This document shows, piece by piece, positions 1-64,000 of a stretch of DNA of 64,000 nucleotides. A program made the translations under genes and the position numbers. Within the stretch, counting starts at the first letter, position 1; each line of letters starts with the position of its first letter. The notes under the pieces are model-generated. The model was given only the letters and a program-made list of their open reading frames with translations. It did no database searches and had not been told where the DNA came from. The DNA is from Streptomyces sp. NRRL F-6676 (GTDB lineage: Bacteria > Actinomycetota > Actinomycetes > Streptomycetales > Streptomycetaceae), in contig NZ_JOHS01000015.1 in assembly GCF_000725625.1 (NCBI RefSeq), forward strand, positions 62,001-126,000. The letters run 5' to 3'.

Positions 1-2
1 CC

Positions 3-542
3 GCCCGCCGCACCCGCCTGCGCCGCCGCACAGTCCTGGCCCTCGCCGCCGCCACCGCCGCCGTACTCACCCTGTCCGCCTGCGGCACCGCCACCACCGG
101 CTCCACGGCCAAGACTGACACCGTCAGCGGCAGTTCCGCCGCAGCCAAGACGGACACCGTCACCCTCCTCGACGACACCACGCTGGCGGTGCCCGGAAAG
201 AAGCCCGCCGCTCTGTTCTTCTTCTCCGTGGGCTGCGGCGAGTGCGCCGGAGGTGCCAAGTCGCTGGACAAGGCTGCCAAGGCGTTCGGGGACAAGGCCA
301 CCTTCCTCGCGGTGGACATGGACCCGAGCGAGTCGAAGACGACCATCATGCAGTTCCTCGACTACATCAAGGCGCCCGGACTGGCCACCACCGTCGACAA
401 GGGCGCCGCCCTGTCCCTGCGCTACCAGGTCTCGGCCCTGTCCACGCTGATCGTCGTCGACCCCCAGGGCAAGGTCACCTACCGGGCCACCGACCCGTCG
501 GCCGACCAGATCCAGGCCGCCTTGAAGAAGGCGGGCGCGTGA
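3..542 (+). CDS. Thioredoxin-like lipoprotein, 5' end outside window
   Basis: The reading frame is open from the window edge, so the true start lies upstream. The visible N-terminus is Arg-rich, then hydrophobic, and ends in a lipobox (LTLSAC), which predicts a lipid-anchored extracytoplasmic protein. A Ser/Thr/Ala-rich linker follows, then a thioredoxin-like domain with the redox pair CGEC (SVGCGECAGG). The domain closes with a VDPQGKVTYR strand typical of TlpA/ResA-like folds. A shorter GTG start at 189 would remove the signal peptide and is unlikely. The stop overlaps the ATG of the CcdA gene, so the two are co-translated. Likely role: extracytoplasmic thiol oxidoreductase fed with electrons by CcdA. 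Confidence 0.8.
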   Translation, partial: ARRTRLRRRTVLALAAATAAVLTLSACGTATTGSTAKTDTVSGSSAAAKTDTVTLLDDTTLAVPGKKPAALFFFSVGCGECAGGAKSLDKAAKAFGDKATFLAVDMDPSESKTTIMQFLDYIKAPGLATTVDKGAALSLRYQVSALSTLIVVDPQGKVTYRATDPSADQIQAALKKAGA

Positions 543-1498
543 TGAACGGCCTGCTCACCCTCGCCTTCGCCGCCGGGATGCTCGCCCCGGTCAACCCATG
601 CGGCTTCGCCCTGCTGCCCGCCTGGATCACCTCCGCCCTCGGCGAAAACGACACCTCCCCGCTGCCGGTACGCCTCACCCGCGCCCTGCGCTCCGGCGCC
701 GCCCTCACCCTCGGCTTCGCCGGCACCCTCGCCGCTGCCGGGCTCATCGTCAGCGCCGGGGCCCGCGCCCTGATCCGTGCCGCCCCCTGGCTCGGCCTGG
801 CCACCGGCATCATCCTGCTGCTCCTCGGCGCCTTCATGCTCACCGGCCGCGCGCTCAGCCTGCGGCTGAACCTGCCCACCGGTACCCGCCGGTCGGCGGG
901 CCCGCCGACCGCCCGGCGCATGGTGGTCTTCGGCGCCGGCTACGCCGCCGCGTCCCTGTCCTGCACCTTCGGTGTGCTGCTCGCCGTCATCGCCCAGGCC
1001 CAGGCCACCGCCAGCTTCGCCGGGCTCCTCGCGGTCTTCGCCGCCTACGCCGCCGGATCGGCCGCCGTGCTGCTGCTCGTCGCGGTCACCACCGCCGCCG
1101 CAGGCGCCGCCCTCACCCGCAAGATCACCGCCTTGGCCCGGCACGGCACCCGCATCACCGCCGCCGTCCTCGTCCTCACCGGCGCCTACCTGGCCTGGTA
1201 CTGGTACCCCGCCGCCACCGGCGGCCCCGCCACCGCCGCCCCCGGCGGCGGCCTCGCCGCCTGGTCCGCCACCGCGACCGCCTGGATCCAGGGCCACACC
1301 ACCACCATCGCCGTCACCGCTCTCGTGGTCGTCCTCGCCGTCACCGCCGCCGCCCTGCGCCACCGCAGGCGGCAGGCCGCCCGCAACGCCGCTCCCACCG
1401 GGGCAGCCCCCTCTGCCGAGGCGGACTGCTGTGCGCCCCAGCCCGTCCCCACCCCGGCCGCCGCCCCGGACCGCGACAATCCCGGCCACTGCTGCTGA
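542..1498 (+). CDS. CcdA/DsbD-type membrane electron transporter
   Basis: The 318-residue polytopic membrane protein starts at the ATG that overlaps the previous stop (TGATG). It has about six hydrophobic segments. The two family cysteines are visible near residue 20 (PVNPCGFALLP) and in the second half of the core (SLSCTFG). CcdA proteins carry reducing equivalents from cytoplasmic thioredoxin across the membrane to extracytoplasmic thioredoxin-like proteins, which fits the lipoprotein encoded just upstream. After the core there is an Ala/Pro-rich cytosolic-looking tail containing two vicinal Cys pairs (DCC, HCC at the very end). That tail is not part of standard CcdA and could bind a metal; this last point is inference. 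Confidence 0.85.
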   Translation: MNGLLTLAFAAGMLAPVNPCGFALLPAWITSALGENDTSPLPVRLTRALRSGAALTLGFAGTLAAAGLIVSAGARALIRAAPWLGLATGIILLLLGAFMLTGRALSLRLNLPTGTRRSAGPPTARRMVVFGAGYAAASLSCTFGVLLAVIAQAQATASFAGLLAVFAAYAAGSAAVLLLVAVTTAAAGAALTRKITALARHGTRITAAVLVLTGAYLAWYWYPAATGGPATAAPGGGLAAWSATATAWIQGHTTTIAVTALVVVLAVTAAALRHRRRQAARNAAPTGAAPSAEADCCAPQPVPTPAAAPDRDNPGHCC

Positions 1499-1569
1499 CC
1501 ACGCCCCATCTCTGCGGCCGGGAAACGGATAAAGCCCCGGCCGCAGGCATGCAGAACGGACACTGCTCC

Positions 1570-2205
1570 ATGACCATGCCAGCAGCCCGCGAGACGGCCA
1601 CCCCAGCCGTGCACAAGAGCAGGCACGCGACGTGCGGCGCCAGCCGGACGCTCGCCCTCCTACTGATCCTGGGCGGCTCCCTCGGCCTGCTCGCCTCGGC
1701 CGTGCTCACGCACGACAAGATGGAACTGCTCGCCAACCCGGACTACGTCTCGGCGTGCAGCATCAACCCGGTGCTGTCCTGCAACAACATCATGAAGAGC
1801 TGGCAGGCCAGCACCTTCGGCTTCCCCAACCCCTTCATCGGCTGGGCCGCCTTCCCCGCCGTCATCGCCATCGGCGCGGGACTGCTGGCTGGCGCCCGCT
1901 ACCGGCGCTGGCACTGGCTGGGCCTGCAGGCCGGCACCGTCTTCGGCATCGGCCTCATCACCTGGCTGCAGTACTCCTCGCTGTATGCCATCGGCGCACT
2001 GTGCCTGTGGTGCACCCTCGTATGGGCCGTGACGATCCTCATCTTCTGGTACACCACCGTGCACAACATCCAGCACGGGCTCATCCCCGCCCCCGACCGG
2101 GTACGCTGCACTGTCGCCGAGTTCCACTGGGCCGTACCCGTCCTGTGGATCGGCATCATCGCGCTGCTGATCCTGACCAGGTGGGGCAGCGCCCTGTGGG
2201 CCTGA
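1570..2205 (+). CDS. Vitamin K epoxide reductase (VKOR) family protein
   Basis: The 211-residue membrane protein has about five hydrophobic segments. VKOR cysteines are present: a loop pair (CSINPVLSC, around residues 60-70) and the active-site CLWC in a later transmembrane helix. Bacterial VKOR homologues oxidise DsbA/thioredoxin-like partners and pass electrons to quinone. The gene lies 71 bp after ccdA on the same strand. A slightly longer start at 1549 adds seven residues and cannot be excluded. With the lipoprotein and CcdA it gives both an oxidising (VKOR) and a reducing (CcdA) branch of extracytoplasmic thiol redox. Actinobacterial mercury-resistance loci also sometimes carry VKOR; that is recollection, not something shown here. 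Confidence 0.85.
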   Translation: MTMPAARETATPAVHKSRHATCGASRTLALLLILGGSLGLLASAVLTHDKMELLANPDYVSACSINPVLSCNNIMKSWQASTFGFPNPFIGWAAFPAVIAIGAGLLAGARYRRWHWLGLQAGTVFGIGLITWLQYSSLYAIGALCLWCTLVWAVTILIFWYTTVHNIQHGLIPAPDRVRCTVAEFHWAVPVLWIGIIALLILTRWGSALWA

Positions 2206-2366
2206 CCCCCAGCCCCCGAAGCCCCGGCCGCCAACCCCCGTGGGAGCCGGGAGGGCGGTCGGCTGCCGCATCCCCCCGAGCGGCAGTCGGCCACACCCTC
2301 ACCCCTGCCCGCCCCGGCCCCTGGAGTCCAGCCGATGCACACAGCGCCCCCGCCCGGCTACGCCGG

Positions 2367-2684
2367 GTGCTCGGCCACCTGCTGACGGCCACGCTCGCCG
2401 CGCTCGGGGCCCTCGGCACGGCCCTCGGCGCCGGGCTGTCCATGATCGGCCTGTGCTGCACCGGCCCAGCCCTGGCCACCGCCGCCGCAGGCGGTGCAGC
2501 CACCGGGGCCGCCGCCTCCGTCACCCCTGTGACCTGGCCCTTCTGGACAGCCGGAGCCGTCCTGCTCACCGCCGCCGCATTGTGGCACCGCCGCCACCGC
2601 ACCTCCACCTGCCGCAGCCGCCGCCTGCCGCCCGCATCACCCGAACAGCCCCGCCCCTCCGGCCCCACCGGCCCGCACGGCTGA
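2367..2684 (+). CDS. Small Cys-containing membrane protein, possibly MerT-like
   Basis: About 105 residues if the GTG at 2367 is used; there is no clear Shine-Dalgarno site and the start is uncertain. Two hydrophobic segments are visible. The first contains a vicinal Cys pair (MIGLCCTGPAL), and the second is followed by an Arg/His-rich tail. A Cys pair in the first helix of a short membrane protein is reminiscent of mercuric transporter MerT, and the next gene encodes a MerA-like flavoprotein. The similarity is of layout only, so transport of a thiophilic metal is an inference. The frame upstream of 2367 is open but Pro/Ala/Arg-rich and looks non-coding. Confidence 0.5.
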   Translation: MLGHLLTATLAALGALGTALGAGLSMIGLCCTGPALATAAAGGAATGAAASVTPVTWPFWTAGAVLLTAAALWHRRHRTSTCRSRRLPPASPEQPRPSGPTGPHG

Positions 2685-2756
2685 GGATCTTCACACGCCC
2701 CAGTACGCACCGTCCGCACCGGGCTGGACAGGCAGAGACACAGAAGGAGTCCTCTC

Positions 2757-4133
2757 ATGGCCGAGCGGTACGACACCCTGGTGATCGGCGGCGGCATGGC
2801 CGGCCTGCCCCTGGCCCTGCGCGCAGCAAGACACGGCCGGGTCGCCTTCGTGGAGAAGGAGAAACTCGGCGGCACCTGCCTCAACCGCGGCTGCATCCCC
2901 ACCAAGACGATGATCGCCTCCGCAGCGGTGGCCCACCAGGTGCGCCGGGCCGCCGAGTTCGGCGTCCACGTCCCCGCCCCCAGCGTGGACCTGGCCGCCG
3001 TGGTCGCGCGCAAGAACGCGATCGTGGAGACGATCCGCTCCGGCTCATACAAGACGGTCGGCAAGGCCGACCAGATCGACTTCTATCCCGCCGAGGGACG
3101 CTTCACCGCGCCCCGGCGGCTGCGCGTGGACCACACCGAGATCGAGGCCGACAAGATCTTCCTGGTCACCGGCCTGCGCACCACCATCCCCGCCATCGAC
3201 GGCCTGGAGACCACCCCGTACTACACCTCCCGCACCCTGCTCGACCTCACCGACCTGCCCGAGCACCTGATCGTGGTGGGCGGCGGCTACATCGGCTGCG
3301 AGTTCGCCCAGATGTTCGCCCGCTTCGGCTCCCGCGTGACGCTCATCCAGCGCGCCGAGCGACTGCTGCCCGCCGAGGACCCCGACATCTCCGCTGCCGT
3401 CACCGACGGCTTCACCGCCGACGGCATCACCGTCCTGACCGGCACCACCTGCACCGCCGTCGACGGCCGCCCCGGAAACATCCGGGCCGGCTGCCAGGGC
3501 AGCGAGACCGGCGAGATCAACGGCAGCCACCTCCTCATCGCCACCGGCCGCACCCCCAACACCGACATCCTCGGCCTCGAACACCTCGGGCTGGCCCCCG
3601 ACGAGCGCGGCTTCCTGCCCGTCGACGACCTGCTGCGCACCGCGGCCGAGGACGTGTGGGCGCTCGGCGACATCCGCGGCGGGCCGATGTTCACCCACAC
3701 CGCCCGCGACGACGCCGACATCGCCTACCGCACCACCTACCGCGGCCAGAACCGCTCCACCAACGGGCGGATCGTGCCGCACGCGGTGTTCACCGACCCC
3801 GAGGTCGGCTCCGTCGGACTGACCGAACCCGCCGCCCGCGCCGCCGGACACCAGGTCCTCATCGGCCGCCAGGACTTCACCGGCGTCGTCAAGGCCCGCG
3901 CCATCGGCAACACCCGCGGCCTGATCAAATTCGTCGTCGACGCCTCAACCGACAAGATCTTGGGCTGCCACATCGCCGGCCCCGACGGCGGGAACCTCGT
4001 CCACGAGGCCGTCATCGCCATGACCTGCGGCGCCACCTACAGCGACATCGCCCGCGCCATCCACATCCACCCCACCCTCGCCGAGGGCGTCAACACCGCC
4101 GCCGGCGGCGTCCACCGGGAGATCGGCACCTGA
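2757..4133 (+). CDS. MerA-like FAD/NAD(P)-dependent disulfide oxidoreductase
   Basis: The 458-residue protein starts at an ATG with a good GAAGGAG site. It has the class I pyridine nucleotide-disulfide oxidoreductase layout: N-terminal FAD motif (GGGMAGLPLA), redox disulfide CLNRGC in GGTCLNRGCIPTK, a second dinucleotide motif (VVGGGYIGCEFAQ), a central ATGRTPN, and a C-terminal dimerisation domain with HIHPTLAE. The His-Pro of that motif acts as general base in this family. Against true mercuric reductase: the chain ends GGVHREIGT and lacks the C-terminal vicinal Cys pair that delivers Hg(II), and there is no N-terminal HMA domain. It may instead reduce a low-molecular-weight or protein disulfide, which suits its thiol-redox neighbours. 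Confidence 0.85.
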   Translation: MAERYDTLVIGGGMAGLPLALRAARHGRVAFVEKEKLGGTCLNRGCIPTKTMIASAAVAHQVRRAAEFGVHVPAPSVDLAAVVARKNAIVETIRSGSYKTVGKADQIDFYPAEGRFTAPRRLRVDHTEIEADKIFLVTGLRTTIPAIDGLETTPYYTSRTLLDLTDLPEHLIVVGGGYIGCEFAQMFARFGSRVTLIQRAERLLPAEDPDISAAVTDGFTADGITVLTGTTCTAVDGRPGNIRAGCQGSETGEINGSHLLIATGRTPNTDILGLEHLGLAPDERGFLPVDDLLRTAAEDVWALGDIRGGPMFTHTARDDADIAYRTTYRGQNRSTNGRIVPHAVFTDPEVGSVGLTEPAARAAGHQVLIGRQDFTGVVKARAIGNTRGLIKFVVDASTDKILGCHIAGPDGGNLVHEAVIAMTCGATYSDIARAIHIHPTLAEGVNTAAGGVHREIGT

Positions 4134-4175
4134 CCCTCCGGGCCCGGTGGTGGCAAAAGACCGCCCGCAGCATTG

Positions 4176-4673
4176 TCAACTGCAAGACCCGTACGGCGCC
4201 GGACCACCGCGGGCGGCAGGCAGCCGACGGACGTTGCCGACGGCGGCCGCCTGTTCCCGCAGCCGCTCGATCTCCATCCGCTGGGCGGCGATCTGCGACA
4301 GAGCCCGCTCCCTGAAGTCAGTGAGCCCATCGATCTGCGCGTCACGCGCGGCGAGGCGCTCCTTCAGCCCGGAGACCTGTTCTTTGAGGCGCTCGATCTG
4401 TGCAGCCCGCGGGTCTGGAATCACGCCCGTTTCCCGAAGCTCGGTCAACCGGCGCTCGAACTCCTCCGCCAGGTGTTGATAGGGACCTGGCCGCGGCGAG
4501 CCGTCGCGGTTCTTCTTGGGATAGAAGCCGGTGCGTGCGACCCCGGCTTGGGCCGCGAGGGTCTTGATGTCGCACTTGCTGCCCGCGGGAACGTCACCGG
4601 CAAGGAGCCGCTCCATGACGTGCCGAATGGCCGCCTCGTTGTCCCGACGGGTCTCGTCGCTGATGCGGGCCAC
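4176..4673 (-). CDS. Small coiled-coil accessory protein of element A (TnpC-like position)
   Basis: A 165-residue protein is read from a GTG at 4673, two bases past the stop of the upstream recombinase. The first half resembles a short DNA-binding module (AAIRHVMERLLAGDVPAG, then LAAQAGVARTGFYPKK). The second half is a long charged helix rich in Glu, Arg, Leu and Gln (IERLKEQVSGLKERLAARD), predicted as coiled coil. It shares the pattern MxRLLAG-x-x-x-G and AAxAGVxR with the corresponding 135-residue protein of element B, so the two are homologous helpers. Its position matches tnpC of Tn554, which aids recombination direction or efficiency; the same job here is inferred. I recall a family labelled DUF6262 in this context but could not verify it. 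Confidence 0.75.
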   Translation of the reverse strand: MARISDETRRDNEAAIRHVMERLLAGDVPAGSKCDIKTLAAQAGVARTGFYPKKNRDGSPRPGPYQHLAEEFERRLTELRETGVIPDPRAAQIERLKEQVSGLKERLAARDAQIDGLTDFRERALSQIAAQRMEIERLREQAAAVGNVRRLPAARGGPAPYGSCS

Positions 4674-4674
4674 G

Positions 4675-6855
4675 TCATGCCCCCGTTCCGGAGCGGGCGT
4701 CGATCTCGGCCAGCACCCGTTCATCGCGGGCGAGTTCCGTACCCAGCCGGGCCTTCTCCGTCCGCTGCGCGCGTCCGATGGTGGCGATGAAGACCTTCTT
4801 GCTCTCGGCACTGGCCGCCCATACCGGGCGATGCCCGGCATGGTGGGTGGCCTGGGGGCACCGCGCCGAATCGCACATGCCGATCAAGGGCTCTGTCGCC
4901 CCGCGGGCGTGGGCCCCTGCGAGCTTGAGGCACAGCGCCTTGGACGGATCGAGGAACCAGCAGTAGTTCGCCGGCCCCAGGTGCAGGGCCTTGGCCCGCT
5001 TGGCGAGCAGGTTCGTCATCTCCTGGTCGCTGCGCTTGATGTTCGGCGCCCCGGAGGAATCCAGCTGTTCGTCGACGAACGCGAAGAAGTCCAGGAGGTC
5101 ACTGGCGCCAGGCCCCGCAGGCCGGATACCGTTCTGGTAGTCGTGGAAAGCGTCGAGGGCGACGCGCAACTTGTGCTCCCGCTCCTCTTGGCCGAACTCG
5201 GCCATCAGCACCGACTGGGCCCCACCGGGGCGGTCCGCATAGCCCTCCGTGGTGACCACGGAAATGTGCTTGAGATGGATCTTGGCGGCCAGCAGACCAC
5301 CGGGCCGGTGCGCCATTTCCACCGCGAGGGTTCTCCGTAGCATCCGCAGACTGACCGGCTCCTCGGGGATCGGCGCCAGCCCAAGGCGACGGCCGTCTGG
5401 GCCATTGACCCAGGTCAGGAACCATTCGTACGGGGTGAAGAAGGAGAGCGACTTGAACAGGTGACCGGTGTTCTTCACCGGGTCGGCGAGCGAGGCGGCC
5501 ACGCCGGCGGTGTCGTACGCCTGCTTGATGGTCACCCACTGATCGTGTTCACCACCCAGCTTCCGGCCCTTGATGACCTTGCCCTTCAGGCGGTAGCGGA
5601 GGCGGCCCTCGCCGAGCTGCTCGGGAGGCAGGCGGCAGTCGTGGGTCAGCTCGGCCAGTTCGCTCTTCCGCATCCCCGTCAGTGCGGCGAGCGCGATGAC
5701 GCACGCTGTGCGGGCCCGGGAGAGCTGCAGTCGGGCCTCGGTGGTGTTCATCGGCAGGGTCCAGGGGACACTGCCCCGTCCGTCCGCGCGTTCGACCAGG
5801 GCGGCCGTCCGGCCCCAGCGTTTGGCCAGGCCGACTTCCCGGACGGCCTTCTCCAGGTGGCCGCGCAGGGTGGGCAGCCACCTGGAGTGGAAGGCATGCC
5901 GTCCGGTCTCGTGGGCGAGGGAGATCAGATTCACCCGCAGCAGCGGATCGTCCGGATCCCAGCCGTCCGCCAGCCGCTGGGACACGACGTGATCGAGGGC
6001 GACATCCAACGGATCGCCCTCTTGTATGTGCCGGTCGATGGCCTGCGCGACCTCGACCCTCCAGTCCGGACGCTCTCGGTTGTTGCGGCCCGGCCGGTTC
6101 GGCACCATCTCCTGCAACTGTTGCTGCAGCTCCATGACGTGCGGCGCCAGCACCTCCACCACGTACAGGGCCGCCGCGACGAGCGGTTGGAAGACGTCGT
6201 TGCTCAGCGGCGGTGTCGTGTTGCCCGTCCGACGGACCATCCCGGCGACGGAGTACGCCGTGCGTCGCCCCCACGGACGGAAGGCCGACACGTAGCCGTC
6301 TGCTGAGAACAATTCCTTGTAGTAGCCCAGCTCCTGGATGACCGCCACTACGTCCATGCGGTAGCCGGGGCTGCTGTCGCGGATCACGACGCCGTGCTTG
6401 TCCCGTACCTTCTTGCGAAGCTCCAGGTAGGCAGCACAGTGCTGCTGGGTGACCTCCCCGAGACTGTCCACGCCCTGTTCGGTGAGCCAGTTCAGCCAGC
6501 CGGTCAGCACGGTCAGCCGCCCGTGCACCGTGGCAATCAGCACCGGCGTTCGATAGGCGTGAGCAAGTTCCCGCACAGCGCGGTGGTCCGGTGCAAGCCG
6601 GGCGAAGACGAACTCCTTCGCGAGTTCCCTCCACTGGGGATTGAGGATCTCGACGAAGGACAAGATCCGCGCGTACCGCGCAAGGTACCGCGGCAGCCCG
6701 ATGACACCAGTGAAGTCCCAGATTGCGTCGTCGAAGTGAGGATGCGGGCCCGCACCGTGAACCGGCAGACCGGCCGCAGCGCACACGTCTTCACCTCGAA
6801 AGACGGAACGCGAAAAGGCAGCCGCGAGGCCCGCGGGCCGGTGCAGGGTGGTCAT
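4675..6855 (-). CDS. Tyrosine recombinase, third of the element A trio
   Basis: The 726-residue protein has a complete-looking catalytic domain. The first Arg sits in LTGMRKSELAEL, the second box in SLRMLRRTLAVEMAHRPGG, and the Tyr nucleophile probably in HISVVTTEGYADR. After the catalytic domain is a Cys-rich tail (CWFLDPSKALC, later MCDSARC), probably a zinc-binding module; the counterpart in element B has the same arrangement. A long N-terminal region likely binds DNA at the element ends. The ATG overlaps the stop of the preceding recombinase by four bases (ATGA), so the trio is translationally coupled. The length is well above that of ordinary phage integrases (about 350-400 residues). 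Confidence 0.88.
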   Translation of the reverse strand: MTTLHRPAGLAAAFSRSVFRGEDVCAAAGLPVHGAGPHPHFDDAIWDFTGVIGLPRYLARYARILSFVEILNPQWRELAKEFVFARLAPDHRAVRELAHAYRTPVLIATVHGRLTVLTGWLNWLTEQGVDSLGEVTQQHCAAYLELRKKVRDKHGVVIRDSSPGYRMDVVAVIQELGYYKELFSADGYVSAFRPWGRRTAYSVAGMVRRTGNTTPPLSNDVFQPLVAAALYVVEVLAPHVMELQQQLQEMVPNRPGRNNRERPDWRVEVAQAIDRHIQEGDPLDVALDHVVSQRLADGWDPDDPLLRVNLISLAHETGRHAFHSRWLPTLRGHLEKAVREVGLAKRWGRTAALVERADGRGSVPWTLPMNTTEARLQLSRARTACVIALAALTGMRKSELAELTHDCRLPPEQLGEGRLRYRLKGKVIKGRKLGGEHDQWVTIKQAYDTAGVAASLADPVKNTGHLFKSLSFFTPYEWFLTWVNGPDGRRLGLAPIPEEPVSLRMLRRTLAVEMAHRPGGLLAAKIHLKHISVVTTEGYADRPGGAQSVLMAEFGQEEREHKLRVALDAFHDYQNGIRPAGPGASDLLDFFAFVDEQLDSSGAPNIKRSDQEMTNLLAKRAKALHLGPANYCWFLDPSKALCLKLAGAHARGATEPLIGMCDSARCPQATHHAGHRPVWAASAESKKVFIATIGRAQRTEKARLGTELARDERVLAEIDARSGTGA

Positions 6856-8630
6856 ACGGTGTGCTCCTCAGGTCGCAGGGGAAGCTCGACATCGGAGTCG
6901 GTGACCTCGGCAGCGGCTGCCCGCAGCGCGTGCTCGGAGAAGTACCGGTCGGGGGTCAGGATCTCGTCGAGACGGTGGGCGTACGGGCCGAAGACGGGGA
7001 TGAACTCGGCGGTGGTCATCTGCTCCCACTGACGGGAGAAGAACGCCCGTAGTCGCAGCAGGTTCGGCAGATGGCGGGGGGCGAACAAGGCCAGCGGACA
7101 CAGCAGGCACACCCACGGACGTGCCGGACAGGGCTTGCCCTTCGGCCCGTGAAGTCCCGACATCTGATCTCCACATGCCGCAGTGAATACGTCGCGCTGC
7201 CCGGACAGGAGCTGCGCCAAGGCGTTGTCATCCAGGCCGAGCCGCTTCATGTGCTCGGGATAGTTCTCCACCAGGTCGGCCATTTCAGCGGTGGCCAGCA
7301 CCAAGGGCGGCAGCGCCCGGCGAACGAGGTCCTCCTGCGCCTGGACGATGATGTCTTCCACCGCCTCACGCTGAGACGGCGTCGTGTTCGTCAGATAGTG
7401 ATCACCCTCGATGCCGGGGGACCGGTTCGGATCCAGCGTGGACCGGCGGCTGCCGCGCCAGTGCGACCGGTCTTGCAGCGCGTCGTGAGTAGTGCGGATG
7501 CGGTGCAGGTGAAGGGCCAGGGGGAGACCGTCGTCACCGGTCATCTGCGCGGGGCGCCCGTCCTCGTCGACGGCCTGGCGCCGCTCCACCCAGGCGCATA
7601 TGGACAGGCGCGTGGCCGGCTTGGCCAGCCATCGCTCTCCCGCCCATGTGCCACTCGGCGTGAAACGCACCCAGAGCTCGGGGCGCAGTTCCTCGGGCGC
7701 GAAGCGGCGGGCCACCGCAGAGTGATCGAGCCACTGCTCCAGCAGGCGAGTGGCCTGACGTGACAGAGCAAGGCTCTCCGCCGCTGTGCGGCCCTTGACG
7801 TAGCTGAGGAGGATCTTCTCGTCACCCGCCCACTCGATGTCGTCGAGTCCCAGGTCCGCGATCCCGTCCGGCACGACCCCGGTGTAGGCGCCGAACAGCA
7901 GCTGATAGGCGATGATCACGTCCAGGGTCGGGATCAGCGGATCCAGCACCGCGCGAAGACCGACCCCGTATCTCTGCCGGAAGGGGAACGAGCCGCGGTC
8001 TGCCATCTCGTTGACGAGCGGGTCGGGCCCGTGGTGAAGCACCAGCCAGTGATGGGCAGTGCGCTCACGGAGCGCAGCCCCTGGCCCGTCAGCTGACGAA
8101 GCCTGCTCACGGGCCGCGCAGAACGCGCGGAACGCGCCATCGACCTCGTCGCGGCAGGTACGGATGAGCCGGGCCCATTCGGCCTCGCTGTACGGCTGGT
8201 GCGAGCCGTACCGCTCGCCCGTGTTGAACAGCCGGCCATCGACGAACGCGCGCACGTCCGGCGCCAGAATCTGATCCTGGTCGTCGGCGCAACGCAACAT
8301 CGCCCGCAGCGCGCTCTCCTGGGAGGATCGCACCCCTTGCCGCCAGTACCGGGCGAGGAGCGCGCGCGTCAGGTCGGAGGCCCCGCCGGAGAACCCGAAC
8401 TCGACCAGCCAGTCGGTGAAGCCGCGGACGGCCGTGAGGTAGAGGTCGATCCCTCCCGCGCTGTCGACCTGCCCGTGCGGATGGACAAGATCCGTAACGC
8501 CTTCCAGCAGAGTGCGTGCCAGCCCCGGGAGCTCCACTCGTCGCCGCACACGCAGGGGACGGCGGTACTCCGACCCGTCGCTGAAGACGCAGTGCACACC
8601 CAGCGGGTCAAGGGTGACGGTGGCCGGCAT
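6852..8630 (-). CDS. Tyrosine recombinase-like protein, middle of the element A trio (degenerate)
   Basis: The 592-residue protein is recognisable from position and from the C-terminal zinc-like region (CPARPWVCLLC followed by LALFAPRHLPNLL). The expected first catalytic Arg is not evident: the equivalent helix reads AYTGVVPDGIADLGL. The second box looks like HLHRIRTTHD, and a plausible terminal His-Tyr is in GDHYLTN. It may therefore be a catalytically weak or structural partner. Its ATG shares one base with the previous stop (TGATG). The matching element B protein shows the same weak catalytic motifs and the same Cys-rich tail. Confidence 0.8.
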   Translation of the reverse strand: MPATVTLDPLGVHCVFSDGSEYRRPLRVRRRVELPGLARTLLEGVTDLVHPHGQVDSAGGIDLYLTAVRGFTDWLVEFGFSGGASDLTRALLARYWRQGVRSSQESALRAMLRCADDQDQILAPDVRAFVDGRLFNTGERYGSHQPYSEAEWARLIRTCRDEVDGAFRAFCAAREQASSADGPGAALRERTAHHWLVLHHGPDPLVNEMADRGSFPFRQRYGVGLRAVLDPLIPTLDVIIAYQLLFGAYTGVVPDGIADLGLDDIEWAGDEKILLSYVKGRTAAESLALSRQATRLLEQWLDHSAVARRFAPEELRPELWVRFTPSGTWAGERWLAKPATRLSICAWVERRQAVDEDGRPAQMTGDDGLPLALHLHRIRTTHDALQDRSHWRGSRRSTLDPNRSPGIEGDHYLTNTTPSQREAVEDIIVQAQEDLVRRALPPLVLATAEMADLVENYPEHMKRLGLDDNALAQLLSGQRDVFTAACGDQMSGLHGPKGKPCPARPWVCLLCPLALFAPRHLPNLLRLRAFFSRQWEQMTTAEFIPVFGPYAHRLDEILTPDRYFSEHALRAAAAEVTDSDVELPLRPEEHTV

Positions 8631-10090
8631 CAGACCACCGCCAGTTCGTCGTCGAACTCAGTCTCGAGCTCCAGCTCGGCCTCCTCGTCCAGCAGCCCGT
8701 ACTCCTTGCCGACCCGCCGATACAGGGAGGTGAACAGGCGGAGCACGTCCAGGCGGTGGAGGTACGCTTCCGTGGTCAGTGAACTGGTATGTCCGAGCAG
8801 ATCGCGCAGAATCAGAAGCGGCTCTTGGGTCCGCAGGTAGTGCGCCAGGGCGGCATCGTCGTCGGTGTCGCGGACCTGTCGTGCAGCCTGCTCGTACCAG
8901 CCACGCATCAGCCGCGCCATGGTCGCCATGGCCATGGTGTGACGTAGCCGGTGCGGATTGACGTGCGGGAAGCGCGGCTCGTAACGCTCGCGGATGCGGT
9001 CAGAGGTCCTGGCGAAAACCGTGGCCCATCCGGTGAATGGACGTCCCTGGCCCCACACCGAGAGCAGCATCGAACCGCCCTCCGGGGCGACCAGACGCCG
9101 CCGTTCGTCAGGCCCGAGCGAACTCCACTGCACACGGACCCCGTTGACGCGTCCGCCCCGCTGATCGGCGTCCGTCACGAACAGCGGCTCTCCCCAGCGG
9201 GCCGGCGGACGCCACGACGATCCGAACGTTGCCGCTGCCCGGTCGAGCGAGATGTAGGAGTGCAGCTCGACCAGCGAGTCGTAGTCGATCCACGACTCGC
9301 GGTACTTGCTTCCCTTGGTGATTCCGGAAGGGACTGGGAACGACACTGGCACCGCGGTCCGTCGCGAGGGAAGCAGGGGCACCTCGCAGACCAGCAGGTA
9401 TGTGTACTCCTGGCTGCGTAGTCCGCTGGAGACGATCATTCGGCCGACCGCCGAGTTCCGGGCCAACTCCCGTCCTCGGTAGCGCAGATCCCGCTCCCCG
9501 TCGGGGCTCAGGCCCGCCAACCCCTTCAGGAACATGTCCGTGAAGTCGTCGTCGAGATACTTGATCGTCACATGAGGCTTGGCTTGGCGCCGCCGTGACT
9601 GGTTGACCCGTCCGCGACGGACTTGCCCCTTGAAGGCCCAGACCGCCTGCCGGTACGTGAACGGCTCGGAGTCGGCGTACTCCTCATCCTTCGCCCACTT
9701 GTAGAACCCCGCCAGAATCCCCATGTTCTGGTTCCACGTGGACGCCTCGAAGCGATGCTTGATGGGGCCCTGGGCGCGATAGACGGAGTACGCGCCCAAC
9801 GCCGCCTTCAGACGACGCCGCGTGTCGAACAGGGCGACTCCGTGCTCGGATATGAACTCCAGCCACTCACGCACCGTACGCACGTAGTAGGGCCACGAAT
9901 TCGGCGATGGGCATCCATTCGCTGGCAGCTCGCAGGCCCAGCAGTTGATCACGGTTGTGGGACGGACACCGTTGCTGTCCTCGAAGAGAAGGTCGTCGTC
10001 GAACAGCAACGGCATCCCCTCCGGGATCGCCGGCCTGAACGCAAGTCCCCAGGACTCCCAGCCTGCTGATGAGTACGTCGATTGGTGCAT
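8630..10090 (-). CDS. Tyrosine recombinase, first of the element A trio
   Basis: The 486-residue protein carries the canonical motifs: first Arg in SSGLRSQEYTYLL, box II HRLRHTMAMATM, then LLGHTSSLTTEAYLHRLD with the His and the Tyr nucleophile. An N-terminal SAM-like DNA-binding region is apparent (YYVRTVREWLEFISEHG, then WNQNMGILAGFYKWAKDE). The start chosen is the ATG at 10090, 85-90 bp inside the inferred element end; no strong ribosome site is visible. It is the first gene of the four-gene recombination operon. Phage integrase is an alternative label, but the trio arrangement argues against a prophage. Confidence 0.9.
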   Translation of the reverse strand: MHQSTYSSAGWESWGLAFRPAIPEGMPLLFDDDLLFEDSNGVRPTTVINCWACELPANGCPSPNSWPYYVRTVREWLEFISEHGVALFDTRRRLKAALGAYSVYRAQGPIKHRFEASTWNQNMGILAGFYKWAKDEEYADSEPFTYRQAVWAFKGQVRRGRVNQSRRRQAKPHVTIKYLDDDFTDMFLKGLAGLSPDGERDLRYRGRELARNSAVGRMIVSSGLRSQEYTYLLVCEVPLLPSRRTAVPVSFPVPSGITKGSKYRESWIDYDSLVELHSYISLDRAAATFGSSWRPPARWGEPLFVTDADQRGGRVNGVRVQWSSLGPDERRRLVAPEGGSMLLSVWGQGRPFTGWATVFARTSDRIRERYEPRFPHVNPHRLRHTMAMATMARLMRGWYEQAARQVRDTDDDAALAHYLRTQEPLLILRDLLGHTSSLTTEAYLHRLDVLRLFTSLYRRVGKEYGLLDEEAELELETEFDDELAVV

Positions 10091-10177
10091 GGCCGATGAG
10101 TATCAATGCAACCCGGCTGAGTGCAACACACAAACGAGCAGGTCAGGTGGCACATCAGGCAGTAAGCAACACCGTCG

Positions 10178-10966
10178 TTAAGCGGGAACAAGCAGGTACA
10201 GCGCCCACAAGGTATTGAGGAGCGCCAGGGCGAACGACGTCGTCGCGTTGACGAGGGTCAGGGTGCGCAGCCGGTGGTCGCCGTTCACGTAGCGCAGGCC
10301 ATCACCGATCTCGGTGTGCAGACGTCGGCCTTCCGCTGCCGGCCGGGCGCTTTCGGGGGCCTGGATGCGGGCGGTGCACCAGGCGCTGACGAGGTAGGAC
10401 AGGACATCCCCGAGAAGCGCCCGGGCCGGGCCGAGAAGCGCGGTCAGGGCGGCGCCGAGGTTGCTGCCCGCGGTGGCGGCGACGGCGAAGAGGCTGCCGA
10501 CGCGGCTGTTGCTCCGCTGGAGCAGGGACCGGTCGACCAGGCTGGGCAGGAGACTGATCGCGGCGGCACCGTGCAGCACCCCCGCCGCGCCTTGCACGGC
10601 CGCGACCACCATCAGCTGGGTCAGGGAAAGCCGGTCCAGCGCGGCCCCCACCGGCACGCTGGCCAGCGCGGCGGCGCTGACCAGGTCGCCGGTGATCATC
10701 TGCCTTCGCTTGGAGTGTCGATCGGCGAGGGCCCCGGCGTGCAAGGCCAGCAGCGCGGGCGGCAGTTGGCCCAGGAACGTCAGCCAGGCGACCTCGGCGG
10801 TAGTCGCGTCCAGTTCGAGCACCGCCAGCACGGGGATCACCATGCTGCTGATCGAGCTACCGGTCACGCTGGCTGCCTGCCCGGTCAGGTAGCGGCGAAA
10901 GTTGCGGTGCCGCCACAACGACGGCCGGGCGCCGGAAGACGCGGAAGGGTCAGTGGAGGAGGTCAT
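10178..10966 (-). pseudogene. MFS transporter, 3'-truncated by element A
   Basis: The 262-residue remnant begins at the ATG at 10966, overlapping the end of the kinase gene. It shows the start of a major facilitator protein: RRYLTGQAASVTGSS, several hydrophobic helices, and the loop motif GALADRHSKRRQM. The family is usually about 400 residues with 12 helices. Here the frame stops after LWALYLLVPA, roughly halfway through, exactly where element A begins. The missing half is not in the window. It was probably an exporter or immunity pump of the adjacent biosynthetic locus and is unlikely to work now. Confidence 0.75.
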
Positions 10967-11987
10967 GGAGAATCTCCTCGGCTTCCGTAAGCCGCTCGCA
11001 CAGCTCGACCATGGCCGCATGCCGATTGCGGCCGTACGCCTCGAGTTCAGGGGTGACGGCGGCCGGGTCGTCGACGGCCTCGGACAGGGGATACACCGAA
11101 CAGGCCAGGTATCCGGCGGCGAGGCGGGGCACGGCGAGGAGGTCTTCGGCCGGCAGCGCTGGGTTGGCTGCCCGGTAGGCAGCGACAGCTTCGGCAAGGC
11201 CGGTGGGCCACTGAGGCTGCGCCAGGACCGTGCGTGGGTCCAGGACGATCCGCCCGAGCTCCCAGGCGGGGCTGCGGTGACCGGGCGGCCGGAAGTCGAT
11301 CAGTGCCGCCACCTGCTGTCCGCGAAGGAGAAGGTTGGGTGAGGCCAGGTCTCCGTGGACGGTCTGCACCGTCAACGTCGTCGGCAGCCCTTTGACCATG
11401 GCGGCCACGGCAGGCAGCGCGTCGAGCCGCCGGGCGGCGGTCTCCCGTGCCCAGGCGGGAAACCCCGAGGTGGGCGACCTCGTGGCGAAGAGGGCGAGCA
11501 ACCGGTCAATGCGCTGCCGGGCCCGCTTCACGTCGCAGACTTCCCGGGCGGGCACGCGGCGCGGAGGCCCGGCCGGGTGCCGGGCCAGGGTCCGGTGAAG
11601 GCGCCCGACGGTCTCTCCCACTGCGGCCCACCGGTCGCCGGACAGACCACCCTCGGCCGTCTCCGTGTCCTCGACGTACGCCGCGACCGACACCGCCATG
11701 CCGCCGGCGGCCGCGATGAGGTCACCGTCCAGGGTCTGCCGCACGACCGGCACCGGGATCCGGCCGAGCCGCGCGAACTCGCCGAGCTCGAGCGCCCGGC
11801 GCTCCGCGTCCAGATCGGTGGCCGCCGGGTAGGCCTTCACGAACCACCGGGCTCCGTCGCTGTCCCGGGCCACGTAGTTGCGGGTGGCGGTCCCCGCGGG
11901 ACCTTCGCCGACCGCGGTTGGGACGATCCGGTAGAACAGCGTCAGGATCCCCGCCACGACCATCACGTCCGACTCTGCGCCGTTCAT
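10950..11987 (-). CDS. Aminoglycoside-phosphotransferase-like kinase
   Basis: The 345-residue protein belongs to the APH/choline kinase fold. The catalytic loop HGDLASPNLLL supplies the catalytic Asp and metal-binding Asn, and the following LIDFRPP supplies the second metal-binding Asp. The N-terminal lobe contains RNYVARDSDGARWFVKAYP, where the Lys should contact ATP. It overlaps both neighbours (the MFS start and the HIT gene end), so it is part of one minus-strand operon. In a biosynthetic locus such kinases either modify a small molecule during assembly or inactivate it for self-protection; the substrate cannot be deduced from sequence. Confidence 0.8.
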   Translation of the reverse strand: MNGAESDVMVVAGILTLFYRIVPTAVGEGPAGTATRNYVARDSDGARWFVKAYPAATDLDAERRALELGEFARLGRIPVPVVRQTLDGDLIAAAGGMAVSVAAYVEDTETAEGGLSGDRWAAVGETVGRLHRTLARHPAGPPRRVPAREVCDVKRARQRIDRLLALFATRSPTSGFPAWARETAARRLDALPAVAAMVKGLPTTLTVQTVHGDLASPNLLLRGQQVAALIDFRPPGHRSPAWELGRIVLDPRTVLAQPQWPTGLAEAVAAYRAANPALPAEDLLAVPRLAAGYLACSVYPLSEAVDDPAAVTPELEAYGRNRHAAMVELCERLTEAEEILHDLLH

Positions 11988-12529
11988 CGCCGAACCCCCG
12001 GCCGGCCGGAGGGAGGCAGCAGCTGGCGCAGTGCTCGGGCATCCGCCTGCAGCTGCTCCTCGTCCTGCCGTCCGAGATCGAGCACGTCGAAGGGCAGCGG
12101 GCCACCCGGCGCCGGGTCCGTTCCGGCTTCCCGCCGGGGAACGCAGTGCCAGTGCAGATGCGGGATCTGGTTCCCCAGCAGCAGGTAGTTCATCTTCAGC
12201 GGCTCGTAGAGCGCCTCCACCGCGCGGCCCAGGGCGAGGACGTCGCGCCAGAACGCGGCCGCCTCTCCCTCGTCCAGCTCGGTGGGCTCGGCGACATGAC
12301 GGCCGGTGTAGATCACGACGGCATACCCGCGGACCTGGCCGCTGCGCCACAGGTAGGCGTTGCTGACCTCACCGCGCCGTACGAGCAGGCCCCAGCCGAT
12401 GTCGTCGGCGTCGAAGTCGTTTCGGCACATCGGGCAGCCGGCGCCGATCCGGTGCGCGGTGAAGTCCGCCGGCCAGGCGCTGCCGACTGGTGAGTGCGCG
12501 GAGTGGGACTGAGGGGGGTCGGGGATCAT
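11984..12529 (-). CDS. HIT-family hydrolase/transferase
   Basis: The 181-residue protein has the histidine triad HLHWHCVPRRE near the C-terminus and an upstream CPMCRNDFD Cys pair, as in zinc-containing HIT proteins. HIT proteins act on nucleotide phosphoramidates, dinucleoside polyphosphates or aminoacyl-adenylates; HinT proteins are known to hydrolyse lysyl-AMP made by lysyl-tRNA synthetase. That is notable because a LysRS-like gene lies in the same minus-strand run. The start is the ATG at 12529, which overlaps the ABC transporter stop (ATGA). A role in clearing or using an aminoacyl-adenylate intermediate is inference. Confidence 0.82.
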   Translation of the reverse strand: MIPDPPQSHSAHSPVGSAWPADFTAHRIGAGCPMCRNDFDADDIGWGLLVRRGEVSNAYLWRSGQVRGYAVVIYTGRHVAEPTELDEGEAAAFWRDVLALGRAVEALYEPLKMNYLLLGNQIPHLHWHCVPRREAGTDPAPGGPLPFDVLDLGRQDEEQLQADARALRQLLPPSGRPGVRR

Positions 12530-14460
12530 GCTGCCTCGCCGGTGGTGCGCTGCTGCAGTTCCCACAGGGAGCGGAACAGCCGCGGCTCGCGGGTGAGTTC
12601 TTCGTAGGAGCCTTCCTGGACGATGCGTCCCTGGTCGAGAACGATGATCTTGTCCGCGATGGCGACGTTGGCGAGCCGGTGGGTGATCAGCAGGATCGCC
12701 CGGTCCTTGGCCAGGTCGCGCAGCCCGGTGAAGATGCGGTGCTCGGCTCGCGCGTCGAGCGCAGCGGTGGGCTCGTCCATGACCAGCAGAGCCGCCTGCC
12801 GGTGAAATGCCCTGGTGAGCACGACGCGCTGCCACTGGCCTCCGGACAGCTGCTGGCCGCCGAACCACTCGGACGTCAGCAGGGTGTCCAGACCGGACCG
12901 CAGATGGGGCAGCATGTCCGTCGCCCCGGAGGCCTCGCACGCGGCGAGCACCGCGGCGTCTGTGGAGTCCCCCTGCCCGAACGTGATGTTGTCCCGCATG
13001 CTCAAGGGCAGGTAGGTGTACTTCTGCGGCACCAGGGCGACATGCTTCCACGCCTCCCACGGGTCCATCTCGGTCGTAGCCGCGTGGTCCCAGGCCACCT
13101 CACCTGCCGTGGGCAGCAGCAGACCGCAGATCAGCCGCGACAGGGTCGACTTGCCCGACCCGTTCTCACCGACCAGCGCAATGATCTCCCCGCGCCGCAC
13201 CTGGAGGGAGACGCCGCTGAGACTGTCCTTCGGGGCGCCGTCGTACCGGTAGGTGACGTTGCGGACCTCGAACCGCTCCGGCGGAGTGGACAGCATCTTG
13301 GTACCGCGGGAAGCGGTCATGGCCTGCCCGTGGGCGTTGTCGAGGAAGTTCTGCCAGTCCTGCACGTACCAGCCGGTGCGCACCAGTCGGGCCCCGCCGT
13401 TGATGATGCCGCGCACGGACCCGGTCGCCGTCTGCAGTGCGAAGACCGCGCCGCCTCCTGCCGCGAGGCTCATGCGGCCGGAAGCCAGGAGCCACAGCAG
13501 CGCGGCCCACACTGCGGCCGCCGCCACTCCGCCGGCAACCGCGCCGGCCAGTCCCATCCACGCGCCGGTGTTCGCGGCCTTGCGCTCCGCGGCGTTGACC
13601 GAGGCGGCGAGGCGCCGGTACCGGGCGGTGAGGAAGGGCCCGGCCAGGCAGGCTCGCATCTCCTCGCTGGACTCCATGTACGCCATGTGCCAGCGCAGCT
13701 TGTGCAGCATGCGGCGGCGTCCGGAGGTCTCGAGGCCCGCCAGGTACACCACCCGGGCGGCCCGCACGTACGCGGCGGCCTGTGGCAGGCAGGCCAGAAG
13801 GAGCAGGGGAAGGAGCACGGGGTGCAGCACGGCGAGAACGGTCGCGCCGGCGGCGAGCGTAGCCGTGGCCGCCAACACGTCCTGCGCCTCGTCCACCAGG
13901 TCCGGAGTGACCTGGGCACCGCGGTCGGCGATGTCATAGAAGTCGTTGTAGCCGGGCTTGTTGTTCGCCGCCAGCTCCGCGCCGAGCGCGGCCTCGATCA
14001 TCGTCAGCTCCGCCGCCCGGGCCAGCACCGGCCGCAGCCGCCCGGTCAGCCACGTCACCGTGATCCCCAGCAGCGCCCGCAGCCCGGTGGCCGCGGCGAC
14101 GACCGCCAGCTGTGGCGCCGCTTCCCACAGGCGTTCGGTGATGTCGCCCGACGAGATCAGCGCGGTGATCGACCCCGTGACGGCGAGCAGCCCCAGCGCG
14201 GCGAGCACGCCGGTGCCGATCTGGCACGCGAGCAGTCCGGCCGTCGCCCCCCGGTCCACCTGCCAGGCCATCTTCAGTGACCGCAGAACCAGCGCGGGCA
14301 GCCGTCGCGCCATCGTGCCGGTGGTCAGTTGCGCCCCAGCCTGATGCCTCGATTCGTCCCGGTACAGGAACTCCTCGTCCTGCGCTCTGCTCGTCTCGTC
14401 CGGCGCACCCGCCTCTGGTGTGCCGGTATCCGGCTGATCCTGTGTGCTGGCCGAGGTCAA
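12526..14460 (-). CDS. ABC exporter, fused permease and ATPase
   Basis: The 644-residue protein has an N-terminal membrane domain (roughly residues 60-370, about six helices) followed by an ATPase domain. Walker A is GENGSGKST, the signature is LSGGQWQRVVLTRAF, Walker B is LLVMDEPTAALD, and the switch His is in LLITHRLANVA. It functions as a homodimer or heterodimer half-transporter exporting a hydrophobic compound or peptide. No C39 peptidase domain is present, so it is not a bacteriocin-processing exporter. It is coupled to the HIT gene. Given the context, export of the locus product is a reasonable inference. Confidence 0.92.
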   Translation of the reverse strand: MTSASTQDQPDTGTPEAGAPDETSRAQDEEFLYRDESRHQAGAQLTTGTMARRLPALVLRSLKMAWQVDRGATAGLLACQIGTGVLAALGLLAVTGSITALISSGDITERLWEAAPQLAVVAAATGLRALLGITVTWLTGRLRPVLARAAELTMIEAALGAELAANNKPGYNDFYDIADRGAQVTPDLVDEAQDVLAATATLAAGATVLAVLHPVLLPLLLLACLPQAAAYVRAARVVYLAGLETSGRRRMLHKLRWHMAYMESSEEMRACLAGPFLTARYRRLAASVNAAERKAANTGAWMGLAGAVAGGVAAAAVWAALLWLLASGRMSLAAGGGAVFALQTATGSVRGIINGGARLVRTGWYVQDWQNFLDNAHGQAMTASRGTKMLSTPPERFEVRNVTYRYDGAPKDSLSGVSLQVRRGEIIALVGENGSGKSTLSRLICGLLLPTAGEVAWDHAATTEMDPWEAWKHVALVPQKYTYLPLSMRDNITFGQGDSTDAAVLAACEASGATDMLPHLRSGLDTLLTSEWFGGQQLSGGQWQRVVLTRAFHRQAALLVMDEPTAALDARAEHRIFTGLRDLAKDRAILLITHRLANVAIADKIIVLDQGRIVQEGSYEELTREPRLFRSLWELQQRTTGEAA

Positions 14461-14715
14461 CGTGGCCCCCTGACGGTCGCTGCGGCTGGGTCGTGAAGCT
14501 CAACGACCCGACATGGATTTCGAACACCTGTGTTTCAGTCGAGCTGGGAACCCCGGAATTGAGCGCGCGGCGGAGGCTGCGGGATGCACCGACCCTTGGG
14601 GTCTACGGGTGCAGATGCTTCGTGCAGTTGGCCGAAACGCCGAGGCTCGCATCGGGGCCCGTACGTCGAGAGGTCCGACAGGACAGCGGATGTTCGGCCG
14701 GCCCACCCGGCGGGG

Positions 14716-15555
14716 TCACATGCGGGTGATGTCGAGGGTGACAATGACCGGGAGGTGATCGCTCAGCTGCTGGGTGACGGTGTTGTCGAGTACCTCGTAG
14801 GAGTGCAGCGCGGGGGCGAGCGTGGGGGAGAGCAGGACATGGTCGGCTCGGTGGTCCCACTTCTGCTCCGGACACAGGTGGCCCGCGGTGCGTGGGATGG
14901 GCTGGTCGAGGTAGACGGGCGGGTCGACGAAGCCGGCGTGCATGAGCGCGCGGATCGCCCGGCGGTCTGTGCCGCCGTATGAGCCGTCGGGCAGCATGAG
15001 GCGGTGCCCGGAGTGCTGGTGCGCCGGGATCAGATCCCAGTCCTCCGGCTCTTCGTCGTCGGCGCCGGGGGTGTTGAGATCTCCGGCCAGCAGGGTGCGT
15101 GCGCCGGCGTGCTCGGTCAGCCACTGGACTTCTGCCAGCCGGTCCTGAGGGCTGAACGGGTCGAGGTGGGTGTGAAGGAGCAGGACCGGCTCCCGGACCC
15201 CGGTGATGCGCAACCGGGCTCGCAGGACGGTGTGGTGGAAGTTGCCGCATGCACCGTCGGAGGAGAACCCCAGACACTGCACCCGCGGCCACCGGTAGTA
15301 CGTGACGAGGTGGCATCCGTGACTGCGCGACCGTGCGAGCAGCGGCTGCATCCCCAGCCGTTCCGCGGTTGCGTACACGCGTTCGGAGTCCTTCTGGTCC
15401 CAGTGCTTGGCCTCCTGGAGGTTCAGCACGTCCAGGTTCAGGCCGCCCAGCAGGCCGACCTGGTCCTCCCAGCGCTCCTGGCCGCCGTTGAGAAGGTTGT
15501 AGCTGCCCACACGCAGCTGCCGGTCCGCCGGCAAGAGGAGTGGCGAGTCAGTCAT
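14716..15555 (-). CDS. Endonuclease/exonuclease/phosphatase (EEP) family protein
   Basis: The 279-residue protein has the EEP motifs: SYNLLNGG at the N-terminus, NLQEAKHW (metal-binding Glu), LLLHTHLDP, AGDLNTPG and the C-terminal RADHVLL with SDHLPVIV (catalytic Asp-His). Members cleave phosphodiester or phosphomonoester bonds in nucleic acids, lipids or small molecules. No signal peptide is seen. It sits next to an AlkC-type glycosylase, so an abasic-site or repair nuclease role is possible. It also resembles in type the two EEP proteins of the 45.9-50.9 kb operon. The 255 bp separating it from the ABC transporter and the 223 bp before it hold no convincing gene. Confidence 0.82.
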   Translation of the reverse strand: MTDSPLLLPADRQLRVGSYNLLNGGQERWEDQVGLLGGLNLDVLNLQEAKHWDQKDSERVYATAERLGMQPLLARSRSHGCHLVTYYRWPRVQCLGFSSDGACGNFHHTVLRARLRITGVREPVLLLHTHLDPFSPQDRLAEVQWLTEHAGARTLLAGDLNTPGADDEEPEDWDLIPAHQHSGHRLMLPDGSYGGTDRRAIRALMHAGFVDPPVYLDQPIPRTAGHLCPEQKWDHRADHVLLSPTLAPALHSYEVLDNTVTQQLSDHLPVIVTLDITRM

Positions 15556-15778
15556 ACGGCTCGTATCTCACTTTCGCGTAGTTGGATCATGCAGACGCCT
15601 TCCAGGGCCGGCGAACGCAGGCGAGGGGCGCCGGGTAGTTAGGCCGGCTAGTTCTTCGCCATCCGCGTTCTTGCCGGGCGTGCGGTCGTCGTGCGCGCAT
15701 GGCTGGGGTGGCAGCGGCGCGGAGGGCGCTGCCTTGAGCAGGGAGGGTCTGGGTCGGCCGGGCCGGGGAGGGGAGTGG

Positions 15779-16906
15779 TCAGGGAGTGAGGACGGTGAAG
15801 GCGGCCGCGGGGAATCGGCGCCCGTTGACCTGGAGGGCGATCGAGTAGGCGCCGGGTGTCAGCTTCGCGGTGGCCGTCGACCGCAGCACATGGTCCTTCG
15901 TGAGCTGGAGTTCGCTGTGGGGCTCAGCGGCGGCACGCAGCAGGAAGTACACCTTCTCTCGCGGCTTCCCGGTCGGTGTCGTTGACGAGATCACGAACAT
16001 CACGTGCACGGGGGCGGCCGCCGTGGTGGTCAGCGTGGCGGAGAAGCTGAGCGTGTCGCCGTCGGCGAGCTCGGTGCGCTCCAGAGTGAGGGGCGACAGG
16101 TCGATCGGTGCGTCGTGGGCGTAGCCGAGGAAGGCGTACGCAGCCGGCCAGCCCTTCTTCAGCCTGCTCCGCAGGGCCTGCCGGGCGATGAAGGCGAAGT
16201 GCTTGTCGGCAGTGCGACCGGAGTCTTTCCAGCGCTGAAGGGTGGCAAGCACCAGGTCCGGCTGCGTATCGGACAGGTCGTGGAGGTGGTTGGCGACCGA
16301 CGTGCGGACGTAGGTGCTGGAGTCGCTGTAGAGCTGTTCGAGTACGGGCAGTGCCGCGTCAGCCGGCAGGGAGATGCGCGGGGCGCAGGGCAGCAGCGGA
16401 CGGGTGGCTTCGCTTGCGAGCCGGCGGGTCCGGTAGTCCTCGTCGCGGGCCCAGGCGTCGACCGCCTTCATCGTCTCCTCGGGAAAGTCGTTGAGGAAGT
16501 GCCGCGCGGCGACCTCTGCCGAGAAGTACCGGGTGAGGCGCGCGAGAGCGGCCAGGGCCTGGTCCAGGTACTCGCCGGTGCGAAGGTAGCGCGCCACGAA
16601 ATGGGAGTGGGGCGCGTAGGTGTGCAGGCCGAAGTCGTTCGGCACGCCGGCCGCTTCCGGGGTCGGCGGCAGAGAGCGCAGCAGCACGTCGAGGGCCTGG
16701 GAGCCGGTGACCGGAAGGTAGGTGTGCAGGCCCTCGCTGGTCCGGGCGATCCGGGCGCCCAGCTCGAGCCGGGGAATGTCCGCCATCACCGACGTCACGA
16801 ACGCGTCGGCGTCGAACTCGGGGCACACGGCGTGGACTTCACGGCCGATGCGGGCGATGCGCTCGGCGCTGATAGCAGTCTCTTTCAGGGGAACCTTCGC
16901 GGTCAT
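15779..16906 (-). CDS. alkC: AlkC-type DNA alkylation repair glycosylase
   Basis: The 375-residue protein shows the AlkC signature: CPEFDADAFV, GLHTYLP, ARYLRTGEYLD, LASEATRPLLPCAPR and SSTYVRTSVANHLHDL. It is a HEAT-like repeat array; AlkC-type enzymes remove N3-methyladenine and N3-methylcytosine without base flipping. The last 100 or so residues form a beta-rich Ig-like domain (SFSATLTTTAAAPVHVMFV to the end), as described for a subset of AlkC proteins. The ATG at 16906 has AGGG seven bases upstream; a GTG two codons earlier is the alternative. Stand-alone alkylation glycosylases inside biosynthetic loci often give self-resistance to DNA-alkylating products. That role here is inference but would match the oxidative chemistry encoded nearby. 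Confidence 0.82.
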   Translation of the reverse strand: MTAKVPLKETAISAERIARIGREVHAVCPEFDADAFVTSVMADIPRLELGARIARTSEGLHTYLPVTGSQALDVLLRSLPPTPEAAGVPNDFGLHTYAPHSHFVARYLRTGEYLDQALAALARLTRYFSAEVAARHFLNDFPEETMKAVDAWARDEDYRTRRLASEATRPLLPCAPRISLPADAALPVLEQLYSDSSTYVRTSVANHLHDLSDTQPDLVLATLQRWKDSGRTADKHFAFIARQALRSRLKKGWPAAYAFLGYAHDAPIDLSPLTLERTELADGDTLSFSATLTTTAAAPVHVMFVISSTTPTGKPREKVYFLLRAAAEPHSELQLTKDHVLRSTATAKLTPGAYSIALQVNGRRFPAAAFTVLTP

Positions 16907-16988
16907 GGGCACACCCTAGGGCCGGCTACGGGGGCAACCTCGTGTTCTCGCCGCAGGTCATCCGGCGGTATGAACCCGAGGGCTTTCG

Positions 16989-17831
16989 CTATCGGACGGC
17001 GGCGCGGTACAGCAGCCGGCGGTGGCGGGAGCTGTCGCAGGGGGAGGCGGTGTGGAGGGTGGCGAGGTTGTCCCACACGACCAGGTCGCCGTGCTTCCAA
17101 CGGTGGCTGTAGACGTAGGGCGCGCTCGTCGTGTGCTCCAGCAGTTCCTCCAGAAGCGCGCGGCTCTCCTGCTCGGCGAGCGTGGTAATGCCGCTGATCA
17201 CCATGGAGCCGAGCAGCAGGGAGCGGGCGCCGGTTACGGGGTGGGTCAGGACGAGCGGGTGTACGACCTCCGGGCTCGCGGCCAGGCTCCCGGCCGCGAT
17301 CGACGACTGACCTCCGCTGGCCTGGCTCTGGAGCTCGCCGAGCTGCTCGATGGAGTGCACTGCGCGCATCCCCTCGATCCGCTGTTGCACCGCCGGGGGG
17401 AGGCCGGCGTAGGCGCGGGTCGCGTCGGCGAAGCGGGTCTCGCCGCCGCGTTGAGGGGTGATGACGGAGTAGAGCATCGTCGCCGAGGTGAGCTGGGGCT
17501 TGAAGCTGTTGTCGGCGTGCCACTCCTCCTCGTTGTCCCCGTCGTAGACGCCGATGTGCTTGCCGTCCTCGACGATGTTGCTGATGACGGTCAGGCCCGG
17601 GAAGCCCCCGACTGCGTACCGGCGGTCGACGCTGGTGTCCACCGTCCCGAAACAGGAGGCGACGGTCAGCAGGTCGGCGTGGGTCAGGTGCTGGCCGGGC
17701 ACGATCAGCAGCCGGTGCTGATGCAGGGCCGCTGCCAGCTGGGGCGCGAGGCTCTCGGCATGGATGGCGAGGTTGGCGTCGACGATGGCGCCGAAGCCGT
17801 TCTCGTCGAGCGGGCGCAGCGACAGGTCCAT
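16989..17831 (-). CDS. Fe(II)/2-oxoglutarate oxygenase, TauD/TfdA type
   Basis: The 280-residue protein starts at an ATG preceded by GGAG. The iron triad is visible: His and Asp in EEWHADNSF, and the distal His in WKHGDLVVWDNLATLHTAS. The arginine that binds 2-oxoglutarate is probably in SSRHRRLLYRAAVR at the C-terminus. Such enzymes hydroxylate, desaturate or halogenate small molecules or carrier-bound amino acids. The HxD Asp is intact, which argues for hydroxylation rather than halogenation. It lies 31 bp downstream of the LysRS-like gene and is probably co-transcribed with it. Confidence 0.9.
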   Translation of the reverse strand: MDLSLRPLDENGFGAIVDANLAIHAESLAPQLAAALHQHRLLIVPGQHLTHADLLTVASCFGTVDTSVDRRYAVGGFPGLTVISNIVEDGKHIGVYDGDNEEEWHADNSFKPQLTSATMLYSVITPQRGGETRFADATRAYAGLPPAVQQRIEGMRAVHSIEQLGELQSQASGGQSSIAAGSLAASPEVVHPLVLTHPVTGARSLLLGSMVISGITTLAEQESRALLEELLEHTTSAPYVYSHRWKHGDLVVWDNLATLHTASPCDSSRHRRLLYRAAVR

Positions 17832-17862
17832 CGCTACTCCTTCCGGACGGTGACCTGGGTGG

Positions 17863-18741
17863 TCAGAACTGGAGCGAGGGCTGGAAGACGCTGATGTCCT
17901 TGACGCCGGAGGCGGCCATGCACAGCCGCTCGATGCCGATACCGAGTCCGACGCTGGTGGCCGGCACACGTCCCGAGTCGATCGCCTCCCTGGCCAGGGC
18001 CTGCTCGTCGTCGTACAGGTCCACCGCGCGGGCCCGGTCGGCGAACGCGGCTCCGTCGGGCTCGTCCTCGTAGCCGTGGACGACCTCTATGCCGTCGACC
18101 AGGACCTCGAAGCGGTTGAGGACGGCCGTCGTTCCGGGTGCCAGTCGGGCGCACGGCTCGTCCCCGCCGACCGGGTACTCGGTCAGGAACAGCGCAGCGC
18201 CGTTGCTCTGGACCTCCACCTCGCGTTCCACGTACTGCCCGAGCACTGTCTTGAACGGCACGTCCGCGCTCATGCCCAGGTGGGCGGCCATTTGGGCGGG
18301 CAGGTCCCCGAGGGGCTCGCGGCGCAGGTCGATGCCGAACTGGTCGCGGACGTGGCCGGCGACGGACACGCGCTGCAGGGCGTACGGGAGGTGCGGGCCG
18401 ATCAGCCTCTCGGCGAGCGTCAGGAGGAAGTCGAAGTCCTCACCGGCAGCGTAGAGGTCGAGCATCTGGAACTCGGGCGCGTGCAGTTCGTCGGGCTTCT
18501 CGGGCCGGAAGCACGCACCGATCTCGAAGATGCGCCGGTGGTGCTCCAGGTTCACGCGCAGGGCCGGGCCGATCATCGCCCGCAGGAACCGTCCGCCGTC
18601 GTGGTCCACCGGCAGACGGCGCCCCGGACCGAGGTCGGCTCTGCGCATGGTCGGGGTGGTCACCTCGACGAAGGCCTCGGCGCGGAGGGTGTCCCGCAGG
18701 CTGAACAGCAGGTCGGACCTCATGACGACTGGGTTGAGCAC
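17863..18741 (-). CDS. LysRS/EpmA-like class II aminoacyl-adenylate enzyme
   Basis: The 292-residue protein starts at a GTG with TGAGGAG upstream. It contains the class II synthetase catalytic core only: motif 2-like FEIGACFRPEKPDELHAPEFQ and motif 3-like GLGIGIERLCM. No anticodon-binding domain precedes it, unlike full LysRS (about 500 residues). It therefore resembles EpmA/PoxA, which activates a lysine-type amino acid and attaches it to a protein lysine side chain. Here the divergent gene encodes a Lys-containing repeat protein, so aminoacylation of that peptide or of a small molecule is an attractive but unproven role. It is the first gene of the minus arm. Confidence 0.85.
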   Translation of the reverse strand: MLNPVVMRSDLLFSLRDTLRAEAFVEVTTPTMRRADLGPGRRLPVDHDGGRFLRAMIGPALRVNLEHHRRIFEIGACFRPEKPDELHAPEFQMLDLYAAGEDFDFLLTLAERLIGPHLPYALQRVSVAGHVRDQFGIDLRREPLGDLPAQMAAHLGMSADVPFKTVLGQYVEREVEVQSNGAALFLTEYPVGGDEPCARLAPGTTAVLNRFEVLVDGIEVVHGYEDEPDGAAFADRARAVDLYDDEQALAREAIDSGRVPATSVGLGIGIERLCMAASGVKDISVFQPSLQF

Positions 18742-18955
18742 GGGTACTCCTCAAGGCCGGTGTTTTCGGGCGGAGTTCGCGGGAAGCCGGGCCCCACAGC
18801 GAGCTGTCGTTCGGGTCCTCGGCGGGGCCACAAAGTAGCCGCGCCCGCACGAGCAGCAGAAGCCCTCCCGCCTGCCCTCCCGCGTCCAACGGGCCCAAAA
18901 AGAGGCCCGTCCAGGGACAGAGTTCAGTGTTCTCGCAGGTCAACCTGGGTGTGCG

Positions 18956-19010
18956 CGCAACGGTGACGCAACGGTCCCGTGCAACCGACGCAACGGCCAG
19001 AGCCGTTGCG
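18956..19010 (+). promoter_or_regulatory. Operator array: phased CGCAACGG boxes plus palindrome
   Basis: CGCAACGG occurs exactly at 18956, 18967 and 18989, so the boxes are spaced 11 and 22 bp apart on one face of the helix. A degenerate GCAAC box sits at 18981. The last box forms a perfect inverted repeat with 19002-19010 (nine-base arms, four-base loop). Direct repeats at 11-bp spacing upstream of a -10 element are the hallmark of SARP-type activator sites in Streptomyces pathways, whereas the palindrome could serve a dimeric regulator. No regulator gene for this locus was recognised in the window. Confidence 0.5.
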
Positions 19011-19071
19011 ACCCTCCTCGGTCGAGTCCTAGCGTGACTGGCCAAGCGCCCGGCGTGACCGCCACGCAGCG

Positions 19072-19091
19072 CTCCTCCACAGGTGGAGGAG
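19072..19091 (+). promoter_or_regulatory. Perfect inverted repeat in the peptide-gene leader
   Basis: CTCCTCCAC at 19072-19080 pairs perfectly with GTGGAGGAG at 19083-19091 across two bases. It lies about 40 bp after the possible -10 element and 150 bp before the peptide start. It could be a repressor operator or part of a leader RNA structure; the two-base gap is too short for a normal RNA loop without fraying the top pairs. Confidence 0.4.
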
Positions 19092-19243
19092 ACGTGCTCC
19101 GGCGCGACCCCTCCACTGGCGTGCGCCCACACCACGGCGTGCCGAGCCGACGGTTCAGCACCTCACCCGACCGGCGGCCCGGCAGTTCCATAACCCGATC
19201 ACCCGGACTCGCGGATCACCCGCGACCGAGCAGGGAGAACTCG

Positions 19244-19522
19244 ATGACCGCTTCCGCTGGAATGACCCCGGACACCGGCCTGAAGGCCGGCATGCGGCCG
19301 GACGCCGCGGACATGAAGCTGGGGATGCGCCCCGACGCCGCCGTGCTGAAGGCCGGCATGCGGCCGGACGCCGCGGACATGAAGCTGGGGATGCGCCCCG
19401 ACGCCGCCGCGCTGAAGGCCGGCATGCGGCCGGACGCCGCGGACATGAAGCTCGGGATGCGCCCCGACGCCGCCGCGCTGAAGGCCGGCATGCGGCCGGA
19501 CAGCGCCCTCGTCGCCGCCTGA
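19244..19522 (+). CDS. GMRPD-repeat protein, candidate multi-core RiPP precursor
   Basis: The 92-residue protein has an ATG with AGGGAGAA upstream. After a short N-terminus (MTASAGMTPDTG) it is built almost wholly of 11-residue repeats alternating GMRPDAADMKL and GMRPDAA(V/A)LKA, ending GMRPDSALVAA. GMRPD occurs seven times, preceded by one GMTPD variant. There are seven Arg, seven Lys and no Cys, Trp or Tyr, so lanthionine or aromatic cross-link chemistry is excluded. It is the first gene of the plus arm and directly precedes oxidative and guanidine-type enzymes, which is how a precursor or scaffold peptide would be placed. I do not recognise the family. Alternatives are a structural or carrier protein. 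That it is the pathway substrate is inference. Confidence 0.8.
   Translation: MTASAGMTPDTGLKAGMRPDAADMKLGMRPDAAVLKAGMRPDAADMKLGMRPDAAALKAGMRPDAADMKLGMRPDAAALKAGMRPDSALVAA
19280..19502 (+). repeat. Tandem 66-bp coding repeats of the GMRPD protein
   Basis: Three 66-bp units begin at 19280, 19346 and 19412, with a partial fourth at 19478. Units differ at only a few bases (for example GTG versus GCG at the last codon, and CTGGGG versus CTCGGG in unit three). Each unit encodes two 11-residue repeats. Such high DNA identity implies recent amplification and suggests that copy number changes easily by slippage or recombination. Confidence 0.9.
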
Positions 19523-19549
19523 TGCGCGGCTGATCCACCCCTTCGTCGT

Positions 19550-19615
19550 GCTCCGGCGCGCCTGCCCAACGGCAGGTTGCCCGTGCTGCCTGCCCCTCGG
19601 GGGGCGTGCCGGAGC
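19550..19615 (+). terminator. Branched hairpin after the repeat-peptide gene, possible partial terminator
   Basis: An outer stem GCTCCGGC (19550-19557) pairs with GCCGGAGC (19608-19615). Inside, CCTGCC (19561-19566) pairs with GGCAGG (19571-19576). There is no U-tract. It lies in the 134-bp gap between the peptide and desaturase genes. Structures in this position often let a precursor peptide be made in excess over its enzymes, by partial termination or by mRNA stabilisation. Confidence 0.5.
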
Positions 19616-19656
19616 CCGGCCTCCTTTCATCCGCACCACGTCGACTGGAGAACCTG

Positions 19657-20703
19657 ATGGGCAGCCCCGCCGCCGGCAGGACCCGCAACGGCACCGGAGC
19701 CTCCGGCCCTGTGCGCAAGGCCCTCGGGCAGCAGCTCATCGCCGACCTGGAGAAGCTCTGCGGGCGCCCGACCATCGGCCTGTGGGACGTCGCCTGGGAC
19801 CTCATGGGGATCGCCGCCGCAGCGATAGCGGGCCACCTCATCGGTCACGTCGTCGGCCCTCTGCTCGCCGTCTGCTACATCGGAGTGCGCCAGCGCCATC
19901 TCTCCAACCTCGGCCACGAGTGCGTGCACTCCAAGCTCATGGCCACCCGCCGCGCCAACCGGATCGTCGGCTACCTCCTGACCGGCCTGCTCGGCGAAGG
20001 CTTCGAGCCCTACCGCAGCAGCCACTACGTCCACCACGCCAAGCTCGGCTCGGACGACGACCCGATGTTCCAGTCCTACCGCGCCGGCAACATCCGCGCC
20101 GCGGGCCGAGCGCCCAGCCGCCGCGCCTTCGTCCTACAGGTCATCGTGCGCAACGCCCTGTGGCGGCTGCCGAAGACCGCGGTACAGACCCTGGTCACCC
20201 GCGCGCCGGGGGAGACCTGGCGGGCCCTGGCCACCCGGGCCGTGCTGTGGGCCAGCGTCGTCGCCGCGCTGTGGCCCGTGGGCGGCGTGCTCTACCTTCT
20301 GCTCTACTGGCTGCTCCCCCTCGTCCTGGTACGGCCCGTCGTCACCTGGATCACCGATCTCGGCAACCACGCCGGGCTGATCGAGAACGATGATGTCCTC
20401 CTGCAGACCCGGGGCTGGACCTCCCACTGGCTCACCCGGCACCTGCTCGGCGGCCACCTGGACGACATGTTCCACCCCATCCACCACTGGTGCCCGCAGA
20501 TCCCCTGGCGGCGCCTGCCCGAGGCCCGCGCCCTTGCCGCGCAGCACCTGCCGCGCTTCGGCGAAGTTCCCTGGTGCTCCGGCTACTTCTTCAGGCGCCG
20601 CGCCACCCCGGACCAGCCGTGCGTGATCGAGGACATCATCACCCGGCTCGCCGCTGCCCCCGGCACCGCCTGCACCCCGCCCCGGCACGCCTCAGCCGCC
20701 TGA
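19657..20703 (+). CDS. Membrane fatty-acid-desaturase-like di-iron enzyme
   Basis: The 348-residue membrane protein starts at an ATG with GGAG upstream. The three histidine boxes are clear: HECVHS, HYVHH and HPIHH. Hydrophobic segments lie before box one and between boxes two and three. The family inserts double bonds or hydroxyl groups in lipids and sometimes in amino acid or polyketide substrates. Its place directly after the repeat-peptide gene suggests action on the pathway product or on an attached acyl chain, but no acyltransferase or lipid gene is nearby. Confidence 0.82.
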   Translation: MGSPAAGRTRNGTGASGPVRKALGQQLIADLEKLCGRPTIGLWDVAWDLMGIAAAAIAGHLIGHVVGPLLAVCYIGVRQRHLSNLGHECVHSKLMATRRANRIVGYLLTGLLGEGFEPYRSSHYVHHAKLGSDDDPMFQSYRAGNIRAAGRAPSRRAFVLQVIVRNALWRLPKTAVQTLVTRAPGETWRALATRAVLWASVVAALWPVGGVLYLLLYWLLPLVLVRPVVTWITDLGNHAGLIENDDVLLQTRGWTSHWLTRHLLGGHLDDMFHPIHHWCPQIPWRRLPEARALAAQHLPRFGEVPWCSGYFFRRRATPDQPCVIEDIITRLAAAPGTACTPPRHASAA

Positions 20704-20814
20704 CCTCGTCCTCGCCCGACCTCGAACCCCGTACGGCACCGCCCACCCCGGCCTCGCACCCGCGCGCCGCAGGCGAGGGCGCGCCGTCGCCCGCCGCCGA
20801 GGAGGCGGCCCACC

Positions 20815-21960
20815 ATGCCCCAGCCCGCGCCCACCTCGCCGCCGGCCCTGAACAGCTTCGACGAGTTCACCCGGCTCGACGAAGTCCTCCTCGGCCGCGC
20901 CGAGCACTACGACGCCCACCACACCGACACCTCGTGGCGGCTGTTCTTCTACGACAACGTCGCCCCCGTCCTCGGTCAACACACCAGCCCGTCGGGGGAG
21001 GATCTCCTCCCGATCCCCACCCAGCTGGTCGACGAGCTCAACGAGGACATCGCCGGCCTGGCCGAGGCCCTGACCGGATGCGGGGTGAAGGTCCTGCGGC
21101 CCGCCGCGCCCGGCAAGGACATCGACATCCGCTCCCCGCACTGGGACGCCAGGGCCACCCCGCCGCTCAACGTCCGCGACCAGACCATCATCCTCGGCAA
21201 CACCATCGTGGAGACCGCGCCCCACGTCCGCGCCCGCATCTTCGAGAACGACCTGCTCAAGCCCGCCTTCTACCGCTACTACCAGGACGGGGCGAACTGG
21301 CTGAGCATGCCGCGCCCGGCCCTGGCCCGCGACTCCCTGGACACCGCCTACTTCACCCGCCAGAACCTGGACGTCCGCCGCGCCACCGACGGCGAGAGCG
21401 CCGGCGCGATCGAGGGCCTGGGCCTGGAGATGGTCTTCGACGGCGCGCAGTGCATGCGCCTGGGCCGCGACGTCCTTGTCAACGTCGCCAACCACAACCA
21501 CGAACTCGCCCTGCGCTGGCTAAGGGACAACATCCGCGACCTGCGGTTCCACCGCCTGGACGCCATGGCCGACAACCACATCGACAGCGTCCTGGTCCCG
21601 CTGCGCCCCGGCCTGATGCTGCTGCGCTCCCCGGCCTACCTGAAGTACCTGCCCAAGGCCATGCAGTCCTGGGACGTGATCTACGCCCCCGACACCGACG
21701 ACAGCAACTTCCCGGACTACAGCGACCTCGGCTTCGTCATCCCCATCGGCAGCCGGTACATGGACATCAACCTGCTGTCCATCGACGAGAACACCGTCGT
21801 CGTCAACTCCCTGTACCCCGAGCTGATCGAGGTCCTGGAGCGCCGGGGGTTCACCGTCGTCCCGGTCCGCCACCGCCACCGGCGGCTGTTCGGCGGCGGC
21901 TTCCACTGCTTCACCCTCGACACCGTCCGCCGCGGCGGCCCCGAGGACTACCTCAGCTAA
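20815..21960 (+). CDS. Arginine:glycine amidinotransferase-like enzyme (GATM family)
   Basis: The 381-residue protein starts at an ATG with GAGGAGG upstream. The C-terminal active-site segment GGGFHCFTLDTVRRGG matches the GATM family and supplies the catalytic Cys. The upstream motifs EMVFDGAQCMRLGRD and NHIDSVLVPL supply the Asp and His of the relay. Family members move an amidino group from arginine to an amine, leaving ornithine. In this locus it could build a guanidine on a free or peptidyl amine (the repeats contain Lys), or use peptidyl Arg as donor; both are inference. It sits between the desaturase and cupin genes in the plus-arm operon. Confidence 0.9.
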   Translation: MPQPAPTSPPALNSFDEFTRLDEVLLGRAEHYDAHHTDTSWRLFFYDNVAPVLGQHTSPSGEDLLPIPTQLVDELNEDIAGLAEALTGCGVKVLRPAAPGKDIDIRSPHWDARATPPLNVRDQTIILGNTIVETAPHVRARIFENDLLKPAFYRYYQDGANWLSMPRPALARDSLDTAYFTRQNLDVRRATDGESAGAIEGLGLEMVFDGAQCMRLGRDVLVNVANHNHELALRWLRDNIRDLRFHRLDAMADNHIDSVLVPLRPGLMLLRSPAYLKYLPKAMQSWDVIYAPDTDDSNFPDYSDLGFVIPIGSRYMDINLLSIDENTVVVNSLYPELIEVLERRGFTVVPVRHRHRRLFGGGFHCFTLDTVRRGGPEDYLS

Positions 21961-22010
21961 GCCCGGCGCCCCCGAACACGGCACTCCGCCCCGACGTCAG
22001 GAGATCCTTG

Positions 22011-23333
22011 ATGGACACCGCCTACCCCTGGCCGCCCGACCAGACCTTCTGGACCAGCACCTTCCCCGACCACACCACCGGACGGACCACGCCCTTCCTG
22101 TTCAAGGGCATCATCCCCGCCACGGCGGCCGGCCCCGACGACGTCCTGGCAGGGTTCGAGGCCATCCGCCGGGCCCACGCCGCCGGCACCGACATCAAGG
22201 CGCACGCCCGCGTCTACGTCGGCGAGGACCGCCGCGACGACCTCCTGCCCCAGGCGCTGACCGCCCCGTCCTGGGACGGAGGCGTGGACGCCTTCGTGCC
22301 GTGGATGCAGAACCTCGCCGCCGCCGAGCGGTTCTCCCTGGTCATCAACAACCTGGAGACCGTCAGCCCCGCCCTCGCCGCCGGCCTCGGCACCTTCCTC
22401 AAGACCCTCATCGACGGGTGGGGCCTGCCGCTGGGCGGCGCCGAACAGGTCGCCTTCGCCGGGAACTACGCGGGCACCGCCTTCGGGATCCACGAGGGCT
22501 ACGAGGACGCCTTCCTCGTCCACCTCGGCCCCAACGCCAAGAACTTCTACTGCTGGCCGGCCGAGCAGTACGAGAAGCTCACCGGCGGCAAGGAGCCCAC
22601 CTACGGCGACTACCGCGCGCTGCTGGAGGAAGCCGAGCACTTCCTGCTGGAGCCGGGCGACGCCCTCTTCCTGCCCCGCCGGGTCTTCCACGTCGGCACC
22701 CAGGACACCTTCTCCGTCTCGGTGGCCATGCCGCTGTACACCTACCCGTACGCGCAGATCCTGCAGAGCCGCATCATCCCGGACGTCCTCGCCGACCTGG
22801 CCGGTGACGGGCCCGACGACCCGCTCAACGAGCCCTCCGCGATGGCGGACACGGCCACGGGGCCCGGCGCCGTCGCCGACCGGCTGGCCGGCGTCGGCCG
22901 CGAACTGCTGACCGTCGCCGCCGACCGCGTCCGCGGCGCCGCCGGCCGGCACGCCGAGCAGCGGTGGGCCACGCTGCTGAGCAACGGCGGCTGGGAACTC
23001 GTCGAGGGCGACCTCTCCCGCCAGGAAGCCGCGGACGCCTTCGACCCCGAGCAGGTCACGCCGGGCGCCAGCATCCGCGTGATCGCCCCCTACCAGGTGA
23101 CCACCCTGCTCGACGACGGCGACTCCCACCAGGTCCTGCTGCGCGGCCACCAGCCGGGGATCGCTCTCGACGGCGCGGGCCTGGACCGGGACACCGTCAC
23201 CGCCCTCAACCGCGGCGACACCCTCGTCCTGCCCGACAACGCCGAACTCCTGACGGCCGTCCGCGCCCTGGGAGCCACCGGCGGCCTGCACCTGACCCCC
23301 CGCCCCTCCGACCTCAAGGACGCCGACGCATGA
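22011..23333 (+). CDS. JmjC/cupin-like iron protein with C-terminal extension
   Basis: The 440-residue protein starts at an ATG with AGGAG seven bases upstream. A cupin-like core is visible around residues 120-250. FGIHEGYEDAFLVHLGP and LEPGDALFLPRRVFHVG provide a His-x-Glu and a distal His arranged as in JmjC-type oxygenases, although the usual HxD is HxE here. The last 150 or so residues form a separate winged or beta-rich domain, as in MINA53/NO66-like proteins. Such enzymes hydroxylate proteins, so a peptide substrate is plausible. The stop overlaps the diiron gene start (ATGA). Confidence 0.72.
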   Translation: MDTAYPWPPDQTFWTSTFPDHTTGRTTPFLFKGIIPATAAGPDDVLAGFEAIRRAHAAGTDIKAHARVYVGEDRRDDLLPQALTAPSWDGGVDAFVPWMQNLAAAERFSLVINNLETVSPALAAGLGTFLKTLIDGWGLPLGGAEQVAFAGNYAGTAFGIHEGYEDAFLVHLGPNAKNFYCWPAEQYEKLTGGKEPTYGDYRALLEEAEHFLLEPGDALFLPRRVFHVGTQDTFSVSVAMPLYTYPYAQILQSRIIPDVLADLAGDGPDDPLNEPSAMADTATGPGAVADRLAGVGRELLTVAADRVRGAAGRHAEQRWATLLSNGGWELVEGDLSRQEAADAFDPEQVTPGASIRVIAPYQVTTLLDDGDSHQVLLRGHQPGIALDGAGLDRDTVTALNRGDTLVLPDNAELLTAVRALGATGGLHLTPRPSDLKDADA

Positions 23334-24160
23334 CACCCGACAACAGCCTCGTCCAGGCCTACCTGAAGGCCCACCCCGAGACGCAGAGCGCCGTCAACGG
23401 CACCCTGCTGGGCAACTTCACCTCCGGAACCGCCCTGGTCACCGCGCACCTGGCCCCGCTGGTCGACTGGGTGTACGCGCGGATCGCCGAGAAGGTCGGC
23501 GCCGCCGACCTCAACGAGCGCCAGGCCCGGATGTACATCGAGGAACTCTCGGTGTTCGCCCGCTACAACGCCCAGTACCTCAAGGCGGCCGCCACCGCCG
23601 TGGAGGGCTACTGCCCTGAGCTCGCCCACGAGCTGCGCCGCAACCACCTGGAGGAGGGCGGCGAGCGCGGCAAGGTGCCCGCGCACTACGTCCTCTACAC
23701 CAACGCGCTCCTCTCCGACCTCGGCCTGCTCGTCAACGGCCACGTGCCCGCCCCCGAGACCGAGACGCTGGTCAACCTCCACCAGTGGATGGTCGGCTCG
23801 CACATGCCCAGCCACATCGCCGGCGCCTACTACGCCACCGAGGCCGTGGCGATCGCCGAGACCGAGATCCTGCGCGACATCACCAACCGCTACGGCGAGC
23901 TGACCATCGGCCGCAGCGGCAGCGAGCTCAAGGCCCTGCACTACTACTACGAACTCCACCTCGACGACGAGCACGAGGCCGCCCAGGTCGGCGGCATGAG
24001 CGTCGAGGCCGCCCACATCGAGGGCCTGGCGAGGTTCATCAAGGAGAGTGAAACCTTCCACATCGACCTGCCCCAGGCCCTCGACGGCTGGCTGACGATC
24101 ACGGAGGGGATGACACACTGGTGGGCTCAACTGGCCCACCGCGCCTCGGAGATGAACTGA
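23330..24160 (+). CDS. Heme-oxygenase-like diiron oxidase (HDO)
   Basis: The 276-residue all-helical protein resembles the iron-containing redox family related to CADD, UndA and the central domain of SznF. Candidate iron ligands are in EELSVFARYNAQYLKA, HQWMVGSHMPSH, YYATEAVAIAETE and YELHLDDEHEAAQ. In SznF the HDO domain N-hydroxylates the guanidine of N-methylarginine, after which a cupin domain builds a nitrosourea. Here an HDO and a cupin-like protein are separate but translationally coupled, next to an amidinotransferase. The parallel is suggestive, not proof. The stop shares a base with the GFA start. A decayed copy of its 3' end is found at 41318-41389. Confidence 0.82.
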   Translation: MTPDNSLVQAYLKAHPETQSAVNGTLLGNFTSGTALVTAHLAPLVDWVYARIAEKVGAADLNERQARMYIEELSVFARYNAQYLKAAATAVEGYCPELAHELRRNHLEEGGERGKVPAHYVLYTNALLSDLGLLVNGHVPAPETETLVNLHQWMVGSHMPSHIAGAYYATEAVAIAETEILRDITNRYGELTIGRSGSELKALHYYYELHLDDEHEAAQVGGMSVEAAHIEGLARFIKESETFHIDLPQALDGWLTITEGMTHWWAQLAHRASEMN

Positions 24161-24285
24161 TGAACGCCACCCCCGACATCGTCGCCGCCGCCCAGGAGCG
24201 ATCCGGCGGATGCCTGTGCGGAAAGATCCGCTTCACCGTCAAGGGTGAGGCCGTCTATCCGCACCTGTGCTTCCCTGATGATTGA
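24160..24285 (+). pseudogene. GFA-family gene, 5' fragment cut by element B
   Basis: The fragment reads MNATPDIVAAAQERSGGCLCG and on to AVYPHLC, the start of an Mss4-like GFA-family (glutathione-dependent formaldehyde-activating-like) zinc protein. After the Cys at 24268-24270 the sequence turns into element B, adding FPDD and a stop. The remainder of the gene (SCRHCKKLGGGP onward) is at 42218-42541, in register with this fragment. The intact paralogue at 41391 shows what the full gene looks like. Only the first zinc Cys pair (GGCLCG) remains, so no function is expected. Confidence 0.85.
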
Positions 24286-24315
24286 GTGAGTTCAAGGGAC
24301 TCACAGGGGTGGCAG

Positions 24316-25866
24316 ATGGACGAGTGGTGGTTGGTGTTCGTGCCGGATTCGGAGCGGTGGGGGCCGCTGCCGAAGGAGGGGGTGCTGGGGGTCCGCGACT
24401 TGCCGGCAGCGGTGGCCGCGGTAGGGCTTCAGCCGGGCGATCCGGTCTTTGTACGGCCTGATTTCGTGGTCGATCCCGAGCTGCTGGAATTCGTGCTCTC
24501 CTCGGAATTCCATCCTCTGGAGCGGGAAACTCGGCGGAACTACGCGCTGGATATCCGGCTGTTGCTGACTTGGTTGTGGCGACGCGGGATCCCGTGGCGG
24601 CAGGCGACCGAGAGCGACTTGCGCGCGTATAGGGAATTTCGGTGCGACTCGCCACTCAACCCAAGCCGAATCAGCGGGACGAAGTGGGATCGGGAAGCGT
24701 CGGCTTTCACACGGCTCTACCGGTGGGCGAAGGTCACGCCACTGCCGGTGGACAGCCAGCGCCGGGTGGACCGCGCAGCGGACGCCCGCAGCTCCCGAGT
24801 GTCGTGGCTGACACCGCGGACCTGGGGTCTTTGGCAGGACGTGGGCCTTCGCCGCCTCGGTCCCGACGGGGCACCGGTGCCGGGCTGGGACGGGCGGACC
24901 GAGCTTCGGAATACCTCGTTCGTCGGGTTCACACTCAGCTCGGGACTGCGGAGGCAGGAATCCGGCGCCATCTTGACGTTCGAAGTGCCGGCCCGCCCGC
25001 TGCGCTCGGGCCGCTACTGCCACGGGCAGATGGCCAGAGCGCTGTCACGGTCAAAGCGAGATCGGACCTTCTACGCGTCCGTCGAATCATTGCGCCAGGT
25101 CAGCGCCTACGCGGAGTCGGAGCGGGCCTGGGCCGTCGCACGGGCGCAAGCCCAGGGGCGCTACGAGAAGTTGCCGCTGATGCGGCTGATCACGAAGGTC
25201 ACGACGGGCCTCACCCCAAGGGTCCACTGGGTCAACCGCGACGGCGTCCCAGGGCGACATGACCTGAGCCTGCTCGACTGGCGCGAGCGGCAGTGGCTGT
25301 TCATCGAGGGACCACAGGGCCCGGAGCCGGCGTGGCTGTGGATGACCGAGCAGGGCATGCCCATGCTGCCGGACCGCTGGAACACCGTGTTCCGGCAGGC
25401 CAACCAACGCTGCGAACAGGCTCTGCTGACCCCGGAAGAACGAGAGACGCCCCGGCTGCTCCGGGTCGCGGAGATCCGCGGGAAGGTCCCGTACGCGACA
25501 CCCCACTCCATGCGGCACTCGATGGCGCTCTACATGTTGATCCTGCTCAACGAGCTGATGGACAAGAAGTACGGGCTGACCGCCGCAGACCGGCGCGACT
25601 TCGCCCAGCTCTACGGCGACCCGTGGTGGCTGGTCAAGACCTTGTTGGGGCACAAGGACGTTGAGACGACGAAGGAGCACTACCTTCGTCCGGTCATGCA
25701 TCTGCAGCTGGAGTCGATCCTCGCCTTCGACACCGAGGACGAGCACGGTGAGATGGACGAGACGAAGGACCTGAACGGTCTGTTCGCCCGGCTGGCCCGG
25801 GAGACTTCCGGGATCCAGGACATCGAGCGGCTGGTCGAGGCCCGGCCCGTCGCGGCGGCATCGTGA
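24316..25866 (+). CDS. Tyrosine recombinase, first of the element B trio
   Basis: The 516-residue protein has motifs SSGLRRQESGAILTFEV (first Arg), TPHSMRHSMALYML (box II) and LLGHKDVETTKEHYLRP (His and Tyr nucleophile). The N-terminal region YALDIRLLLTWLWRRGIPW looks like a SAM-like DNA-binding domain. The ATG at 24316 has a GGGGTGG run upstream; a GTG at 24286 would add ten residues but lacks a ribosome site. The gene begins only about 45 bp inside the element end. Its homologue in element A is clearly diverged, so the two elements are relatives rather than recent copies. Confidence 0.9.
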   Translation: MDEWWLVFVPDSERWGPLPKEGVLGVRDLPAAVAAVGLQPGDPVFVRPDFVVDPELLEFVLSSEFHPLERETRRNYALDIRLLLTWLWRRGIPWRQATESDLRAYREFRCDSPLNPSRISGTKWDREASAFTRLYRWAKVTPLPVDSQRRVDRAADARSSRVSWLTPRTWGLWQDVGLRRLGPDGAPVPGWDGRTELRNTSFVGFTLSSGLRRQESGAILTFEVPARPLRSGRYCHGQMARALSRSKRDRTFYASVESLRQVSAYAESERAWAVARAQAQGRYEKLPLMRLITKVTTGLTPRVHWVNRDGVPGRHDLSLLDWRERQWLFIEGPQGPEPAWLWMTEQGMPMLPDRWNTVFRQANQRCEQALLTPEERETPRLLRVAEIRGKVPYATPHSMRHSMALYMLILLNELMDKKYGLTAADRRDFAQLYGDPWWLVKTLLGHKDVETTKEHYLRPVMHLQLESILAFDTEDEHGEMDETKDLNGLFARLARETSGIQDIERLVEARPVAAAS

Positions 25867-27592
25867 GTGGGCGGGGCCGCCGGGCGGTCCTGCCGCCGCC
25901 GGACTTCCAGGCAACCGAGCGGATAGCCGCCGACGGGCTGCAGGTCACCGTGCTGAACAAGGAAGGCTTCAGGCGCGTCTTCGACTTCGCCGCGATCACC
26001 GTGCCCCAGCCGATGCGCTCCTCCCTTGCGCGAGCGTTCGCTGCGCAGTCCATGGGGTGGAACAGCCACGCGAGCGGTGAGTCGTACTGGCGGTCCATTG
26101 AGGTCTTCGCCCGGTTCCTCAAGGCGCAGGGCCACCCGGCCGACGATCTCGGCGACCTCACCTCGGCCACGCTCCGGCTCTGGCGCAACAACCACAAGGA
26201 CACCCCCGGCGGGCGCGAGGCCCTGGCCAAGATCCGTACGTTGCTGAAGCGCGAGCCGCGGCTGGCGCAGGGCCTGGCCGCCGAGGAGCTGGCCCGCCCC
26301 GTTCCGAAGAAGGGCAAGCCCTCCAAGCAGTCCTACCGGCCATCGGAGCGCGACCAGGTGCTGCTGGCCGCCGAACGGCAGTTCCGGGCCGCGCTGCTGC
26401 GGATCCGGGAGAACACCGCGCTGCTCGCCCGCTACCAGTCGGGCGCACTGGACCCGGACAGCCGTGACTGGAGGATCGGGGCGGTCCTCGAGTGCGTCGC
26501 CGCCACGGGCGAACTGCCCGGATACCCGGACAAAGAGGGGAAGGTCTACACCCGAGCCGAAGGGCTGCTGCGCGGAAAGAACCGCGGGAAGACGACGGGT
26601 CGGCTGTTCCTGAGCCGGGCGGAGCTGACGGCCCTGGCCGTGATGATGACGGACCGCTACGGCTGGAATCTGTCGGTCTACGACCGTCTGCACGTGCCCG
26701 TCATCACCCCTTCCGCGGGAGAGACTGCCACGGTCACCTACGAGGTCCTGGTGGAGAAGCGCCGCTCGGGCGAGGGCCGCTGGTTCGACACGGAGAACTA
26801 CACCGACTCCGGCGCGGACTCGCCCGGCCGGCTCATCACCCAGGCCCTGGAAGCCACGCAGCACGGGCGAGCCCTGGCCGCTGCCCTGTCGCCTGGCCAC
26901 GACCTGCTGATGGTCGCGCGCAACCGGCGCCGTACCGACGTGGACTCCAACCTGGACCGGCCCCGGAACGTCGGCCCGCTGTGCTTCGGGGTGTCCAAGG
27001 CCGACGCACGAGTCTGGGCGAGAAGTCACAAGATCGGCTCGCCCTTCCAACGCGCCCGCAGGACCACCATCACCACCACGGGCAAGCCACTGCAGCACAA
27101 ACGCGGCACCCACGAGAGCGTCTACGTCCTGCCCGACGAGAACGTCCAGGAGGCCGCGGTCGACGTGATCGCGGCCGGCGCCGAGGAAGCCCTCGAACAG
27201 GCCCGCGACTACACCTTCAAGGGGCGGCTCACGGACGCGGCCGACGCGACTCACCAGGAGACCGCGACCGCGGGCTGCGCGGACGAGGAGACCAGCCCCT
27301 GGCCGGACCCGAGCGGGGGCTGCGGCGCCGACTTCCTGCTCTGCCTGTCCTGCGAGAACTCCCGGGTCCACACCGGCCACCACCCGCGCCTCGCGCTGCT
27401 GCGCCGCCAGTTGATATCGCTCCGCTCCAGCTGGCCGGAGAAACTCTGGCGAAAGCGATGGGACGAGCACCTCCAGCGACTCGATGACCTGCGGACGAAG
27501 GTCAACGAGAGCACCTGGGACGCCGCTCTGGCCCGCATCACCGACCGCGACCACATGATCGTCGACCACCTGCTCAAGGGAGACCTCGCCCC

Positions 27593-27596
<4 letters not shown>
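25863..27596 (+). CDS. Tyrosine recombinase-like protein, middle of the element B trio
   Basis: The 577-residue protein starts at a GTG overlapping the previous stop (GTGA). Catalytic motifs are weak: ARRTTITTTGKPLQHKRG and THESVYVLPDENVQ resemble box II and the His/Tyr segment, but no clean first Arg is evident. The C-terminus has a Cys-rich tail (GCGADFLLCLSCENSRVHTG), probably zinc-binding, matching the middle protein of element A. It probably acts in complex with the other two recombinases. Confidence 0.8.
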
Positions 27597-30308
<2,712 letters not shown>

Positions 30309-30310
30309 GA

Positions 30311-30339
30311 GGGGCCGCCCGGAGCTTCCGGACGGCCCC
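30311..30339 (-). terminator. Terminator of the arsC-trxB operon
   Basis: GGGGCCGCCCGGA (30311-30323) and TCCGGACGGCCCC (30327-30339) form a 13-base stem with one mismatch and a three-base loop. It is 16 bp past the trxB stop on the minus strand. There is no U-tract, as is usual for Streptomyces terminators. Confidence 0.75.
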
Positions 30340-30354
30340 GCCTGGGAGTGTTGC

Positions 30355-31329
30355 TCAGGCCGGGACAGCAGCGGTTGCAGGCTCGGTTTCGGCCGTGCCG
30401 CGGGCGGCGAGGTAGCGCTCGGCGTCTAGGGCGGCTGCCGCGCCGGTGCCTGCGGCGGTGATGGCCTGGCGGTAGGTGTGGTCGACGACGTCGCCGGCGG
30501 CGAACACCCCGGGCAGGCTTGTCCGCGTCGTCGGGGAGGCCACCTGGATGTAGCCCTCGCCGTCGAGGTCGAGCTGGCCGGTGAACAGCTCGGTGCGCGG
30601 GTCGTGGCCGATGGCGATGAACAGCCCCGTGACATCGAGGTCGCGGGTGGCGCCGGTGAAGACGCCGCGCAGGACGACGCCGCCGAGCATGCCGTTCGTC
30701 TCCTTGATCTCGGCGATCTCGCTGTCGAAAGCGAAGGAGATCTTGTCGTCGGCGAACGCCCGGTCCTGCATGACCTTGGAGGCGCGCAGGGTGGAGCGGC
30801 GGTGGACGACGGTGACGGAGCGGGCGAAGCGGGTGAGGAAGGTGGCTTCTTCCATGGCGGTGTCGCCGCCGCCGACCACGACGATGTCGCGGTCGCGGAA
30901 GAAGAACCCGTCGCAGGTCGCACACCAGGACACCCCGCGACCGGACAGCTCGTCCTCGTGAGGCAGGCCGAGCTTGCGGTAGCCGGAGCCGGTGGCGATG
31001 ATCACCGTCTTCGCACGGTGGACGGTGCCTGCGGAGTCGGTGAGCAGCTTGATGTCGCCGGTGAGGTCCACCTCGACGATGTCGTCGTCGATCATCTCGG
31101 CGCCGAACTTCTCGGCCTGGGCCCGCATGTTGTCCATCAGCACGGGGCCGTCGACGCCCTCGGGGAAGCCGGGGAAGTTCTCGACCTCGGTCGTGGTGGT
31201 CAGCGAGCCGCCGACGAAGATGGAGCTGCCGAACAGCAGGGGCTTCAGCTGGGCGCGGGCGGTGTAGAGGGCGGCGGTGTATCCGGCGGGGCCGGAGCCG
31301 ATGATGACGACCTCGCGTATCTCGCTCAC
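30355..31329 (-). CDS. trxB: Thioredoxin reductase
   Basis: The 324-residue flavoprotein has the FAD motif IIGSGPAGYTAALYTARA, the redox pair CATC (GVSWCATCDGFFF), the NADPH motif VVGGGDTAMEEATFL and the C-terminal FAD motif GVFAAGDVVDHTYRQ. It reduces thioredoxin with NADPH; in this operon it would supply electrons for the arsenate reductase immediately upstream. The GTG start at 31329 overlaps the arsC stop (GTGA), so it is translated with arsC. A further copy presumably exists on the chromosome as the housekeeping enzyme. Confidence 0.93.
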   Translation of the reverse strand: MSEIREVVIIGSGPAGYTAALYTARAQLKPLLFGSSIFVGGSLTTTTEVENFPGFPEGVDGPVLMDNMRAQAEKFGAEMIDDDIVEVDLTGDIKLLTDSAGTVHRAKTVIIATGSGYRKLGLPHEDELSGRGVSWCATCDGFFFRDRDIVVVGGGDTAMEEATFLTRFARSVTVVHRRSTLRASKVMQDRAFADDKISFAFDSEIAEIKETNGMLGGVVLRGVFTGATRDLDVTGLFIAIGHDPRTELFTGQLDLDGEGYIQVASPTTRTSLPGVFAAGDVVDHTYRQAITAAGTGAAAALDAERYLAARGTAETEPATAAVPA

Positions 31330-31748
31330 GCCGTCGCCTCCGGCTTGGCGGGGGCGATCTCGGCGATCAGGCCCTCGACCAGGGTCTTGATCTCGTCGCG
31401 GATCGGGCGCACGGCCTCGACGCCCTGGCCGGCCGGGTCCTCCAGCTTCCAGTCCAGGTAGCGCTTGCCGGGGAAGACCGGGCAGGTGTCGCCGCAGCCC
31501 ATGGTGATGCAGACGTCCGACTCGCGGACCGCGTCGACGGTGAGGATCTTCGGCGTCTCCTTGGAGATGTCGATGCCGATCTCGGCCATGGCCTCCACGG
31601 CGGCCGGGTTGACCTGATCGCCGGGGTTGGACCCGGCGGAGCGGACCTCGACGCGGTCCCCCGCCAGGTGGGTCAGCCACGCGGCGGCCATCTGGGAGCG
31701 GCCGGCGTTGTGGACGCAGACGAACAGGACGGACGGCTTGTCAGCCAT
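31326..31748 (-). CDS. arsC: Thioredoxin-type arsenate reductase
   Basis: The 140-residue protein belongs to the low-molecular-weight phosphatase fold. The P-loop is CVHNAGRSQMA with the nucleophilic Cys at about residue 11 and the following Arg. The later Cys pair is in CITMGCGDTCPVFPG, whose residues resolve the disulfide relay in thioredoxin-coupled ArsC. It reduces arsenate to arsenite for export by the divergently encoded ACR3. The chosen ATG (31748) gives the family-typical N-terminus; an ATG at 31772 adds eight residues. It is the first gene of the arsC-trxB operon. Confidence 0.93.
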   Translation of the reverse strand: MADKPSVLFVCVHNAGRSQMAAAWLTHLAGDRVEVRSAGSNPGDQVNPAAVEAMAEIGIDISKETPKILTVDAVRESDVCITMGCGDTCPVFPGKRYLDWKLEDPAGQGVEAVRPIRDEIKTLVEGLIAEIAPAKPEATA

Positions 31749-31843
31749 GGTGATCGTTCTCTCTCGTCGCATGGCGGAACCCAGCCGCCAATGACTTCAG
31801 CCCCCGCTGGTATCAGCGAGTGGTGATGTGAGAGTATCAGTGC
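31749..31843 (+). promoter_or_regulatory. arsC/arsR divergent promoter with probable ArsR operator
   Basis: This 95-bp gap drives arsC-trxB leftward and arsR-ACR3 rightward. ATCA (31812-31815) and TGAT (31824-31827) form an interrupted dyad typical of ArsR/SmtB operators, and TATCAG is repeated at 31811 and 31834. The first arsR product is the likely repressor of both directions, relieved by arsenite. Confidence 0.55.
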
Positions 31844-32152
31844 ATGCTGACTTCAGTCGATCCTGACGTGATCCGGGTGCTGGGCGATCCGCTCCGCCTG
31901 AAGATCGTGACCCTGCTGGCGCGCGAGACGCTCTGCACGACGCACCTGGTCGAGGAGACCGGAGCCAAGCAGACCAACCTGTCCAACCACATGAAGGTGC
32001 TGCGCGAGGCCGGGATCGTGGAGACCGAGCCCTGCGGCCGCTTCACCTACTACAAGCTCAAGCCCGAGGTCCTGGCCGGCCTGTCCGAGCAGTTTGCCGA
32101 GCTCGCCGCCTCCGCCCGCACCGCCGCCGAGAACAAGAGGGCCTGCCCGTGA
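31844..32152 (+). CDS. arsR: ArsR-family arsenical repressor
   Basis: The 102-residue winged-helix protein reads DPVIRVLGDPLRLKIV-like at the N-terminus, then the recognition helix region KQTNLSNHMKVLREAGIV and the wing GRFTYYKL. Candidate arsenite-binding cysteines are in ETLCTTHLVEE, EPCGRF and the C-terminal RACP. It is divergent from arsC and coupled to the efflux pump gene downstream (GTGA). It should repress both transcripts until arsenite binds. Confidence 0.92.
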   Translation: MLTSVDPDVIRVLGDPLRLKIVTLLARETLCTTHLVEETGAKQTNLSNHMKVLREAGIVETEPCGRFTYYKLKPEVLAGLSEQFAELAASARTAAENKRACP

Positions 32153-33261
32153 CCTCCACCGAGCCCACCACCGCACCCGCTCCGGCCGGCGGTGGGGACG
32201 ACTCGATCGTCAAGAAGCTCTCCACCCTCGACCGCTACCTCGCGGTGTGGATCCTGCTCGCCATGGCCGTCGGCCTGGCCCTGGGCCGGATCATCCCGGG
32301 GATGAACGACGCGCTCGCGAAGATCGAGATCGGCGGGATCTCCCTGCCGATCGCGCTCGGACTGCTCGTCATGATGTACCCGGTCCTCGCGAAGGTCCGC
32401 TACGACCGGCTCGACCGCGTGACCAGTGACCGCAAGCTGCTGATCTCCTCGCTGGTCATCAACTGGATCGTCGGCCCGGCGGTGATGTTCGCCCTGGCGT
32501 GGATCTTCCTGCCTGACCTGCCCGAGTACCGCACCGGCCTGATCATCGTCGGCCTGGCCCGCTGCATCGCCATGGTCATCATCTGGAACGACCTCGCCTG
32601 CGGCGACCGTGAGGCCGCCGCCGTCCTGGTCGCACTGAACTCGGTGTTCCAGGTCCTCGCGTTCGGCCTGCTGGGCTGGTTCTACCTCGACCTGCTGCCC
32701 CGGTGGATGAACCTTGGCGACGGCCAGGGCCTGGACGTCTCCGTGTGGCACATCGCGCTGAACGTCATCATCTTCCTCGGCATCCCGCTGCTTGCCGGGT
32801 TCCTCACCCGCCGCATCGGTGAGAAGAAGCTGGGCCGCGCCGACTACGAGGCGAAGTTCCTGCCGAAGATCGGACCGTGGGCGCTGTACGGGCTGCTGTT
32901 CACGATCGTCATCCTCTTCGCCCTCCAGGGGAAGACGATCACCTCCCAGCCGCTGGACGTCGCCCGGATCGCGCTGCCGCTGCTGGTGTACTTCGCGGTC
33001 ATGTTCTTCGGCACCTTCCTCCTCGGCAAGGGCCTGGGCCTGGCCTACGACCGCACCACGACGCTGGCGTTCACCGCGGCGGGCAACAACTTCGAGCTGG
33101 CCATCGCGGTCGCCATTGCCACCTTCGGCGTCACCTCCGGCCAGGCCCTGTCCGGCGTCGTCGGACCGCTCATCGAAGTCCCGGTGCTGATCGGCCTGGT
33201 CTACGTCGCGCTCGCCTGGCGCAGGAAGTTCGCCCCGGGCGCGGTGACGACGGCCCCGTGA
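32149..33261 (+). CDS. acr3: ACR3-type arsenite efflux permease
   Basis: The 370-residue membrane protein has about ten hydrophobic helices. Family landmarks include GLARCIAMVIIWNDLACGD, with the Cys essential for arsenite transport, and FTAAGNNFELAIAVAIA near the C-terminus. It expels arsenite using the proton gradient. It starts at a GTG overlapping the arsR stop and is itself overlapped by the flavin monooxygenase gene, forming an arsR-acr3-monooxygenase operon. Confidence 0.95.
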   Translation: MTSTEPTTAPAPAGGGDDSIVKKLSTLDRYLAVWILLAMAVGLALGRIIPGMNDALAKIEIGGISLPIALGLLVMMYPVLAKVRYDRLDRVTSDRKLLISSLVINWIVGPAVMFALAWIFLPDLPEYRTGLIIVGLARCIAMVIIWNDLACGDREAAAVLVALNSVFQVLAFGLLGWFYLDLLPRWMNLGDGQGLDVSVWHIALNVIIFLGIPLLAGFLTRRIGEKKLGRADYEAKFLPKIGPWALYGLLFTIVILFALQGKTITSQPLDVARIALPLLVYFAVMFFGTFLLGKGLGLAYDRTTTLAFTAAGNNFELAIAVAIATFGVTSGQALSGVVGPLIEVPVLIGLVYVALAWRRKFAPGAVTTAP

Positions 33262-34315
33262 CGCAGCACACGGATGTGGTGGTGGTCGGCGGCGGGCAGG
33301 CAGGGCTCGCCGCCGGCTACCACCTGCGCCGCCAGGGTCTGGACTTCGTGATCCTGGACGCGGAGGCGGCGCCGGGCGGGTCGTGGCAGCACATGTGGGA
33401 CTCGCTGCACCTGTTCTCTCCGGCGGAGCACTCCTCGCTGCCCGGCCGGCTCATGCCCGCCCAGCCCGGGGAGACGTACCCGGGCGCGGGGCATGTGGTG
33501 GACTACCTCGCCGACTACGAGAAGCGCTACGACCTGCCCGTCCAGCGCGGCACCCGTGTGGACGCCGTACGCCGCGATGCAGACCGGCTCCTGGTCGAAG
33601 CGGATTCCGGCATCTGGCGGGCCCGTGCGGTCATCAGCGCGACCGGCAGCTGGTCGCGGCCGTTCCTGCCCGCCGTCCCCGGCCGATCCGTCTTCACCGG
33701 GCGGCATCTGCACACGGTGAACTACCGCTGTCCGGCCGACTTCGCCGGGCAGCACGTGATCGTGGTGGGCGGCGGGAACTCCGGCGCGCAGATCGCCGCC
33801 GACCTCGCCCTGGACGGCCATGTCGAGGTGACGTGGGTGACCCAGCGCCCGCCGCGGTTCCTGCCGGACGACATCGACGGTCGCGCCCTGTTCGATGTCG
33901 CCACCGCCCGCCGCCGCGCTCTCGACGCCGGCCGCAGCGACACCGGCGGGGTCGCCTCCCTCGGCGACATCGTGGCCGTGCCGCCCGTCAGGGCCGCTCG
34001 CGATGCCGGACTTCTGCAGGCGAAGCCGATGTTCGCCCGGTTCACCGCCGACGGTGTCCAGTGGGCCGACGGCAGCCATACCGGCGCGGACGCCGTCGTC
34101 TGGTGCACCGGCTTCCGCCCGGCCCTGTCCCACCTCGCCCCGCTGAACCTGCGCGGTGCGCGCGGCCACATCCCCACCGACGGAACCCGGGCTCTGGGCG
34201 AGCCGCGGCTGCATCTGATCGGCTACGGCGACTGGACGGTCCGGCCTCCGCGACCCTCATCGGCGTGGGCCGCCCGGCCCGGGACGCGGTACGCGAGATC
34301 GCCGGGCTCCTGTGA
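33258..34315 (+). pseudogene. ArsO-like flavin monooxygenase with a frameshift near its 3' end
   Basis: The protein has two dinucleotide motifs (VVVGGGQAGLAAGYHL and VIVVGGGNSGAQIAADLA) and ATG-like CTGFRPAL, as in flavin-dependent monooxygenases of ars operons (ArsO type). It starts at a GTG overlapping the acr3 stop. At about 34238 the frame is lost: after GYGDW the natural ending (GPASATLIGVGRPARDAV) continues in the next frame to a stop at 34315. One G is missing in a GGACGG-TCCGG context. Without it the frame runs on to 34568 through the terminator and the metallothionein-like gene. Either a true mutation or a sequencing error; about 25 C-terminal residues are affected. Confidence 0.78.
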
Positions 34316-34331
34316 GCGCGGGTGGTGCGGC

Positions 34332-34367
34332 CGTCCCCGGCCGCGCGGTGCCGGGCGGCCGGGGACG
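34332..34367 (+). terminator. Strong hairpin between convergent genes
   Basis: CGTCCCCGGCCG (34332-34343) and CGGCCGGGGACG (34356-34367) are perfect 12-base complements with a 12-base loop. The hairpin lies 17 bp after the monooxygenase stop (plus strand) and 6 bp after the metallothionein-like stop (minus strand), so it can end both transcripts. Its position after 34315 also supports 34315 as the original end of the monooxygenase gene. Confidence 0.75.
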
Positions 34368-34372
34368 TGCGG

Positions 34373-34519
34373 CTACGCGGCCTTGACCATGGTCTTGCCG
34401 CAGCAGCACGTCGGGTTCTGCTGGCCGCCGCAGGTGGCCGGGGCGCCCTTGGTCACCGTCAGCTCGCACCCGCAGTTCTCATCGGGGCAGCGATACACCT
34501 CGCCCTCACGGAACGGCAT
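34373..34519 (-). CDS. 48-residue Cys-rich metallothionein-like peptide
   Basis: The gene is short but well supported: ATG at 34519 with a strong AAGGAGGT site, eight Cys in 48 residues, and its own metal-type promoter. The Cys occur as RCPDENCGCEL, then ATCGG, then PTCCCGK. This is a plausible soft-metal-binding peptide that would buffer arsenite or other thiophilic ions. It ends TMVKAA just before the shared terminator. It is transcribed divergently from the MerR-type regulator gene. A desulforedoxin-like single-metal site is an alternative, but the CCC run fits metallothionein better. Confidence 0.78.
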   Translation of the reverse strand: MPFREGEVYRCPDENCGCELTVTKGAPATCGGQQNPTCCCGKTMVKAA

Positions 34520-34561
34520 CGCGCTCACCTCCTTGTTCGCGTTTCGCTTCCGTCGCGAGCG

Positions 34562-34593
34562 ACGCTAGAACCTGGCCCCTGGGGCAAGGTCAA
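34562..34593 (-). promoter_or_regulatory. MerR-type promoter of the metallothionein-like gene
   Basis: On the minus strand TTGACC (34593-34588) and TAGCGT (34567-34562) are separated by 20 bp, longer than the normal 17. The spacer contains a dyad around CCCCAGGGGCC. A 19-20 bp spacer with a dyad is diagnostic of promoters that MerR-family activators untwist. The regulator gene lies immediately divergent, so it very likely controls this promoter and its own. Confidence 0.75.
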
Positions 34594-34617
34594 CACTGGG
34601 CGGGAGGAGGAACGCAC

Positions 34618-35025
34618 ATGGTGATGCAAGGGATGACGATCGGGCAGGCGGCCAAGGCCGCCGGGCTCACACGCAAGGCCGTCCGGGTCTACGAAGCCAA
34701 GGGCTTGCTGCCCAGGGCGGAGCGCAGCCAGGCCGGCTACCGGCTCTACAGCGAAGACGACGTCGAGCTGCTGACGTTCATCCGCCGGGCCCGCGCACTG
34801 GGCCTGCACCTGGACGATGTCGGCGAGGTCCTGCACATCCGCCGCGGCGGAACCCCACCGTGCGACGCTGTCCGCAACCTGCTCGACGCGCGCATCGCCG
34901 AGATCGACGCGACCATCACCGATCTCCTCGCGCTGCGCCAGACCCTCACCGAGACCCGTCGGGGCGCCGACGACCGGCCCTGCGGCGAGCCGGCCACCGT
35001 GTGCTCGATCATCGAGGACGCCTGA
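34618..35025 (+). CDS. MerR-family metal-responsive regulator
   Basis: The 135-residue protein starts at an ATG with GGAGGAGG upstream. The N-terminal HTH reads MTIGQAAKAAGLTRKAVRVYEAKGLLPRA-like, followed by YRLYSEDDVELLTFI and a dimerisation helix. Cys in TPPCDAVRNLL and the C-terminal pair RPCGEPATVC are positioned as metal or metalloid ligands. It should activate the divergent metallothionein-like gene through the 20-bp-spaced promoter. The inducer (arsenite, mercury or another soft metal) cannot be read from sequence. Confidence 0.9.
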   Translation: MVMQGMTIGQAAKAAGLTRKAVRVYEAKGLLPRAERSQAGYRLYSEDDVELLTFIRRARALGLHLDDVGEVLHIRRGGTPPCDAVRNLLDARIAEIDATITDLLALRQTLTETRRGADDRPCGEPATVCSIIEDA

Positions 35026-35193
35026 GCCCCACCGCCGTGCCGGTGCCTGGCTACCTGATCGCGGGCCGCCCATGGCGAACCACGACTGCACCTGCAGCGC
35101 AGATCGCACTGTTGCTGAGCCACTGAGCGCGCACTCTCACGTGGTCCTGCCCGCGCAGCACGGAGGCCGGCGACCCGCGTCGACTTGGCAACG

Positions 35194-36009
35194 TCAGTGA
35201 TGGCGGGCGAGCTTGATGGCGGAGGCGAGCAGGATCACGGCCAGCAGGGGGATGAGCACCAGGTCCGGGAACACACCCAGGAGTAGTCCGCCCAGCACCG
35301 CGCCGACCGTGGACCCCGCGACCATGACCAGGGTGAAGCGGAGGTTGACTCCGAGGACGGCGAAGCTGCCGTCGCGGCTGTAGCGGGCGAACGCGACCAG
35401 CATCGTCGGCAACGACACCAGCAGCGAGAGGCTTCCGGCGGTCTTGATGTCCTGGCCGAACAGCAGCACGATCGTCGGGATCAGCAGCTCGCCTCCGGCG
35501 ACACCCATGATCGCGGCGACCAGGCCGATGCCGAACCCGGCAATGACGCCAGCCGGCACCTGGGCCCACAGCGGCAGGGAGAGAGTGCCCAGGGACGTGG
35601 TGTGGGTGGCCACCAGGGCGCTGGCCATGAGCACCATTAGCGCCGCCAGCACCTTGTAGAGGGTGGAGCTTCGTATGCGCACCGCCCAGCTCGCTCCGGC
35701 CCACGCACCGATCAGACTGCCGGCCAGCAGGTTGACCGCGACCGGCCAGCGTGCGGCCACCTCGGCGGCCGGGACCCCGGCCAGGCGGGCGGGTAGCGCA
35801 ACGAGGACCACCACCAGGCTCATCGCCTTGTTCAGAATGACGGCCGAGAGCGCCGCGAACCCGAAAAGGCCGATCAGCAGGGGCAGACGGAACTCCGCCC
35901 CGCCCAGCCCGATCATCCCGCCCAGCACCCCGATGGCCGCTCCCGCGCCGAACACCGCAGGTATGGAATGCGTCGGGCGCAGCGGAACAAGGCTCTGGTC
36001 AGTGGTCAT
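35194..36009 (-). CDS. TauE/SafE-family membrane exporter
   Basis: The roughly 271-residue membrane protein has about eight helices in two repeats, each with a Gly-rich segment (VLGGMIGLGGAEFRLPLLIG and AAIMGVAGGELLIPTI). The family exports sulfite, sulfoacetate or other anions. TauE-like genes occur in metalloid islands, but the substrate here is unknown. Start is the ATG at 36009; an ATG at 36018 adds three residues. The 168 bp downstream hold only a doubtful 42-codon frame from 35071. Confidence 0.82.
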   Translation of the reverse strand: MTTDQSLVPLRPTHSIPAVFGAGAAIGVLGGMIGLGGAEFRLPLLIGLFGFAALSAVILNKAMSLVVVLVALPARLAGVPAAEVAARWPVAVNLLAGSLIGAWAGASWAVRIRSSTLYKVLAALMVLMASALVATHTTSLGTLSLPLWAQVPAGVIAGFGIGLVAAIMGVAGGELLIPTIVLLFGQDIKTAGSLSLLVSLPTMLVAFARYSRDGSFAVLGVNLRFTLVMVAGSTVGAVLGGLLLGVFPDLVLIPLLAVILLASAIKLARHH

Positions 36010-36161
36010 GCCGGGCATCTTCGCTGTCAGCCGCCCCCGCCCGCTACGGCACCACGTCCCCTTCGGCCGAAGGCACCGCGTACCCGGTCAGGATTCGTCC
36101 AGACCTCCGAGTAGCGGCATCCGCGCACGCTGCCACCGCATGCCCACCGAGCGGCCTGCGT

Positions 36162-36671
36162 TCAGTCGATCGCTGGGCTGCGGCGCTCGACGAGGACGAC
36201 GTCGCGCCAGACGCCGTGGTGGCGCCCGATCCGCTCCCGTGTACCGATGACACGGAAGCCGGCACGCTGGTGGACGGCGAGGCTGGCGGTGTTCTCGGGG
36301 AAGATCCCGGACTGGATCGTCCAGATCCCCGCGCGTTCGGTGGAGTCGATCAGCGCCTTGAGCAGGGCGGAGGCGATGCCGCGGCCGCGGGCGGCAGGGT
36401 CGACGTAGACGGAGTGCTCCACCACGCCCGCGTACGCGCAGCGGTCCGAGACCCTGCTCGCGGCGACCCAGCCCAGCACCGCCCCGTCCGCGTCGAGTGC
36501 GGCGAAGCGGTGCTCGGGCAGCTTTGCGGCGTCGAACGCCTCCCAGCTCGGGGCGGCGGTCTCGAACGTGGCGTTGCCCTCGTCGATGCCCGCCTGGTAG
36601 ATCGCCAGCACCTGCTCGGCGTGCTCCGCCGCCAGCGGCACCACCACCGCGCTCAACGCCCCACTCACCAC
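36162..36671 (-). CDS. GNAT N-acetyltransferase, ArsN1/phosphinothricin-acetyltransferase type
   Basis: The 169-residue protein shows the acetyl-CoA site AARGRGIASALLKALID and the family-typical IYQAGIDEGNATFET and EHSVYVDPAARG. It resembles the PAT/ArsN1 group. ArsN1 proteins found in ars operons acetylate arsinothricin, an organoarsenical antibiotic, and PAT acetylates phosphinothricin. Placement inside an arsenic island favours ArsN1, but the sequence alone does not decide. GTG start with GGGGGAA upstream. It lies 26 bp from the second arsR gene and may be co-transcribed with it. Confidence 0.82.
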   Translation of the reverse strand: MVSGALSAVVVPLAAEHAEQVLAIYQAGIDEGNATFETAAPSWEAFDAAKLPEHRFAALDADGAVLGWVAASRVSDRCAYAGVVEHSVYVDPAARGRGIASALLKALIDSTERAGIWTIQSGIFPENTASLAVHQRAGFRVIGTRERIGRHHGVWRDVVLVERRSPAID

Positions 36672-36696
36672 GGTTCCCCCTGTCTCTGGTCGATCA

Positions 36697-37071
36697 TCAG
36701 GCCGCGGCCGGCAGCGTCAGCAGCTTGCCCATCGCGGCGAGCACCGACGGCTCGACCCGGTAGTAGACCCAGGTGCCGCGCCGCTCGGAGGTGAGCAGCC
36801 CGGCCTCCTTCAGCTTCTTCAAGTGGTGGGAGACGGTGGGCTGGGAGACGCCGACGTCGGAGATGTCGCACACGCACGCCTCCCCGCCCTCGTGCGAGGC
36901 CACGGCGGAGAACAGCCGGAGGCGGACCGGGTCGCCGAGCGCCTTGAACATCCGCGCGGCCGTCTCGGCCTCCGCGGCGGTCATCGGGCGCTCGGTCAGC
37001 GGCGGGCAGCACGGCGCCACACCCTGACCGTCGGCGGGCTCGAGCAGCGGCAGCACCTTGGCATTCGACAT
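36697..37071 (-). CDS. Second ArsR-family regulator
   Basis: The 124-residue winged-helix protein has DPVRLRLFSAVASHEGGEACVCD, with a CxC metal-binding pair, then VSQPTVSHHLKKLKEAGLL (recognition helix) and the wing GTWVYYRV. The CVCD motif in the helix before the recognition helix is the classic ArsR/CadC metalloid site. It starts at an ATG whose upstream region contains a 21-bp element that recurs before the CC-tailed flavoprotein gene. It probably controls both promoters and the GNAT gene downstream. Confidence 0.9.
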   Translation of the reverse strand: MSNAKVLPLLEPADGQGVAPCCPPLTERPMTAAEAETAARMFKALGDPVRLRLFSAVASHEGGEACVCDISDVGVSQPTVSHHLKKLKEAGLLTSERRGTWVYYRVEPSVLAAMGKLLTLPAAA

Positions 37072-37073
37072 GC

Positions 37074-37094
37074 GTCTATGTTGACACACATCGA
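37074..37094 (-). promoter_or_regulatory. Candidate operator of the second ArsR, copy 1
   Basis: GTCTATGTTGACACACATCGA begins three bases upstream of the second arsR start codon. The same sequence with four differences lies at 38203-38223. The pair is probably the binding site of this regulator. Here it overlaps the ribosome-binding region of arsR, consistent with autoregulation. Confidence 0.6.
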
Positions 37095-37112
37095 ACCAGT
37101 GCGGGGAGGCCG

Positions 37113-38174
37113 TCAGCGGCGCGCGAGATGGGCGGCCAGGCGCCGGGCGATGCGCTCCGCGTCACGTCCGACGCCCCGCAGCGAGTTCGACGACAGGCTG
37201 CGCTGCCATTCCAGCCCGACGAACGCCAGCCCGCGCACACCGGTGGCGATCCCTTCGCGGTGCCGGGGGTTCCCGTCGGCGTCAAGAGCGCCGTCGAGGC
37301 CGGCGAGGTAGGGCAGGTCGGGGCGGTAGCCGGTGGCGAGCACGATCGCGTCGACCTCTTCCCGCTGCCCGTCCGGCCAGACGAGCTTGGCCCCGTCGGC
37401 GCCGGTGAACAGCGCCCGCCGGTCGGGTCGTCCGGCGGCCAGGGCGGCCCGGTAGCGGCCGTCGTCGAGGACCGGCTGCGCCGGCGGGCGCGCAAGGAAC
37501 CGGCCGAGGGGCGCGGTGTCCAGGCCGGTGCGGGCCGTCCAGAAGTGCAGGTCGCGGCCGAGGACGCGCTGGGCGGCGAACTTCACCGGGGCGCGGCTGG
37601 CGAGCGTGACCCGTGCCGTCTCGGCGAGCTCGGCGGCGATCTGCACCGCGGAGTTCCCGGCCCCGACCACGACCACCCGGCGGCCGGAGAAGGGGGCCGG
37701 GCTGCGGTAGTCGGCGGCGTGCAGCACCTGCCCCGTGAACTCCTGAAGGCCCGGCAGCGCGGGCCGGTGCGGGTGGCCGAACGTCCCGGAGGCCGCCACG
37801 ATCGCCCGCGCGGACAGTCGGCCGCCGCCCTCCAGCTCCGCTGTGAAGCCGTCGCCGGTGCGGCGGACCGCGGTGATGCGGCAGCCCGTGCGGAGGTCGG
37901 CGTCCAGGCGGTCGGCGTAGGCGGTGAGGTAGGCGACGACCTCGTCGCGGTGCGGGTAGCGGTCGCGGTCGGCGCCGGGGAACGGCATCCCGGGCAGGGA
38001 GCTGTACCGGGCGGGCGAGAACAGCGTCAGGCTGTCGTAGTAGTGCGGCCACGAGCCGGCCGCACGGTCGGACGCCTCCAGCACCACCGGCCGCAGCCCG
38101 CGCCGCAGCAGCGCATGGGCGGTGGCGAGACCGGACTGGCCGCCGCCGATCACGGCGACGTCAATGTGCTCCAT
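37113..38174 (-). CDS. Flavin-containing monooxygenase-like protein of the arsenic island
   Basis: The 353-residue protein has FAD motif IGGGQSGLATAHALLRRG and NADPH motif VVVVGAGNSAVQIAAELA, plus ATGYRPDLPYL. It resembles the ArsO-like protein at 33258 in size and layout (SWPHYYDSLTLFSPARYSSL versus SWQHMWDSLHLFSPAEHSSL), so the island carries two members of the family. This copy is intact. The substrate in arsenic metabolism is not established. It is divergent from the CC-tailed flavoprotein, with the operator copy at 38203 between them. Confidence 0.85.
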   Translation of the reverse strand: MEHIDVAVIGGGQSGLATAHALLRRGLRPVVLEASDRAAGSWPHYYDSLTLFSPARYSSLPGMPFPGADRDRYPHRDEVVAYLTAYADRLDADLRTGCRITAVRRTGDGFTAELEGGGRLSARAIVAASGTFGHPHRPALPGLQEFTGQVLHAADYRSPAPFSGRRVVVVGAGNSAVQIAAELAETARVTLASRAPVKFAAQRVLGRDLHFWTARTGLDTAPLGRFLARPPAQPVLDDGRYRAALAAGRPDRRALFTGADGAKLVWPDGQREEVDAIVLATGYRPDLPYLAGLDGALDADGNPRHREGIATGVRGLAFVGLEWQRSLSSNSLRGVGRDAERIARRLAAHLARR

Positions 38175-38202
38175 CAGCGAATCCCCCCAGGGTTCGATGA
38201 AT

Positions 38203-38223
38203 GTCTATGTTGACGCCCATCAA
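38203..38223 (+). promoter_or_regulatory. Candidate operator of the second ArsR, copy 2
   Basis: GTCTATGTTGACGCCCATCAA lies between the two divergent flavoprotein genes. It matches the element in front of the second arsR at 17 of 21 positions, including the whole GTCTATGTTGAC half. This places the flavoprotein genes and the downstream MFS gene under the same regulator. Confidence 0.6.
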
Positions 38224-38284
38224 TACAGGTGTCATGCTGGGCCGCGCAAGCATCGACAGATGTCGAAACACGCAAGGAGTCGCC

Positions 38285-38356
38285 GTGAACGCGCCCGCCA
38301 CCACCGAGCTGCCCGTCGCCGTGAACGCGCCCGCCACCACCGAGCTGCCCGTCGTC
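38285..38356 (+). repeat. 36-bp tandem duplication at the flavoprotein start
   Basis: The 36 bases 38285-38320 and 38321-38356 are identical except at the penultimate base (GCC versus GTC last codon). They encode VNAPATTELPV twice. Each copy starts with GTG, so either could begin translation, though only the first has a ribosome-binding site. The frame is preserved and the tail lies before the FAD motif, so function is probably unaffected. Confidence 0.85.
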
Positions 38357-39733
38357 GTGATCGGGGCCGGACCCGCCGGCCTGGCCGCCGCCGCCCACCT
38401 CATCGACCAGGGCATCGAGCCCCTGGTCCTGGAAGCCGGGCCTACCGCCGGCGCCGCGGTGCGCGAGTGGTCGCACGTGCGGCTGTTCTCCACCTGGGGC
38501 GAAGTCGTCGACCCCGCCGCCGAGAAGCTCCTGGCCCCCACCGGATGGACCCGCCCCGACCCGGCCACCTACCCCTCCGGCGGCGACTGGGCCGACCTCT
38601 ACCTGCAGCCGCTCGCCGACGTCCTCGGCGACCGCGTCCGCACCGGCGCCACCGTGACCGGCGTCTCGCGCACCGGCCGGGACCGGATCGTGGACGCCGA
38701 CCGCGAGGCCCAGCCGTTCGTCGTGCACGTCGCCCACACCGACGGCCGCGAGGAGCGCCTCTTCGCCCGCGCCGTCATCGACGCCTCCGGCACCTGGGCC
38801 ACACCGTCCCCGGCCGGCGGAAGCGGACTGCCCGCGCTCGGTGAGAAGGCCGCCGCGGACCGGATCACCTACCGCGTCCCGGATCTGAAGGACCCCGCCG
38901 TCCGGGCCCGGTACGCGGGTAAGCGCACCGCCGTGATCGGCTCGGGCGCCTCCGCCTTCACCGCGCTCGCCTACCTCGCCGACCTCGCCAAGTCCGACGA
39001 CGGCGCGGGTACGAAGGGCGTGTGGATCCTGCGCCGGGGCATCTCGGGCTCCACCTTCGGTGGCGGAGAAGCCGATCAGCTCCCGGCGCGCGGCGCCCTG
39101 GGCCTGGCGGCGAAGGCCGCCGTAGACGAGGGTTACGCGGACGCGGTCACCGGCTTCCGCACCGAGGCGATCGAGCGGGCGGACGACGGCCGCCTGGTCC
39201 TGGTCGGCGAGGACGGCCGCCGTCTGGACCCGGTCGACGAGGTGATCGTGCTGACCGGCTTCCGCCCCGACCTGTCCTTCCTGGACGAGCTGCGCCTCGG
39301 GCTCGACGAGCGTCTCCAGGCGCCGGTCGAGCTCGCGCCGCTGATCGACCCGAACCAGCACTCCTGCGGCACCGTCTACCCGCACGGCCACCGCGAGCTC
39401 TCCCACCCGGAGCAGGGCGTGCACCTGGTCGGCATGAAGTCCTACGGCCGCGCCCCGACGTTCCTCGCCATGACCGGCTACGAACAGGTCCGCTCCGTCG
39501 CCGCCGCCATCGCCGGCGACCTCGACTCCGCCGACCGCGTCGAACTCACCCTCCCCGAGACCGGAGTCTGCGGCGGTGCCGGCCTCTTCGACAACCCCGA
39601 CGCCCAGGAAGGTGACGGCGGCGGCTGCTGCGCCCCGGCGCCGCAGCTCGTCCAGCTCGGCGCCCCCGTTGCGGTGGCCGTCGGCGTCACGGCGGCCGAG
39701 GAGGCTCCGGCGGGCGGCTGCTGCGGCTCGTGA
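38285..39733 (+). CDS. FAD-dependent oxidoreductase with Cys-Cys tail, arsenic island
   Basis: The 482-residue protein has FAD motif VIGAGPAGLAAAAHLIDQG, a second dinucleotide motif AVIGSGASAFTALAYLA and LTGFRPDLSFL. The tail is unusual: GGGCCAPAP about 35 residues from the end, and GGCCGS at the very end. Vicinal Cys pairs of this kind bind trivalent arsenic or mercury, as in MerA; the role here is inference. The GTG at 38285 has AAGGAG upstream. A 36-bp tandem duplication at the start gives a second in-frame GTG at 38321. The stop overlaps the MFS start (GTGA). Confidence 0.82.
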   Translation: MNAPATTELPVAVNAPATTELPVVVIGAGPAGLAAAAHLIDQGIEPLVLEAGPTAGAAVREWSHVRLFSTWGEVVDPAAEKLLAPTGWTRPDPATYPSGGDWADLYLQPLADVLGDRVRTGATVTGVSRTGRDRIVDADREAQPFVVHVAHTDGREERLFARAVIDASGTWATPSPAGGSGLPALGEKAAADRITYRVPDLKDPAVRARYAGKRTAVIGSGASAFTALAYLADLAKSDDGAGTKGVWILRRGISGSTFGGGEADQLPARGALGLAAKAAVDEGYADAVTGFRTEAIERADDGRLVLVGEDGRRLDPVDEVIVLTGFRPDLSFLDELRLGLDERLQAPVELAPLIDPNQHSCGTVYPHGHRELSHPEQGVHLVGMKSYGRAPTFLAMTGYEQVRSVAAAIAGDLDSADRVELTLPETGVCGGAGLFDNPDAQEGDGGGCCAPAPQLVQLGAPVAVAVGVTAAEEAPAGGCCGS

Positions 39734-40977
39734 CCGACCTCAACACCTCAGTCCGCGGGGCCGCGACCGGATCGGGGGACCGGTCGCGGCCCCACGCCGC
39801 CCTGCCCGCCCTCTGCCTGACGCAGATCACCAGCTGGGGCATCGTCTACTACGCGTTCCCCGTTCTGAATTCCGAGATCACGCACGCGACCGGCTGGCCG
39901 GCCGGGGCGACCACCGCGGCCTTCTCCCTCGCCCTCGTCGTCTCCGCCCTCGCTGGAATCCGCGTCGGCCGGGTCCTGGACCGGCGCGGCCCGCGCGCCG
40001 TCATGACCACCGGTTCCCTCCTCGGCACCGTCAGCCTGCTGCTCGTGGCCGCCGCCCCCAACCTGCCCGTCTTCTTCGCTGGTTGGGCCCTCGCCGGACT
40101 CGCGATGGCGTCCACCTTCTATCAGCCGGCCTTCGCCGCCCTCACCCGCTGGTGGGCCCCCGACCACATTCGCGCACTCACCATCGTCACCCTCGCCGGC
40201 GGACTCGCGTCCACCGTCTTCGCACCCCTGACCGCCCTGCTCGCCGAGCATCTCTCCTGGCGGCACACCTACCTGGCCCTCGCCGGACTGCTCGCCGTCC
40301 TGACCATCCCCGCGCACGCCCTGGCCCTGCGCGCACCCTGGCCGCCCGCCCCACCCGCCGCACCCCACCATGCCGACGGCACCACACCCGTCGCCAGAAG
40401 CCGCTCCTTCTGGCTCCTCGCCGCAGCATTCACCCTGTCGGCGTTCGCGATGTACGCCGTCGTAGTCGCCCTCGTCCCGCTGCTGCTCGAACGCGGCTAC
40501 TCAACCGCCCAGGCCGCCTGGGTCCTCGGCATCGGCGGCGCCGGACAAACCCTGGGCCGCACCCTGTACGCGGGCCTCGCCCGACGTACGACCGCGACCA
40601 TGCGCACCACGGTCCTCATCACCCTGGGCGGCATCACCACCATCGCCTTCGCCGTGACGCCAGGCCCATACGTCCTGCTGATCGCCGTATCGGTCGCAGC
40701 TGGCATGGTCCGCGGCAACCTCACCCTGCTCCAGGCCACCGCCGTCACCGACCGCTGGGGCCACACCCACTACGGCCGTCTCTCCGGCCTCCTCGCGGCC
40801 CCGGCTACCACCGCCGCCGCACTCGCCCCCTTCGCCGGCGCCGCACTCGCGCCCCTCCTCGGCGGCTATCCCCACCTCTTCTGGTTGCTGGCCACCACAT
40901 CAGTCCTCGCCGCGCTCATCGCCACCTGCTCGGACCCCGCCGGTGTGCGCAGAGGACCACGTACATCGCCGAGCTGA
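39730..40977 (+). CDS. MFS transporter of the arsenic island
   Basis: The 415-residue protein has about 12 hydrophobic segments and the MFS loop motif GIRVGRVLDRRGPRAVM. It is translationally coupled to the CC-tailed flavoprotein (GTGA), suggesting that it exports what the flavoprotein makes. ArsJ and ArsP-like partners exist in other islands, but I see no GAPDH gene, so the ArsJ pathway is not supported. The substrate is unknown. Confidence 0.85.
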   Translation: MTDLNTSVRGAATGSGDRSRPHAALPALCLTQITSWGIVYYAFPVLNSEITHATGWPAGATTAAFSLALVVSALAGIRVGRVLDRRGPRAVMTTGSLLGTVSLLLVAAAPNLPVFFAGWALAGLAMASTFYQPAFAALTRWWAPDHIRALTIVTLAGGLASTVFAPLTALLAEHLSWRHTYLALAGLLAVLTIPAHALALRAPWPPAPPAAPHHADGTTPVARSRSFWLLAAAFTLSAFAMYAVVVALVPLLLERGYSTAQAAWVLGIGGAGQTLGRTLYAGLARRTTATMRTTVLITLGGITTIAFAVTPGPYVLLIAVSVAAGMVRGNLTLLQATAVTDRWGHTHYGRLSGLLAAPATTAAALAPFAGAALAPLLGGYPHLFWLLATTSVLAALIATCSDPAGVRRGPRTSPS

Positions 40978-41317
40978 CGGAGGAGCACCGCCCCTGCGAA
41001 CCCGCTCCCGGATCACTCTCCACGGCGATCCAGCGAGCGGGTCCTCCTTTCCACCACTCCGGGAATCCGCGAACCCGCGCGCTTCGTACGTGTTCGCAGC
41101 CAAGATCGGGAGGGACGAGGTCGGTCACCGCAGTGGCGAGTGGCGCTTCGTCGGGTTCGGCACACCACCCGGCGATTCAGACAGGCACTGTGCCCTGGCG
41201 CGATGCCCGATGGGCCGTGCGCGCCCTGGGACGCCCCTGAGCGCGGGTTCGTCGCCCGGGCCCGTGACGTCTCCGCGATCGGCGCACACGGCCGGGGCCA
41301 CGCCAGAGCCGCCAACA
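40978..41317 (+). other. Gene-free stretch upstream of the diiron-gene relic
   Basis: This 340-bp stretch follows the MFS gene. All frames through it are Arg/Pro/Ser-rich and have no recognisable motif. It may be decayed coding sequence of the diiron gene whose 3' end is still readable just downstream, but I cannot align it. Confidence 0.4.
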
Positions 41318-41389
41318 GCGTCCTGGCGATCACGGAAGCGATGGCACACTGATGGGCTCAACTTGCCCACTCCACCCGGGAGATCACCT
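41318..41389 (+). pseudogene. Relic of the 3' end of a second diiron (HDO) gene
   Basis: Around 41330-41389 the sequence reads LAITEAMAH, a TGA, then WAQLAHSTREIT and a stop just before the GFA start. The intact HDO gene ends LTITEGMTHWWAQLAHRASEMN in the same position before its own GFA start. At DNA level ACACTGATGGGCTCAACT corresponds to ACACTGGTGGGCTCAACT, so a Trp codon has become a stop. This shows that an HDO-GFA pair existed twice and that this copy lost the HDO gene. Confidence 0.7.
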
Positions 41390-41390
41390 G

Positions 41391-41831
41391 ATGAACGCCA
41401 CCCCCGCCGCCGACACCCAGGGAGCCGAAGAAGCCGAGGTACGCACCGGCGGCTGCCTGTGCGGCCGCATCCGCTTCACCGCCCAGGGCCCGGCAGTCTT
41501 CCCCCACACCTGTGAATGTGTTCATTGCCAGAAACTCGGCGGCACCCCCGTGATGTGGTGGGTGGGCTTCAAGACGATCACCTGGACCGGCGAGGGTGGC
41601 GAACCAACCTGGTACGAGACCTTCCCCGGTGAGGCGAAGCGCGGCTTCTGCCCGACCTGCGGCAGCCGCGTTGCGGCGATCGACAGCGACGTCCTGGAGA
41701 TCGGCATCAACGTCACGGCCCTCGACGACACGAGCGGCGAAGACCTCGTCCCGATCCACGCGTCCTTCCACGACAACGCCGTGCGCTGGCTGCCCTCGGT
41801 GGCACTGACAGAGCCCAGCGCGACCGGCTGA
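41391..41831 (+). CDS. GFA-family zinc protein (intact paralogue)
   Basis: The 146-residue protein has both zinc Cys pairs of the Mss4-like fold: GGCLCGRIRF and CECVHCQKLGG at the N-terminal side, and FCPTCGSRVAA later. It is named for glutathione-dependent formaldehyde-activating enzyme, but most members in actinobacteria, which lack glutathione, have unknown roles. It is closely related to the GFA gene split by element B (MNATP start, AIDSDV, TALDDT, DLVP) and lies just inside the element's right end. It may substitute for the broken copy. Confidence 0.88.
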   Translation: MNATPAADTQGAEEAEVRTGGCLCGRIRFTAQGPAVFPHTCECVHCQKLGGTPVMWWVGFKTITWTGEGGEPTWYETFPGEAKRGFCPTCGSRVAAIDSDVLEIGINVTALDDTSGEDLVPIHASFHDNAVRWLPSVALTEPSATG

Positions 41832-42212
41832 CACCGCGGCAGTTCAGGGACATTCAAGGTACTTGAGAAATGCGCGGGACTACTTCCTCGACGAATTCGA
41901 GCTGCCACCCCATCGTGGGACGAAAGCGGAAGTGAGAGCCAGGGCTTTGGTTAGTCAGGCAGTGTCGAATTCGAGGAATCTGGGTGGGCCAAGCATCGGG
42001 GTACCGGTGACGAATTGCGAGCCGCCCCCGCGAAAGGGGCACATCAATTTCATCGAAGCGGCCCCAACACCCCGTAAGACACAGCAGAATTAGCCGTACA
42101 GGAACTGTCCATCCCGTCCGTCGGCTGGCCGTCCCGCTCCTTCGGCAGCCGCCACTGCGCGCCACCAGAAAGAGGGGGCACAAGACGTGAACACAAGCAC
42201 TTGACAGGGAAA
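41832..42212 (+). other. Right terminal non-coding region of element B
   Basis: This 381-bp gene-free stretch has lower GC than its surroundings. It ends with CAGGGAA at the junction with the GFA 3' fragment, matching TTCCCTG at the left end in inverted orientation. A short frame at 41863-42093 has no ribosome site or recognisable feature. It probably holds recombinase-binding sites of the element's right end. Confidence 0.5.
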
Positions 42213-42541
42213 CCTGCAGCTGCCGGCACTGCAAGAAGCTCGGCGGCGGACCGATGATGTGGTGGGCCGGCTTCGCTCCCGAGAACGTCACCTGGACAGG
42301 CGGTGTCGAGCCGACCTGGTACACCACGTTCGAGGGCGAGGCTCAGCGCGGCTTCTGCCCGAACTGCGGCAGCCGCCTCGCGGCGATCGACAGCGACGTC
42401 CCCGAGCTCGGCATCGTCGTCACCGCCCTGGACGACACCACCGGGGACGATCTCGTACCCGTCAACCAGTCCTTCCGCGCCGACGCCGTGCACTGGCTGG
42501 ACCAGGTCCCCGACACCCAGAAGAAGAGCCCCGTCGGCTGA
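42213..42541 (+). pseudogene. GFA-family gene, 3' fragment cut by element B
   Basis: Without a start codon of its own, this frame reads CSCRHCKKLGGGPMMWWAGF, then FCPNCGSRLAAIDSDVPE and ends KKSPVG. It lacks the first Cys pair, which is in the 5' fragment at 24160. Joining the two fragments gives a normal-length GFA protein in one frame. An internal ATG at 42254 could start a truncated product, but the zinc site would be incomplete. Confidence 0.85.
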
Positions 42542-42673
42542 CACCCGCGAGACCTCCGGGGGCCAGCAGCCCTGACCCTGCCGGCCCCCGGAGCCGCACC
42601 CTCCTGGGACCGTCTGCGCCCCGTCCGGCTCACCTCCGACGGCCCGTCCCGCACCCCGCCCAGGAGACCCATC

Positions 42674-43540
42674 GTGCTCACGCCTCACGCCACCAGCGAG
42701 TACGGCACCCTGCGCCACGTCGCCATGCGCTACGCGAGCGACGTCACCCCCGACCTCGACGGTCCCGACGTCCACCCCGTCCTGACCCGCCAGAAGACCA
42801 CCAGCTCCTGGAAGCCGTACGACCCGGCCACCGTCCGTACCCAGCAGGACACCCTGATCGACCTCCTCCGAAGCCGCGGCACCGAGGTGACCCTCCTCGA
42901 CGCCGCGCCGGGCTGCCCGGTCCAGCACTACCCCCGCGACATCGCCTTCGTCATCGACCACCTCCTGGTCATGGCGCGCCTGAACGCCACGCACCGCCTC
43001 CCCGAGGCCGACGCCCTCGCCCCGCTGCTGACCGGCGCCCCGCACGTCGCCCGCCTGGACGCGGGCACCATCGAGGGCGGAGACGTCGCTCTGCACACCG
43101 GAACCGTCCTCGTCGGCCTCGGCGAAGAGACGTCCCCCGCGGGTGTGGCGGCACTGCAGCAGGCGCTGTCCCACCACGGCGTCGACCGCGAGGTCCGCCC
43201 GGTCCGCTTCGCCACCCGCGGCATCGTCCATCTGGACGACCACTTCACCATCGTCGCGCCCGGCACCGCTCTCATTCACCGCGACGTCTTCCCGCACGCC
43301 GAACAGCGCTTTTTCGAGAAGCACTTCGACCTTGTAGACGTCACCGACGCAGAAGCGCGCGCCGTCCAGGCCAACGTCCTGGCGATCGCTCCGGACACCG
43401 TGATCGTCATCGCCGGCAGCGACCGCATCGCGGGGCAGCTCGCCGCACGCGGACTCGAGGTCCTCGCCGTCGACTACAGCGAGGTCACGCGAATCCCCGG
43501 CTCGCTGCGCTGTACCACCCTGCCACTGATCCGCGCCTGA
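42674..43540 (+). CDS. DDAH/arginine-deiminase-like guanidine-modifying enzyme
   Basis: The 288-residue protein starts at a GTG with AGGAG upstream. Family motifs: HYPRDIAFVI, IEGGDVALH, the catalytic His in VHLDDHFTIV and the catalytic Cys in GSLRCTTLPL near the C-terminus. Members hydrolyse arginine or methylated arginines to citrulline, or act as amidinotransferase relatives. It follows the GFA gene in what would have been the uninterrupted biosynthetic operon, so it is a second guanidine-active enzyme of that pathway. Whether its substrate is a free amino acid or a peptidyl Arg is unknown. Confidence 0.88.
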   Translation: MLTPHATSEYGTLRHVAMRYASDVTPDLDGPDVHPVLTRQKTTSSWKPYDPATVRTQQDTLIDLLRSRGTEVTLLDAAPGCPVQHYPRDIAFVIDHLLVMARLNATHRLPEADALAPLLTGAPHVARLDAGTIEGGDVALHTGTVLVGLGEETSPAGVAALQQALSHHGVDREVRPVRFATRGIVHLDDHFTIVAPGTALIHRDVFPHAEQRFFEKHFDLVDVTDAEARAVQANVLAIAPDTVIVIAGSDRIAGQLAARGLEVLAVDYSEVTRIPGSLRCTTLPLIRA

Positions 43541-43604
43541 TCCACCCCACCCGCCCGGCCGCCGCGCCGCCCGTGCGGTCTCTCGCCCGACTTCTGGAGC
43601 TGTC

Positions 43605-44879
43605 GTGTCCGACGCGCTGTTGCCCGTGCTTCTCGCCGTCCCGGTCGTGGTCCTCGCCTGCCAGGCCGGCGGGAGGGCTGTCAGGCTGCTCGGCCAGCCG
43701 CCGGTCATCGGCGAGATCCTGGCCGGAATCCTCCTCGGTCCCTCGCTGCTCGGCTGGCTCGCACCCACCGTCCAGATGCACCTCCTGCCGCCCTCGGTTC
43801 TCCCCGTCACCTCCACCCTGGGCACCCTCGGCCTCCTGGCGTTCCTGTTCCTGATCGGACTGGAACTCGACCTACGCAGCCTGCGCACCACCCGCAGCGC
43901 TGTCGCTGCGGTCAGCCTCACCGGGCTCCTGATCCCCATGGCCCTCGGCGCCGCCCTGGCCGCCGCCCTCTACCCGCACTTTGCCCCAGACGGCGTCGGA
44001 CGGCTGCCGTTCACCCTGTTCGTCGCCGTCGCCCTGAGCATCACCGCCTTCCCGGTCCTCGCACGGATCCTCGCCGACCGCGGCCTGGAGACCACCCCCC
44101 TGGGAACCTTCGCCCTCGCCTGCGCCGCCACCGACGACGCCCTCGCCTGGTGTCTGCTCACCGCCGCCGTCGCCCTGGCCACCACCGGCACCGCCCTGTC
44201 GGCCCTGACCACCCTTGGTCTCACTGCCGCCTTCGCCGCCGGCCTCACCCTCATACGCCCCCTGCTGCGCACCCTGCTCGAGCGCGCCAGCCGCACCGGC
44301 GACGAACTCGTCCTGGCCCTCCTCTTCGCCGGACTGTGCCTCAGCTCCTACACCACCGACCAGATCGGCGTGCACCCCGCTTTCGGCGCGTTCCTGTTCG
44401 GCGCCGCCGCCCCACGCGGCCTGCCGGCCGTCGAGCGCAGCGCCGCGCGCATCCGCGCCGTCGTCCTGCCGCTCCTGCTGCCGCTGTTCTTCGTCGACGC
44501 CGGCCTGCACACCGACTTCTTCGCTCTGCCCGCCGGACAGTGGGGCTGGGGCGCGGCCATCCTCGCCGTCGCCGTGGTCGGCAAATGGGGCGGCGCTGCC
44601 GGCGCCGCCCGGCTCACCGGCTCCGACTGGCGCTGGTCGGCCGCCGTCGGCACGCTCATGAACTGCCGCGGCCTGACCGAACTCGTCGTCCTGGGTATCG
44701 GCCTGCAAGCCGGCGTCATCACCGAGCCTCTGTTCACCCTCCTGGTGATCATGACCGTCATCACCACCGCCGCAACCGCCCCGATCCTCCGCCGCGTGAC
44801 CGGTGACGACCCACGGATGACCCCGCCAGCACCGCATGACGATCCCGAGCGCGCCCCGGCCCGAAAGGCGATCCGATGA
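43605..44879 (+). CDS. CPA2-type cation/proton antiporter
   Basis: The 424-residue membrane protein has 11-12 hydrophobic helices, including PPVIGEILAGILLGPSLLG, FLFLIGLELDLRSL and FGAFLFGAAAPRG, typical of KefB/NhaS3-like exchangers. No RCK/KTN regulatory domain is present. It is coupled to the nitroreductase gene by ATGA. In biosynthetic loci such antiporters occasionally act as self-resistance exporters; that is speculation here. Confidence 0.88.
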   Translation: MSDALLPVLLAVPVVVLACQAGGRAVRLLGQPPVIGEILAGILLGPSLLGWLAPTVQMHLLPPSVLPVTSTLGTLGLLAFLFLIGLELDLRSLRTTRSAVAAVSLTGLLIPMALGAALAAALYPHFAPDGVGRLPFTLFVAVALSITAFPVLARILADRGLETTPLGTFALACAATDDALAWCLLTAAVALATTGTALSALTTLGLTAAFAAGLTLIRPLLRTLLERASRTGDELVLALLFAGLCLSSYTTDQIGVHPAFGAFLFGAAAPRGLPAVERSAARIRAVVLPLLLPLFFVDAGLHTDFFALPAGQWGWGAAILAVAVVGKWGGAAGAARLTGSDWRWSAAVGTLMNCRGLTELVVLGIGLQAGVITEPLFTLLVIMTVITTAATAPILRRVTGDDPRMTPPAPHDDPERAPARKAIR

Positions 44880-45436
44880 CCCGATCCCCGAACCCGGTCC
44901 TGGATGCGGTCCTCACCCGGCGCAGCGCGCCCCACCTGACCGAGCCCGCCCCCGGCCCCGCCGACCTGGAGCGCCTCGTCCAGGCCGCGGCCACCGCACC
45001 CGACCACGGGCGGCTTCGCCCCTGGCGGCTGGTCGCAGTAAGCGGCGACGAGCGGGGCCGACTCGGCGACGCGCTCGCAGAAGCCGCCGCCACACCGGAA
45101 CAAGCCCGCCGCGCCGCTGGCAAGCCCATGCGTGCGCCCCTGCTCCTGACGATCGTGCACCGGCCCATGCCCGACCACCCGAAGATCCCCGAGTGGGAGC
45201 AACTGGCCGCCACCACTGGCATGGTCACCACCTTGTCGCTCCTCCTGCACAGCCACGGCTTCGCGTCGATCTGGCGCACAGGCGGCGCCGTCCAGGCGCC
45301 CCAGGTCCGCAAGTACCTCGGCATCGACGACGATGAACAGCTCCTGGGCTGGCTGTACGTCGGGACGCGGCCGGCGGACGAGGTCATCAAAATGCGCGCA
45401 CCGTGCGACGTCCGCGGCAAGATGACCTGGTCTTGA
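44876..45436 (+). CDS. Nitroreductase-family flavoprotein
   Basis: The 186-residue protein has the FMN-binding start LTRRSAPHLTEPAP and APDHGRLRPWRLVAV, and the C-terminal half LGWLYVGTRPADE. Family members reduce nitro groups, quinones or enamides, or oxidise peptide-derived azolines. It ends the presumed downstream part of the split biosynthetic locus. If the pathway builds an N-oxygenated product, a nitroreductase could tailor or detoxify it; this is inference. Confidence 0.87.
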   Translation: MTRSPNPVLDAVLTRRSAPHLTEPAPGPADLERLVQAAATAPDHGRLRPWRLVAVSGDERGRLGDALAEAAATPEQARRAAGKPMRAPLLLTIVHRPMPDHPKIPEWEQLAATTGMVTTLSLLLHSHGFASIWRTGGAVQAPQVRKYLGIDDDEQLLGWLYVGTRPADEVIKMRAPCDVRGKMTWS

Positions 45437-45618
45437 GGCGGCTGACCCCGCCGACTCGTCGACCTCCACGACCGCAGTCTCTTCCGGGGGCTGACCGGTC
45501 CGTCGGTCTCTCGGTCGCCACTGGGTGGAAGCCCTCCTACCTCACGGACTGCCGGCTACCCGGTCTCCGGGGCGCGCAACAGCTCTTGAAGCCGGCGTGA
45601 GTCTGACAGAGTAGAAAC
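45437..45618 (+). other. Intergenic, no gene seen
   Basis: Together with 45619-45871 this forms a 435-bp gap between the plus-strand nitroreductase gene and the convergent minus-strand regulator gene. Apart from the weak short frame at 45619 nothing recognisable was found, and no clear terminator hairpin was identified. Confidence 0.5.
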
Positions 45619-45810
45619 ATGGCGACTCTCGACCGCCCGACCCGTCTGGGCTTCGCAAGCATCCCGGCCCTCGGCGTAGCCCTTCTCACCATCGCCTGCT
45701 GCGCGTTGCTCAACGCCCAGCCGTCGCCGTGGGCTTGGCTGGCGGGTACGGGTGGTGGCGCCTGGGGGTACTGGTACTCCAGCCGTTGGGCGACATCTGC
45801 AGGTCGGTAG
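45619..45810 (+). CDS. Possible 63-residue membrane protein
   Basis: A short frame reads MATLDRPTRLGFASIPALGV followed by a hydrophobic stretch, then WAWLAGTGGGAWGYWYSSRW. Two hydrophobic segments would make it an inner-membrane peptide. There is no good ribosome site and no recognised family, and codon bias is only moderate. It could be spurious. Confidence 0.35.
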   Translation: MATLDRPTRLGFASIPALGVALLTIACCALLNAQPSPWAWLAGTGGGAWGYWYSSRWATSAGR

Positions 45811-45871
45811 GAGACGGCATCCGTCTCCCGCTCGTGGATGACCAGGGTGCACTGCGGCGTCAGCGTGGCGC

Positions 45872-47188
45872 TCAGAAGTCGCGCAACGGCTCGCCCGCGT
45901 TCAAGCGGTCCAGGCGCTCGGAGAGCCGTCGGCTCATCAGGTGCTGCGACGCCTGGGAGGCCCGTCTCGCCGCCGCTGTGTGCTCGGCCGCGTTACCGCG
46001 CAGCCGGGCCAGCTCGGCCTCCGTGATCAGGAGTTCCACCGTGTCGCGCGTCCGGTCCGACGGAAGGGCCGATGCCTCCTTCAACGCCTGAGCGCCATGT
46101 TCGGCCAGGCCGGCGACGGCGAACGCCCACGCCGCCTGCCCTTCCAGCTCGCGCAGGTCGAACCACTCAAGCCAGGCTGGGCTGACACTGCTCTGGGCGC
46201 GGTCGAAGAACTCGCGGGCCCGCTTCACCGCTGCCACAACCTGGTCCGCCTGACCGTTCAGCGCCCACGCCCGGGCCTCGGTCACGTACGCGTAGGCCCT
46301 GACCAAAGAAGGGGCTCCCTGGGCCGCCAGCACAGCGCTACGCGCGTGTGCGAGCACATCCGCCTGGCCTCCCTGCGTCGCCGCCAACCGGGCCTGGTGG
46401 ATGTGGACCCGGGTGATGCGGGCGCGGTCGCCGATCGCCTGGGCCAGCCGCATCGCCTGAAGGTCGTAACGCTGGGCGAGACCGGGAAGCTGGTCGTCAT
46501 AGGCCATCGAGGCCATCGCGAGGACGGCGTCCACCACGCTGCCGTACAGCCTGCGCCCGGTCCGGGCGGAGAAGCTCCCGTTCAACATCGGCGTGGCGTG
46601 TGTGTCCATCATCGACGCGAACGCGCCGCGGAACTTGCCCCCGCCGTGCTGGGAGTCGAGCTTGCCGAACAGCCGTGTCTGCTCGTCAAGGAGGTCGATG
46701 TCCGCCGCGCTCACCTTGTGCTGCCCGTGACCACCGATCACGGCGTCGGCCGGCATGACGAGTGCCTCCCTCGAGGCGGGGCCGAAGACGCTTGGTGAGA
46801 ATGCGCTCTTGACGACGTTGCGCCGGCGCATGGCGTCCAGGGCCCACAGCTTCGAGAGCATCAGCACAGCGTGAGGGACGTCCAGGTACTCCAGCGACTG
46901 CGCCGCGACCAGGCCGGTGTCGGACGGCCAGCCAAGACTCTCTGGCGTCACTACCCGGTGCAGGGCATGGGACAGCACGTGGCACGCGGCGGCCGCGAGG
47001 TCGGCGCTGGGGGTTGCGCCCTTGCACCATCGCGAGACGGTGCTCGTGACCACCGTGTAGGGCAGGTGGACGGCCTCGCATCGAGCGGCGATCCGGCGGG
47101 CGAAGCCGCTGATGGACCAGTCCAGCGTCTCCAGATGCTTGAGTAAGACCTCGTTGCGCTCCGCCTTCGCGGAGCCCGGCTTCGTCAT
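45872..47188 (-). CDS. HTH/TPR-type regulator, last gene of a seven-gene operon
   Basis: The 438-residue protein starts at an ATG overlapping the upstream stop (ATGA). The N-terminus (WSISGFARRIAARC, then STVSRWCKGATPSADLAAAA) looks like an XRE-type HTH. The rest is a helical TPR-like array (for example AQRYDLQAMRLAQAIGDRA and HIHQARLAATQGG). This is the build of Streptomyces sporulation or signalling regulators and of some quorum-type receptors. It ends the minus-strand operon that begins near 50906. DNA targets are unknown. Confidence 0.78.
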   Translation of the reverse strand: MTKPGSAKAERNEVLLKHLETLDWSISGFARRIAARCEAVHLPYTVVTSTVSRWCKGATPSADLAAAACHVLSHALHRVVTPESLGWPSDTGLVAAQSLEYLDVPHAVLMLSKLWALDAMRRRNVVKSAFSPSVFGPASREALVMPADAVIGGHGQHKVSAADIDLLDEQTRLFGKLDSQHGGGKFRGAFASMMDTHATPMLNGSFSARTGRRLYGSVVDAVLAMASMAYDDQLPGLAQRYDLQAMRLAQAIGDRARITRVHIHQARLAATQGGQADVLAHARSAVLAAQGAPSLVRAYAYVTEARAWALNGQADQVVAAVKRAREFFDRAQSSVSPAWLEWFDLRELEGQAAWAFAVAGLAEHGAQALKEASALPSDRTRDTVELLITEAELARLRGNAAEHTAAARRASQASQHLMSRRLSERLDRLNAGEPLRDF

Positions 47189-47901
47189 CGCGCCGCCCAT
47201 CGTCGTGAGGTCAGTGGAGAGGGCGAAGTGGTGCCAACCGGGAGAGTTGGCGCCCACGTCGAGAGAGGAGGGGAGATAGAGGCGGGGCCGGTGGCGTGCA
47301 CCTTGGCCGCCGAGACGAGCAGGGTGATCAGAACGCCCAGCAGAAGCACGGTGAGGCAGCCGCCGAGATCGCGGAGCGTCGACTTCAGCGGATCCCGGTC
47401 CCAGGACCGCTCGTCGTCCTGGTGCGGGGCGTGCCCCACCTGGGCCGCCGGGCGGTCGGGGATCGAGCGGCGGACGAAGGCGTCGATTGCGGACGGCGCG
47501 TACCCGAAGTGCCTGCCCCGCTCGGCATCATCCCTGGGCTGGCGCGGCCCCCAGTTGACGGTGTGGCAGGTGTCTCGATGGGCCGACAGGCCAAGTCGGA
47601 CCCGCGGGAATCCGGGCCGGTCCCGCAGAGCCGCCCAGACGCGCACGGCTTCGGCCACAGTGCCCACCGACACGTAGCCGCCACGGCGGCTGCCGCCGGC
47701 GGGCACCGCAAGGAGTACGGCGCCGTCCACCTTCACACCAACCGCGCCGTCAAGGAGGTTCGGGTCGGCGAGGCGTTCCCAGAACCAGGCGTAGTCCTCA
47801 GCGCACTCCTCGGGTGAGGGGCGGCAGAGCGGAGCGGCGATGGGCGCCAGCGGGAAGCGTGGCATGGAAGGCGCGGGCCTCGCATCGTAGGAATCGGTCA
47901 C
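47185..47901 (-). CDS. Uncharacterised protein with C-terminal transmembrane helix
   Basis: The 238-residue protein is not recognised by me with certainty. The N-terminal domain contains YAWFWERLADPNLLDGAVGV and VRLGLSAHRDTCHTVNWG. A hydrophobic helix near residues 190-210 (LTVLLLGVLITLLV) is followed by a short Ser/Pro tail, so it may be membrane-tethered. Both ends overlap their neighbours by four bases, which argues that it is a real gene in a coupled operon. Confidence 0.7.
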   Translation of the reverse strand: MTDSYDARPAPSMPRFPLAPIAAPLCRPSPEECAEDYAWFWERLADPNLLDGAVGVKVDGAVLLAVPAGGSRRGGYVSVGTVAEAVRVWAALRDRPGFPRVRLGLSAHRDTCHTVNWGPRQPRDDAERGRHFGYAPSAIDAFVRRSIPDRPAAQVGHAPHQDDERSWDRDPLKSTLRDLGGCLTVLLLGVLITLLVSAAKVHATGPASISPPLSTWAPTLPVGTTSPSPLTSRRWAAR

Positions 47902-48794
47902 GCCGCCCGGGTGAGCGGGTAGTTGAGGATCTCGGTGAGGGTGTCCCGGTCCAGGCGCACCACGACCGTGTGGTGGTCGGAGAGGCCCTTCATGTCGACG
48001 ACCTCGACCTCGCGGACGGCGGGCAGGAGCTGCTTGCTGGCGTAGATCCGGTCGATGCGCGCGTCCGGGCCGTGGGTGTCGCAGGCGTCGACCGTGGGCG
48101 CGACCGCGCTGGTGTCACCCGTGGTCGCCACGAGGTGGCGGGCGACGTCCTGGAGGCCGGCGGCGCGCAGGGTGTCGTCCGGCCGGTCGTCCATCCGGCG
48201 AACGCCGTCCGCCCCGAGGTAGGAGCGATGCGCCCGGTGGGGCTCATCCTGGATCTCCTCCAGGACGGGCAGGGCCGGGTCTCCCGGGGTTCCGACGACG
48301 GGGTAGCTGTTGTTGTCGCCGCCGAGCAGCGCGGGGTAGTGGACGTATCGGTCGCCGTCCTTCACCCACTTGTCGTTCCACTTGGTCAGCCACTCGGCCT
48401 CCGCCAGGCGCGACGTGGGGGAGCAGTAGTTGAGGTGGTAGGAGCCCACGATCAGCGGGGCGGCGTTGGGGGTCGTTCCGGCGAGCTGGAAGCTGCACAC
48501 GGTCGGTGGGAGTGCCCACGTGGGGCCGGTTTTCGGGTACTCGTCGACCGAGGTGAAGAGTTTCGGGTCGTGGTAGACGGCGGTGCAGCACTCGCGGCCG
48601 ATGAAACCGGGCATGCCCAGCATGGCTTCGGCCGCGTCCGCGAGCTCGTTGCCGTTGTCCTGTGCGTTCCACATCTCCTGCCGCAGGAGCAGATGCAGGT
48701 TGAGCGAGGCCAGGCGGTCGTGCATGCGCTGCCACAGGTCGCGGTCGCCACCGCCGTTGTTCTCGAAGTTGCAGATCGCTGCGTTGATGAGCAC
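47898..48794 (-). CDS. EEP-family protein, second of a tandem pair
   Basis: The 298-residue protein has EEP-fold motifs: NAAICNFENNG, LLLRQEMW (metal-binding Glu), VGSYHLNYCSPTSR, LGGDNNSYPVV and a C-terminal LSDHHTVVVRL with the catalytic Asp-His. DIRIDRIYA-like ARIDRIYASKQL matches the family's penultimate strand. It resembles the next gene upstream, so the pair arose by duplication or works together. Phosphodiesterase or nuclease activity is likely; the substrate is unknown. No secretion signal is seen. Confidence 0.82.
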   Translation of the reverse strand: MLINAAICNFENNGGGDRDLWQRMHDRLASLNLHLLLRQEMWNAQDNGNELADAAEAMLGMPGFIGRECCTAVYHDPKLFTSVDEYPKTGPTWALPPTVCSFQLAGTTPNAAPLIVGSYHLNYCSPTSRLAEAEWLTKWNDKWVKDGDRYVHYPALLGGDNNSYPVVGTPGDPALPVLEEIQDEPHRAHRSYLGADGVRRMDDRPDDTLRAAGLQDVARHLVATTGDTSAVAPTVDACDTHGPDARIDRIYASKQLLPAVREVEVVDMKGLSDHHTVVVRLDRDTLTEILNYPLTRAA

Positions 48795-48818
48795 GAAGGT
48801 CCCCCAGAGGTTGAGGTG

Positions 48819-49805
48819 TCAGCGGGTGGGCGTGAGGGCTCGGCGCAGGACGTCGAGGTCGAATCGCGCGAGGAGCAGGGCGTGGTCGGAGACCGCTCGG
48901 ACGTCGTCGGTCGCTAGGACCTCGAAGGCGGTCAGGGCCGGCACGAGGTCGGGGGTGCAGTACATGCGGTCGATGCGTTGGGCGGGCCCTTGGTCGGTGC
49001 GCTTCAGGCTCGCCGTAGCCGCGAGGGCGCCGGGCTGGCCGAGGACCGTGGCGGCGTGCAGGCCGAGGTCGGTGAAGACCGGGTTTCCGCCGGAGAGGAT
49101 CTCGTCCGGTCGGGTGTCGGAGACACGTCGGTCGGCACGCTCGATGGTCCGGTGCTGGTAGTGCACGCGGTCCTCGACCCTGTCCCAGTCCGGGAGCGCC
49201 ACGGATTCCAGGTCCGTGCGGTGCGGGTAGCTGTTCGCGTCCATCCCCACCAGGGCACTGCGGGCGCTGTCGGCGAGGGTGGTGAGCCGCCGTGCCTCGG
49301 TCGCGCGCAGGTCCGGGTCGAAGTGGCACAGGTGTGCCGAGGCGAAGTCGATCGGCTTCGGGCAGCCCTTGAGGCGGACGCGCGGATTGCAGATCGGCTT
49401 CCACGGCATGTCGTGTTCGAAGTCGCCGTCGACGAAGAACACGTTGGGGTCGACCATCACGCCGACCGGGTTGCGGCTGCGTCCTTCCTGCGGGGGGGAC
49501 ATGAACGGCGTGAGGCCGCCGAGCCGGTTGGCCTCGGCGTACAGGTCCGCCTTCCCGCGATCCCAAGCGCCGGTCAGCTCCTGGCGCAGCACCACGTGCG
49601 GCTTGATGGAGGCGAGGATGTCGCGGGCCAGCTCGCGGTGGTCCTCCCCTCCGTGTCGGCCGCGACCGTTGTGCTCGATGTTCCAGCACACGACGCGGAT
49701 TTCGTTGTCGAGGGTGGGCTGTGCAAGGGACAAGGGGGCCATCTCCTTGGACGGGTGGCGGCGCGCAGGACCGGTTCGGGTGGATTGGGGTCGTGGCGCG
49801 GTCAC
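48819..49805 (-). CDS. EEP-family protein, first of a tandem pair
   Basis: The frame from the GTG at 49805 (GTGA overlap with the preceding gene) gives 328 residues; an internal ATG at 49742 gives 307 and begins right at the EEP domain. Motifs: VVCWNIEHNGRGRHGG, VVLRQELTGAW, SAHLCHFDPD, GMDANSYPHR, QRIDRMYC and VSDHALLLARF. It lies 24 bp upstream of its relative. Two nucleases or phosphodiesterases in tandem with an HTH protein suggests a regulated activity on a nucleic acid or nucleotide signal, but no function can be assigned. Confidence 0.82.
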   Translation of the reverse strand: MTAPRPQSTRTGPARRHPSKEMAPLSLAQPTLDNEIRVVCWNIEHNGRGRHGGEDHRELARDILASIKPHVVLRQELTGAWDRGKADLYAEANRLGGLTPFMSPPQEGRSRNPVGVMVDPNVFFVDGDFEHDMPWKPICNPRVRLKGCPKPIDFASAHLCHFDPDLRATEARRLTTLADSARSALVGMDANSYPHRTDLESVALPDWDRVEDRVHYQHRTIERADRRVSDTRPDEILSGGNPVFTDLGLHAATVLGQPGALAATASLKRTDQGPAQRIDRMYCTPDLVPALTAFEVLATDDVRAVSDHALLLARFDLDVLRRALTPTR

Positions 49806-50413
49806 GCCGCGCGTGTGTCGGGTGCAGGAGTGGGTTCAACCGCGGCGGGGGCAGATAAGGAGGCGATCGGCCCGTGTCGCTCGCGCAGACGGCGGGCCTG
49901 GTCGGTGTACGGCGGCAGGCCCGCGCCGGCTCGGCGGGTGTCGAACTGTTCGGGATCGGCGATCGGGTGCGGTTCAAGGAGCCCGTCGGGGCGGTACCAG
50001 TGCTGGGTTCCGTACAGCTGGGCTTGGCCAGCGTTGACCAGGCAGCGATCGTGCAGGTGAGCGAGTTGGGCGCTGGTGGCGTCACCGGCTTCCACGGCTC
50101 TCTGGAGCAGACCGAGCAGCGTCCGCTGAAGCGCCGGGTTGTGGTCGCTGTGCACCGCGATGTCCACGGCGGCCTGGCAGGCGTCCGTCCCCACGGTGCT
50201 GCGGCCCGGCCACTGCCCGAGCCGTTCGACGATCCGCTTCAGCCCGGCGGCATTGTCGTGCTGGGTCTGGGCCAGGGCCGCGAGCGCGTGTGGTGACATG
50301 CCGAGGCGTTCGGCGCCGGGCGTGCGCCAGTGTTCCTTGGCCCGTTGCGCACGGGCCAGCAGGTCCTCCGCGAGAGCGGGGTAGCCCGGTTCGGGCCGGT
50401 GGGGCTCGTTCAC
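49802..50413 (-). CDS. Uncharacterised protein with a DUF6624-like segment
   Basis: The 203-residue helical protein starts at a GTG overlapping the upstream stop (GTGA). The segment AHLHDRCLVNAGQAQLYGTQ followed by HWYRPDGLLEPHPIADPEQ resembles what I recall as DUF6624, a domain of unknown function; this is memory only. Other features: LGMSPHALAALAQTQHDNA and a Pro-rich tail. It is coupled both to the HTH gene upstream and to the EEP pair downstream. Confidence 0.7.
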   Translation of the reverse strand: MNEPHRPEPGYPALAEDLLARAQRAKEHWRTPGAERLGMSPHALAALAQTQHDNAAGLKRIVERLGQWPGRSTVGTDACQAAVDIAVHSDHNPALQRTLLGLLQRAVEAGDATSAQLAHLHDRCLVNAGQAQLYGTQHWYRPDGLLEPHPIADPEQFDTRRAGAGLPPYTDQARRLRERHGPIASLSAPAAVEPTPAPDTRAA

Positions 50414-50712
50414 GAGCTCGCCTGCTCTTCCGTGCCGGCGGTGCGGCGTCCGCGTTTGGTGGCCCTGGCCTCGCTCAGGAGGGAGTGGATGGCTCCATAG
50501 GATCGGTTCGTCGCCTCGCAGATCTCCCGGATAGTGATCGTGCGGCCCGGGGTGCGGTAGGCGGCCACAACCTTCTTCGCGAACTCCGCTCGCGCGTCGC
50601 CAGTGAGCTTTTTGCCTGTCTCGATGAAGGGCAGATCGAGGCGTACGGGGGGAGGGATCGTCTCCGGGCTCTGTGCCGTCACGGCGGCCGTGGGCGTTCT
50701 CGGTGAGGTCAC
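50410..50712 (-). CDS. Small helix-turn-helix protein
   Basis: The 100-residue protein has a disordered N-terminus and a C-terminal HTH (ITIREICEATNRSYGAIHSL, then SEARATKRGRRT). The Lys/Arg-rich end suits DNA binding. It overlaps both neighbours by four bases, and with its position near the start of the operon an autoregulatory role is plausible. Confidence 0.72.
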   Translation of the reverse strand: MTSPRTPTAAVTAQSPETIPPPVRLDLPFIETGKKLTGDARAEFAKKVVAAYRTPGRTITIREICEATNRSYGAIHSLLSEARATKRGRRTAGTEEQASS

Positions 50713-50906
50713 AGGACGTTCTCCTCACGCGCGAGAGCAAGCCCCGCTCTCAGGGTTCGGATGTTCTCGAGCATCGCCTCGTACTCCCTATCGGCATCGC
50801 TGATATCGACCCGGGAGGCGGCGAGGATGCCGTGGGTCTCCCGGCGCCGGGCCGCGGCGAGCAGCCTGGCGAGTTGGGGTTGTGTGACCGGATCAGTCGG
50901 CCCCAT
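50709..50906 (-). CDS. Small uncharacterised protein, first gene of the operon
   Basis: With the ATG at 50906 the protein has 65 residues (MGPTDPVTQPQLARLLAAAR, then a helical acidic region ending LAREENVL). The start is uncertain: no clear ribosome site precedes it and a longer in-frame start to 50975 exists. The overlap with the HTH gene supports translation. Mostly helical and charged; no family recognised. Confidence 0.55.
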   Translation of the reverse strand: MGPTDPVTQPQLARLLAAARRRETHGILAASRVDISDADREYEAMLENIRTLRAGLALAREENVL

Positions 50907-51047
50907 GAGGTGGAAAGTGCGGACAGGCCAGGGAGAGTGCCGCGGTCTCAAGAGACCGCCGGACGCTATCGGCACTGAGCGCTGACTCCGAGGCTGCCGC
51001 GAAAGAAGTCGCGGCTGAGCCAGGAGTCGTCCCGTTTCTGACGGCCG

Positions 51048-52142
51048 CTAGGGCGCTGCCGTCGTCGAGGCGGCATGCCGGGCGAACTCGGCGTGCAGAG
51101 TCGAATACGCTCGCTCCGCGACGGCGTAGTCGTCGTCACTCACCTCGGCATTGAGACCCTCGAAGTTCTTGTGCACTTGTTCTGGGCTGGAGGCCCCGGC
51201 CAGCACGATGGAGTCAGGGCAGCGCCTGAGGCAGTAGTGCAGGGCAATCCGCGCGAGAGCCTGCGGGTCCCTCCCGAAGCGAGTGCGGAGCGCCTCCAGG
51301 CCGCGGTTGACGATCTCGAGGTCCGCCGGGGTGTACCGGGAGCGAACGTCGCCGGTGGAGAAGGCCGCGTCGGGACCGTACTTCCCGGTGAGCAGTCCGT
51401 GCAGGAGCGGTTCGTGGATCATGGTGGCGGCACCGTGCCGGCGCGCGAACGAGAAGACGCTCTCCCCACTACGAGCTTCGGCCGCGGCAGCGTAATCGGT
51501 CTGCGGTTCGAGCGGATTGACGGCGGTGCTGAGGACCTGCGGGTTGAGCTGCTCGAAGAGGAAGTCGTAGCGCAGCTGGCTTCCCCAGTGGCCGACGCCC
51601 GGATCGGAAGTGGCTGAGCTTGCTGGCAGGATGCCAGGCACGCGCATCCCGATTGCCGCGACGTCGCCGGAATCGCGCAGGGCCTGCAGGGTGTCCCGCG
51701 CTTCTTCGAGGTAGCGGTCGCCCGGCCCGAAGTCGGCGTGGGCGAGGACCAGCACATCGAGCTGCCTTACGCCCAGGTTCTCCTGGGTCTGCTCCACCTG
51801 GCGGAAGAGGTTGAGGGAACTGTAGGCGTGCTGGCCAGTCCCCTTGTAGGTGCCGACGGTGCACGTGATGCTCACGCTTGAGCGCGGCACTTGGGCGAGC
51901 ATCTTGCCGAGCAACCTCTGCGAGTGGCCCAGCCCGTAGACGTCCGAGGTGTCGTACACGGTCGCCCCCAGGGCATGCGCGCGGAGCAGGGCGTCGACCG
52001 CGCTGCTGTCGGCCACCTGGGCCCATCCGACCGGACGGCCTTCGTTGGTCGCCGGACCACCGATGGGCCGGCAGCCGACCCCCAGGGGATGTTCGTCCCT
52101 TCCGGCAATCAGGCGCCGGGGGGAGAGGTATGAAGCGGTCAC
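51048..52142 (-). CDS. Aldo/keto reductase family protein
   Basis: The 364-residue protein shows the AKR barrel features: GATVYDTSDVYGLGHSQRLLG (catalytic Asp and Tyr region), LDVLVLAHADFG, VLSTAVNPLEPQ, and the C-terminal NADPH-binding CPDSIVLAGASSPEQV. The usual catalytic Lys is replaced or shifted (ITCTVGTYKG), so the chemistry is uncertain; many such members are annotated as general oxidoreductases. It is a single minus-strand gene separated from both neighbouring operons by gaps. Confidence 0.82.
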   Translation of the reverse strand: MTASYLSPRRLIAGRDEHPLGVGCRPIGGPATNEGRPVGWAQVADSSAVDALLRAHALGATVYDTSDVYGLGHSQRLLGKMLAQVPRSSVSITCTVGTYKGTGQHAYSSLNLFRQVEQTQENLGVRQLDVLVLAHADFGPGDRYLEEARDTLQALRDSGDVAAIGMRVPGILPASSATSDPGVGHWGSQLRYDFLFEQLNPQVLSTAVNPLEPQTDYAAAAEARSGESVFSFARRHGAATMIHEPLLHGLLTGKYGPDAAFSTGDVRSRYTPADLEIVNRGLEALRTRFGRDPQALARIALHYCLRRCPDSIVLAGASSPEQVHKNFEGLNAEVSDDDYAVAERAYSTLHAEFARHAASTTAAP

Positions 52143-52685
52143 GAAGGCTCGCTCTCTTCGCGGGGATCAGGGCGCCGCTTCGGCCTGCTGAGGCGGGCGC
52201 GGGCGCGTCGGCGCGAAAGAAGTGGTGGGCGGCGGCGGTGCTGCCAGCCAGCCGCCACTCACCGTGGCATTCGTCCGGTACCCGCGTCCAGGAGACCGGT
52301 GTGTCACCCCGATGGTCACTTTTCCAGCGGCCAGCCCTCAATGGATCCGGGATTTGTAAGGGTTGTGCCATTTTCGCCGCTCGGGTTTGTGGGGCGGGAC
52401 AGGAAAAGTGACCACCGAGGTGACACACCCGCGCCCTGGCGGAACCCTCCAGGAGCGCGGCAGGGTGTTGATCAGTTCCAAACCGGCCCTGTCCTGTGGG
52501 GTGGGGCCGGACTTGGTACTGACGACTGCACCACCCCTCACGTCCCTCAGGCGAGGGCCCGGGAGCACTCGACCACTCGCCTGTCGCCATCCGCCACTTC
52601 CCCGGATGCCGGGCATCCCCCAGGGTGACCCTGACATCACCCAACGGTGTCCGGGGAAGCGGCCTCGATACCCGAGGACCTGACC
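52143..52685 (+). other. Intergenic region between the aldo/keto reductase and cvnA
   Basis: This 543-bp gap between divergent genes contains the MITE-like repeat at 52298-52429 and, downstream of it, about 250 bp with no recognised coding sequence that must hold the conservon promoter. A GAGG site precedes the cvnA start. Confidence 0.5.
52298..52429 (+). repeat. 132-bp MITE-like repeat with 28-bp inverted ends
   Basis: The left arm 52298-52325 (GGTGTGTCACC, then CGATGGTCACTTTTCC) and the reverse complement of the right arm 52402-52429 (GGTGTGTCACC, then CGGTGGTCACTTTTCC) differ at two positions. The 76-bp interior has no coding potential. Near-perfect terminal repeats around a short core are the form of a MITE or an IS remnant; alternatively it is a giant RNA hairpin in the cvnA leader. 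Confidence 0.65.
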
Positions 52686-54002
52686 GTGACTGCGATACAC
52701 GAAGTGGCCATCGCGGCCTTGAGCGGCACAACCGTCGGCGGCGTCACTGCCGCCGTGGCCCTCATGGCGCGATCACGCCGGGCCCTCTCTCGCAGTCACG
52801 CCGAGGGCCGAGCGGCCGCTGAGGCCGAGGAGCAGCGGAGGAACGAGGCGCTGCAGCACCTCGTGAATGTGCGGCTGCCCAGCCAGGCTCTGCATCTGCG
52901 CAGCCCCCACTACCCCGTTCCTGGCCTGATGGACACCAGCCTCTTCGGCACCGAGTTCGCGGCTCTCCTCGACTCCCTCCAGGAGATGTTCGCGAGGGCG
53001 GTTCTCGAAGAGCGGCAGCGTGTGGATGCGGCCGCACGCGCCGCACTGCGAGGCGCCTGCATGGAGATCCAGGCGAAGTCGTACCAGCTGCAGACCGATC
53101 TCGACACGCTGCAGCAGACATGCGAGGACGACGAGACCCTCCAGAACTACTTCCGTCTCGACCACGTCAACGAGCAGCTGGTACGCCTGGTGCAGAAGGC
53201 GGCCATCGTCACCGGCTCCTGGCCCGGCCTCGTCCGCCCGGACACGCATCTGCCCGACCTCGTCACGGGGGCGACTTCCCGTCTGCACGGCTTCGAGCGC
53301 ATCCACCTCCACTCCAAGCTGCGCACCGACACCATCGGCGTTGTCGGACGCGCTGCGGAGCCGATCGCGGTGGCTTGCACGGAGCTGCTGGCGAACGCCT
53401 TGGAGTCGTCACGGGCGGACCTCTCGGTGGAGGTCACCCTCCTGCAGACCGACAACGGGGCGGTGTGCATCCAGATCGACGACGCCGGCAAGGGCATGAC
53501 TACCGAGGAAGCCAGTCGCGCGGCGCAACTGCTCGCCGGCAGGCAGCAGGTTCTGCTGACCGAGCTCGGTGATCCTCCCGCCCTCGGCTTCGCGGCCATC
53601 GGCCAGCTGGTCGCTGACCACGGATTCCAGGTCACCGTCGATCAGGCGTCCCCCTACTCGGGGGTCCGCGCGATCATCACCATTCCCCCGGCTCTGGTCA
53701 CCTCGATCGACCCTCACACGGCCCCCCTATCCGCCATGTCCCCTCTGCCGGCCCCTGCTCCCCGCGCACCACGCAGAGCGATCACCTCCGACGACCCCGG
53801 GGCCGCCAGCTCGGACAGCGGGGCTTTGCCCCAGCGGCACCGCCGCGGCCGCAGGGTGCCCGGTTTGGAGGAGCGCGCCGTACCCGGAGGTCGTCCCCCC
53901 GAGCCGGAGCAGGCCCGCAACACCTGGGACGCGTTCGAACAGGGGATAGCCGCTGGACGAGCCGGAACCCCTTCTGACATCCGAAATGAGGACCGAACAT
54001 GA
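52686..54002 (+). CDS. cvnA: Conservon sensor-kinase-like ATPase
   Basis: The 438-residue protein has one N-terminal transmembrane helix (EVAIAALSGTTVGGVTAAVA), a coiled region and an HATPase domain. ATP-binding boxes are ACTELLANALESSRADLSV (N box) and IQIDDAGKGMT (G1). A Pro/Arg-rich tail follows. It starts at a GTG with GAGG upstream; a GTG at 52647 is possible. It is the first gene of the five-gene conservon found in many copies in Streptomyces, whose products form a membrane-associated complex resembling eukaryotic G-protein-coupled signalling. Coupled to cvnB by ATGA. Confidence 0.88.
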   Translation: MTAIHEVAIAALSGTTVGGVTAAVALMARSRRALSRSHAEGRAAAEAEEQRRNEALQHLVNVRLPSQALHLRSPHYPVPGLMDTSLFGTEFAALLDSLQEMFARAVLEERQRVDAAARAALRGACMEIQAKSYQLQTDLDTLQQTCEDDETLQNYFRLDHVNEQLVRLVQKAAIVTGSWPGLVRPDTHLPDLVTGATSRLHGFERIHLHSKLRTDTIGVVGRAAEPIAVACTELLANALESSRADLSVEVTLLQTDNGAVCIQIDDAGKGMTTEEASRAAQLLAGRQQVLLTELGDPPALGFAAIGQLVADHGFQVTVDQASPYSGVRAIITIPPALVTSIDPHTAPLSAMSPLPAPAPRAPRRAITSDDPGAASSDSGALPQRHRRGRRVPGLEERAVPGGRPPEPEQARNTWDAFEQGIAAGRAGTPSDIRNEDRT

Positions 54003-54514
54003 GCAGCTCCACCCTCGCCGCGCAGATCGCCGATCCGTCCTGGGTCCTGGACCCGATCACCACGATCAGCGGTGTCCACATCGCACTGATCATCTCCTCT
54101 GACGGAATCGTCGTGGGGGTGTCCGAAGGCACCGCCAAGGGCACGGCCGACCGGGCCAAGAGGGACATGGACGACCGTGCCAAGAGGGACATGGTCGACC
54201 GGGTCTCCGCGGCGATCTCGTCCCTCCACGGAGCGAGCCGTGCCGCGGCGGTGGAGGCCCTCGGCGCTCACGAGAAGACGCCCATCTCGACCATCACCGT
54301 GCAGCTGGACGTCGACCCCACGTCGCAGGACGGCGTGAGCGCCGGCACCCTCATGGTCATGCCCGTGGGCGGAGGGACGAACGCCTACCTGGCCGCCGCG
54401 TTCGGCCCGGCGACGCCCATGGGCATCATCGCGCAGACCATGGCCACTCGAGCGAAGAAGCTCGGTGAGAAGGTCATGAGCGTGTCGTCGCGGAACGACG
54501 GCCCCGCCTCATGA
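53999..54514 (+). CDS. cvnB: Conservon roadblock/LC7-domain protein
   Basis: The 171-residue protein has the roadblock fold typical of CvnB: ISGVHIALIISSDGIVVGVS, then a basic-acidic loop containing a duplicated KRDM motif, then GTLMVMPVGGGTNAYLAAAF. It probably acts as a GTPase-activating partner of CvnD. Length is slightly above usual because of the loop insertion. Starts and ends in ATGA overlaps. Confidence 0.9.
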   Translation: MSSSTLAAQIADPSWVLDPITTISGVHIALIISSDGIVVGVSEGTAKGTADRAKRDMDDRAKRDMVDRVSAAISSLHGASRAAAVEALGAHEKTPISTITVQLDVDPTSQDGVSAGTLMVMPVGGGTNAYLAAAFGPATPMGIIAQTMATRAKKLGEKVMSVSSRNDGPAS

Positions 54515-54891
54515 GCCAAGGCCAGGGACGCAGGCTCGTCCCGAGCTACCTGGCGCCCGGAGGCAGCAGCGCCCCCACCCGCAACTCACTGCAGGCGCTC
54601 ACCGTGCTTATCGCTACCGGCCTTCCGGCCAAGCCCCACCACACCCCGGCACAGCAGCGGCTGCTCGACCTGACCGCCAAGGGGTCGCTGACCGTCGCAG
54701 AATCCGCCGGCTACCTGCGACTGCCGATGGGTGTCTGCAAGATGCTCGCCTCCCAGCTCGTCGACGACGGCTACCTGATGGCACGAACGCCTCTCTCCGG
54801 GATTCCCGACGGCATTCGGACACCCGGGGCCGGGCGGCCCCCCAAGTCTCTCCTGGAAAGGGTCCGCGATGGTCTCCTCACCGCCCTCTAG
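54511..54891 (+). CDS. cvnC: Conservon DUF742 protein
   Basis: The 126-residue protein has the DUF742 pattern RLVPSYLAPGGSSAPTRN, LLDLTAKGSLTVAESAGYLR and a winged-helix-like LPMGVCKMLASQLVDDGYLM. It is a component of the conservon complex with CvnB and CvnD. It overlaps cvnD by 23 bp. Confidence 0.9.
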   Translation: MSQGQGRRLVPSYLAPGGSSAPTRNSLQALTVLIATGLPAKPHHTPAQQRLLDLTAKGSLTVAESAGYLRLPMGVCKMLASQLVDDGYLMARTPLSGIPDGIRTPGAGRPPKSLLERVRDGLLTAL

Positions 54892-55480
54892 CAGCCCGCC
54901 GTCACCGGTGTACCTGCCCGACGGGGATTTCGACCTGGTGAAGATCCTCATCGTCGGGCCGTTCGGGATTGGCAAGACCACGGCCATCGAGACGGTGTCC
55001 GAGATCCGCAGCCTGCACACGGAAGAGCCGATGACACAGGCCGCGGCCTCGGTCGACGACCTGGTCGTCGACGGCAAGAACACCACCACGGTCGCCCTCG
55101 ACTTCGGCCGCCTCACGCTGCCCGGCGCCCGCATCGTCCTGTACCTGTTCGGGACGCCCGGGCAGGAGCGGTTCCGGGTCATCTGGGAGGACATCGCCCA
55201 GGGAGCCCTCGGCGCCCTGGTCCTCGTCGACACCCGCAGACTGGGCGCCTCCTTCGAGGTGATGGACCTCGTCGAGGAGGCCGGACTGGACTACGTCGTC
55301 GCACTGAACCAGTTCCCCGACACCCCCGAGCACGAACTCGACCTCGTGCGCAAAAGGCTCGACCTGGAAGAGCACACCCCCCTGGTCACCTGCGACGCGA
55401 GGGACCGCACGTCGGTACTGAACGCCCTCAGAACACTGGCCGACCACCTCGTATCCCGCGCCGGAGCCGATCTTTCATGA
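54869..55480 (+). CDS. cvnD: Conservon small GTP-binding protein
   Basis: The 203-residue Ras-like protein has the P-loop GPFGIGKTTAIE, a switch region LYLFGTPGQERFR and the nucleotide specificity segment ALNQFPDTPEH, where the usual NKxD is altered to NQFP. It cycles between GTP and GDP forms in the conservon complex. Coupled to the P450 gene by ATGA. Confidence 0.92.
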   Translation: MVSSPPSSSPPSPVYLPDGDFDLVKILIVGPFGIGKTTAIETVSEIRSLHTEEPMTQAAASVDDLVVDGKNTTTVALDFGRLTLPGARIVLYLFGTPGQERFRVIWEDIAQGALGALVLVDTRRLGASFEVMDLVEEAGLDYVVALNQFPDTPEHELDLVRKRLDLEEHTPLVTCDARDRTSVLNALRTLADHLVSRAGADLS

Positions 55481-56766
55481 CGTCCGCCCCTCAGTTCTCC
55501 GCCGTGCCGCTCTACACCGCCGAGCACGCCGCCGACCCCCAGCGCAGCTTCGCCCGCCTGCGAGAGCAGGGCCCCGTAGGACTCGCCGAGATCGACGCCG
55601 GCGTCCTCGTCTGGGTGATCACCGACTACCGGGCCGCCCTGGACCTCTTCCACGACCAGACCGGACTGTGGACCAAGGACACCCGCGGATGGATGCAGCA
55701 CGTCCCGGCCGATAGTCCGGTCATGCCGATGCTCCAGTGGCGCCCCAGCCTGTTCTTCGCCGACGGGCAGGAACACGCCCACCTGCGCCGGGTCATCACC
55801 GACAGCTTCGCGCTCCTCGACCCCCGGCACGTGCGGGAAACGACGCTACGGCACGCCGACACACTCCTGGCCGAGTTCTCCCACGCCGGCCGCGCCGACC
55901 TCGTCAACCAGTACGCCCGGCGGCTCCCCCTGATGGTGCTCAACTCCCTCTTCGGGATGCCCGACGCTGCCGCGGCCCAGCTCATCGGCGCGGTCGAAGC
56001 GATGACGAGCACAGATCTCACCCGCAAGGCCCAAGGCGAGCAGTCCCTCGGCGCCTACCTCAGCGCGCTCTACCAGACGAAGGCCGCCCAGCGAGGCAAC
56101 GACCTCACCTCGTGGTTCATCGACCACCCCAACGGCCTGTCCCCGGAAGAAGTGACCAACCAGGTCCTGATCACCCAGGGCGCCGCCTGGGAAACGCTGG
56201 CCGGTCTCATCGCCAACACCGCCGCCCGCATACTCTCCGACGACCGCTACCGCGGCACCCTCACGACCGGCAGCCTGCCCATCCGGCACGCAATCGACGA
56301 CGTCCTGTGGAACGACCCGCCCCTGGCCATGTACAGCCTCCACCGGCCGAATCGTTCCGTGCACTTCCACGGACGTGACATCGAGCAGGGCCAACCGGTC
56401 TTCGTCTCCTACGCCGCGATCAACACCTGCCCCTACACGGGACAGACCAGTGAGGGATCCCGCTCCGACCGCAAGGCGCACCTGGCGTTCGCCGCCGGCC
56501 CGCACGAGTGCCCCGCGCAGTCCATCGCCCTCGTCGTCGCGATCGCGGCGATCGAGCGGCTCACCGCCACCCTGCCGGACATCGAACTCGCCGTACCGGC
56601 CGAGCAGCTGGCGCACCGGCCCGACCCCATCTACCGCGTCCTGACGGCACTTCCCTGCCGCTTCACCCCGCTCACACCGGCACCGAGCACCCCGCCTCGC
56701 CCGGCTAGCACCGAGCCGCGACGGCCCGCCGCCGGGCGGCTGCAGGCCTCCGCCCGGCCGCGCTGA
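55477..56766 (+). CDS. cvnE: Conservon-associated cytochrome P450
   Basis: The 429-residue protein has the heme ligand loop FAAGPHECPAQ and an HRPNRSVHFHGRDIEQGQ beta region. The I-helix is atypical: QGAAWETLAGLIANTAARI lacks the acidic-Thr pair, and the E-x-x-R is weak, so the catalytic cycle may be unusual. P450s are the fifth conservon gene in several clusters (CYP157-type, which lack the canonical ExxR). It is followed after 127 bp by a diterpene cassette, which could be the source of substrates. It ends in a Pro/Arg-rich tail. Confidence 0.88.
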   Translation: MTSAPQFSAVPLYTAEHAADPQRSFARLREQGPVGLAEIDAGVLVWVITDYRAALDLFHDQTGLWTKDTRGWMQHVPADSPVMPMLQWRPSLFFADGQEHAHLRRVITDSFALLDPRHVRETTLRHADTLLAEFSHAGRADLVNQYARRLPLMVLNSLFGMPDAAAAQLIGAVEAMTSTDLTRKAQGEQSLGAYLSALYQTKAAQRGNDLTSWFIDHPNGLSPEEVTNQVLITQGAAWETLAGLIANTAARILSDDRYRGTLTTGSLPIRHAIDDVLWNDPPLAMYSLHRPNRSVHFHGRDIEQGQPVFVSYAAINTCPYTGQTSEGSRSDRKAHLAFAAGPHECPAQSIALVVAIAAIERLTATLPDIELAVPAEQLAHRPDPIYRVLTALPCRFTPLTPAPSTPPRPASTEPRRPAAGRLQASARPR

Positions 56767-56893
56767 ACCTCGCCTTTCCCGCACCACGCAGCAAGGAGTG
56801 CTGCCGCGCCACGGGTAAGTCCGGCCCGGCGACGCCGACCCGCCCCCTCACAGCCGCCCATCTCGGTCCGCTCTGAAGAAGAAGGAGGCCCCC

Positions 56894-58000
56894 ATGACGG
56901 TCCTCGACCAGACGGGGAAACGCCGACCGGTGACATCCGCCACCGCCCTGCCGGATCTGCCCGCCGTACGGGACGAAGTCGACGCGATCCTCGCCGACTT
57001 CCTCGTCAAGAGGGCCCAGGCCGCGCCTGGGCCGGAGGTGACTCCGCTGTTCACGACGCTGAGCAGTCTCCTGGACGGCGGCAAGCGCCTGCGGGCACAC
57101 ATGTGCGTCACAGGCTGGTACGCCGGTGAGGGGCGCGGCGACCGGGACCGGATTCTGCGTATGGCCGCGTCCCTGGAACTCTTCCATGCCTTCGCTCTGA
57201 TCCACGACGATGTGATGGACAGCAGCGTCCTGCGCCGCGGCCGCCCCACGGCGCACCGCGCGCTCGCCACGGCGTACGTCGCCGACGGGCACCCGCCCCG
57301 CCGGGCCACGGCTCACGGCCTGGCCGCCGGCCTCCTGCTCGGCGACCTCGTCCTGACGCTGTCGGACGACCTCATCCGCACCGGCCCTGGCGCGGAGGCG
57401 ACGTGGCAGATCCAGCCCCTGCTGGAGACCATGCGCAGCCAGCTCGTGTACGGCCAGTACCTCGACCTGATGGCGACCGGCCGCCCCTGCGACGACATCG
57501 AGGCCGCGCTGCGGATCGTGCGCTACAAGACCGCCTCCTACACCGTGGAATGGCCGCTGCGCATCGGCGCGGCTCTCGCCGGCGCCGGACCCGATGTGCA
57601 CAGCGCCTGCAGCGAGTTCGCCATCCCGCTGGGGGAGGCCTTCCAACTGCGCGACGACCTCCTCGGCGTCTTCGGCGATCCGGCCAAGACCGGCAAGCCG
57701 GTCGGTGACGACATACGGGAGGGCAAGGCCACCGTGCTGATGGCGCTCGCCCTGCAATCGGCCTCCGCCGCCGACAAACGGCTGCTGCGCACGGCGGTCG
57801 GCAACCCGGACCTGTCGGACGAGGACTTCGGGCGCGTACGTGACGTCATCGAGCACTCCGGCGCTCGCCGGCAGGTCGAGACGATGATCACGGCCCGGCG
57901 CCATGCGGCCTTGACCGTACTCGACCGGGCCCCGTTTCCCTTCCCCGCCGCCGAGGCCCTGAGGGAGATCGCCGGCATAGCCACGGTGCGGCAGTCGTGA
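56894..58000 (+). CDS. Geranylgeranyl diphosphate synthase
   Basis: The 368-residue prenyltransferase has the first Asp-rich motif DDVMD and the second motif DDLLGVFGD, with LLDGGKRLRAHMC at the N-terminus and a TGKPVGDDIREGKATVL loop. It starts at an ATG with GAAGGAGG upstream. It condenses isoprenoid units to a C20 diphosphate; C20 length is inferred from the diterpene cyclases downstream. It begins the cassette, with GTGA overlap into the next gene. Confidence 0.92.
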   Translation: MTVLDQTGKRRPVTSATALPDLPAVRDEVDAILADFLVKRAQAAPGPEVTPLFTTLSSLLDGGKRLRAHMCVTGWYAGEGRGDRDRILRMAASLELFHAFALIHDDVMDSSVLRRGRPTAHRALATAYVADGHPPRRATAHGLAAGLLLGDLVLTLSDDLIRTGPGAEATWQIQPLLETMRSQLVYGQYLDLMATGRPCDDIEAALRIVRYKTASYTVEWPLRIGAALAGAGPDVHSACSEFAIPLGEAFQLRDDLLGVFGDPAKTGKPVGDDIREGKATVLMALALQSASAADKRLLRTAVGNPDLSDEDFGRVRDVIEHSGARRQVETMITARRHAALTVLDRAPFPFPAAEALREIAGIATVRQS

Positions 58001-59610
58001 CCGGCACCCGGGCCAGCACCGCTGTCATACCGCAGGCGCTTCGGCGGTTCGACTCCCAGGCCGTCCGCCTGATGGCGGACATCGACGCCGACCCGTGGGG
58101 CAGCGTCCGCGCGTCGGTGTACGAGACGGCGCGCGTCATCTCCCTGGCACCGGAGCTCGACGGGCACGGTACCCGGCTCGGATGGCTGCTGGACCAGCAG
58201 CTGCGGGATGGCACCTGGGGCGAAGGGCCGGCGCGGTACCGGCTGCTTCCGACGCTCAGCGCTGTCGAAGCCCTGCTCGCCACCATCGTCCGGGACGAGA
58301 CCCCCGCCGTCTCGACCCGAGGCCGGCTCGCGTCGGCTGCGGCCGACGGCGTCGCCGCGCTGCGCGCCCTGCCGGCCGACGGGCCGTGGCCGGACACCGC
58401 AGCCATCGAAGTCCTCGTCCCCAGCCTCGTCGCCCGCATCAACGACCTCCTGGACCGGCCCGTGTTCGGCACGCTGCCCCGCCTCGGGCCGGTGTCGCGC
58501 GGGGCGCGCCTGAGCGTGCCGCCCGGATTCCGGCCCGATCGGCACGAGGAGATCGCGCAGCGGTGCCGCGCCGGTGTCCCGGGCAAGCTCCACCACACCT
58601 TCGAGGGCGTCGCTCGGCATCTGCCCGGCGGCGTGGTGCCCGTGCCGGACGGCCTGCTCGGTAGCTCGCCCGCGGCCACGGCCGCATGGCTCGCCTCTCA
58701 GCCGGACCGTGCGCAGGGAGAGCAGGCGAGGGCGGCTCTGTCGGCTGCGGCCCGCCGTTATGGCGGGCTCCTGCCGGAGGCCGCACCGGTCCGTGTCTTC
58801 GAGCGGCTGTGGGTCGCCGCCGCCCTCGCCCGCCCCGGCCTGCCGCCCGCGTGCCGCGCCGCGGCCGAGGGCTGGGCACACGACATCTACGACCCGGCCG
58901 GGGTCCGCGGTGCCCCGGGTCTCCTGCCCGACGCCGACGACACCTCGATGGCCGTGCTGGTTGCCGCCGTCACCGGCACAGCCTGTGACCCGGCCCCGCT
59001 CGCCGCGTTCTGGGCCGACACCCACTACCGGTGCTACATCGGCGAGGACACCGGATCCGTCACGGCGAACGCCCACGCCCTCCAGGCCCTGACAGCCCAC
59101 CTCCGTCTGCGGCCGGCCGCGCGCCCGGTCCACCACCCGCGCATGGACCTCGTGCGCGACTGGCTGGTGGATCAGCAGACCGACGGCGCCTGGACGGACA
59201 AGTGGCACGCCTCCCCGTACTACGCCACCGAGCGGTGCGTTCGAGCCCTCCTCGGCCACCCCGGACCGGGCACCCGCCGAGCCATCCAGGCGGCCGTCGA
59301 CCGGGTCCTGGCCAGCCAGCACGACGACGGAACCTGGGGCGTCTGGGGCGGCACGGCGGAGGAAACCGCGTACGCGGTGCAGATCCTCCTCGCCGATCCC
59401 GCCGCCGCCACCCGGCCCGGGTGGCGCACAGCGCTCCAGCGCGCCGAGAACGCCCTCGACGACCGTGGCAGCCGACACCGGCCCCCGGCGCTGTGGCACG
59501 ACAAGACGCTCTACGCCCCCACCGCGATGATCCAGGCCGAGATCCTTGCCGCCCGCGAACTGCTGACCCGGCACGGCCCCGGACGGCACACGGAAGGAGT
59601 GGCCTCGTGA
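57997..59610 (+). CDS. Class II diterpene cyclase (copalyl diphosphate synthase-like)
   Basis: The 537-residue protein has the protonating DxDD motif in LPDADDTSMAVLVAAVTG and QW-type repeats (DQQTDGAWTDKWH, SQHDDGTWGVWGG). It protonates GGPP to form a bicyclic labdane-type diphosphate. No class I DDxxD motif is present, so it needs the class I partner encoded three genes on. Stereochemistry (ent, syn or normal) cannot be read from sequence. Confidence 0.92.
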   Translation: MTGTRASTAVIPQALRRFDSQAVRLMADIDADPWGSVRASVYETARVISLAPELDGHGTRLGWLLDQQLRDGTWGEGPARYRLLPTLSAVEALLATIVRDETPAVSTRGRLASAAADGVAALRALPADGPWPDTAAIEVLVPSLVARINDLLDRPVFGTLPRLGPVSRGARLSVPPGFRPDRHEEIAQRCRAGVPGKLHHTFEGVARHLPGGVVPVPDGLLGSSPAATAAWLASQPDRAQGEQARAALSAAARRYGGLLPEAAPVRVFERLWVAAALARPGLPPACRAAAEGWAHDIYDPAGVRGAPGLLPDADDTSMAVLVAAVTGTACDPAPLAAFWADTHYRCYIGEDTGSVTANAHALQALTAHLRLRPAARPVHHPRMDLVRDWLVDQQTDGAWTDKWHASPYYATERCVRALLGHPGPGTRRAIQAAVDRVLASQHDDGTWGVWGGTAEETAYAVQILLADPAAATRPGWRTALQRAENALDDRGSRHRPPALWHDKTLYAPTAMIQAEILAARELLTRHGPGRHTEGVAS

Positions 59611-60968
59611 CGGACGACCACCGGCTCGCGCCGATCGCTCCGGGCAGGCGCCCGCTCATCGGACACGCGCTGCCGCTCCTTCGCGACCGGCTGGGCTTCC
59701 TCCAGCAACTGCGCGCCCACGGCCCCATCGTGCGGATCATGCTCGGTCCGAAGTCCGTGACCGTGGTGAACTCGCCCGAGTTGATCCACCAGATGCTCAC
59801 CGCCCAGTCCGGTCACTTCACCAAGGGGCTGCTCTTCGAGAAGCTGAAGCTCTTCGGCAAGGACGCCCTTCCCGTCGCCGAAGGCCCCGGGCATCTCGCG
59901 CGCCGCCGGCTGATGCAGCCCGCCTTCCACCGCGAGCGGGTCACCGGCTACGTCCGGACCATGCGCGACACCACCGCCTTCGCCATCGGAGCCTGGAGCG
60001 AAGGCGGCGAACTCGACCTGAAGACCGAGATGCAGCTGATGGCCCAGAACATCGTCATGCGCGCCGCGTTCTCCGCCGCCCCCGCACCTCACACCGCCCG
60101 CGCGATCCTCACGAGCGTGGACACCCTCTTCAAGGCGGCCCTCCGGCGCGCCCTCGTGCCGCTGCCCCTGCTCGACCGGCTGCCCACCCGCCACAACCGG
60201 CGGCTCGCCCGCGCCAGCAGCACCCTGCACCACGCGGTGGCCGGCATCATCACCGACCACCTCACACGCCCCGACGACTACGACGACGTCGTCTCGATGC
60301 TCCTGGACGCCCGGGACGAGACCGGCGCCCCGCTCCCGGACGACGAGATCCTGTCCGAAGTCACCGGCCTGCTCGCCGCCGGATCTGAGACGACGGCGGT
60401 CGTCATGGCCTGGCTCTTCCACGAGATCGGCCGCCACCCCGACCTCGAGGCACGACTCCACACCGAAGTCGACACCGTCCTGGCCGGACAGGAACTCACC
60501 GCCGACCACCTGCCCCGGCTGACGTTCACCCGCGCTCTTGTCCAGGAGACCCTCCGCCTGTACAGCCCCGGCTGGCTGGTGACCCGGCAGGCCACCGCCG
60601 CGGTCCGGCTCGGCGACTTCACCCTGCCCGCCGGCACCGACGTCGTCTGGAGCCCCTACACCCTGCACCGCGACCCCGGCCTCTACCCGGACCCGCTGCG
60701 GTTCGACCCCGACCGCTGGCTGCCGGACCGGCCCCAGCCGCCGAAGAACGCCTTCATCCCGTTCGGCGCCGGCAAGCGCCAGTGCCTCGGCGACGCGTTC
60801 GCCTGGACCGAGATGACGATCATCACGGCCCTCATCGCCTCCCGCTGGCGGCTGCGACCGGCCCCCGGGATCCGGCCCGTGCCAGTCGGCGCGATCACGG
60901 TCCACCCGTCCGTCCTGCGGATGAGAACTGAAGCCCGCCAGAGCGGCACCGCCCGGGAGGCGGCGTGA
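59607..60968 (+). CDS. Cytochrome P450 of the diterpene cassette
   Basis: The 453-residue protein has the I-helix GLLAAGSETTAVVMAW, the E-x-x-R in VQETLRLYSPGW, and heme loop FIPFGAGKRQCLGDA. It starts at a GTG overlapping the cyclase stop. Its layout is closer to class-E or CYP102/CYP183-like P450s than to the short conservon P450. It should oxidise the diterpene skeleton. Redox partners are not encoded nearby. Confidence 0.92.
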   Translation: MTDDHRLAPIAPGRRPLIGHALPLLRDRLGFLQQLRAHGPIVRIMLGPKSVTVVNSPELIHQMLTAQSGHFTKGLLFEKLKLFGKDALPVAEGPGHLARRRLMQPAFHRERVTGYVRTMRDTTAFAIGAWSEGGELDLKTEMQLMAQNIVMRAAFSAAPAPHTARAILTSVDTLFKAALRRALVPLPLLDRLPTRHNRRLARASSTLHHAVAGIITDHLTRPDDYDDVVSMLLDARDETGAPLPDDEILSEVTGLLAAGSETTAVVMAWLFHEIGRHPDLEARLHTEVDTVLAGQELTADHLPRLTFTRALVQETLRLYSPGWLVTRQATAAVRLGDFTLPAGTDVVWSPYTLHRDPGLYPDPLRFDPDRWLPDRPQPPKNAFIPFGAGKRQCLGDAFAWTEMTIITALIASRWRLRPAPGIRPVPVGAITVHPSVLRMRTEARQSGTAREAA

Positions 60969-61930
60969 ACAGCGGCCCCGGCATCGCGCCCGTCCCCCTC
61001 ACCCTGCCCGATCTCGGTGCCGCCTTCCCCGGCCCGTTCCCGACCAGCCCCCACGCTGTCACCGCGGACAGACACCTCCGACGCTGGGCCGCCGAACGAA
61101 ACCTCCCCGTGCCGGCCGACGAGCTCCGCACCCTGTGCGGCATCACCAGCCAGGGCATCGTCCGCGCGCTGCCCACCGCCGATCTCGACAGCCTGCTGCT
61201 CGCCGCCGAGCTCTTCCTGTGGCTCGTGGCCTTCGACGACACCCACGGCGAGACGACCGCCGCGGCCGACCCCGCCGCCCTGACCGGCCACATCGACGAG
61301 CTGACCGGCGTCCTGGCCGACAACACCCCAACGTCACCGCCAGGACCGTTCACGACAGCGCTGCTCGACCTCCTCGACCGCATCCGGGACAGGGCCACGC
61401 CCAGCCAGTACCTCACCCTCACCGGACACCTGCACGGAAACCTCCGCGGGCTCCTCTGGGAGGCCCACCACCTGAACGACCCCAGCCGCGTCCCGCTGCA
61501 CACCTACCGCACGATGCGGCCCCTCACCGTCTTCGCCCGCACCCTCACCGCCATCACACCGATCGCCCTCTCCTACGAACTGCCCGACCGGCACGGCGCT
61601 GCGCACCTGGTGGACCGGTCGGAGTTCGCGGTCGCATGTCTGGCCGGGTGGGTCAACGACCTCGCCTCCTACTCGCGGGAGGCGAGCCGGAGCCCCGTGC
61701 CGCCGCTGAGCCTGCCGACACTGCTGATGCGCGAGCACCGCCTGCAGCTTCCCGAGGCGCTCAGGGCCGCCGCCCGGTTGTGTGACGAGCAGGCCGTGCT
61801 CGCCCGCGCTCTCATCGACGAGCTGTCCGCCACCGGCTCCTTGCCGCTCACGCACCACGCCCAGGCCCTGAAGCACATCGTCCACGCGTTCATCTGGCAC
61901 ATCGACCACGACCGGTACACCACCCCGTGA
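60965..61930 (+). CDS. Class I terpene synthase
   Basis: The 321-residue protein has a metal-binding motif LVAFDDTHGETT (DDxx form, the acidic cluster ending in Glu) and the NSE-type triad in GWVNDLASYSREAS. It ionises the diphosphate made by the class II cyclase. The N-x3-S-x3-E spacing is intact (NDLASYSRE). GTG start overlaps the P450 stop. The four-gene set matches labdane-type clusters in other Streptomyces, such as those for cyslabdan and raimonol as I recall; the product here is unknown. Confidence 0.9.
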   Translation: MNSGPGIAPVPLTLPDLGAAFPGPFPTSPHAVTADRHLRRWAAERNLPVPADELRTLCGITSQGIVRALPTADLDSLLLAAELFLWLVAFDDTHGETTAAADPAALTGHIDELTGVLADNTPTSPPGPFTTALLDLLDRIRDRATPSQYLTLTGHLHGNLRGLLWEAHHLNDPSRVPLHTYRTMRPLTVFARTLTAITPIALSYELPDRHGAAHLVDRSEFAVACLAGWVNDLASYSREASRSPVPPLSLPTLLMREHRLQLPEALRAAARLCDEQAVLARALIDELSATGSLPLTHHAQALKHIVHAFIWHIDHDRYTTP

Positions 61931-61970
61931 CCTGAGCCGGGCACTCACCACACCACCGAAAGCACCTCCC

Positions 61971-62549
61971 ATGCCTGCGAAGATCCGCACCGCACAAGAA
62001 CTCACCCAACTCACCCCCGCCGAGAAACGGGCCGCCGGACAACTGGTCGCCGGAGCATCAAACGCCAAGGGTGCCCAGGCCCTGGGCATCAGCACCACGA
62101 CGTTCACCGGCCACATCGTCGCCATCGGCAAGAAGTACGGCATCACCAGCCGGAGCGGCCGGCCCGCCCGCGCCCACGCCGTACTGGCCAGCGGACAGGT
62201 ACCTCCGCCGCCGGCCCCCGAGCGCATCCCCGACTTCACCGAGCGGGACCTGCGGCTGCTGCGCGCGCTTGCCGAGCACCCGGAGACCCATGACATCGCC
62301 CGGGCGGTCGAGATCGCCCCAGCCGATGTCCGCCCGATGATCGCCGACCTCGTCGACAAGGCCGGGGCCGCCAACGACACGCACCTGATCGGCCTCGGCC
62401 ACGCCTGGGGGCTCCTCAACACCGGCCCCGCCCAGGTGGCAGGCACCACGCCGTTCCACGCCGTATACCGGACTCTGCATGCGAGCCGGTCGCCGCGGGG
62501 CGCGACGCCTACGACGGCGGGACGGTCCCCGGCGACGGTTCGAAGGTGA
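61971..62549 (+). CDS. LuxR-type helix-turn-helix protein
   Basis: The 192-residue protein has LTPAEKRAAGQLVAGASNAK and GISTTTFTGHIVAIGKKYGI, matching a LuxR/GerE HTH at the N-terminus rather than the usual C-terminal position. A second helical segment, FTERDLRLLRALAEHPET, looks like another HTH-like unit. It follows the terpene cassette by 40 bp and may control it. Its 3' end overlaps the convergent PPC-domain gene by 41 bp. Confidence 0.72.
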   Translation: MPAKIRTAQELTQLTPAEKRAAGQLVAGASNAKGAQALGISTTTFTGHIVAIGKKYGITSRSGRPARAHAVLASGQVPPPPAPERIPDFTERDLRLLRALAEHPETHDIARAVEIAPADVRPMIADLVDKAGAANDTHLIGLGHAWGLLNTGPAQVAGTTPFHAVYRTLHASRSPRGATPTTAGRSPATVRR

Positions 62550-62991
62550 GCGTCGGGACGCTGTGCGGCCCGCACTCGGGCCGCAGCATCGACGGCGCGA
62601 TGACCTCCTGCAACGCCATCTCCTGGATGAACTGGACCTCCGCCCACAGCAGATGGGACACGCTGCCGGCGGCCTCGAGGTCTTTGCGTCCGACCGCGAC
62701 GTGGAGGTGCGGGGCCAGGGAGTTGGTATCCGGGCTCCAGGCGAGGGTCCCGGCGCCGACGGCCTCCACCGTCTCCAGGACCGTCTTGTCCCACACGGGC
62801 GCTTCCGGGTCCTGCAGCGGGCCAGCGGCCCCCACCAGGTGCACCCGCCGGAATCCGCCGAGGAACATCGGGATGATCGCCTGCCGGATCCCCTGCTCCG
62901 CGCAGAAGCCGATGAGCTCCTTGACGAAGTCGTCGCCGTCGTCGAAGGCCAGCGCGAAGGAGCGCCCCAGGGTCAGTTCGGTGGCTCGCAT
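62509..62991 (-). CDS. PPC/DUF296-domain protein
   Basis: The 160-residue protein has AFDDGDDFVKELIGFCAEQG, a GTLAWSPD strand and APHLHVAVG, the His-containing motif of the PPC (plants and prokaryotes conserved) domain. Prokaryotic members are trimeric and of unclear function; no AT-hook is present, so DNA binding is not expected. The start overlaps the asparaginase stop by one base. Confidence 0.78.
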   Translation of the reverse strand: MRATELTLGRSFALAFDDGDDFVKELIGFCAEQGIRQAIIPMFLGGFRRVHLVGAAGPLQDPEAPVWDKTVLETVEAVGAGTLAWSPDTNSLAPHLHVAVGRKDLEAAGSVSHLLWAEVQFIQEMALQEVIAPSMLRPECGPHSVPTLTFEPSPGTVPPS

Positions 62992-64000
62992 CAGCCTCGT
63001 CCCTCCGCGGTCGTTCCGGCGGGAGCGAACGTCGCGCGGATCGTGTCGTTGTCGGCGCCGCTGCGCAGCAGCACTGTCAGGAGGTGGCGGGCTTTGTACG
63101 GGTCGAGGTGTCCTGCGCCGATGAGACCGCGGGAGAGCAGGTCCTTCTCCGATCCGTCGAACCCGTACGCGCGCGTGAGGGTGGTGCCGGCTCCGGTGCG
63201 GGAGGCGAGGACGACCGGGATCCGCTGGGCCGCCTTCGCGAGGATGGGAACCCAGGCCTCGGGGACGTGGCCGACTCCGAAGCCGGCGATGACCATGCCG
63301 TCGACCTGGTGCAGCAGCACCTCCAGTAGAGCGCCGTCGTCGCCGAGGGTGGCGGGGTACAGGGCGACGCGAGCTGGTCTGTCGAGGGGCGGGGCGAGGG
63401 GGCGGGGCTTGTGTGCGGGGACGGCGAGCAGGCGGAGGGCGCCTTCCGCGACGACGCCGAGGGCCCCGGTGTCGGGGGCGGTGAACGCGCTGGTGCTGGT
63501 GCTGTGTGCCTTGCGGACACGCGCGGGGTCGAAGACCTGGTCGTTGAAGACCACGAGAACGCCCAGGCCGCGGGCGTGGGGGCTGGCCGCGATGGTGACG
63601 GCGGCGAGCAGGTTGGCGGGCCCGTCGGCGCCGGCCTGGTGCGGGGCGCGCATGGCTCCGGTGACGACGAGTGGGGCCTGCTCCGCGTACAGCAGGCTCA
63701 GCAGGTAGGCGGTCTCCTCCAGGGTGTCGGTTCCCTGGGTCACGACGATGCCGTCGACGGCGCCTTCGCCGGCCATCGCCCGGAGCCGGTTCGCGAGGCG
63801 GTCGATGTCATCCAGCGTCAGCGAGGCGCCGGGCTTGCCCGCGAAGGACAGCGTCTGGATGTCGACGTCCGAACCGTCCATCTGGGGTACCGCGGCGAGC
63901 AGGTCCTCCGCGCTCAGGGTGGGGCGAGCCGCTCCATCACGGTCGGAGGGCATCATGGCGATGGTGCCACCGAGGCCGACCACGACAACGGTGGGACGGG
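62991..64000 (-). CDS. L-asparaginase, 5' end outside window
   Basis: The protein has the first catalytic motif VVGLGGTIAMM and the second VTQGTDTLEETAYLL, followed by TGAMRAPHQAGADGPANLL. The frame is open to the window edge (RPTVVVVGL reads through), so a few N-terminal residues are missing. It hydrolyses asparagine to aspartate and ammonia. No signal peptide is visible in the part seen. It is transcribed with the PPC gene. Confidence 0.9.
   Translation of the reverse strand, partial: RPTVVVVGLGGTIAMMPSDRDGAARPTLSAEDLLAAVPQMDGSDVDIQTLSFAGKPGASLTLDDIDRLANRLRAMAGEGAVDGIVVTQGTDTLEETAYLLSLLYAEQAPLVVTGAMRAPHQAGADGPANLLAAVTIAASPHARGLGVLVVFNDQVFDPARVRKAHSTSTSAFTAPDTGALGVVAEGALRLLAVPAHKPRPLAPPLDRPARVALYPATLGDDGALLEVLLHQVDGMVIAGFGVGHVPEAWVPILAKAAQRIPVVLASRTGAGTTLTRAYGFDGSEKDLLSRGLIGAGHLDPYKARHLLTVLLRSGADNDTIRATFAPAGTTAEGRG

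Follow-up and report, generated by a model that had tools for sequence, protein, structure and literature searches.

What product does a gene cluster make when one of its operons opens with a small protein of GMRPD repeats? In the window, by which we mean the whole 64,000-nucleotide stretch of Streptomyces DNA analysed here, the first gene of a + strand operon encodes such a repeat peptide (REP), composed of seven GMRPD units and one degenerate GMTPD. The reading we favour, with a probability of roughly 0.55, is that of a mobile cluster for a nearly leaderless, multi-core RiPP-like peptide whose Arg, perhaps Lys, would be modified to give an electrophilic, probably DNA-alkylating product.

The repeat peptide and its conservation

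REP has no Cys, Tyr or Trp, and each unit contains a single Arg and a single Lys, just as an earlier note on this DNA had described the 92-residue protein and its seven units at the start of the operon; GGGAG lies immediately 5' of the ATG of the window's open reading frame. Its periodicity is far from chance: at positions 19280-19501 Tandem Repeats Finder returned a period of 33 with 6.7 copies (71% matches) and a period of 66 with 3.4 copies (98% matches). Across loci, a comparison that the note had called for, the peptide has 4 to 10 units (a count that excludes P0134, an unrelated 185-residue match), with the consensus K-x-G-[M/V]-R-P-[D/G]. Arg-Pro is near-invariant, and Lys is kept in 151 of 154 units, the exceptions being two L032 units with Q and a single L052 unit with T. 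Few residues lie ahead of the first unit: 5 in L091, 9 in Nostoc commune and up to 24 in L031.

REP is encoded in 24 of the 25 loci that have the HXG-type JmjC gene. These loci are small and syntenic, and their hosts include Streptomyces chromosomes and plasmids, another actinobacterial family and two Nostoc plasmids. The earlier note had held that absence of the repeat protein from otherwise conserved loci would count against its proposal. Fifteen of the loci were found through JmjC rather than through the repeat, and REP is present in 14 of them; the peptide is therefore not lost in this way. The single exception, plasmid L093, has JmjC alone with no other cluster genes left. Plasmid L092 retains REP to JmjC and lacks HDO and GFA, and the decayed loci L084 and L085 contain pieces of AlkC and TauD without REP or JmjC. 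An encoded precursor conserved together with tailoring enzymes, by which RiPP clusters are recognised, is thus what these loci contain, and the variable unit number, the near-invariant Arg-Pro and the retention of REP are as expected for a multi-core substrate.

A search for REP in 295 Streptomyces genomes gave matches in 30 at E up to 1e-3, five of them real. Fifteen weaker loci (L014-L028) were rejected for having no LysRS, GntB or GATM neighbour, a filter that leaves out 10 further genomes for which no locus was returned. A pattern match in an Edaphobacter MAG (L039), with no cluster gene, was put down to chance, and four stretches of the viral contigs searched fit a REP pattern, none of them a relative. 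Distant JmjC loci with HXD (L053, L054) and a Pantoea locus (L096) have no REP and were taken as a different kind; the set of JmjC loci also leaves out nine other plasmid records with partial JmjC matches. A phage search with the JmjC homologue P0078 gave no match, and neither did PADLOC at 1e-5 for seven cluster proteins.

Extent of the cluster and its arginine-type enzymes

The neighbours of REP are those named in the earlier note, but its limits for the locus, 18742-24160, proved too narrow. The cluster continues through AlkC, an EEP-family gene and an ABC transporter at 12526-16912, and its remainder lies at about 42197-47173 (42.2-47.2 kb), separated by an 18-kb island inside the GFA-family gene (Table 1). 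This second half, the GFA gene, the ADI/DDAH protein, the DNA glycosylase, the HXG motif and the cyanobacterial spread were absent from that note. The window cluster's own GFA gene is interrupted, and an intact second copy lies nearby; the first gene of the recombinase trio has no Pfam match.

Table 1 Features of the cluster and the inserted island in the window.
Feature	Position	Strand	Basis or remark
ABC transporter permease/ATPase, likely exporter	12526..14460	-	Pfam ABC_tran
Endonuclease/exonuclease/phosphatase (EEP) family protein	14716..15555	-	Pfam Exo_endo_phos 1.3e-5
AlkC-type DNA glycosylase, proposed self-resistance	15779..16912	-	PDB AlkC 5vi0, E 1.4e-49, residues 9-373
TauD-family Fe/2OG dioxygenase	16989..17831	-	Pfam TauD 4.7e-52
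Class II LysRS/EpmA-like ligase core, lysine pocket altered	17863..18741	-	pocket positions changed in 10 of 10 sequences
REP, proposed multi-core precursor	19244..19522	+	92 aa, 7 x GMRPD; kept in 24/25 loci
GntB-like membrane di-iron hydroxylase/desaturase family	19657..20703	+	Pfam FA_desaturase 8.7e-31
Amidinotransferase (GATM/StrB1 family)	20815..21960	+	PDB 1bwd 1.3e-42
JmjC ROX/YcfD-fold Fe/2OG-type protein, HXG motif	22011..23333	+	H161-E162-G163, second His H227
HDO-like (DUF3865, CADD-like) diiron oxidase candidate	23330..24160	+	DUF3865; CADD-like structure 3b5o
GFA-family gene, left piece, cut by insertion	24160..24285	+	
Recombinase trio, island left end	24286..29734	+	name from annotation of corresponding L101 genes
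Second GFA-family copy, full-length, near island right end	41391..41813	+	tblastn, 70% to L102 GFA
Cluster GFA gene, right piece	42197..42538	+	tblastn, 81% to residues 31-144 of L102 GFA
Arginine deiminase/DDAH-family protein	42674..43540	+	86% to L102 homologue
Cation:proton antiporter (CPA2-like)	43605..44876	+	87% to L102 homologue
Nitroreductase-family protein	44876..45433	+	76% to L102 homologue (Pfam Nitroreductase)
Regulator, cluster end in relatives	45875..47173	-	90% to L102 homologue

Four of the encoded proteins belong to arginine-type families: the GntB relative (113 bits against NCBIfam GntB_guanitoxin, cut-off 380), the relative of Arg amidinotransferases (about 1e-30 to human AGAT; no Pfam match at 0.01), the ADI/DDAH protein (Pfam ADI 7e-24 for its L102 homologue) and the JmjC protein of YcfD fold. 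The L102 homologue of the antiporter matches Pfam Na_H_Exchanger at 6.3e-51 and scores 130 bits against TIGR00932 (cut-off 238). Relatives of the ABC transporter, at 54-55%, occupy the same position in L030-L032, and no peptidase domain was found in it. In some relatives, a SAM-dependent methyltransferase lies at the far end of the cluster. The earlier note's proposal of a RiPP holds as far as the conserved peptide, its variable unit number, the near-invariant Arg-Pro and the arginine-type families are concerned; action of the enzymes on the peptide, release of units and lysylation go beyond these observations.

Actinobacteria and Nostoc share a core of REP, JmjC, HDO and the GFA-family gene. 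GntB, GATM and the LysRS-like gene are accessory, because none of them is recognisable in the 21 kb seen of N. carneum, and GntB and GATM are missing from the N. commune locus.

The LysRS-like gene is present in all 21 REP-bearing actinobacterial loci where its place is visible (L038 ends before it, and the L029 copy reads in two frames). Its product differs from EpmA and lysyl-tRNA synthetase, which combine class II motifs with a lysine pocket: the motif 2 and 3 residues are intact, but four positions that we take to form the pocket are changed in 10 of 10 sequences (E to D95, N to H222, F to Y224, E to D226), so that its substrate may be a different basic amino acid. This constancy, together with the well-kept Lys, would suit a peptide that serves as a scaffold or carrier, with a small molecule assembled on its Lys or Asp side chains, or an amino acid attached to it by the LysRS-like protein, and later released; the repeats would then multiply the sites. 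We consider this doubtful. N. carneum has the whole core, yet its visible stretch contains no LysRS-like gene, the JmjC fold is typical of enzymes that oxidise polypeptide residues, and within the unit R and P vary less than K across the 25 loci, although database REP proteins show the opposite order (R 54/56, K 56/56).

The HXG protein, the HDO candidate and the DNA glycosylase

The JmjC protein is predicted to adopt the fold of the peptidyl-arginine hydroxylase YcfD, with JmjC and C-terminal domains of the ROX fold; structural alignments with YcfD and YcfDRM give 11-13% identity. K177, which we take to mark the 2OG site, is conserved. The HXD...H iron triad of YcfD and ROX is replaced by HXG: H161, G163 and H227 are invariant in 24 of 24 aligned sequences, and HXG is present in all 120 homologues among the matches listed (of 156), with X varying. 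In Fe/2OG halogenases, HX(G/A) replaces HX(D/E). The carboxylate ligand is lost in these enzymes, as an extract of PMC10187165 describes. The JmjC protein bears this sequence motif with both His kept, and chlorination is plausible. The motif is no proof of halogenation, because FIH, another JmjC enzyme, reportedly retains hydroxylase activity as the D201G mutant (structure 3d8c).

The protein is called an HDO on the strength of DUF3865 and a profile match to CADD-like 3b5o (2.3e-11); a predicted model with pLDDT 46 was discarded, and BesC is not among the three PDB matches of the profile at E 1. The HDO superfamily is marked by an HO-like fold with 3 His and 3 carboxylates. E109, H119, E171, H210, E226 and H229 are invariant in 12 of 12 sequences, and we assign them as presumed ligands, with those of CtCADD as a guide.

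AlkC is a member of the cluster: of 20 actinobacterial loci counted, 19 carry its gene. In the genome of the window it is the sole match at E 0.001. In sequence, the protein is similar to solved AlkC (5vi0) over its whole length. Cluster-type AlkC, 72-74% identical, occurs in G086, G088, G138 and the decayed G275, with a 73% fragment in G166; the remaining Streptomyces matches have 32-41% identity. The Nostoc carneum cluster encodes the glycosylase Tag in place of AlkC. G175/L029 has no AlkC beside TauD and no match in the genome at E 1e-20, though the cluster is present, and no DNA glycosylase was found in the annotations or 10 scanned proteins of the N. commune plasmid. AlkC shows the cluster linkage, and the difference from a housekeeping copy, by which self-resistance genes of biosynthetic clusters are recognised, and it is proposed to protect the producer. 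The neighbouring EEP-family protein is weakly similar to exonuclease III (25.6 bits for TIGR00633, whose cut-off is 99), and its gene also occurs in L037 and L101, and in L040 at 25% identity.

If the JmjC protein had lost its carboxylate ligand and still hydroxylated, as FIH D201G suggests, the product could be a hydroxylated, amidino-modified peptide without genotoxicity and AlkC a passenger, consistent with N. commune and G175/L029, which have no cluster-linked glycosylase. The invariant Gly beside a variable X, the presence of Tag in N. carneum and the closeness of cluster AlkC proteins to one another compared with other Streptomyces matches (except the G166 fragment) make this unlikely.

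A streptozotocin-like route, in which the HDO hydroxylates the guanidine of Arg and a cupin/JmjC protein rearranges it to a DNA-alkylating N-nitroso group, is distinctly improbable. The model is SznF, an HDO that works on a guanidine, according to an extract of PMC13108848. SznF reportedly also contains a cupin domain and produces an N-nitrosourea that methylates. AlkC and Tag, for their part, come from families of 3-methyladenine-type glycosylases; but the JmjC protein has the YcfD fold with K177 at the putative 2OG site rather than an SznF-type cupin, no N-methyltransferase was recognised in the window cluster, and the HXG motif is left unexplained. To the idea that REP is a binding or regulatory protein, such as an RPEL-like motif protein, we give very little credence, and an RPEL/actin-binding identity was dropped: the Pfam RPEL score of 23.4 bits barely passes the cut-off of 23 over a best stretch of 12 residues, little of REP beyond the K-x-G-V-R-P-D unit is conserved in Nostoc, and tailoring enzymes constantly accompany the peptide.

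A proposed pathway and known systems

The catalytic steps, their order, the target residue and the action of the product that we infer for a multi-core substrate would be as follows. Each copy of the unit would be a modification site. The HXG protein would act first, on the unit Arg (Lys as second choice), probably by chlorination and otherwise by hydroxylation. The modified side chain would next be cleaved or N-oxidised by the HDO, and the formaldehyde or similar aldehyde set free would be taken care of by the GFA-family protein. In actinobacteria, GntB, GATM, TauD, the ADI/DDAH protein and the LysRS-like ligase could tailor further, by guanidine exchange, hydroxylation or addition of a basic amino acid, and the ABC transporter would export the product. 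DNA would be alkylated by this product or by a reactive intermediate, and in the producer AlkC (Tag in Nostoc carneum) would repair it together with the EEP-family protein. Only tentatively do we put forward the most specific form of this proposal, an actinobacterial and cyanobacterial RiPP class in which each GxRP unit of the nearly leaderless peptide is chlorinated at Arg or Lys by an HXG radical halogenase of JmjC fold, after which the HDO splits the side chain and frees formaldehyde, yielding a DNA-alkylating antibiotic against which AlkC or Tag protects.

If true, the cluster would join a nearly leaderless repeat precursor, a YcfD-fold oxygenase with a halogenase-type iron site, a peptide-acting HDO and self-resistance by DNA-alkylation repair, four features that our literature search did not find together; nor did it recognise a described class with this set of enzymes. 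It would also supply an enzyme that functionalises aliphatic C-H bonds at the peptide level and a handle for genome mining, GxRP repeats beside DUF3865 and an HXG JmjC gene. Because the loci are small and syntenic, they permit a direct test.

One close parallel is BesD/BesC, a Lys 4-chlorinase with an HDO; here too an Fe/2OG protein without the carboxylate ligand lies beside an HDO, and the formaldehyde released by BesC (extract of PMC13108848) parallels the GFA-family gene directly after the HDO. BesD acts on free Lys, whereas here the fold is that of JmjC/YcfD, with a peptide as presumed substrate, probably modified at Arg. Unlike YcfD/ROX, which C3-hydroxylate Arg in uL16, the JmjC protein has HXG rather than HXD, 11-13% identity and a biosynthetic-cluster setting. 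In SznF-type N-nitroso synthases HDO and cupin are said to be fused, whereas HDO and JmjC are separate genes here. Guanitoxin GntB shares the membrane di-iron family and Arg-related chemistry with its relative here, but the score falls far short of the GntB cut-off (113 bits vs 380) and the remaining guanitoxin pathway was not recognised in the cluster. YtkR2, AlkZ and further cluster-encoded enzymes are, as is proposed for AlkC, DNA glycosylases inside antibiotic clusters that confer self-resistance (extract of PMC9040887), but the glycosylase here is of the AlkC branch; our literature search on cluster-encoded DNA glycosylases found no AlkC named as a resistance gene. Compared with multi-core RiPP precursors, REP has a short stretch before its units (5 to 24 residues), and no RRE (without a dedicated RRE search), cyclase, protease or peptidase was recognised in the cluster. 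It resembles them in its tandem near-identical units of variable number and spacers, in its place at the head of an operon of tailoring enzymes and in the exporter encoded in the cluster.

The repeat ORF and its neighbours

We recovered the seven-fold GMRPD repeat protein claimed in the earlier note both as an ORF and as a repeat array. The ORF encodes REP, a peptide of 92 residues with eight units, of which seven read GMRPD and the eighth is degenerate, and GGGAG lies immediately 5' of its start codon. The DNA array has a period of 33 bp and is described better by a 66-bp period with 98% matches, which suggests that REP expanded recently, by pairs of units. The neighbouring genes named in the note are all present: in the REP arm, a GntB-like membrane di-iron protein (NCBIfam GntB_guanitoxin, 113 bits, below the cut-off of 380), an amidinotransferase (1bwd, 1.3e-42; human AGAT, about 1e-30), JmjC, a ROX/YcfD-fold protein with the iron motif HXG, and a DUF3865/HDO-like protein, and on the opposite strand TauD and a LysRS/EpmA-like ligase core.

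With its class II catalytic motifs retained, the LysRS-like protein departs from E. coli LysRS at four pocket positions in all 10 sequences compared, both former Glu residues being Asp; it likely activates a basic amino acid other than Lys. Lysylation as such, among the mass shifts that the note proposed to look for, is unsupported.

Coordinates of features in the window and in related loci
Feature	Record	Position	Strand	Remarks
Second recombinase-like trio	window	4678-10090	-	upstream of cluster; two ORFs 23% and 26% identical to downstream trio
REP ORF	window	19244-19522	+	
REP DNA array	window	19280-19501		
Interrupted GFA	window	24160-24285		
Island inside GFA	window	24265-42200		recombinase trio, pyridine nucleotide oxidoreductase, ArsR-/MerR-type regulators, TauE exporter, GNAT, FAD enzymes, MFS transporter, second GFA copy
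Cluster genes beyond island	window	42197-47173		right GFA part, ADI-family gene, antiporter, nitroreductase, regulator
Interrupted GFA	L101	10135-10260		
Interrupted GFA	L109	10153-10278		
Variant repeats	L104	5306-5455		
LysRS-like gene	L029 (G175)	10646-11522		matches in two frames (residues 1-209, 211-292)
Additional genes, Nostoc carneum cluster	L094	12112-16636		GATase; AMP-binding/PP-binding/reductase protein; neither seen in actinobacterial clusters

Co-occurrence and conservation of the repeat peptide

A REP search of 295 Streptomyces genomes returned 30 with matches at E up to 1e-3. Five are real (the window's own genome, G086, G088, G138 and G175), with LysRS-like, GntB and GATM genes adjoining REP; 15 other loci, where all three are absent, were dismissed. 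This verdict covers these 5 and 15 loci, and 10 weaker-matching genomes lie outside it. When P0078, a JmjC homologue, was used as the query against 392 Streptomyces genomes, the matches were exactly the same five genomes. The window JmjC, run against 394 genomes of the class, found the window, G088 and G348, which holds a full cluster in another family, as well as two distant proteins (28-31% identity) without REP nearby; against 296 genomes of the phylum, P0078 matched only in the window and G088. A DNA pattern for two adjacent REP units hit 11 stretches in 10 named records. Cluster genes accompany the hits in nine of them, eight from Streptomyces and one from Amycolatopsis saalfeldensis, and are absent from the tenth, an Edaphobacter MAG, which was taken as a chance hit.

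As a route independent of REP, we searched a plasmid collection with P0078, obtaining 24 records, 14 of them covered to at least 80%, and inspected the loci of all 14 and of one of the other ten. REP is encoded in 13 of the 14, annotated merely as a hypothetical protein; it is flanked by the LysRS-like gene and a desaturase in 11 Streptomyces plasmids, and two Nostoc plasmids have it directly 5' of the JmjC gene. The sole exception, L093, has a JmjC gene on its own. The record taken from the other ten, a Pantoea ananatis plasmid (L096), is without REP; its cluster has an arginase-family protein and a second cupin in addition to a JmjC that is distant (28%). Overall, of 25 loci with an HXG-type JmjC (nine found via REP, one the window, 15 via JmjC), 24 contain REP; the set includes near kin (window/L036/L101; L102/L109) and so does not amount to 25 independent events. 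The co-occurrence search outlined in the earlier note places REP beside cluster enzymes in Streptomyces, A. saalfeldensis and Nostoc. The case set there against the proposal, REP missing from otherwise conserved loci, was also looked for, and REP is kept in 14 of the 15 loci found by JmjC.

We counted repeat units in 25 REP-bearing loci, taking as a unit any window in which three or all four of K, G, R and P stand in place; 163 became 154 on removal of nine that lie in frame upstream of start codons. All 154 units have G, R and P; 151 have K, which is replaced by Q in two units and by T in one. R is preceded by M in 140, by V in 10 and by Q, E, I or R once each, and P is followed by D in 142 and G in 12. 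In 16 database proteins with 56 units, the counts are K 56, G 55, R 54 and P 56, and LKxGVRPDA occurs four times in the 44-residue REP of Nostoc commune. Successive units are 9 to 12 residues apart, with 11 in 103 of 128 cases. Repeat number, which the note had wanted compared, varies from 4 to 10 per cluster locus; the shortest database proteins have 2 or 3. To judge from these sequences, the conservation is the pattern of a putative multi-site substrate in which Arg-Pro is central. Variant repeats occur in P0133, P0135, P0136 and L104 (GVRPD; GMRPG/GQRPG; GV, GQ and GE preceding RPD), possibly giving different products.

Cluster architecture and DNA glycosylases

In intact relatives, one arm comprises an ABC transporter, (an EEP-family gene), AlkC, TauD and the LysRS-like gene; in the opposite direction run REP, GntB, GATM, JmjC, HDO, GFA, an ADI/DDAH-family gene, a cation:proton antiporter, nitroreductase and a regulator. 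A methyltransferase lies between the last two in some relatives, and not every locus has the full set. REP, JmjC, HDO and GFA are common to actinobacteria and both Nostoc plasmids, except that plasmid L092 is without HDO and GFA; N. commune additionally has a LysRS-like protein (33%).

An island of ~18 kb splits the window's GFA some 35 codons in; it begins with a recombinase trio and, by its gene content, resembles an arsenic/metal island. Breakage at the identical codon is seen in the window, L101 and L109, whose interrupting elements have a common left end; the two plasmids concerned are pFRL4 and S. mirabilis pI, and in S. mirabilis pI the downstream genes differ. GFA is uncut in locus L036 of S. 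anulatus NRRL B-2873. GFA looks like a site of recurrent integration.

The protein recognised by Pfam DNA_alkylation is AlkC across almost its full length and the only match in the window's own genome. AlkC is found at E 1e-20 in 41 of 295 Streptomyces genomes; identity of 72-74% is confined to genomes with the cluster or its decayed pieces, the others having 32-41%. The decayed clusters in G275 (L084) and G166 (L085) hold AlkC and TauD remnants without REP or JmjC, AlkC being a match with internal stops in G275 and a fragment in G166. Of 20 actinobacterial cluster loci, 19 have AlkC; this count leaves out L036 and L038 (ends cut off), L093 (no cluster remaining) and L109. The exception is L029 in G175, a genome with no AlkC match at E 1e-20; in this one cluster genome without AlkC, the LysRS-like gene is possibly frameshifted.

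The same gene run in Nostoc carneum encodes 3-methyladenine DNA glycosylase I (Tag), which is unrelated to AlkC (Pfam 3.2e-76; NCBIfam 214.6 bits, slightly below the cut-off of 232.5). Neither the annotation of the 41-kb N. commune plasmid nor a Pfam scan of 10 proteins encoded on it revealed a DNA glycosylase. The occurrence of two unrelated glycosylase families in the same kind of biosynthetic setting is the best support, albeit indirect, for a product that would be alkylating. The antiporter adjoining the nitroreductase may likewise protect from electrophiles.

Novelty and the residue proposed to be modified

We recognised no description of this cluster among the open-access papers listed as matches, subscription papers being mostly outside this scope. 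There, the string GMRPD occurs in four papers, all of which by title concern unrelated subjects, and the sole mention of DUF3865 concerns, by title, Pseudomonas putida design. None of the words iron, aliphatic, 2-oxoglutarate and non-heme appears in the available text of a peptide-halogenation review (PMC12615548). Given that no matching description was found, the cluster is probably a new RiPP class; the halogenase and genotoxin steps, both predicted, are the bold part of this reading.

HDO is similar to CADD-like 3b5o (2.3e-11), and its candidate metal ligands, three His and three Glu, are the same in all 12 sequences compared. GFA lies behind HDO in two phyla, with one gene intervening in N. 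carneum; its family is named for a glutathione-dependent formaldehyde-activating enzyme, a name that is no proof of function. We favour Arg over Lys as the modified residue of the unit, at about 60 to 40, because it is near-invariant, JmjC has the YcfD fold and three families in the cluster are Arg-related (GntB, GATM, ADI/DDAH). The case for Lys draws on its presence in 151 of the 154 units and on the precedent of BesD and BesC, a Lys 4-chlorinase and a formaldehyde-releasing HDO. The position of GFA behind HDO would accord with a BesC-like fragmentation of the side chain by HDO.
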